Below are positions 1 through 26,696 of a stretch of 26,696 nt of DNA, piece by piece. The position numbers were made by a program, and so were the translations under genes. The first letter of the stretch is position 1. Each line of letters starts with the position of its first letter. The notes below the pieces were generated by a model. It searched no databases and was not told where the DNA came from. It worked only from the letters and a program-made list of their open reading frames with translations. This DNA comes from a virus, in the IMG/VR virus record IMGVR_UViG_3300024259_000137, positions 1 through 26,696 of that record; one strand, 5' to 3'.

Positions 1-1
1 G

Positions 2-199
2 TTGATTCCACATGGGCTTAAGAGTAAAGTACTTGAGCCCCTTGTGAAGTCATTGATGCAACTATTGAAGGCAAGTCCAGGTGAACATCAACGAATACTT
101 GGATTGATATTAGCAGGTAAAGTATCTGCAGAACATTTTGTTGGGAAGGAGGAACATGGCACACCTAATACAGTTACAGATGGTAACGCTGACGACTGA
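2..199 (+). CDS. Small protein of unknown function, 5' end probably outside the window
   Basis: The reading frame is open from the left edge, and the first in-window start is a TTG at base 2 with no visible ribosome binding site, so the true start probably lies upstream and this is the C-terminal 65 or so residues. The visible part is helical in character (SKVLEPLVKSLMQLLKASPG) and ends in an acidic tail (DGNADD). No family is recognised. It overlaps the next gene by 44 bases, and the strong ribosome binding site of that gene lies inside this one. It is the first gene of the plus-strand replication block. Confidence is moderate because little of the protein is visible. Confidence 0.5.
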   Translation: MIPHGLKSKVLEPLVKSLMQLLKASPGEHQRILGLILAGKVSAEHFVGKEEHGTPNTVTDGNADD

Positions 200-359
200 T
201 AACACCACAGTTGAAACACTCTGTGACATTGTGAACCTTATGAACATGCGCTTCGTTGTCAACGATAGCATTGACGCAGTTGATAAGAGTGGTGTACAAC
301 TTGTCAAGGAATTTCGTAAGAAGTATCCTGACTTATTAACGGAGGTAGCACATGACTGA
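156..359 (+). CDS. Small protein of unknown function (67 aa)
   Basis: The ATG at 156 was chosen because it follows a strong Shine-Dalgarno sequence (GAAGGAGG at 145-152) with a short spacer. The in-frame TTG at 138 has no such signal. The protein is a mix of hydrophobic and charged residues and ends in a basic stretch (EFRKKYPDLL). It has no cysteines, membrane segment or motif that I recognise. Its last 8 bases overlap the start of the next gene, which suggests translational coupling inside the replication operon. Function is unknown. Confidence 0.6.
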   Translation: MAHLIQLQMVTLTTDNTTVETLCDIVNLMNMRFVVNDSIDAVDKSGVQLVKEFRKKYPDLLTEVAHD

Positions 360-576
360 CTTAACTACATTCAAAAAGAGTGTCAGTGAGATGGAGTCAA
401 CAGAAGAACTCCACGCCTTGTTAAATGAGATAAGAAGTAATCGTAGAACCCATAAGAGTAGGAAGAAGAAGACTACGACTACGCAGAGTGGTGTCAAACT
501 ATCTGCGAAGGAACAAGCAGCCACGATGGATAAGGCTGCAATCACTGCTATGTTAGCACAGATGAAGGGGGAATGA
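352..576 (+). CDS. Small basic protein of unknown function (74 aa)
   Basis: It starts at ATG 352 behind GGAGGTAG (341-348). The middle of the protein is strongly basic and threonine-rich (RRTHKSRKKKTTTT, about residues 31-44). This is flanked by an acidic N-terminal helix (SEMESTEELHALLNEI) and an alanine/methionine-rich C-terminal helix ending in MLAQMKGE. The basic patch could bind nucleic acid, but no named domain is visible. It ends at 576, overlapping the start of the ParB-methyltransferase gene at 573 (an ATGATGA junction), so the two are probably co-translated and may act together. Function is inferred only weakly. Confidence 0.6.
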   Translation: MTDLTTFKKSVSEMESTEELHALLNEIRSNRRTHKSRKKKTTTTQSGVKLSAKEQAATMDKAAITAMLAQMKGE

Positions 577-1973
577 TGAGTAAGCCTACCGCTCACATAC
601 ACGAATTCAAGGAGAAGGTTGATCTAGTCAAATTACATCAGATTAACAAGGGCACTCGTTTCCGTGAAGACTACGGCGACATTCCTGACCTTTGCGCGGA
701 TATAGCAAACAATGGTATCATTCAATCACTTGCAGTTGAGGAGACTGATGAGAAGGGTAAGTACCTATTACTAGCAGGTGGTCGTCGCTTCACCGCACTG
801 ACAAGTATGGACTGGAAGGATAATATCCCAGTTCGCATATACCCTGCACTCAATGACCTTCAACGTCGTACTATCGAACTCGCTGAGAACCTTGCACGGA
901 AGAATCTAACGTGGCAAGAGCAAGTATCCCTCGAACGTCGTATTCATCAATTGCAAGTTGAAATGTATGGTGAGAAGACTACAACTAAGAAAGGGAAAGT
1001 AGAAGATGTCGGTTGGAGTAAGCATGACAGTGCAGAGCTAACTGGACAGAACTACAGTTCCTTTATACAGGACCTTAAACTTGCTGAGGTAATTGAAGTG
1101 ATGCCTGAGATTGCAGAAGCAGATAGTAAGCATCAGGCTAAGAAGTTAATGAACAAAGCAATGGAGCAGATTGTCCTTGCTGAATTAGCGAAGAGAATGG
1201 AAGCAGAAACTGAAGGTGTGCCTATTGAGAAGTATCATAAGGAATTAAGTGATGCGTACATCTTGAAGGACTTCTTCGAAGGAATAAAGACTGTCCCCGA
1301 CGCATGTGTTGACATCGTTGAGATAGACCCACCATACGGCATCAATCTTAAGAAGATTAAGAAGAGTGACACCGATGGCCTTGCGAGCAGTGACTACAAT
1401 GAGATAGATGCTCGTGGATATGAGAAGTGGCTTGATAACGTGCTGAAGGAATGTACTCGCGTTATGAATACTAACGCATGGCTTATCCTATGGTTCGCAC
1501 CTGAGCCTTGGTTTGAAACCATCTACCAATTATTAGAGAAGCATGGCCTCAAGGGTCATCGCATGGCAGGTATATGGACTAAGCCATCTGGCCAATCGCA
1601 GCATCCCGACGTCAACCTCGGCAATGCGTATGAGATGTTCTTCTACGCACGGAAGGGACGGCCGACGATTAGCCAAGCGCGAACTAATGTATTCAACTTT
1701 AAGCCGATAGCAGGGCAGAGTAAGCACCATCCGACCGAAAGGCCGATTGAATTGATAGAGGAAATTCTCCACACATTTGGTGATGAAGGGTCACGCGTAT
1801 TAGTACCCTTCCTCGGGAGTGGGAATACCCTACTGGCCGCATCAAACTTAAAAATGAAAGGGTTCGGATATGAACTCACAGAAACATACAGGGACAGTTA
1901 CATCTTGCGAGTCCGTTCAGGTTTACCTGGACGATATAAGAGCTATCGCAGTAAAGCCACAGATGGGGATTGA
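573..1973 (+). CDS. ParB-like nuclease/CTPase domain fused to a beta-class DNA methyltransferase
   Basis: The N-terminal part (about residues 16-122) has the ParB/Srx pattern: DIANNGIIQSLAVEE, then LAGGRRFTAL in place of the usual GERRxRA box, then ENLARKNLTWQEQV. A helical stretch that could contain a ParB-type helix-turn-helix follows (ELTGQNYSSFIQDLKLAEV, near residues 155-175). The C-terminal half is a DNA methyltransferase with motif IV DPPY at residues 252-255 and the AdoMet-binding motif I FLGSG at residues 413-417, followed by GYELTETY. The order IV then I indicates the beta class. DPPY favours N6-adenine, but N4-cytosine is possible. Such fusions are known in phages and may protect phage DNA or mark it. 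The start at 573 overlaps the previous stop; ATG 576 is equally possible. The target site cannot be read from the sequence. Confidence 0.88.
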   Translation: MMSKPTAHIHEFKEKVDLVKLHQINKGTRFREDYGDIPDLCADIANNGIIQSLAVEETDEKGKYLLLAGGRRFTALTSMDWKDNIPVRIYPALNDLQRRTIELAENLARKNLTWQEQVSLERRIHQLQVEMYGEKTTTKKGKVEDVGWSKHDSAELTGQNYSSFIQDLKLAEVIEVMPEIAEADSKHQAKKLMNKAMEQIVLAELAKRMEAETEGVPIEKYHKELSDAYILKDFFEGIKTVPDACVDIVEIDPPYGINLKKIKKSDTDGLASSDYNEIDARGYEKWLDNVLKECTRVMNTNAWLILWFAPEPWFETIYQLLEKHGLKGHRMAGIWTKPSGQSQHPDVNLGNAYEMFFYARKGRPTISQARTNVFNFKPIAGQSKHHPTERPIELIEEILHTFGDEGSRVLVPFLGSGNTLLAASNLKMKGFGYELTETYRDSYILRVRSGLPGRYKSYRSKATDGD

Positions 1974-2196
1974 GTTGGAGCCTTATATACATACCGATAA
2001 AGAAGGCGGTGACTGGAAATATTCTTGGCTTCCAAACGGGTGGTCTTACAAGTCAATAGTAGATGCACCTGCTCAATTCTGCGGTATGATTATAAAGAAG
2101 CATGCAGTTGCAGTTCCAGTTCTTGATAGGGATAGAGAGAATCATATAGTTTGGATACGTTGGGATACTGTTAATAAGACGTGGGAACAACTATGA
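1963..2196 (+). CDS. Small protein of unknown function (77 aa)
   Basis: This start (ATG 1963) overlaps the methyltransferase by 11 bases. An in-frame ATG at 1870 would give 108 residues but a 104-base overlap with the conserved end of the methyltransferase, so I prefer the shorter form. Neither start has a convincing ribosome binding site; AAAGGG before 1870 is the better of two weak ones. The protein is rich in aromatic residues (GGDWKYSWLPNGWSY, IVWIRWDTVNKTW), suggesting a small beta-rich fold. Its stop overlaps the polymerase ATG as ATGA, implying coupled translation. Family not recognised. Confidence 0.55.
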   Translation: MGIELEPYIHTDKEGGDWKYSWLPNGWSYKSIVDAPAQFCGMIIKKHAVAVPVLDRDRENHIVWIRWDTVNKTWEQL

Positions 2197-4574
2197 CCTT
2201 CGTCCCCTCTGTCGGACCACTAGATGCGAAGATAGCATTCGTGGGATCAGCACCTAATGTACTGGAAGCAACGAAGGGACAACCCTTCCTCGGTGCAACA
2301 GGTGAGATGTTCGATGACCTACTCCGACAGGTAGGATTAACAAGGTCAACTGTATACCTGACTAATGTAATTAAGACGCAACAGCCAGCTAATCGCACCG
2401 ATAGTCTGATTAAATTCGGAAGGAAAGGTGCAACCGAGACGCCTGCATACAAGGAACACCTTGCTATGCTCAAAGAGGAAATGGCATATTGCGACGCTAA
2501 TGTAATTGTAGCAATGGGAAACGTGGCACTGTACGCATTAACAGGTCATACGGGCGCATCACTTCGCCGTGGTTCTGTGTATGAAAGTACACTCCTGCCT
2601 GGTAGAAAGGTAATCGCCTTGAATGACTTGTATAGTACGAATAGGAACTACGTCCTTCGTTACAATATCGCTCACGACTTGCGTAGAGTGATGGAAGAAA
2701 GTGAATTTCCAGAGGTTCGGAGTGTACCTCGTACCTATATCTTGAAGCCATCGTTCCTTGAAAGTATGAACTTCCTCATGGAAATGAAGAGTGAGCCAGT
2801 AGTTGCCTTCGACATCGAGGTTAGTAACGAAGAGGTATCCTGTATATCCTTCTGCGCTGACCCTATGCGCATCATAAGCATCCCCTTCACGCACGATGGG
2901 GACTACTTCACGATGGAACAAGAAGGTCACATATGGCAGGCCATTGCATCTGTCCTTGAAGACCCAATGCAATCGCATGTTGGACAGAACACGACATTCG
3001 ATGCATGGTTCTTATACACAAAACTTGGCATCCGTGTCAGTAATTGTGAAGATACAATGATCGCACAGAACATCGTGAACCCCGACTTTCCAAAAGGGCT
3101 TCACTTCATCACCAGTATATACACGAAGGAACCATACTACAAGGATGAAGGGAAGGCAAGTGGCGGCTTCTACGGAAGTATGAACATGCAATTTTGGAAG
3201 TACAATGCAAAGGATAGTGCGGTTACACTGGAATCATACTATCCACTCATGAATGATCTGAAGAGTATGGGTAATACAGAGGCATATCGTAGGCAGGTGA
3301 ACATAATTCCATCACTCGTCTCCATGTCCTATCATGGAATCAAGGTTGATGTGGCTGGCCTTCGTGCAGAAGCGAAGAAGGATGAAAGGCAACTGGCGAT
3401 ACTTCAAGAGGAACTTGAGCGGATCGTCGGTCATCCACTAAATCCAAATAGTCCGAAGCAACTCATTCAACATTTCTACGTTGACAAGAAGCATAAACCC
3501 TACCTCAAACAGGGACGCATGACTACCGACGACACGGCTTTGAAAAGGCTCGCTCGGAAAGGCGTACTGGAGGCAAGTGTGATTCAGGAAATGCGGAAGA
3601 TTCGTAAACTGAAGGGAACATATCATGAGATGGAATTCGATAAGGATGATCGCCTTAGATCAGCATTCAATCCTGCAGGTACGCGCACTGGTCGATTATC
3701 TTCTGGCAAGACGATATTTGGTACTGGCGGTAACATGCAGAACATACCTTATAGTGTCCGTAAATATCTCTTGGCAGATGAAGGGTACGTGGCTTATGAA
3801 GTTGATCTCAGTCAGGCTGAGAACAGGCTTGTTGCCTATTTAGCAAACGAACCAATGATGATAGATGCCTTCGAGAATGGAAAGGACATCCATCGTCAGA
3901 CTGCTGGCCTATTGTTCGACAAAGACCCTGACATGATAAGTGATGAACCTGGTTCTTCATCCTATGGTAATGGTACGAAGAGTGAAAGATACTGGGGTAA
4001 GACCAGCAATCACTCACTCAACTACGATTTCGGGTATAAGGCGTATGCATTAAAGTTCGAAATGAATGATGCGCAGGGTAAGCACATCGTCAATCGCTAC
4101 CACGCCATATACCCTAATATCCGTAGTCGCTTCCATCAATGGGTACGTGACTCGTTGTCAAGGAATAGAACTGTGGAGAACATCTTCGGTCGCAAGCAAC
4201 GATTCCTAGACCGCTGGGGCAATGAACTATTCAAAGACGCATATGCCTTCCCTGCTCAGTCAACAGTAGCAGATATAATAAACATGCGTGGGCTATCCTA
4301 CATATGGGATAACCAGGACTTGTTCGCTCCACTTACATTGATGAATCAGGTGCATGATAGTATCGTCTTCCAAATCCCACTATCCGTTAGTTGGGACCAC
4401 CATACTGCGATGCTCCTTGCAATTAAACGATCACTAGAGACGCCACTAGAGTGGAGAGGAACGCAATTCGTAATTCCCGCTGAGACCAAGATGGGCCTGA
4501 ACCTCGGCCAAATGGTAGACACTGACCCTATGAATCCTGAGGAAGCGTATGAGACGATTCGACGATTGGATTGA
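2193..4574 (+). CDS. Family A DNA polymerase with N-terminal UDG-like domain and 3'-5' exonuclease
   Basis: This is the likely replicative polymerase (793 aa). Residues 10-180 resemble family 4 uracil-DNA glycosylases (GSAPNVLEATKGQPFLGATG at 18-37), the arrangement also known from phage SPO1 DNA polymerase. The exonuclease domain shows Exo I DIE (207-209), Exo II N266-F269-D270 and Exo III Y337/D341. Polymerase motif A is DLSQAENR (538-545), with D538 and E543 matching the canonical pair. Motif B is divergent (K603-x3-H607-x3-Y611-x3-Y615), with Tyr at the place of E. coli Phe762. Motif C is QVHDS (719-723), with Ser for the usual Glu. ATG 2193 is chosen over GTG 2181 because it forms an ATGA overlap with the preceding gene. 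The glycosylase part seems to lack catalytic residues. Confidence 0.93.
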   Translation: MTFVPSVGPLDAKIAFVGSAPNVLEATKGQPFLGATGEMFDDLLRQVGLTRSTVYLTNVIKTQQPANRTDSLIKFGRKGATETPAYKEHLAMLKEEMAYCDANVIVAMGNVALYALTGHTGASLRRGSVYESTLLPGRKVIALNDLYSTNRNYVLRYNIAHDLRRVMEESEFPEVRSVPRTYILKPSFLESMNFLMEMKSEPVVAFDIEVSNEEVSCISFCADPMRIISIPFTHDGDYFTMEQEGHIWQAIASVLEDPMQSHVGQNTTFDAWFLYTKLGIRVSNCEDTMIAQNIVNPDFPKGLHFITSIYTKEPYYKDEGKASGGFYGSMNMQFWKYNAKDSAVTLESYYPLMNDLKSMGNTEAYRRQVNIIPSLVSMSYHGIKVDVAGLRAEAKKDERQLAILQEELERIVGHPLNPNSPKQLIQHFYVDKKHKPYLKQGRMTTDDTALKRLARKGVLEASVIQEMRKIRKLKGTYHEMEFDKDDRLRSAFNPAGTRTGRLSSGKTIFGTGGNMQNIPYSVRKYLLADEGYVAYEVDLSQAENRLVAYLANEPMMIDAFENGKDIHRQTAGLLFDKDPDMISDEPGSSSYGNGTKSERYWGKTSNHSLNYDFGYKAYALKFEMNDAQGKHIVNRYHAIYPNIRSRFHQWVRDSLSRNRTVENIFGRKQRFLDRWGNELFKDAYAFPAQSTVADIINMRGLSYIWDNQDLFAPLTLMNQVHDSIVFQIPLSVSWDHHTAMLLAIKRSLETPLEWRGTQFVIPAETKMGLNLGQMVDTDPMNPEEAYETIRRLD

Positions 4575-5739
4575 CGCCTACATGGAGTTCACGGAGAACA
4601 GTGAACCACCTCATTTATTTAAGGAGTGGGTTGCAATCAGTGCCATTGCATCGGTACTTGAAAGGAAGGTTGTACTTAACTGGGGTGAGATTACACTATA
4701 CCCTAATATGTACATCGTGCTTGTCGGTTCCAGTGGACGTACTCGTAAGGGCACCGCGATGGGACCTGGGTATAACCTCTTGCGACAAATCGGCGTGAAG
4801 ATGGCGGCTGAAAGCATAACCCGTGAGGCACTTATCCGTGAATTGAAGAAGGCCAATACCAACACTACGAATCCCGAGACACAGGTAATGATGTTTCACA
4901 GTAGTATGACCATCTTCAGTCCTGAACTGACAGTGTTCCTAGGTTACAACAACCAGCAACTAATGGCTGACCTCGCCGATTGGTACGACTGTCGTGACAA
5001 GTGGACGTATCGAACGAAGTCGCAAGGTACGGATGAGATCACTGGAGTCTTCGTTAACATGATAGGTGCAACTACGCCTGACTTGTTGCAGACTACACTC
5101 CCACAAGATGCCATCGGTGGTGGACTTACGAGTCGTATCATCTTCATATTCGAGGATAAGAAAGGGAAACTAGTCCCTGCCCCATTCCTCACTGATAAGC
5201 AGAGGGATATGAAGGAGAATGTCCTCGCTGACTTACAGCAGATAAGTATGATGACTGGCGACTTCAAGTTCACTGGCGACTTCATGGATCACTGGATTGA
5301 TTGGTACGTGATGCAGGATAAGCATTCACCATTCAAGGATGATGGTGCCTTCGATGGATACGTCAGTCGTCGCCCTACACATGTATTGAAGTTATGTATG
5401 ATACTAAATGCGTCTCGCACCGATAGTATGATGATCACACCTGATGATCTTCATCGTGCTATTGACCTGTTGGAGAGGACGGAGATAAAGATGCCCCGCG
5501 TCTTCAGTGGTGTTGGTACTAGTGACATAAGCATGGTGATGGGTAAGGTCACGAACATCGTGGCGCAGAAGGGTGACATTGATTATCGTGACTTGTTACG
5601 ACTAACGTTGCGGGATGCAGATAAGGAAACACTAGATCGAGTCGTCGCCACCCTTGAAGCAGTAGGCACAGTTGCAATTATAAAGAATATAGAGCAGGGT
5701 ACTGTCACTATAAGGCACATCCCTACGGAGAGGAAATAA
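4549..5739 (+). CDS. P-loop ATPase of DUF3987-like type, probable replicative helicase/primase-helicase
   Basis: This 396-aa protein carries a P-loop variant GSSGRTRKGT at residues 60-69 (lysine at 67), followed by ESITREALIRELK and an MTIFSPELTVFLG segment. That is the pattern of phage DUF3987-like proteins, which are thought to act as helicases or the helicase part of primase-helicases. A short YDCRDKWTYRTKSQGTDE segment and an arginine-containing GGGLTSRIIFIFE segment fit an oligomeric ATPase. The C-terminal 100 residues look like a winged-helix end (DYRDLLRLTLRDADKETLDRVVATLEAVG). It starts at ATG 4549 behind TGAGGAAG and overlaps the polymerase by 26 bases. No primase catalytic domain is visible. 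DUF assignment is from pattern only. Confidence 0.75.
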   Translation: MRRFDDWIDAYMEFTENSEPPHLFKEWVAISAIASVLERKVVLNWGEITLYPNMYIVLVGSSGRTRKGTAMGPGYNLLRQIGVKMAAESITREALIRELKKANTNTTNPETQVMMFHSSMTIFSPELTVFLGYNNQQLMADLADWYDCRDKWTYRTKSQGTDEITGVFVNMIGATTPDLLQTTLPQDAIGGGLTSRIIFIFEDKKGKLVPAPFLTDKQRDMKENVLADLQQISMMTGDFKFTGDFMDHWIDWYVMQDKHSPFKDDGAFDGYVSRRPTHVLKLCMILNASRTDSMMITPDDLHRAIDLLERTEIKMPRVFSGVGTSDISMVMGKVTNIVAQKGDIDYRDLLRLTLRDADKETLDRVVATLEAVGTVAIIKNIEQGTVTIRHIPTERK

Positions 5740-5924
5740 TGATACAAGTAATAAAGATTGATAGCACAAAGCCAATAAGCCAGTTATGCCGTGACTTATT
5801 GGCTGAACTTGAATTCATTGCACCACGTGGTGAGTGGATTAAAGAATTCATTAAAGCATACGGCGTTAAACCTTCCTATTCAATTAAATATGAAGGTGGA
5901 AAGGATGAAGATGGACAACATTAA
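5739..5924 (+). CDS. Small protein of unknown function (61 aa)
   Basis: It starts at ATG 5739, sharing a TAATG junction with the ATPase gene; GGAGAGGAAA just upstream serves as ribosome binding site. The sequence has a beta-strand-like start (MIQVIKIDS), an amphipathic helix (ISQLCRDLLAELEFI) and a lysine/glutamate-rich C-terminus. No motif is recognised. It is followed by an overlapping zinc-ribbon gene. Given its place after the polymerase and ATPase, a replication accessory role is possible but unproven. Confidence 0.6.
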   Translation: MIQVIKIDSTKPISQLCRDLLAELEFIAPRGEWIKEFIKAYGVKPSYSIKYEGGKDEDGQH

Positions 5925-6159
5925 TCAATGCCCTAACTGTCATAAACCTTATTGGGAGGATGGGCAATCTACAGCAAAGTCAATATTATGTGAGTGTTAT
6001 CAATATACTACACCATTGCACTTTACAGCATCTCCTATGACAAAACAGAAAGAAGTTAAGTTCTGTCAATACTGTGGAAGTCAACGATTAGTTAGAACAA
6101 GACAAGTATGTTTTGGTGAACCTGGATATATTGATATTTATACATGCCAAGACTGCTAA
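5911..6159 (+). CDS. Small zinc-ribbon protein with four cysteine pairs
   Basis: This 82-aa protein shows four short cysteine pairs in order: CPNC near the N-terminus, CEC, CQYC, and CQDC at the very C-terminus. This is consistent with two zinc-binding ribbons or one ribbon made of distant pairs. The start is either ATG 5911 (AAGG 6 bases upstream) or ATG 5905; the reading frame extends further upstream, but that part overlaps the previous gene. It is the last gene of the plus-strand block. Its stop TAA (6157-6159) directly abuts the stop of the opposing late operon. Candidates are a primase-type zinc finger supplied in trans to the neighbouring ATPase, or a transcription regulator. Function is not established. 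Confidence 0.65.
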   Translation: MDNINQCPNCHKPYWEDGQSTAKSILCECYQYTTPLHFTASPMTKQKEVKFCQYCGSQRLVRTRQVCFGEPGYIDIYTCQDC

Positions 6160-9100
6160 CTATTTAAGCATCGAAGGAGGAGTAGCAGGATCACGATTAG
6201 ACATTGGCTCTTCAGGGTCGGTAGATAACATATCACTAGCCTCAGGATATTCATATCGACCCTCTGTCAATTTAGCAATCATCGCTTGCACTCGAAGTGA
6301 ATAGTTATCAGACAACTCTTGTATCTTCTCCTGACTAAGTGGTATCCCTTTCTTCGTAGCCGCATCTGTCAACCTGTTAAGGTCTTCATGGAATAACTTA
6401 AGCAACCCTGCTTCCTTATACTTAATCTGCACTTCCAAAGGCATACGTGTGTAAGTGAACATAAACCAACGTCTTATCCCTTCCGCAACAGTACCAATCT
6501 CCTTCGCTAATATTTCCTGATCACGTGGGTCTTCAACTCCCTCAATACTACTAAGTGGGATGGCCTTAATAATCGGAACCAGATTTCGTGACAAGTACCA
6601 AAGTGCCTTCAACTCCTTATTAGGAACACCTCCGTATTGCATAGATGAATCGAACGTACTCCAAATAGGCTCCCCTCGTGCAGTCTTATTACTTCCCAAC
6701 TCAAGTGCAACACGTCCAACAGGGTGTAACTCCCATATGTTACTCTTCATGAACTTCTGAAAGCTATTGTTAACTTCAGGTCCGTAAGCAGCCTGTGCAC
6801 GGAACCAATACTTCAAGAACATATTCATAGGCGCACTCCACGTAATCACACTATCAATAGCACCAAGGATATCATCAGCAGTCCTGCGAATATAACGCCT
6901 GCCAAATTGATCCCTCTCCCATCCCATCGCTAACATAAGTGCATCCATAGCAGCAACCATCGCGAACGTACGCATGAGTCCAAGGTCATTAAACTTAGCA
7001 TCCTCAGGTGTCTTGACAACTGGTAGCATTTGCTCACCATGCGCTTTAATCATATTAGTATATAACTTCCCCATCGCAATCTTAAACGTGGGAGTGAAGA
7101 ATATCTTATTAAGTGCACGACGTGTATCAGCAGGCACACCTGCGTAATCACCATGATAGCGTGCGGCATATTGCGCTGCATCCATTGGAGTCATACCATG
7201 ATCAAGTCCGTAACGATAGGTCACCTGCCGTACAATACCATCCATTGTCCAAGCAGCAGTCCAACTCATGTTATACGTGGTCTTAAGTACATTCACCAAT
7301 CCCTTGGTTGCAGTAGGTACACGACCCGTGACAGCACCACCGATACTCTGACTGACAGCACGGAACCAATCCCTTACCAATACGCCCATCTCACCATGCA
7401 TACTGGCAGCGGCTTCCGCCATCTGATAATGATCTCGAACAGGGTTAGGATAAGGTGTGGATCTATCACCATTATACTGTGCCTCAAACCATTCAGGGGT
7501 CTTATTCGCGAAGTCATTAAATGCTTCACGAAGGTACTTCACAGTTTTAATAGGATGATGGATTGCGATAGCGCCTGCCATGACACCTTGCACCACATCA
7601 TACATCGGTAAGAATACAGGATTAATGAACTGCCCCATCTTCGTCAGGTTCATAAAGCGACCGAAGCCACTAGTTTGTTCTCCACGCTCAGTTAACTGTG
7701 TAAGGAAATCCTTAATAAGTGGATGTACAAAGTACTCACTACCAATTCCAGTCTTCCCATACTGTAAGTATATGGCCTTATTATCTTTCGTATCCTTCTT
7801 CAACTTAAATGGCTGTTGTAGGTGACCCTTTGCGGTACGAATACCTTTAATTGCAAGACCTTCCTTCTCAGCATTCTCAAACATTGTCAGGATAGCGTCA
7901 TCCTTCGCGGCTTGCCTACCATAATGAGCTATAATGTCCCAGAACTTAACATCTTCTTTCTTAATTCCAGTCCTCTTATCACTAATGATATCAGCAAGAC
8001 GAACTAGGTGTCGCTTCTTACTACCAAGTATACGAAGTTGTTCCTTCTGATCAGCAGTTAGTTTATTACTACGACCAGTGGTTGCATGGTCTATCCAAAG
8101 GGTACTAGGTATGTGTACGAAGTTAGTATTCTTAACCTTCGCCAACTGTGCCCTTAATTTAATAAGTGAAGTTGTGAACTTCTTCGTACTCTCCCCTCGT
8201 GCCTTATGCCTGTCAAGGTTCTGTTCCACAAGACGAATCTGCTCAAGTAACTCATCAGTCTTAGTCTCAATGAATCCCTTCTTAAATCCACCCTTCTTAA
8301 CATACGACTCAAGGTGTCCTTTGAAGAAGCCATCTAATAAATTAAATGCCTCTTGATGAATAGCCTTCTGTTCCTTCGTCAGTAGTTTCCACTTAGCCTT
8401 ATTCTCATAAAGGAAGGGTATCTCATTCATCATCTTAAGGGAGTCAAGTTCATTCAATCCCTGCTTCGCGTATGACTTAAATACAGTCTTAATAAATGCC
8501 TGACTTGCATTGTCACTAGCGGCGATACGTGGGTAGAGTAACTTAATAGCAAGTCCAGTGAGTGGAGCCTTCAATCGTTTAAAGGGTGTCTCCACGTCTA
8601 ACCAATCTCCAAGTTTCCTGACGTAGCCCATATACTTAGCCGCGAGGTTACCATCGGCTTCCATCTGCGCCTGCATTTCCTGTTTATTACTAACGATTGC
8701 TTCCTGCTTAACCTGCTCCCTCACAGTGGCAATTATCTTCTCATCGATAGTCTTACTTAGTCCAAGTTGGTCATCGGGATTCAGTTTATCATATCCCTTC
8801 TTAAGTTCAGGCGGTAACTTATCTAGGAATTCCTTCTTCCTATCCTTGTATATCTGAGTCTTCCGTAATTCAGCATCGGTACTCTCCCCTGACATGATAT
8901 GTGCATCTGCTTCAATCTTCGCCATCTTAGGATTAACTGCACCTGCAAGTGCACCACCGAGGAACACACCACCGATAGCACCACCTGCCATTGCAAGAGG
9001 TACGCCACCTAATAACTCACGAGCGGTACGGGCATCTGGATTGTATATAGCATCAAGCCCACTAGTCATTATCTCCTCAGCACCTTCCGATACTGCCTCA

Positions 9101-9999
9101 ATTGCACCAGTGATAGGTGCCTGCTTAGCGGCTTCAATTGCAATAACCTTCGCTGTCAGCGCGGCATTCTTCTTTCCAACAGTCTTACCAATACGAATAA
9201 GTGCCTGCTGACTTATATTCTTCGCTGCCTTATTTAGGAAACTAAGACCGACACGCTCAGACAGGTAAACGACTGTACCGTAACCGAGTGCAAGCAACGC
9301 CTCATTACCAATGACACCACCTACCTTCTCACCAAAGTCTCCACCAACCTCTCTACCAAATTCTCGAGATAATTGATTGATACTCTTTCCAGTATTCTTC
9401 TTAACATTGTCCATCATGAGTCGACCATCACCCATCGCTTGCACACCGTAGTTAGCAAGGATGAGTGGTACTGTGAGTATACGTCCAGGTGCAAGGGCTG
9501 CTACACCAAGCGGTGCTACACTTCCGAATACACTACCAGTAAATCCAGTAGCACCTTCAGCCGTCATGCCGAGCTCTGCGACAGGAAATTCTTCTTGAGC
9601 AACCCGTGTAAGTTCCCTTGATTCCTCAAAGTCACCCACCGCTGCTTGCCAAGAAGGACTTACAAATGGTGCTTGCCCTGTTACACCTCTTATGAATGCA
9701 TTCTTAAATGACTGCATAGCACCAACGTGCTCAGGCTCAAGATCAGCCGCAAGTCGTTGATCGAAGTTATTAATGTCAGGCATGCTATACTTAGTAGCCA
9801 TAGCTTCATACACCTTCGTACGAGCCGCTGGCTTATGCATCTTAATACGAAATGTGTCGAGATTCATATCTCCCATGTCATACTTAGCCGACATGGCATT
9901 GAATGTCTTCTCAACAGCACCTACCTTTTTAACAGGTTCAATTACCTTGGTCTTTACTTCCTTAACTTCAGGAGTAGCATTAACTGCAAGTTCAGACAT
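6160..9999 (-). CDS. Very large virion protein, probable DNA-ejection protein (T7 gp16 position)
   Basis: At 1279 aa this is the largest gene and the last of the late operon. Its size and place resemble T7 gp16 (about 1318 aa), but no lytic transglycosylase motif is visible. The N-terminus holds a duplicated motif: AMSAKYDMGDMNLDTFRIKM (35-54) and AMATKYSMPDINNFDQRL (66-83). A glycine/alanine-rich hydrophobic stretch follows around residues 330-355 (AMAGGAIGGVFLGGALAGAV). The centre is charged and helical. Around residues 780-840 a segment (GRFMNLTKMGQFINPVFLPM) resembles the LPD38-type domains of large polyvalent phage proteins. The start has AGGAT upstream and lies 8 bases after the previous gene. 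Role inferred from size, order and composition. Confidence 0.7.
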   Translation of the reverse strand: MSELAVNATPEVKEVKTKVIEPVKKVGAVEKTFNAMSAKYDMGDMNLDTFRIKMHKPAARTKVYEAMATKYSMPDINNFDQRLAADLEPEHVGAMQSFKNAFIRGVTGQAPFVSPSWQAAVGDFEESRELTRVAQEEFPVAELGMTAEGATGFTGSVFGSVAPLGVAALAPGRILTVPLILANYGVQAMGDGRLMMDNVKKNTGKSINQLSREFGREVGGDFGEKVGGVIGNEALLALGYGTVVYLSERVGLSFLNKAAKNISQQALIRIGKTVGKKNAALTAKVIAIEAAKQAPITGAIEAVSEGAEEIMTSGLDAIYNPDARTARELLGGVPLAMAGGAIGGVFLGGALAGAVNPKMAKIEADAHIMSGESTDAELRKTQIYKDRKKEFLDKLPPELKKGYDKLNPDDQLGLSKTIDEKIIATVREQVKQEAIVSNKQEMQAQMEADGNLAAKYMGYVRKLGDWLDVETPFKRLKAPLTGLAIKLLYPRIAASDNASQAFIKTVFKSYAKQGLNELDSLKMMNEIPFLYENKAKWKLLTKEQKAIHQEAFNLLDGFFKGHLESYVKKGGFKKGFIETKTDELLEQIRLVEQNLDRHKARGESTKKFTTSLIKLRAQLAKVKNTNFVHIPSTLWIDHATTGRSNKLTADQKEQLRILGSKKRHLVRLADIISDKRTGIKKEDVKFWDIIAHYGRQAAKDDAILTMFENAEKEGLAIKGIRTAKGHLQQPFKLKKDTKDNKAIYLQYGKTGIGSEYFVHPLIKDFLTQLTERGEQTSGFGRFMNLTKMGQFINPVFLPMYDVVQGVMAGAIAIHHPIKTVKYLREAFNDFANKTPEWFEAQYNGDRSTPYPNPVRDHYQMAEAAASMHGEMGVLVRDWFRAVSQSIGGAVTGRVPTATKGLVNVLKTTYNMSWTAAWTMDGIVRQVTYRYGLDHGMTPMDAAQYAARYHGDYAGVPADTRRALNKIFFTPTFKIAMGKLYTNMIKAHGEQMLPVVKTPEDAKFNDLGLMRTFAMVAAMDALMLAMGWERDQFGRRYIRRTADDILGAIDSVITWSAPMNMFLKYWFRAQAAYGPEVNNSFQKFMKSNIWELHPVGRVALELGSNKTARGEPIWSTFDSSMQYGGVPNKELKALWYLSRNLVPIIKAIPLSSIEGVEDPRDQEILAKEIGTVAEGIRRWFMFTYTRMPLEVQIKYKEAGLLKLFHEDLNRLTDAATKKGIPLSQEKIQELSDNYSLRVQAMIAKLTEGRYEYPEASDMLSTDPEEPMSNRDPATPPSMLK

Positions 10000-10007
10000 T
10001 GTATATC

Positions 10008-12026
10008 CTATTCGTCATCTAATGTAAATGCTTCATTATTCGACCCAGCGCCATCACGACCAACACTTGATATCTTACCCCATTGTGCACCCATCTCACC
10101 ATTTTCAATCTTCGCATTAACGAAGCCTTGGAGTAGTTCATTATACTTAGCCCTAATCTCCTCCGACTGCTTCCCTGCTTTGAATATAATCTTACCACTT
10201 GGGTCAAGTGTTATACCCTCTGGAAATAGGTCAGCAGCTTCCTGCCTAGCTTGATCAATACTCTGCTTATATTGCGATAACCCTTGCTTATCTTTCTCAG
10301 CAAGTGCTTTAAATCTCTCAGTAGCACCTTTACCATCAAGGACACCAGTCTCCGAGATGGTCTTCTCAATGTTAGCAGCACCTTGTTTAATTGCTGTCTG
10401 CCGTGCTTGCACATTCTGCACACCACGTTGGCCGACGCTTCCACTTTTCACATCTTCAGGTGCTACACCTTCCTTCAACTGTCTTGCAATATCCTTCTCA
10501 ACTCTATCCTTACCTAACTGTGAGCCGATTGCGCCAACACGTCCGATTGCACTATCTTCACCAGAAATGGCACCAGCGAGTTGCCCAGCGACATCAGCGA
10601 ATGATCCACCACCTACCTCACTGTCAAGTGCACGCTTAGCTCCACCAATCGCTCCACCGATTCTACTAAGAATACCACCGCCTGCGGGAGGTGTAACTGG
10701 AGGTGTAGTCACTGGTGTAACTGGTGTAGTTGTAGATGTAACCTTAGGTATCCCGCCAGCTGTTCTTTGCGCTGCTAATGATTCAGGAGTCTGACCTGCG
10801 ATCTGTTGATTATTAGCAGAATCGTTCCTCCCTTCACCTCCAACTAATGGACCAAAGGGATCAAAAGCTGCTGGAACATTTCCACCTGCATCAATTTCTA
10901 CTGGCACACCATCAGGACCTAATACAGTATTAACACCTGCTTCACCTAATGTAGCCCTACCAGTAGCACCAACTTCACCACTAGGTGGAGGTTGCGTTCC
11001 AATATTAGGTGGAACTACTTGTGGCTGTGTAAGTGGAGGAAAGTCACTTGCACCTACTGGAGGTGGTTGCAATCTCGGCGGTCCACCAAGGTCTGGTGCA
11101 ATTGGTTGTGGAGTATCACCTGCCACAATAGTTGCTATCTCTTTCTTCCTTGCTGATTCAGCTTGAATTTGTCCACCGAGATCTGGTGCATCACGAAGAG
11201 TATCATTTGTACCTGTAATAGCATTACCAACTGCATCAACGGCACCACTTACGGCACCACCTACTGCCTGTGCTCCCCCTATCACACTACCAACAGCCTG
11301 TCCAACTGGACTATCTTTTATCTGCTGTGCTGCTTGTCCAACTTGTTGTTCAGCAGTTAATGGAGTCACTGGGGCACCAACTTCAACAGCACCTACTTCA
11401 CCAGTTCTAAGTTGCGGTGTTGCACCTGATGGTGGTGCTGGTACTGGTTCTGCAGGTATACCAGTAGCATTAGGACTACCGATAAGATCAGGACTAAAAG
11501 ATTGTTCAACGGTAGGCGCTACGAATGGAGGAGGTGCACCCTTCCCAACTTCAGGGGCAATAGGTTGCGGACTATCACCTGCAACTATTCCTGCTACTTC
11601 TGCTTGCTCAGCCTTCTGCTGTTGTAAGTCCTGTATAGCACCTACAGTAGCACCAGGAACTGGAGCCACACCTTCAGCACGTTGGGAAGGTCCTAATGTA
11701 TGTTGAGGTGCAGTGCCAGCACCCGCATTCGCAATAACGTCATCTACCGTCTCATTAGGTTGCGATGATGCAGCACCTGCAATCACCTGACCGAAGCCAG
11801 TATTAGGGTCAACATCATTAAGGGCACCTATAAGGTCACCAGCTTCTTGAATTTGCTTCGCTGTCTTATTAGGCGGTGGTGTTGCCTGCGTTTGTGTAGT
11901 ATCACCGACAACTGCACCAGTATCAGCAGGAGCAGGTGTTTGCGCTGCCTTCTCCGCGGCTAGCCGTTCGTCTTCCCTCTTCTTAGCAATAGCAGCCATT
12001 TGATCTGGAGTTAATACTTCACTCAT
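10008..12026 (-). CDS. Proline/glycine/alanine-rich virion protein, probable internal/ejection protein (T7 gp15 position)
   Basis: This 672-aa protein is mostly low-complexity. It opens with a charged helix (residues 7-30), followed by a long Pro/Gly/Ala/Thr/Gln-rich region and a helical C-terminal fifth (KALAEKDKQGLSQYKQSIDQ). An internal repeat is clear: IVAGDSPQPIAPEVG at 147-161 and IVAGDTPQPIAPDLGG at 300-315. Several glycine-zipper-like stretches occur (VGSVIGGAQAVGGAVSGAV near 245-263; GGGILSRIGGAIGGAKRAL later). The start follows AGGAAGG, which lies in one arm of an AT-rich palindrome. Between the 511-aa and 1279-aa virion proteins, it occupies the place of T7 gp15, but no sequence family is recognised. 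Confidence 0.65.
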   Translation of the reverse strand: MSEVLTPDQMAAIAKKREDERLAAEKAAQTPAPADTGAVVGDTTQTQATPPPNKTAKQIQEAGDLIGALNDVDPNTGFGQVIAGAASSQPNETVDDVIANAGAGTAPQHTLGPSQRAEGVAPVPGATVGAIQDLQQQKAEQAEVAGIVAGDSPQPIAPEVGKGAPPPFVAPTVEQSFSPDLIGSPNATGIPAEPVPAPPSGATPQLRTGEVGAVEVGAPVTPLTAEQQVGQAAQQIKDSPVGQAVGSVIGGAQAVGGAVSGAVDAVGNAITGTNDTLRDAPDLGGQIQAESARKKEIATIVAGDTPQPIAPDLGGPPRLQPPPVGASDFPPLTQPQVVPPNIGTQPPPSGEVGATGRATLGEAGVNTVLGPDGVPVEIDAGGNVPAAFDPFGPLVGGEGRNDSANNQQIAGQTPESLAAQRTAGGIPKVTSTTTPVTPVTTPPVTPPAGGGILSRIGGAIGGAKRALDSEVGGGSFADVAGQLAGAISGEDSAIGRVGAIGSQLGKDRVEKDIARQLKEGVAPEDVKSGSVGQRGVQNVQARQTAIKQGAANIEKTISETGVLDGKGATERFKALAEKDKQGLSQYKQSIDQARQEAADLFPEGITLDPSGKIIFKAGKQSEEIRAKYNELLQGFVNAKIENGEMGAQWGKISSVGRDGAGSNNEAFTLDDE

Positions 12027-12032
12027 AATTGA

Positions 12033-12055
12033 ACCTTCCTATTAAATTTAATATG
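12033..12055 (-). promoter_or_regulatory. AT-rich palindrome, copy A, upstream of the 672-aa gene
   Basis: The core TATTAAATTTAATA (12040-12053) is a perfect 14-base palindrome. On the plus strand it is preceded by ACCTTCC, whose complement AGGAAGG is the Shine-Dalgarno sequence of the gene starting at 12026 (7-base spacer). In this copy the opposite outer arm has diverged, so the Shine-Dalgarno is not paired. It fills nearly the whole 33-base gap between two genes. The same element occurs at three other intergenic places. The role is unknown: promoter, operator or RNA-processing site. Confidence 0.7.
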
Positions 12056-12059
12056 TAGA

Positions 12060-13595
12060 TTAACCACCACTTGCTCCACCAATACCACCTGCAACTGCAC
12101 CAACTGCTCCACCGATTGCAGTACCAACACCTGGTATTACCGATCCAATGGTTGCGCCAAGGCTTGCACCTGCAGCAGCACCACCCATTACACTTTGCCC
12201 TTTACTAGGACCCTTACTCACGACTGCGGCACCACTACTGGATGCGAGTAAATTACCTGCGTGACTATATACCTGCATCGGATAATCGGAACGAAGTACT
12301 TCCCGTTCAAGAATGGTATCATTATACTCTTTATTAATTACGTAGATCATACGTTGTGCTTCAATACGTCCACCATAGGCGGCTTGCTTCTGACTAAACT
12401 CTGCACCTTTCAATTGTGTAAGCACCTGTGTCATACCAAAGATATATTGATTACGAGCAGCCTGTATTGCACTATACGATGACATGTACCCTGCTTCATG
12501 CTGTTTCGCAAAATCTTGCGCAGTCGTGATAATGTCCCTCTGCGTCTCAGCAATCTGCTTAACTTGATTCATGATCATATTCATGATGCTTTCAACAGTT
12601 GCAGTGAATCGCACCTTAAATACGTCGATGTGTTGTGCAAGTGAGTCACGATACGCACCTATCAACGTGGCATTATCTCCCGTTGCAATGCTCGGATACG
12701 TTGCGATTACACTGTCAAGTATCTTTCCTTTAACACCTGCTTCATATTCACTAACCTCCCTACCACGATCACTCTCAAGCAATGCGATACCTATTGCGAA
12801 GGAACTGGTCATGTTAGCATTCATATTACTCATCTGCCCCGCGAACCTACCTACCGAACGTTGATGCCTGTTAATGGTACGAGTTTCAAATGCATCTACA
12901 TCACTATTAATCTGCCCACTCGCATCATTCACGATGACAAGTGCCTTTGCGATTGCACTATCAATAACTGTGTCAGCATTATTCTTCACAGTCTCCAGTA
13001 CATCACCAATTAGTGTCTGCATCTTACTAACGTTCTCATTCCATATCACAGTTGGAAAGTTATCACTATTAGTAGTAGCACTATTCACGAGTCCCTTCAT
13101 AGGTGCAATTAACGCTGCCCTTATTGTATTGAAGGAGTCCTGTATCATAGGTTGTACAGTGTCATGAGTATCAGTCATAACAAGTCCTGCCTTTGTAATC
13201 GCTTCATCGATAAGTGTATTAAATGTATCCTTAAGGGACTCACCGTCAGCACCAGGTTCACCGAAACCAATGCTAATGTCAGCCATAGCCTTCGTGATAG
13301 ATGCTTCAAATATATCTTCTGCATTATATGCAAGTGCATCAGTTACATTCTTATTCGCATCAGACAGCATTGCAGGCGTAAGGATTGATACACCTGAAGG
13401 ACCATATAGGTCAGCACTAGGATTACCTGTATAAGGATTATTACCAAGTGCTGTTATCAATTGCCTACTCATGCTAACACTATCAAATAAGTCATCTATC
13501 TCAGTAGCATTACCAATATTTCCCTTCAGCCACGCTTCTTGCGTATGACTTATATACTCAGGATAACTAGACGAACTAGCGCCACCACCACCCAT
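12060..13595 (-). CDS. Helical virion protein with glycine-zipper C-terminus, probable ejection protein (T7 gp14 position)
   Basis: This 511-aa protein starts with a Gly/Ser leader (MGGGGASSSS) and then is almost entirely helical, with many alternating charged and hydrophobic residues. Its last 50 residues form a Gly/Ala-rich hydrophobic tract (GGAAAGASLGATIGSVIPGV, then more GG repeats), typical of membrane-inserting glycine zippers. This fits a protein that leaves the virion and helps make a conduit through the cell envelope, as T7 gp14 does, although it is much longer than gp14 (about 196 aa). The start has GGAGG upstream, and the gap to the preceding gene is 1 base. No sequence family is recognised; the role is inferred. 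Confidence 0.65.
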   Translation of the reverse strand: MGGGGASSSSYPEYISHTQEAWLKGNIGNATEIDDLFDSVSMSRQLITALGNNPYTGNPSADLYGPSGVSILTPAMLSDANKNVTDALAYNAEDIFEASITKAMADISIGFGEPGADGESLKDTFNTLIDEAITKAGLVMTDTHDTVQPMIQDSFNTIRAALIAPMKGLVNSATTNSDNFPTVIWNENVSKMQTLIGDVLETVKNNADTVIDSAIAKALVIVNDASGQINSDVDAFETRTINRHQRSVGRFAGQMSNMNANMTSSFAIGIALLESDRGREVSEYEAGVKGKILDSVIATYPSIATGDNATLIGAYRDSLAQHIDVFKVRFTATVESIMNMIMNQVKQIAETQRDIITTAQDFAKQHEAGYMSSYSAIQAARNQYIFGMTQVLTQLKGAEFSQKQAAYGGRIEAQRMIYVINKEYNDTILEREVLRSDYPMQVYSHAGNLLASSSGAAVVSKGPSKGQSVMGGAAAGASLGATIGSVIPGVGTAIGGAVGAVAGGIGGASGG

Positions 13596-13596
13596 A

Positions 13597-14031
13597 TTAT
13601 ACCTCCAGCGTTAATAACACATGCTCAGCAGTTCCGCCGAGTTGTGTAACTCTATGGATAATCGCACCTTCATTCGTATAGGCGACAATCCGATGACATT
13701 TATGCTTCTTTGCAAAATCACGGAGAACGGTATATGTATCAACCCATGTCTTATCCTTAATAGGTAGTTGCTTAAGTGATACAAGTGCGAGTATTAATAA
13801 GTTCCTAACTTCAATAGCCATTTCACCAGTGAAGTGAGTTATCATAACCGCTACCATTTCCTTATTCTCTACCATCGCCCACGCTTGCATCTTATCCTGC
13901 ATTAATGCGTTATAGGTATATTCAATTTGTTCTTCACTACCGAACACTGTTGGTGCTAGTGAGTCGGCGATAACATTCTTCATAGGCTCCCAGTTTTCCT
14001 GTATAGCCTCTAACGTAAGTTTAATTAGCAT
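13597..14031 (-). CDS. GNAT-like small protein (T7 gp13-like position)
   Basis: This 144-aa protein has the general layout of an acetyltransferase (GNAT) fold: an N-terminal helix (TLEAIQENWEPMKNVIADSL), a strand pair (AWAMVENKEMVAVMITHFTG), a region where the acetyl-CoA loop would sit (VRNLLILALVSLKQLP), a helix (WVDTYTVLRDFAKKHKC), the strand IVAYTN and the end motif VTQLGGTAEHVLLTLEV. The classical Q/RxxGxG/A acetyl-CoA loop is not evident, so enzymatic activity is doubtful. T7 gp13, encoded between the nozzle and gp14, is a similar small GNAT-like virion protein, and this gene sits in the same place. It overlaps the previous gene by 11 bases; the ribosome binding site is GAGGAC. Confidence 0.55.
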   Translation of the reverse strand: MLIKLTLEAIQENWEPMKNVIADSLAPTVFGSEEQIEYTYNALMQDKMQAWAMVENKEMVAVMITHFTGEMAIEVRNLLILALVSLKQLPIKDKTWVDTYTVLRDFAKKHKCHRIVAYTNEGAIIHRVTQLGGTAEHVLLTLEV

Positions 14032-15229
14032 CTAGTCCTCTAATGCCCCTCTTATCAATTCGTTTATAGGACACGGTTATAGGTCCATTTGGCATGATGT
14101 CTGCAAATGCTTCACAATTCACAACCACTCGAAATTCAATACCTGCCAATCCCATATAAGCCATGTTCTCTTGATTTAAATCTTTAAACGCACTGCGTGT
14201 CCAAGCAGTCTTACTCTTATAACGATAGTCAATTGCAACAGTCGTGATGTTAGATGCATCCATGTCCCAATCTACATGAATCCACTCTAATGATTTAATG
14301 CCACGATTACCGAAGTCAATGATATCAGTCACAATCGTTAGTGATGGGTCACTGCTATTGTTAAAGTTAATAGCCTCACTTGCACCCAGTGGATCAGTAA
14401 TCTCAACAAACCAACTTACATCTTCACCTTCATCACCAGCGTCACCGCCTGCCTTCTCAATCGTTTCATCAAAGGCGACACCATCCCACGCGTTCACTGA
14501 TAGTGGATTATCCGCACCACCTTTAAATACGACAAGGTGATCACCATGCTTAAAATCAGCTTCCGTAATAGTGAATGGTTCATCCTCTTCTTGCACAAGT
14601 CCATTCATTGCATTTTCACTGATCTGTACATTATCAACTGTCACGATAACATTAGGTCCTGTTATACGAGAAGAACCTGACAACGCTTCATTAAATAGGA
14701 ATGTTTCTTCAGTTACAATCTCATCTTGTATCTGCCTAGTTTCAGCAATTATCTGTTGATCATTAAGGACATATCCATAATCTTTAATCTGTGCGAGTTG
14801 CTTATTAACAGCAGTTTTAACACGGTCAGGCTCGAATGCAACTGCTGTCGTTCCACCAGTATCTGCAATTGCGAAGAAGAGCCAATACTCATTCTCTACT
14901 CCATAACCTACACTTGTCATAGCAGGTATAATATCAGGCATTGCCACAGTGAAAGCACGAATTGCATCATTCATATCAATAGTTTCACCACTTAATATAT
15001 CAATGTCATCACCGAGGTCTTCAAATATCAATAAGTACATACCAGTATCAGTACCTGCATCCCTATCAGTGTAAGTACTTAATTTATTATCCCAAGTACC
15101 CATCCACGTTATTATTCCATCAGCTTCTGTCCACTCGTATACCTGCGCTTTCCAAAACGTAGCACTCGCACCAGTATAACCGATGCCAGTGGCTGCGTTT
15201 AAATTAGCTACTACTTTACCTATAGGCAT
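14021..15229 (-). CDS. Putative structural (tail) protein of unknown family (402 aa)
   Basis: The protein is acidic and beta-rich with few long helices except near residues 135-165, and has no cysteine-rich or catalytic motif. It carries many short strand-like segments (FWKAQVYEW, GMYLLIFEDLG, VIVTVDNVQISE, VAIDYRYKSK), as common in tail or fibre-associated proteins. It starts behind AGGAAGG, which is an arm of palindrome copy B. Lying between the propeller-like tail protein and the GNAT-like gene, it most likely belongs to the tail, but nothing in the sequence names its role. Confidence 0.6.
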   Translation of the reverse strand: MPIGKVVANLNAATGIGYTGASATFWKAQVYEWTEADGIITWMGTWDNKLSTYTDRDAGTDTGMYLLIFEDLGDDIDILSGETIDMNDAIRAFTVAMPDIIPAMTSVGYGVENEYWLFFAIADTGGTTAVAFEPDRVKTAVNKQLAQIKDYGYVLNDQQIIAETRQIQDEIVTEETFLFNEALSGSSRITGPNVIVTVDNVQISENAMNGLVQEEDEPFTITEADFKHGDHLVVFKGGADNPLSVNAWDGVAFDETIEKAGGDAGDEGEDVSWFVEITDPLGASEAINFNNSSDPSLTIVTDIIDFGNRGIKSLEWIHVDWDMDASNITTVAIDYRYKSKTAWTRSAFKDLNQENMAYMGLAGIEFRVVVNCEAFADIMPNGPITVSYKRIDKRGIRGLDAN

Positions 15230-15238
15230 ATCATTTGC

Positions 15239-15266
15239 ACCTTCCTATTAAATTATATATGAAGGT
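15239..15266 (-). promoter_or_regulatory. AT-rich palindrome, copy B, upstream of the 402-aa gene
   Basis: Both outer arms are retained here (ACCTTCC on the left, GAAGGT on the right) around a partly decayed core (TATTAAATTATATAT). On the minus-strand transcript the AGGAAGG arm is the Shine-Dalgarno sequence for the start at 15229 (10-base spacer), and it can pair with CCUUC of the other arm. It occupies the gap between the 160-aa and 402-aa genes, directly after the stop codon at 15267. Confidence 0.65.
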
Positions 15267-15749
15267 TTAACTCATTGTCACTTTCCAATAGAAGTGAAAA
15301 CGTCTCGCGGCAGGGACAACTTCATTAATCGTGTATGTTGCGAATGTACTTGTGAACACACTTGCACTCGCACCACCTATTAACTTATAACCCAATTGAA
15401 GTGTACCGTTAAGTGTAACAGCACCATCAACGTAGCCATAAAATTCAACATACGTCTCAGTTCCATCACCTCCATCATTCAACGATGTAACGAACCAGTG
15501 TGAATGAATTGCAGCGCCAGCGGCGATATATGCGATACCATCTTTATCAGCCGCATAAGCATCACTTGCGATGAAGTTATTGATAGCTTCATCTACATTA
15601 ACAGCCATACTTTCTGCAAGGTATGCCTTAAGGTCACTACCAATGGTATTATGTTCTTCTTTCTCAGTCCCAGGCACCATCGCCCCAGTCTCAAGATCGG
15701 TCTGCCATGACTTGACAACACCAGCTACTTTAATCTTTAACTCACTCAT
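15267..15749 (-). CDS. Putative structural protein of unknown family (160 aa)
   Basis: It is a beta-rich, slightly acidic protein with no recognisable motif. It ends in an aromatic strand (RRFHFYWKVTMS) and has a glycine-rich centre (DGGDGTETYVEFYGYVDGAV), a composition common in small virion or fibre-associated proteins. The start ATG overlaps the previous stop as ATGA at 15746-15749, with GGAGT upstream, so it is likely co-translated with the propeller-like tail gene. It is immediately followed by palindrome copy B. Role unknown; tail or fibre attachment is the best guess from position. Confidence 0.55.
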   Translation of the reverse strand: MSELKIKVAGVVKSWQTDLETGAMVPGTEKEEHNTIGSDLKAYLAESMAVNVDEAINNFIASDAYAADKDGIAYIAAGAAIHSHWFVTSLNDGGDGTETYVEFYGYVDGAVTLNGTLQLGYKLIGGASASVFTSTFATYTINEVVPAARRFHFYWKVTMS

Positions 15750-16972
15750 AGCGTTACTCCATAAACTTGACCGTTATGATACACAGTCGACATTATTACT
15801 TGACTAACTTCACTCATACCATGCGGGGAGAGTAAGAACGTCCTCGCACCATTGGTTATGTAGAAGTCGCCAAGCACTTTATTATAAGATACAATTACAT
15901 CATCATCATCAATCTCGCTAACGTACTCATGGTAATCCAGTCGCTCAGGACCTTCTTCAGTCACTCGCCATATGTAACCTTCTTTATCCACCAACACGTG
16001 TTGATCCTTATCTCCATTCACCGCACCAGTATTCATGATACCAGGTATGTCCAACTTGGTAACGCTGAACGTCGGGATAGGCTCCACAATACCTTTCATG
16101 ATAGCCGCTCCATCTTCCCCATACACTATCACACTATCACCGAGGCGTTTCATATGCTTCACAGCACCTTTAAAGGGCATCACTGCGAAGCCTGCATCCC
16201 CACGCCTCACTACATCGAACATGATTGGATCACTTGCACTATAATCAGCGCCATTGACAATGCTACTAATCATCAACTCAGGATAGAATAACCAGAACAT
16301 ATCCATTGCACCTACAGTCGTCCACATCACCATATTTGCATCAAGTTTAAATTCATATTCAAGATCATAATTATTCTTATTCGCCAATGTTGACCAGAAG
16401 GCTCGCCACGGTGCTGTTAAGGTAGTACTATCGAATCCACCTAACATCATGCGACCTTGGAACTCAAGACCTGCATTTATATTCTGAGTATTATTCCCAT
16501 ATACGTGATCGTAGTTACCAGCATTTCGCGTCATACCAGTTTGTGGATTCATCTTAAATATAGTAGCAGTCCCATTCACCATCATCCATGCACTTCCGAA
16601 GTCAATGAACTGCCAACTGTGACCAGCAGTTATTGTCGTTACTACGTTTGGCACATTAGATCTATATATATCAATCTCAGTCAATGTACCTGCAGTGAAG
16701 TCAATTGTGAATAGACGATTTTTATCAACAAGGTATATTACCTCTTGACCTTTGATAAACTGTGGATTAGGACTATTGACGCTGACACCGTATGTGGTAT
16801 ATAGTGTACTCCCACTCATAATCGTCGCCAGTGGCTCAAATGTCTCAAGCCCACGCTCCCCAACTCTTGTATTCAAATGGCTAATAGTCTGCACACTATT
16901 CCTCGGCATGTACTTACGAGGACGAAGACCTTTATCCACACCATCCAGTTTTATTGCAAATTCTTTAGCCAC
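15746..16972 (-). CDS. Propeller-like tail tube/nozzle candidate (T7 gp12 or P22 gp10 position)
   Basis: This 408-aa protein consists of repeated strand clusters that read like beta-propeller blades: QEVIYLVDKNRLFTIDF, WQFIDFGSAWMMVNGTATIF, GRMMLGGFDS, DSVIVYGEDGAAIM, QHVLVDKEGYIWRVTEEG and GDFYITNGARTFLLS. Tail nozzle (T7 gp12) and hub (P22 gp10) proteins have this architecture, and it directly follows the adaptor gene as gp12 follows gp11. It is shorter than T7 gp12 (about 794 aa). The start is GTG at 16972 (AGAGG upstream), just after the stop of the adaptor gene. Family assignment rests on pattern and position, not on a signature motif. Confidence 0.6.
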   Translation of the reverse strand: MAKEFAIKLDGVDKGLRPRKYMPRNSVQTISHLNTRVGERGLETFEPLATIMSGSTLYTTYGVSVNSPNPQFIKGQEVIYLVDKNRLFTIDFTAGTLTEIDIYRSNVPNVVTTITAGHSWQFIDFGSAWMMVNGTATIFKMNPQTGMTRNAGNYDHVYGNNTQNINAGLEFQGRMMLGGFDSTTLTAPWRAFWSTLANKNNYDLEYEFKLDANMVMWTTVGAMDMFWLFYPELMISSIVNGADYSASDPIMFDVVRRGDAGFAVMPFKGAVKHMKRLGDSVIVYGEDGAAIMKGIVEPIPTFSVTKLDIPGIMNTGAVNGDKDQHVLVDKEGYIWRVTEEGPERLDYHEYVSEIDDDDVIVSYNKVLGDFYITNGARTFLLSPHGMSEVSQVIMSTVYHNGQVYGVTL

Positions 16973-16973
16973 A

Positions 16974-18041
16974 TTAACCTCTCATTTGATTGATCTGACT
17001 ACCGCCTTCACTCATGGCCATATCAAGGTCAATACCCTTCAATAATTCACCAAGTGAATTCATCCAATCCTTCGCACCTTCAGTATTACGATAACTAGTC
17101 TCAATGAACCAGTTCGTTGCATATACTAATGCAAATGGCTCTACCCTTGTCCACCAACTCTCCACTATCGTAGTACCACTCTGACTACCACCCAATGTAC
17201 CACTTCCGTCAATACTCGCTAACGTCACATCAGTGGTGAACGTGATGCTATTACCTGCTGTACCTGCAGTATCCCATGTGATACGTAGGAGTGTACCACG
17301 AGCACTACTTGCAGTTGCTGTAACAGCATGTGCATTGATAATAGCAATCGCGTTAGTTAAACATTCTGCAATCGTGCTACCGATTGTAATCTCAGTAATA
17401 CCGCCACTCGCAGCCTTCCACGTAAATGTAGTACTATCAATAACCATCACTTCATCTACAACTGGAAGTCCTGTGAATGTAATAGCACCTACCGATGCAA
17501 CTTCAAGACCAAGTTCAGGTGAGTAGAATTCTCCAAATACATCTATCGTATATAACTCATCAACTGGTGGTGCTACTATCAGTGTATCGTAACCTTCATT
17601 CGCTTGGAATGATACTCCTTTATAGTCATCACGTCCGTCGAAGGAATCATCCGTCTCTTGCTGTTGACTAGGCGCTAGTCGATGTACACCAGTTGCGTAA
17701 TAAGCAGGTGTACCAGTATCTTCACTATCCCAGTCCTTCTCATATTCAGTACGAAGAGTATCAATATCTTCCCTTGTTAATTCAACACGCTTCCCATTAG
17801 TCCCCGTAGCCCATACCGATTCGACACTACGCATCTTATCCATAGTGACTTTATATTCCCCACTTAACAAATCAGCATAAAATCTTTTCCTGCTTCCAGG
17901 AGTCGGTTGAAGGCGGTCAAGAAATCTTTGACCCGCATTTATATAACTATTAACACCTGCGTCAGTGCTCCCATCAAGTGCACCGAGATCAGTACGACCA
18001 GTGTTAGATATAACCAATGCTCTTATAACCGTTAGTGACAT
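16974..18041 (-). CDS. Head-tail adaptor (T7 gp11-like) with an inserted Ig-like domain
   Basis: The N-terminal part (SYINAGQRFLDRLQPTPGS, then a WATG strand region) and the C-terminal helices (VEPFALVYATNWFIETSYRN) match the layout of podovirus adaptor/gatekeeper proteins, which bind the portal and start the tail. About residues 182-290 form a separate beta-rich insert (VMVIDSTTFTWKA, then CLTNAIAIINAHAVTATAS and LLRITWDTAGTAGNSITFTT), a type of small domain seen in many phage tail proteins. The framework resumes at ESWWTRVEPF. The ribosome binding site GAAGG is in an arm of palindrome copy C, 7 bases from ATG 18041. The gene follows the capsid gene after a hairpin. Confidence 0.65.
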   Translation of the reverse strand: MSLTVIRALVISNTGRTDLGALDGSTDAGVNSYINAGQRFLDRLQPTPGSRKRFYADLLSGEYKVTMDKMRSVESVWATGTNGKRVELTREDIDTLRTEYEKDWDSEDTGTPAYYATGVHRLAPSQQQETDDSFDGRDDYKGVSFQANEGYDTLIVAPPVDELYTIDVFGEFYSPELGLEVASVGAITFTGLPVVDEVMVIDSTTFTWKAASGGITEITIGSTIAECLTNAIAIINAHAVTATASSARGTLLRITWDTAGTAGNSITFTTDVTLASIDGSGTLGGSQSGTTIVESWWTRVEPFALVYATNWFIETSYRNTEGAKDWMNSLGELLKGIDLDMAMSEGGSQINQMRG

Positions 18042-18047
18042 ATGTTC

Positions 18048-18074
18048 ACCTTCATATTAAATTTAATAGGAAGG
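18048..18074 (-). promoter_or_regulatory. AT-rich palindrome, copy C, upstream of the adaptor gene
   Basis: A perfect core TATTAAATTTAATA (18055-18068) is flanked by CCTTC and GAAGG arms. On the minus strand GAAGG (18049-18053) is the Shine-Dalgarno sequence of the adaptor gene, and it can pair with CCUUC of the opposite arm. The outer edge overlaps the GC-rich hairpin that follows the capsid gene, giving a compact terminator/palindrome/ribosome-binding-site unit between head and tail genes. Confidence 0.7.
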
Positions 18075-18097
18075 GGCGACACACAAAGCATCGCCCC
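18073..18097 (-). terminator. GC-rich hairpin after the major capsid gene
   Basis: GGGGCGA (18073-18079) and TCGCCCC (18091-18097) form a perfect 7-bp stem with an 11-base loop, 16 bases downstream of the capsid stop codon. On the minus transcript the stem is followed by UUCCUAUUAAAUUU, which is U-rich but not a clean U-run, so it may be a partial terminator or an mRNA-stabilising/processing hairpin. Either would let the capsid message accumulate above the tail genes. Confidence 0.65.
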
Positions 18098-18112
18098 AAA
18101 CCTAGTTATCAG

Positions 18113-19402
18113 TTAAACAGTACTATCAAGTCCCACACCATTCATAAGCATGTGAGCATTGAAGTAATGAACTTCCAAGCCAGTCTCAGTAAGGTAAGAT
18201 TCCTTCTTACCATCGATCTTAGCCTGACCACCCTTGCGATCACTATCATCTTCATTGAAGAAAGTATTATCAAGAGGTTTTTCCTTGATGTACTTCATAT
18301 CAACAATTAGATTCGTGTTACGAGTCGTGGTTTCGTAGTTGAACAATGGATGTGACTTCAGGTATAATGTACCGAAAGGTGTCACCCATTCACCTACCTG
18401 AATACCATACGATTTGGTCTTACTGGTAATCGGATAGTATCCAACTGCCTTCACTAATCGTTGCAATCCAAGCAAGGCACCAGAACCACAGATACCCATC
18501 TTTTCATTGCTACCATGGCGGAAGACTTGTTCAAGATAAGTGTCGAGGAAGTGCTCTCCACCCTGCATCCAAGTTTGTCCACTATAGTTAGTGTCAGTCT
18601 GAAAGTTAACAACATTGCTACTGGCGTTAGCCTTGATGTGCTGAACGATACCACGTGTGAAGCGTTTAGGCTTCCCATTGACACCAGTCTTCAACTTATA
18701 CACACCCCAGATGAAAGCCTTCTCCATCTCAATACTATGAAGCTCTAAGCACTCTCTCTTAGATTCATCGTATGCAGGACCTGTACGCAGTTTACTCTTC
18801 TGAGCAGTACGTGTCAGTTCTAACGGTGTTTCGAAGATCTGAGTATAGTTATCATACTCAGTCACATCATACGCAATGGTATCTGGCATTGGGCTACCTT
18901 CAGCCTGTGCACTACCAATTACCATAGCACGGTCACAATCACTAAGATCATGACTACTACTGTTATCATCATCTTCTAACAAGGCAACCTTGATATAGGA
19001 TGAAGCGCCATTTTGATTACTGCTAATAACATCAGCAGCTACATCAACATCAAGATCAGATGCATCACGCAGTAGGACAGTATGCCCTTTACGAATCTCA
19101 TCACTCAACGCTTCAGCCATCTTAATAAATAAGATGTCACCTGATACACCACCAGATGAGTATGCACTAGACAAGCCAATATCTGTATATACACCAGTTA
19201 CTGCGCCAGCCTGTTGTGGCAGTGCCTTTGTAAACCAATGAAACTTGGCACTATCAGGGGCTTCACTATTCATCATCCCGAGCATTGCTGTCAACGGTGC
19301 CTGACCATTAGGATACTCATGGAGTATACCTTCTCGCCAGGTTTCAGGAAGCTGATTTGTTACCCAGTCTCCCGTTCCTCTCAAACCTAAAAATGCACTC
19401 AT
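18113..19402 (-). CDS. Major capsid protein, SU10/DUF5309-like
   Basis: This 429-aa protein lies after scaffold and decoration genes and has the length and feel of an HK97-fold capsid protein of the SU10 (DUF5309) type. It shows the N-terminal SAFLGLRG/PNGQAPLTAMLGMM region, the YTQIFETPLELTRTAQKSKL segment, a helix (LELHSIEMEKAFIWGVYKL) followed by GVNGKPKRFTRGIVQHI, and a late GEWVTPFGTLYLKSHPLFNY. This helix-then-GKPRR-like pattern is typical of that family. It has a strong ribosome binding site (AAAGGAGG), which overlaps the last codons of the preceding decoration gene. A GC-rich hairpin lies just downstream. Family named from pattern memory; capsid role is well supported by context. Confidence 0.82.
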   Translation of the reverse strand: MSAFLGLRGTGDWVTNQLPETWREGILHEYPNGQAPLTAMLGMMNSEAPDSAKFHWFTKALPQQAGAVTGVYTDIGLSSAYSSGGVSGDILFIKMAEALSDEIRKGHTVLLRDASDLDVDVAADVISSNQNGASSYIKVALLEDDDNSSSHDLSDCDRAMVIGSAQAEGSPMPDTIAYDVTEYDNYTQIFETPLELTRTAQKSKLRTGPAYDESKRECLELHSIEMEKAFIWGVYKLKTGVNGKPKRFTRGIVQHIKANASSNVVNFQTDTNYSGQTWMQGGEHFLDTYLEQVFRHGSNEKMGICGSGALLGLQRLVKAVGYYPITSKTKSYGIQVGEWVTPFGTLYLKSHPLFNYETTTRNTNLIVDMKYIKEKPLDNTFFNEDDSDRKGGQAKIDGKKESYLTETGLEVHYFNAHMLMNGVGLDSTV

Positions 19403-19404
19403 TC

Positions 19405-19839
19405 TTAAGCCTCCTTTGTTAATACGCCAGCATAACCTGTAACGAGATAATGTGTACCATTGCTATACAGATCAGCATAATTACCAATCACAGCAGCAAT
19501 GTTTAGATACTTTGTCGCAACTCCACTACCACCAAGGTAGATACCCACCGCAGTTGGCGGGGTAATCTGCATGATCTGCGCGGCTGTTGCTTGAAAGCGT
19601 ATTGACTTACCCTTGTAAGGGCCAGGTGCTGGGAGGGTATGAACAGTGGTACCACTGGCACCTGTGTTCGTATTATTCTTCCCAAAGTCAGCAGCTACAA
19701 TTGTATCAGTAGCCGCATGCGCTTCCACATCTGCATTTGCAGGCACTTGTGGATACGCAGTTACACCTTTCCAAAAGAACTCAACTGCCCCATTTGACAG
19801 TTCAATTCCTGCTTGTCGAAGTTTACCAAACATAGTCAT
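19405..19839 (-). CDS. Capsid decoration/cement protein candidate, paralogue 1
   Basis: The 144-aa protein is beta-rich with Gly/Ala/Thr loops. From residue 29 on (YPQVPAN) it is closely similar to the neighbouring upstream gene, including the shared blocks ATDTIVAADFGKNNTNTGAS, GTTVHTLPA, AAQIMQI and GYAGV(L/V)TKEA. The first 28 residues are unrelated to the paralogue. Its place directly before the capsid gene, and the presence of two variants, fit a capsid-surface decoration or head-fibre protein. The ribosome binding site is GGAGGTGAACC. No signal peptide or catalytic motif is seen. Role inferred. Confidence 0.65.
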   Translation of the reverse strand: MTMFGKLRQAGIELSNGAVEFFWKGVTAYPQVPANADVEAHAATDTIVAADFGKNNTNTGASGTTVHTLPAPGPYKGKSIRFQATAAQIMQITPPTAVGIYLGGSGVATKYLNIAAVIGNYADLYSNGTHYLVTGYAGVLTKEA

Positions 19840-19851
19840 GGTTCACCTCCT

Positions 19852-20304
19852 CTAAGCTTCTTTGGTCACGACACCAGCATAACCGACAACATGGTATCCA
19901 AGGCCATCACACCATAGGTCGATGTAATTACCAATGACACCTGCAACCTGCACATACTTACTCACAACACCACTACCATTCAACCAAACTGCTTCGCCAG
20001 TCGCTGGGTCAATCTGCATAATCTGTGCAGCTAACGCAGTGAACCTAATCACCTGTCCAGGATGGGATGCAGCAGCGGGTAACGTATGTACAGTTGTACC
20101 TGACGCACCCGTGTTAGTGTTATTCTTACCAAAATCAGCCGCTACGATCGTATCAGTTGCGCCGTGAGCCTCTACAGCGCCGTTTGCAGGTACTTGCGGA
20201 TATCCAATCCCGTATATACCTCGAACACCGAGACCTAATTTCTTGTCATTCTCCAGTAACTCCTGCGTGGTACGCGGAAGAAGAATGGCATCATAATCAC
20301 TCAT
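19852..20304 (-). CDS. Capsid decoration/cement protein candidate, paralogue 2
   Basis: The 150-aa protein shares its C-terminal 116 residues with paralogue 1 but has its own 34-residue N-terminal part (MSDYDAILLPRTTQELLEND and onward). That part could form a short helix anchoring it to a different site. Within the shared part the DNA differs mostly at third codon positions, so the two copies are old and kept under protein-level selection. It lies between scaffold and paralogue 1. A decoration or head-completion role is inferred from position and composition. Confidence 0.65.
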   Translation of the reverse strand: MSDYDAILLPRTTQELLENDKKLGLGVRGIYGIGYPQVPANGAVEAHGATDTIVAADFGKNNTNTGASGTTVHTLPAAASHPGQVIRFTALAAQIMQIDPATGEAVWLNGSGVVSKYVQVAGVIGNYIDLWCDGLGYHVVGYAGVVTKEA

Positions 20305-20318
20305 AATGTTGCTCCAAT

Positions 20319-21152
20319 TTACTTACTTGTCAAACCCAGTGTGTTTTGGACGTCCTTCGCTAGAGCTGTCCTATCATCAGAACCTCGTTTACCTGGCCCT
20401 TTTGGCTTAGTCGGAAAGGCAGGTTTCTTTTTACTCTTCTTCTTTGGAGGAGTATCGGGGTCCTTCCGAGGAACACCCTTCTTAATTCCTAATGTCTTGC
20501 GAGCGCGAGATTCCGCTTCACTCAACAATTCATCAAGGGATAGTTTTGAATCTTCTTTCTGTACCTCATCAACCAGTACACCAACATATTTTCTAAACGG
20601 GAGAAGGTCATTATTCTCCTTGAAAAATTCATCTGCACGTGCTATCGTTGCCGCCCTTGTCTGCACTTGATCAGTGACATTCGTTCGAAGGTTCTGCTCA
20701 ACACTTGTTCTAGTCACATTCACGACCTTCGTCAGCAGTGCATTCATCTTTGCACTATCCTGTGTCGCTTCATCAAGTTCCTCTTGTGTCACAAACTCAA
20801 GAGCAGTGTCCTTAACAGGAGGCGGTGTTACAGGAGGTGTTGCAACTGGTGGAGTCGCAGCGGCGGGCGCTGCCTTACCAATATCAGCAAGTGCCTTACG
20901 AAGACGTTCTATCGTCTCATCCCGTTCATCTTCATCCTCTTCCTCAGTCTCTTCTTCCTCCGTCTCTTCCTCTTCTTCCTCCTCAGTTTCTTCTTCAGAC
21001 TCTTCTTCCTCAGTTTCCTCTTCTTCGGTCTCCTCAGTCTCTTCGGTTTCTTCCTCTTCAGTTTCTGCAGGCTCTTCAGTCTTAGTAAGTCCAAGAGTCT
21101 TCATTACATCACTTGCTTGTTCTTCTTGCTCAGTCTTCTCTTCAGTCGTCAT
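20319..21152 (-). CDS. Capsid scaffolding protein
   Basis: The start at ATG 21152 (277 aa) is chosen because AGAGGAAG precedes it and it gives an 11-base overlap with the previous gene. In-frame ATGs at 21170, 21182 and 21200 lack such a signal. The protein has an extreme Glu/Thr-rich tract (about residues 26-79), a short helix, a Pro/Ala linker (95-113), a helical middle (115-225) and a Lys/Pro-rich C-terminus (PPKKKSKKKPAFPTKPKGP). Highly charged, helical proteins with a basic capsid-binding tail between portal and capsid genes are typical scaffolds. No protease motif is visible, so a separate protease is either absent or not in this window. Confidence 0.8.
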   Translation of the reverse strand: MTTEEKTEQEEQASDVMKTLGLTKTEEPAETEEEETEETEETEEEETEEEESEEETEEEEEEETEEEETEEEDEDERDETIERLRKALADIGKAAPAAATPPVATPPVTPPPVKDTALEFVTQEELDEATQDSAKMNALLTKVVNVTRTSVEQNLRTNVTDQVQTRAATIARADEFFKENNDLLPFRKYVGVLVDEVQKEDSKLSLDELLSEAESRARKTLGIKKGVPRKDPDTPPKKKSKKKPAFPTKPKGPGKRGSDDRTALAKDVQNTLGLTSK

Positions 21153-21414
21153 CGTTACTTCCTCTCTCATTTTCTTGTTCATCACTGAGAGCTTCCTCAT
21201 AAAGCACCTCAGGTAATAATAGTATATCCTCTAATGCCTTCGCTTCACCTTGGAAACGGTACATTAGTTTAATATCATCTTCCGCTAACAAATCCTTCGT
21301 CGTCACATCAAGGCTCATCTTAATCTGTTCCTCAATAGCAAGCCATACGATGTTCTCACGGAAACTCTTCATCTGCGCGGCTGTCGGTATATCGCGCTCC
21401 TCATCAATAGGCAT
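21142..21414 (-). CDS. Small acidic protein between portal and scaffold (90 aa)
   Basis: This 90-aa protein is helical and acidic, with an N-terminal MPIDEERDIPTAAQMKSF and a C-terminus ending in EQENERGSNDDD. No known family is recognised. It begins 11 bases after the portal stop and overlaps the scaffold start, so it is tightly bound into the head operon. Possible roles are scaffold assistance or head assembly. Its internal helix (IVWLAIEEQIKMSLDVTTKD) is amphipathic rather than membrane-like. Confidence 0.6.
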   Translation of the reverse strand: MPIDEERDIPTAAQMKSFRENIVWLAIEEQIKMSLDVTTKDLLAEDDIKLMYRFQGEAKALEDILLLPEVLYEEALSDEQENERGSNDDD

Positions 21415-21425
21415 TCTTATATCCC

Positions 21426-23363
21426 TTATCTTTGCGGAAGTGGTACAAGGTTACCCTTATCCACTTCCTTCATTACAGTTTCATCATCTTGCGTTTGCAC
21501 TTGCGGTGCTTGATTAGGCTTCAGTTCAAAGTCCTCTACATTTTTAGCACCCATCTGCCGTGCAATGTGCTTAAATATCCTTACCATGTCGAAGTTCTTA
21601 CCAACCTCAGGATTCTGTGCTAACACTTGATACATCTGTGTCCATACATCTGCATCCTCACCACCTGGCATACTCCCATCACTCACTTCCACGCTGAAGT
21701 TAACGTTAATATCACGTGGGTCTACGTTTACAAATTCTTCACCAAATGTACGTACCAGATCATTCTTATGCCTACCAACGATCTGAAGGTACGTACTCTC
21801 ACTCATCAACTGTTGCGTTTGACTTGCGCATAGGTAGCCGATATCCTGCATACTCTGTGCACTAATCATCTTCGCACTCTTCTCAAGCCTACTAAGTGCA
21901 CCAGTCCTTGCACCCTTAACCTCAGTTGCACTCCGTCTCTCTCCCTTATCCTTCATAACACCAGATATGGCATCAAGTGCACCACTGGCATTATTCATCA
22001 TCTGCATAAAGTACATCGCATCCTGCACGTTGTTCCGAGTGATGTCACTAATGTTCAATTGCTTAGCAACATTATCAACACCCTTACCCCACGCTCTGCG
22101 TCTCGTCCTAATCAACTTCCCAGCACCAGGATCACGAAGATCATTCATGTTAACACTCATTGGATCAACGATGATCATATCATTAACAGCCTTACGGACA
22201 TTCTGCATATGACTATTGATAACGAAGTCGGTTGCCTTCTGCATCCCATTGATAATCTCCATACGACTAATAGGACTTCCGCTGTAACCATCAAAGTCAG
22301 GACTACACGATGTAATGGGATACTTATTATGATGCAACCCTACAGGCATTGCCTTCGTCACAAGTTGATCGGATGATACACCGAAGAGCCACTTTTGTGG
22401 AAACTTACTCTTCCCAATCTTCCAGTCTTTCGGAATAATGTTAATGTACATATACACTGTGTCAATACTCTTCTGTCTTGTAGGATCAGGCATCTGTTGC
22501 TTAGTCCTACCACTATCATGAGTTATAGAGAATTGACTCCTTGCATCCTGTACTTCATTCAAGTACTCAACGTTGAATAAGTCACCACCCTGACGACTAT
22601 CCCTCTCCAGCATACCAACATAGTTATCACGATCAATCCAGCCGAAGAATTCTCCATCTTGTATATCCTGTATCGCTACATTAGGGTCAGGAAATACACT
22701 ATACGGACTCATATTTAATAGTCGGTTACCTTCAAATACTAGGAACTCTTCTTCCTTCTCCACATCACCAGTTTTCTTAAATGCACTCGTTATGGATGAG
22801 AAGAAGCCCTCAGGCTCCGTTGCACGACGTACCGCAGTCTCTTCATACCACACAGGTGCTGCGATGCCGAAGCCGTATGCAAAGGAATCTCGCCACTGTG
22901 TATGCAGGTTAACGGACGCTTTACTATAATGCATCTGCTGCTGTACGATCAACTCAAGGAGACGAGCACCCACAGTGGCTTCAGGATTCCTAGGATGGTA
23001 TCTGAATATAGGTGGAACAAGGAATGTGCTAACCATATAAGTCATCACAGTCTCCATGTTCATATACGTAGTCGGTATTACAATAGTATGAGTCTTATCA
23101 CCCTTATCATCCTCATCTTGCAACACGGCAGGATCAACGTACGCCGTTAGCGCCTTATCAATCTCCCTCCAGTTACCATACCTTCTACTAATGTGCTCAT
23201 GACTATCCTGTGCACGAATCATTACTTCTTTAACGATGTGATTGTGGAGATCACTTCCAGGTTTTATATCCAGATTATCGGGATACTTGTAACCATACTT
23301 CTTATTATTAAATGAAGTACTGGTCAGTGGACCTCGGAATGCTCCTTGTGCTATATTAGCCAT
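21426..23363 (-). CDS. Portal protein (head-tail connector)
   Basis: This 645-aa protein directly follows the large terminase. It has the composition of podovirus portals: an N-terminal helical part (VKEVMIRAQDSHEHISRRYG), a region of strands with many aromatic residues (SFAYGFGIAAPVWYEE), the long wing/stem middle (ITSCSPDFDGYSGSPISRME, MQKATDFVINSHMQNVRKAV), and a helical crown near SALSRLEK-like GALSRLEKSAKMISAQSMQD. It ends in a polar tail (QAPQVQTQDDETVMKEVDKG). The length is within the range of podovirus portals (about 530-730 aa). The ribosome binding site is AAAGG. Portal identity rests on position, length and pattern, not a catalytic motif. Confidence 0.8.
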   Translation of the reverse strand: MANIAQGAFRGPLTSTSFNNKKYGYKYPDNLDIKPGSDLHNHIVKEVMIRAQDSHEHISRRYGNWREIDKALTAYVDPAVLQDEDDKGDKTHTIVIPTTYMNMETVMTYMVSTFLVPPIFRYHPRNPEATVGARLLELIVQQQMHYSKASVNLHTQWRDSFAYGFGIAAPVWYEETAVRRATEPEGFFSSITSAFKKTGDVEKEEEFLVFEGNRLLNMSPYSVFPDPNVAIQDIQDGEFFGWIDRDNYVGMLERDSRQGGDLFNVEYLNEVQDARSQFSITHDSGRTKQQMPDPTRQKSIDTVYMYINIIPKDWKIGKSKFPQKWLFGVSSDQLVTKAMPVGLHHNKYPITSCSPDFDGYSGSPISRMEIINGMQKATDFVINSHMQNVRKAVNDMIIVDPMSVNMNDLRDPGAGKLIRTRRRAWGKGVDNVAKQLNISDITRNNVQDAMYFMQMMNNASGALDAISGVMKDKGERRSATEVKGARTGALSRLEKSAKMISAQSMQDIGYLCASQTQQLMSESTYLQIVGRHKNDLVRTFGEEFVNVDPRDINVNFSVEVSDGSMPGGEDADVWTQMYQVLAQNPEVGKNFDMVRIFKHIARQMGAKNVEDFELKPNQAPQVQTQDDETVMKEVDKGNLVPLPQR

Positions 23364-23372
23364 AACATACCT

Positions 23373-24911
23373 TTATATAATACGATTATATTCAACAACT
23401 GGATCATACTCCTCTTCCAGTTCTGCATACTCTAATTCAGGATCATCATTCTTCTCATCCCAATCAGCTGGACCAAACTCAAGTTCCCCATCCTCCATCA
23501 ATACGATGAAGTAGGCAAGTGCATCAATAACGTCAACCCTCTTCCCTCGTGGGAAGGATAATAATTGTGACTCAACAGGTGTACATCTACTTACATTATG
23601 ATGCATCTGATGTTGACGATAGTACTTTACCATTGCCCTTATTCGTTCTTCCTTCTTACCCTTCGCTCTCAATTCAATCAGTGGTCCGTAGAAGCCCCTC
23701 TCCCTCATCCTATCCTTCAACGGCTTAGTGATGAATAGATCTAACGATGTGACTTCAACGCCAATTGCATCTGCTTTCAATCGAAAGGCCATGTCAATTG
23801 CTACATCATAGATTTCGTCAGGATGTAACTTAAGGCCAAGAGCATCACGCACATAAATGCCATTACCAAGAGTATCAAATCCAACTCCTACTATTCCAGT
23901 CTCCGCACTTTCCATCTTAACAGTCTTAGCTGGATCAATGATAATAGCAGTCGGCATATCCTTAATACGGTGAAAGGGATCATTAATATCACTTTCATTA
24001 TATGGCATGAAGTCAGATGCTTTAAACCCCGCCGCTTCCTTAGCCCCAGGCAGGTTCCTATTCTCACGGTAGAATACATCAACCATGTTATCCCTGACGG
24101 CTTCATCATACTCCGCCTTCACATCAGCATCGCTCATGTATGAAGGCCAATTGCTAACGAGGTCATCATCACATAACTCGAGCATCTCACTTTCCCAGTC
24201 AGGACTCTCTAACAAATTGTTAAGGAGACTATCCTCATGCAACACAGTTCCGATAACGAAGATACGCCAATCCTTCTTATACCTTGCAACAGCCCTACGT
24301 ACGTCAGCATTGAACCACGTTTTCTTCTTAAGCCGCTGATCTTCACTATCCATATGCTCAGGGTCTTCAAGGTCATCCACAATGATGAAGTCAGGACGTA
24401 CGCCGTAATAGTTCATACCACGAACCTGCTGTCCTGCACCCCTTGGCATTATTCCAGTTCCTGGGAAACGTGGATCATCACGGAAGTTATCCGCTGTCCA
24501 CTGTTCCTTACTAAACATATTACTCTGCATATTACCGAATAACTTCTTAATACGCTCATTAGTCATCAATTCCCACTTCAACGACTCAGACTGCTGAACA
24601 GCCATAGTGTTCGTTGCACTTATCGGGACGATGTACTTGGCGCTACGAAATAGTATCTCAGTGGCAGGTATCGCGACGTTCACTACCGTTGTCTTACCGA
24701 TGCCACGAGGCGCCGCAATAGCACCTCGCTGAACACCGCTATTAATCATGTCAAAAATCTTACCATGTATCTTCTCAGCAAATGGTAATTCAAAACGCTC
24801 AGGGAATAATACCTTACAGGCCAGTGCTCTGTCATTGACACACTCCGCCATGATGTCCTTAACCTCTGCCTTACTGGCATTAGTTATATCTGGTATTTCA
24901 TGAGCGTACAC
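23373..24911 (-). CDS. terL: Terminase large subunit (packaging ATPase/nuclease)
   Basis: The protein (512 aa) powers DNA packaging and cuts the concatemer at the portal. The ATPase domain shows Walker A APRGIGKTT (67-75) and Walker B FIIVDD with E182 (175-182). The nuclease domain has the acidic triad expected for the RNase H-like fold: D326 in IIIDPAKT, E386 in GVEVTS and D460/D463 in VDVIDAL. The start is GTG 24911, 4 bases after the preceding stop; the ribosome binding site is weak. A very acidic C-terminal tail (residues 480-505) could contact the portal. It is followed by the portal gene. Family signature is strong; the packaging type cannot be read from the sequence. Confidence 0.93.
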   Translation of the reverse strand: MYAHEIPDITNASKAEVKDIMAECVNDRALACKVLFPERFELPFAEKIHGKIFDMINSGVQRGAIAAPRGIGKTTVVNVAIPATEILFRSAKYIVPISATNTMAVQQSESLKWELMTNERIKKLFGNMQSNMFSKEQWTADNFRDDPRFPGTGIMPRGAGQQVRGMNYYGVRPDFIIVDDLEDPEHMDSEDQRLKKKTWFNADVRRAVARYKKDWRIFVIGTVLHEDSLLNNLLESPDWESEMLELCDDDLVSNWPSYMSDADVKAEYDEAVRDNMVDVFYRENRNLPGAKEAAGFKASDFMPYNESDINDPFHRIKDMPTAIIIDPAKTVKMESAETGIVGVGFDTLGNGIYVRDALGLKLHPDEIYDVAIDMAFRLKADAIGVEVTSLDLFITKPLKDRMRERGFYGPLIELRAKGKKEERIRAMVKYYRQHQMHHNVSRCTPVESQLLSFPRGKRVDVIDALAYFIVLMEDGELEFGPADWDEKNDDPELEYAELEEEYDPVVEYNRII

Positions 24912-24915
24912 GTGC

Positions 24916-25254
24916 TTACTTCTCTACTAACGATTCGCCACGACTGTTAAGGCCTGCTGTAAAGGCCATAGGTATCTGTGCTATCACTCTAAAGATACCA
25001 GCAATGAATTTAATGACGAATGGTTCTAACCAATTCTCCCAAACGTAACCAAGACCCTTCACCTTAAGGATTGCATCATTGACGCCTTGACCGAATGCAT
25101 ATACTGCAACATATACAGCACGTTCATATTCTTTCCATTCAATCTCCTTCATCAACCAACCAAGGAAAGGGAATATCACTGTTGACCCTATCCATGCTAA
25201 TGCAGTTTCCGTGATACCAGTCTGCGCCGATAACCAAATTAATAGATCACTCAT
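24916..25254 (-). CDS. Small membrane protein, possible lysis (holin-like) protein
   Basis: The 112-aa form starts at ATG 25254. A GTG at 25263 would add three residues, and both starts are plausible because GGGAG sits either 3 or 13 bases upstream. There is a hydrophobic segment at about residues 18-35 (ALAWIGSTVIFPFLGWL) and a second hydrophobic, amphipathic one at 77-100 (EPFVIKFIAGIFRVIAQIPM), with a charged middle. Small two-segment membrane proteins next to TerL are often holins or spanin parts, as in T7-like phages. No endolysin is in the window. The lysis role is inferred. Confidence 0.55.
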   Translation of the reverse strand: MSDLLIWLSAQTGITETALAWIGSTVIFPFLGWLMKEIEWKEYERAVYVAVYAFGQGVNDAILKVKGLGYVWENWLEPFVIKFIAGIFRVIAQIPMAFTAGLNSRGESLVEK

Positions 25255-25255
25255 A

Positions 25256-25507
25256 CTAATCACTTACTCCCTTATTATGTTTGAACCCGTGTTCTTCCAA
25301 TAGTTCACTCTTCTTAAACATATAAGATTTCATGAAACCATTCTTAGATTCCTTGTCAAGTGCATAAACCATACTCACAATACGTATAGTATTATACTTT
25401 ATTTCCCTTCTAATGGCCTGCATGCCTACAGCACCACCAACAACTGCACCGCCTATCACAACATCAAGACCATGTGTCACTGCTAACTGTACTAGATCAA
25501 TTGTCAC
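25256..25507 (-). CDS. Small single-pass membrane protein, possible lysis protein
   Basis: The 83-aa protein has one glycine-rich hydrophobic segment at about residues 12-31 (HGLDVVIGGAVVGGAVGMQA). A charged C-terminal domain follows (IRREIKYN then KESKNGFMKSYMFKKSELLE). The start is GTG 25507 with GAGGTGAA upstream. It lies directly downstream of palindrome copy D and next to another membrane gene, so a lysis pair is possible. No lipobox is seen. Function is inferred only from position and membrane segment. Confidence 0.55.
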   Translation of the reverse strand: MTIDLVQLAVTHGLDVVIGGAVVGGAVGMQAIRREIKYNTIRIVSMVYALDKESKNGFMKSYMFKKSELLEEHGFKHNKGVSD

Positions 25508-25529
25508 AACTTCACCTCAATTTGAATCT

Positions 25530-25553
25530 ACCTATTAAATTTAATAGGAAGGT
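25530..25553 (-). promoter_or_regulatory. AT-rich palindrome, copy D, upstream of the lysis/packaging genes
   Basis: CCTATTAAATTTAATAGG (25531-25548) is a perfect 18-base palindrome, flanked on the right by AAGGT as in the other copies. It fills most of the 46-base gap between the HeH gene and the 83-aa membrane gene. Here the downstream Shine-Dalgarno (GAGGTGAA) is separate from the palindrome, so the palindrome itself cannot be only a ribosome-binding-site shield. This supports a transcriptional or RNA-processing role. Confidence 0.7.
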
Positions 25554-25820
25554 TTAACGGTTCTTCTTCACAAGCTCCATTAGTTCTTTCCTACTAGCCT
25601 TCATACCATAAGGTACTTGCCTCTTATCAAGGAACTTCTTCAACACAGCAGTCTTACTATTCAACTTCGGTGCAACGTCAATATCTTCAACACCAACGAA
25701 CTCAACATCCTCATTAAGGACACCGTATACCTTATCACTCTTTACATCGACAAGCCTGCCAATCTTATTAAACTTGGCCGCCACAACCTCTCCACGATGC
25801 TTAAGTATTAACTCCATCAT
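25554..25820 (-). CDS. Small HeH/LEM-like domain protein (88 aa)
   Basis: The C-terminal third (about residues 57-86, VLKKFLDKRQVPYGMKASRK then ELMELVKK) resembles a HeH/LEM-type helix-extension-helix motif. This short fold is often seen in phage and nuclease-associated proteins and is thought to bind nucleic acid or protein. The first half is beta-strand-rich and basic. It starts at ATG 25820 (AAAGGAG upstream), one base after the preceding gene. In the T7-like map, this is where the small terminase would be expected, but its sequence does not show a small-terminase signature. The role is open. Confidence 0.55.
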   Translation of the reverse strand: MMELILKHRGEVVAAKFNKIGRLVDVKSDKVYGVLNEDVEFVGVEDIDVAPKLNSKTAVLKKFLDKRQVPYGMKASRKELMELVKKNR

Positions 25821-25821
25821 G

Positions 25822-26262
25822 CTACTCCTTTAGTTCAATTAACCATTCAAGTGCAAGGAAGTCATCTGGTGTCAATGGATGTGCTTCATTCTTCAGCATA
25901 TCAGTCGTCACCTGCGGTACACCCTCTATCGTGATTTCCTTCTCACGTAATTCTTTCTTTTGATCATTACACGCTTTCTGCTTCTTCTTACTAACAACTT
26001 CTTTCCCATCATCATCCTTTGGGAAGACTAACATACCTAATACACCACCATCTGGTAATGACATCTGCTCATCAACTGCACCTGCATCCTTGAATACAGT
26101 CTGTATCGTTTCATAGTATGCCTCTACGTGTTCTTTAATCTTCTTCTTCAACATCGCTACCTTATACGACAGCACGACATTCTTCAAATTGGTTGCACTC
26201 AGTTTCTGAAAACTCGAGTTACAATCCACTAACTCACCTAGTGTCATCGTTACATCACTCAT
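25822..26262 (-). CDS. Protein of unknown function (146 aa)
   Basis: The protein is lysine/glutamate-rich and helical (LSYKVAMLKKKIKEHVEAYY). A short strand/turn centre follows (MSLPDGGVLGMLVFPKDDDG) and an acidic C-terminal helix (PDDFLALEWLIELKE). Its helical opening is reminiscent of small uncharacterised phage proteins such as DUF1617, but I cannot confirm this. It starts behind GGAGAAC. Position in the block before TerL makes a small terminase or head-completion role possible. No motif decides this. Confidence 0.5.
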   Translation of the reverse strand: MSDVTMTLGELVDCNSSFQKLSATNLKNVVLSYKVAMLKKKIKEHVEAYYETIQTVFKDAGAVDEQMSLPDGGVLGMLVFPKDDDGKEVVSKKKQKACNDQKKELREKEITIEGVPQVTTDMLKNEAHPLTPDDFLALEWLIELKE

Positions 26263-26285
26263 GGGTGTTCTCCTTATTCATGTTA

Positions 26286-26690
26286 TTATTGTGCATTAGG
26301 TACTTCAAACCAACTAAGACCTATACTCATTTCATTAGCCAACACTGTACCATTTAGGAACTCAAAGCAATACTCTGTATCTGATTCCAGTACCCATTCA
26401 TGAGCAGCATCAACAGAACCGCCACTGAACTTACCAACACCTATCTGCTCACCTTCACCGCCACCATTGATAATATTACCACCAGCTAACACAGTTGCAT
26501 CTATCGTACAATTACCTGCAACCCAACTACCTGTTGAATTATCTAATACTGTTGTAGTATTCGGTGTACCAGCTCTCCATCGATTATTAGCAGGATGAAT
26601 CGTACCATCAGTGTCCATCGTAGGTGCTTCTCTAATCTTAAATATCGCCTCACCCTCCGACCAGAAGGATACCAATGTATGCAACTGCAT
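26286..26690 (-). CDS. Virion protein C-terminal part (fibre/tail-like), truncated by the window edge
   Basis: The reading frame is open to the right edge beyond the first ATG at 26690, so the true N-terminus is outside the window. The visible part has the sequence IFKIREAPTMDTDGTIHPAN, then NRW and TTTVLDNS. It ends with a strand pair near ESDTEYCFEFLNGTVLANEM and LSWFE. This pattern, with a GGxGE-type glycine loop near the middle, resembles a widespread family of phage structural proteins (tail or head fibre accessory). A structural role fits its position before the late genes. It sits 23 bases upstream of the 146-aa gene. Confidence 0.6.
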   Translation of the reverse strand: MQLHTLVSFWSEGEAIFKIREAPTMDTDGTIHPANNRWRAGTPNTTTVLDNSTGSWVAGNCTIDATVLAGGNIINGGGEGEQIGVGKFSGGSVDAAHEWVLESDTEYCFEFLNGTVLANEMSIGLSWFEVPNAQ

Positions 26691-26696
26691 ATCAGT

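What the first reader, a model, noticed from the sequence alone, without database searches (positions are those of the whole stretch)
12033..25553. Four copies of one ~28-bp AT-rich palindrome in the late block
The shared half-site is ACCTTCCTATTAAA followed by its own inverse complement, and the copies at 12033, 15239, 18048 and 25530 are decayed versions of it. All four lie in intergenic gaps directly before minus-strand genes, and none is inside a gene. The core TATTAAATTTAATA is perfect in three copies. Such a family of near-identical palindromes in one operon looks like a phage-specific control element: late promoter, operator of a dimeric regulator, or RNA-processing site. It does not match the T7 or T4 late promoters that I know.
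Basis: partly seen in the sequence, partly recalled or inferred. Interest (0 to 1): 0.68.

Follow-up and report, generated by a model that had tools for sequence, protein, structure and literature searches.

The report
Phage-specific loading sites for ParB-methyltransferase
The repeated palindromes are very probably the DNA landing sites of a phage protein that joins a ParB-type DNA clamp to a DNA methyltransferase; each related phage has its own version of the site, spread evenly along its genome and changing in step with the protein's DNA-reading part.

Summary
The window holds five copies, not four, of ACCTTCCTATTAAATTTAATAGGAAGGT; the fifth, at 5870-5897, is in the plus-strand early block. 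Chance expectation is zero.

They are probably not late promoters or RNA elements. In 32 phage contigs related by capsid protein, each phage has its own 24-28-bp palindrome family (3-22 copies, 377 sites): same architecture, different sequence. Sites sit in gaps just before start codons and are spaced more evenly than random gaps in 28 of 28 genomes.

The cognate reader is very probably a ParB_N-HTH-N6/N4 methyltransferase fusion (window 573-1973). It is present in all 27 near-complete contigs that carry a family; the one close relative lacking it (G023) lacks palindromes. Across 49 non-redundant fusions the inner half-site covaries with the HTH recognition helix and the outer box with the loop before it. 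The strongest residue-base pairs fall at positions equivalent to known ParB/Noc specificity or contact residues.

Phage ParB-methyltransferase fusions were known; I found no reported DNA site. I infer parS/NBS/OB-like clamp-loading sites without ParA. Whether they spread methylation, regulate genes or organise DNA is open.

The parts
5870..5897 (.).
   Evidence: in relatives a site just after the primase stop is found in 12 of 30 genomes
12033..12060 (.). Palindrome copy 2, between the stop of 12060-13595(-) and the start of 10008-12026(-)
15239..15266 (.). Palindrome copy 3, flush with the stop of 15267-15749(-) and before the start of 14021-15229(-)
18048..18075 (.). Palindrome copy 4, between the capsid gene and the start of 16974-18041(-); the position that is conserved across relatives
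   Evidence: a site just after the capsid stop in 27 of 32 contigs
25526..25553 (.). Palindrome copy 5, flush with the stop of 25554-25820(-) and before the start of 25256-25507(-)
573..1973 (+). Gene of the ParB_N-HTH-N6/N4 DNA methyltransferase fusion (466 aa), the inferred reader of the palindromes
   Evidence: Pfam ParB_N 2e-7 and N6_N4_Mtase 2.1e-22; covariation; AF2 model pLDDT 83
615..908 (+). ParB_N (NTPase fold) part, residues about 15-112; AGGRR and ENLARK motifs present
969..1100 (+). Loop plus ParB-type HTH, residues 133-176; the part that covaries with the palindromes
1044..1073 (+). Recognition-helix segment GQNYSSFIQD, residues 158-167
1257..1919 (+). Methyltransferase domain, residues 229-449, DPPYGIN and PFLGSGN motifs intact; closest folds M.BceJIV and CcrM
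18073..18097 (-). Terminator-like hairpin after the capsid gene, abutting palindrome copy 4
   Evidence: fold of 18066-18104(-): -22.9 kcal/mol, z -6.7

Best explanation
The palindromes are specific binding (loading) sites for the phage's own orphan ParB-family protein, a fusion of a ParB_N NTPase fold, a ParB-type helix-turn-helix and an N6/N4 DNA methyltransferase (window 573-1973). They are the phage counterpart of parS, NBS and KorB operator sites. Supported by data here: phage-specific palindromes of shared architecture, concerted change within each genome, even spacing, and covariation of the inner half-site with the recognition helix and of the outer box with the loop before the HTH. 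Inferred from the ParB/Noc/KorB family: a dimer binds the palindrome, an NTP (CTP or another) closes it into a clamp, and the clamp slides away along DNA. That the evenly spaced sites let such clamps cover the whole phage genome, carrying the methyltransferase with them, is inference only. Possible outcomes are protective methylation, silencing or activation of nearby genes, or organisation of phage DNA.
For: Each of 32 related contigs has its own family, 377 sites in all; dinucleotide-shuffled genomes usually give at most 2-3 similar copies, with more (up to 8) only in two very AT-rich genomes. ParB-methyltransferase is in 24 of 25 capsid relatives of at least 38 kb, and all 27 near-complete carriers scanned have a family; G023, which lacks the gene, has none. 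Mantel test in 29 genomes: HTH vs motif r=0.527 (p<=0.0005), partial for HTH given methyltransferase 0.454, reverse 0.087 n.s.. Split: outer box with loop r=0.529, inner box with recognition helix r=0.305 (both p=0.0005), cross-terms n.s.. In 49 proteins under 80% identical, the five best of all inner-box residue-base associations over the whole 448-residue protein fall in the recognition helix: H145 with G7 (10/11 vs 3/38), R150 with C10 (5/5 vs 0/44), D144 with G9 (6/6 vs 3/43); the top five of 206 windows for the inner box are the helix and the top six for the outer box are the loop. By the GKS motif these positions correspond to ParB 173, 178 and 172; 173 is one of four residues that set parS/NBS specificity and 172 and 178 contact parS (PMC7383237). 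Sites are more even than random gaps in 28 of 28 genomes, Stouffer Z -12.8. Structure: Noc, ParB and CcrM-like folds.
Against: No binding, NTPase or methylation assay exists. Phylogeny confounds the Mantel tests: terminase small subunit and nuclease windows reach similar raw r for the whole motif, and in a scan over 17 proteins single-residue associations of similar p occur elsewhere. In the new, independent set the loop/outer-box link was not reproduced and the methyltransferase domain correlated about as well as the helix. Sites are never directly before the fusion gene itself (0 of 30). Two relatives have an altered methyltransferase motif IV (DPDW) and the Desulfofustis phage has DFPY, yet all three keep their palindromes, so methylation may not be the point of the sites. 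The window's own palindrome (28 bp, even) is atypical and was not in the covariation sets.
Confidence: 0.82

Rival explanations
1. Classical operators: the same ParB-family protein (or a partner) acts only as a local transcription regulator of the genes that follow each site, KorB-like but without genome-wide coverage or methyltransferase delivery.
For: Sites lie a median 15 nt before start codons; some positions are conserved, such as after the capsid gene in 27 of 32 contigs, often next to a terminator-like hairpin. KorB regulates from scattered OB sites (PMC11790492). No integrase was found and the phage RNAP search was uninformative, so control of host RNAP is needed.
Against: No fixed promoter geometry around the sites. 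Even spacing beyond random gap choice is not expected of simple operators. In compact genomes any site placed in a gap is near a start codon. This rival shares the reader protein with the best explanation.
Confidence: 0.3
2. The sites are read by a different phage DNA-binding protein, such as the terminase small subunit or the small RHH-like protein encoded just upstream of the fusion; the fusion's HTH only tracks phylogeny.
For: Terminase small subunit windows reach r=0.56 with the whole motif in 24 genomes. The RHH-like gene has a site before it in 12 of 29 genomes.
Against: After removing genome-wide background the top three windows for the inner box, of 1737 from 17 proteins, are in the fusion's recognition helix. 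RHH-like best r is 0.30 and n.s. once HTH is controlled. Residue-base pairs fall on known ParB specificity or contact positions.
Confidence: 0.08
3. Late promoters of a phage-specific RNA polymerase or sigma factor.
For: The window copy at 18048 is the only sequence of promoter size between a terminator-like hairpin and the next start codon. The right arm with GGAAGG superficially resembles a phage promoter start.
Against: Palindromic in every relative; present in early and late blocks; no conserved flanking geometry. No single-subunit RNAP found by PF00940, but that search had no positive control.
Confidence: 0.04
4. RNA hairpins that hide the ribosome-binding site or are processed.
For: In three of the window copies the right arm is SD-like and 6-9 nt from the ATG.
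Against: Mismatches in the arms, read in gene sense, favour A-C (98) over wobble G-U (64). Hairpin energies vary from -1.6 to -8.0 kcal/mol. In relatives the SD usually lies outside the palindrome.
Confidence: 0.03

Closest known systems
parS sites of ParB and NBS sites of Noc (bacterial chromosomes)
   Same: Palindromic sites scattered on the genome, read by a ParB-type HTH whose specificity changes through a few recognition-helix residues (PMC7383237); ParB_N fold conserved. Noc also uses multiple dispersed sites (established knowledge).
KorB and its OB operators (plasmid RK2)
   Same: ParB-family protein with scattered palindromic operators; CTP-dependent sliding clamp able to regulate at a distance (PMC11790492).
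   Different: Weak sequence match of the fusion to KorB (3e-6); no KorA-like partner looked for; sites are evenly spaced; methyltransferase fused.
Phage ParB-CTPase-fold / N6_N4 methyltransferase fusions (Kaljevic et al. 2025, PMC12704722)
   Same: Same Pfam domain combination, reported as frequent in phages and prophage regions, with role unknown and anti-defence suggested.
   Different: That survey reports no DNA site in the passages read. Here the members carry a ParB-type HTH and a matching palindrome family.
Stoperators of mycobacteriophage L5 and P1 operators (from memory, not tested)
   Same: Many copies of one site through a phage genome, mostly in short gaps.
   Different: Those are asymmetric and bound by temperate-phage repressors; here the sites are palindromic and no integrase was found.

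Membership tests
ParB protein family (reader protein) | ParB_N NTPase fold with Box II (G-x-RR) and Box III (EN..R) motifs | tested here: met
   PF02195 above cut-off (31.4 vs 26.3 bits) for the window protein; GGRR or GERR and EN..R in all 29 aligned relatives; Noc and ParB hits
ParB protein family (reader protein) | Central HTH that reads a palindromic DNA site | tested here: inconclusive
   HTH predicted (PF13384 just below cut-off in G016) and covaries with the palindromes; binding itself not assayed
ParB protein family (reader protein) | C-terminal dimerisation domain | not tested
   Replaced by a methyltransferase domain; a dimer was not modelled
ParABS partition system | ParA partner | tested here: not met
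   PF13614 over cut-off in 0 of 25 phage contigs, in 14 of 14 controls. The window contig itself is partial.
parS / NBS / OB type sites | Specific binding by the ParB-family protein and NTP-dependent loading and sliding | not testable with these tools
   Only covariation and co-occurrence evidence here
parS / NBS / OB type sites | Palindromic, multi-copy, dispersed | tested here: met
N6/N4 beta-type DNA methyltransferases | Motif IV (DPPY) and motif I (FxGxG) in a methyltransferase fold | tested here: met
   Window: DPPYGIN, PFLGSGN; Z about 25 to M.BceJIV and CcrM. Three relatives deviate at motif IV.
T7-like late promoters | Directional, non-palindromic promoter with a single-subunit phage RNAP | tested here: inconclusive
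   Sites are palindromic and also in the early block; PF00940 found nothing, but no control rang

The most novel reading that the evidence does not exclude
A virus-encoded, nucleotide-gated DNA sliding clamp that carries a DNA methyltransferase and is loaded at evenly spaced, lineage-specific palindromes, so that the phage marks (or silences, or packages) its own genome and not the host's.
Probability: 0.35. Interest if true: 0.92.

Novelty: new variant of a known kind. Interest (0 to 1): 0.8.

Why it matters
Orphan phage ParB-methyltransferase fusions are common, but their role and, in what I could find, their DNA targets are unknown (PMC12704722). This gives a predicted DNA site for each of dozens of them, with predicted specificity residues, so binding, NTP loading (the survey notes that non-binders may need DNA), methylation and regulation become directly testable. 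It also offers a large natural data set on how ParB-type HTH specificity evolves, extending the ParB/Noc pair, and evenly spaced loading sites would be a new feature of phage genome organisation.

Tried and rejected
Exact search of IMG/VR for the 21-base half plus core: only two contigs, each with a single site. The one searched (G001, with L005) has no ParB-methyltransferase, so I treat these as unrelated. Close-relative search with the terminase: no hit. The 'transcriptional regulator' of the Desulfofustis phage (2296-2838), which has a site before it, showed no DNA-binding domain in Pfam and was dropped. The RHH-like small protein as reader: rejected. RNA hairpin: rejected. Fixed promoter geometry: not found. 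Lone palindrome search with a strict symmetry threshold missed the relatives' families and only the repeat-based search showed them. Distant capsid relatives 119X, Tiera, Kuura, CRP-810, Mel-JY34 and Vibrio VS-ABTNL-3 showed no convincing family; the first four had no fusion hit, the last two a divergent one. In pdb_via the methyltransferase domain filled the list, so the ParB part was judged from Foldseek and sequence hits only.

Full report
What is there. The window (an IMG/VR virus record of 26,696 bases) has five copies of the palindrome ACCTTCCTATTAAATTTAATAGGAAGGT at 5870, 12033, 15239, 18048 and 25526. The gap between these and the next best match is more than 45 bits, and shuffled sequence gives none. 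Annotated neighbours are a ParB-methyltransferase, DNA polymerase and primase in the early block, and capsid, portal-like and large terminase genes in the late block.

Relatives show the same thing with other letters. Contigs found through the capsid protein do not carry this palindrome. A repeat search that does not assume the sequence showed that nearly every relative carries its own: GCTATGTCCCAANTTGGGACATAGC in the Desulfofustis phage OP947158, CTWTGGGGA-W5-TCCCCAWAG in G004, ACCGTGTACAATWATTGTACACGGT in G016, CTTCGGTCAAAATTTGACCGAAG in G003, and so on. After refinement, 32 contigs hold 377 sites, 3 to 22 each. Shuffled genomes usually give families of 2-3, and up to 8 only in two very AT-rich ones. 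The common plan is a 25-mer: outer box, often CTATG; inner box of 4-5 bases that differs between phages; AT-rich centre; and the mirror image. The window's version is atypical: 28 bp, even length.

Where the sites are. 289 of 377 lie outside gene interiors, against 12% expected. Where a start codon follows within 150 nt, the median distance is 15 nt. One position is strongly conserved, just after the capsid gene (27 of 32 contigs); others, such as before portal, after primase or before the small terminase gene, are occupied in a third to a half. In the window the post-capsid copy abuts a terminator-like hairpin, and hairpins near that site are seen in several relatives (by eye). Within each genome the sites are more evenly spaced than random choices of gaps, in 28 of 28 genomes. 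Related genomes are not independent, so the combined Z of -12.8 overstates the evidence, but the direction is uniform.

Not RNA, not a promoter core. If the arms paired in RNA, wobble G-U should outnumber A-C among imperfect pairs in gene sense; the counts are 64 and 98. Predicted hairpins of the window copies are weak and uneven. Base composition around 174 oriented sites is flat, with at most a small excess of TATAAT-like hexamers 6-10 nt upstream.

The reader protein. A ParB_N-HTH-N6/N4 methyltransferase fusion (window 573-1973) is present in 24 of 25 capsid relatives of at least 38 kb. All 27 near-complete carriers that I scanned have a palindrome family; the one close relative without the gene, G023, has none. 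A single loss is thin evidence by itself. The stronger evidence is covariation. In 29 genomes the distance between palindromes follows the distance between HTH regions (r=0.527) better than that of the methyltransferase part (0.311), and the partial correlations favour the HTH clearly (0.454 against 0.087). The outer box follows the loop before the HTH and the inner box the recognition helix, without significant cross-terms. Controls matter here: windows of the small terminase subunit and of a nuclease reach similar raw values for the whole motif, and a scan of single residues over 17 proteins finds chance or phylogenetic associations of similar p. With genome background removed, the three best of 1737 windows for the inner box are in the fusion's recognition helix, whereas for the outer box nuclease windows rank above the fusion's loop.

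A second collection of fusions (428 relatives, 80 kept) added new helix-site pairs. The rule seen in the first set, His at helix position 3 with G at site position 7, held in the new set alone (5/5 vs 2/19, p=5e-4). Over 49 proteins under 80% identical, and over every residue of the protein, the five best inner-box associations all fall in the recognition helix, and the best windows for the outer box in the loop. In the new set taken alone the window-level contrast was weaker: the helix correlated with the inner box (r=0.286, p=0.0005), but so did the methyltransferase domain (0.306), and the loop did not correlate with the outer box. By the conserved G-K-S at the helix start, position 3 is ParB residue 173, one of four residues that set parS against NBS specificity, and positions 2 and 8 are residues 172 and 178, which contact parS (PMC7383237). 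That correspondence rests on a short motif; the HMMER alignment to Noc is shifted in this region.

Structure. The AlphaFold2 model of the window protein (pLDDT 83, pTM 0.64) has a ParB_N part, a helix-turn-helix and a methyltransferase. Foldseek and profile searches match Noc and ParB for the first parts and CcrM, M.BceJIV and N4-cytosine enzymes for the last. The motif for NTP binding is intact in all 29 relatives checked; motif IV of the methyltransferase is altered in three, so DNA reading may matter even where methylation is doubtful. Two relatives (G024, G028) have a second, shorter ParB-like protein with an HTH and no methyltransferase.

Interpretation. The palindromes are best read as phage parS/NBS/OB-like sites for an orphan ParB protein. 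No ParA was found in 25 contigs and no integrase, so ordinary partition of a plasmid-like prophage is unlikely, with the limit that many contigs are not formally complete. From the family (ParB, Noc, KorB; PMC11790492) I infer NTP-gated clamp loading and sliding. The even spacing suggests that coverage of the whole genome matters, but the conserved post-capsid site and the gap positions also fit regulation. I put about equal weight on genome-wide action (methylation or organisation) and local regulation.

Novelty. Kaljevic et al. 2025 (PMC12704722) report ParB-fold/N6_N4 methyltransferase fusions as a phage-enriched class of unknown role. I found no report of DNA sites for them, within a library that lacks most subscription journals. 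Hence 'new variant of a known kind'.

Noticed in passing
window 1-199 (+): Truncated ORF whose C-terminal part (LIPHGLKSKVLEPLVKSL...) resembles the small RHH-like protein encoded just upstream of the fusion in relatives (Desulfofustis phage 9872-10105, G008 12709-12948).
   Followed up: partly
G024:36659-37408 and G028:23145-23885 (loci L145, L154): Second ParB-like proteins of about 250 aa with ParB_N and HTH but no methyltransferase, with a different recognition helix; a second site family for them was not identified.
   Followed up: no
G019, G027 and Desulfofustis phage fusion genes: Methyltransferase motif IV is DPDW, DPDW and DFPY instead of DPPY while the palindromes are kept.
   Followed up: partly
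window 5905-6159 (+): Small zinc-ribbon-like protein (CPNC...CQYC...CQDC) directly after palindrome copy 1, at the convergent end of the early block.
   Followed up: no
window 20911-21075: Low-complexity repeat coding for an acidic, Glu-rich stretch in the scaffold-like protein 20319-21200(-).
   Followed up: no
window 19405-19839 and 19852-20304 (-): Two adjacent, recognisably duplicated genes after the scaffold region (repeats D4, D18, D19, 447 nt apart).
   Followed up: no
L005 2141-2161 and L006 3933-3953: Exact 21-base match to core plus right arm (TATTAAATTTAATAGGAAGGT), single copy, just before a start codon in two phages related to each other.
   Followed up: partly
G023 (loci L138-L140): Capsid relative of 46 kb without the ParB-methyltransferase fusion and without a palindrome family: a natural negative control worth a closer look.
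   Followed up: partly
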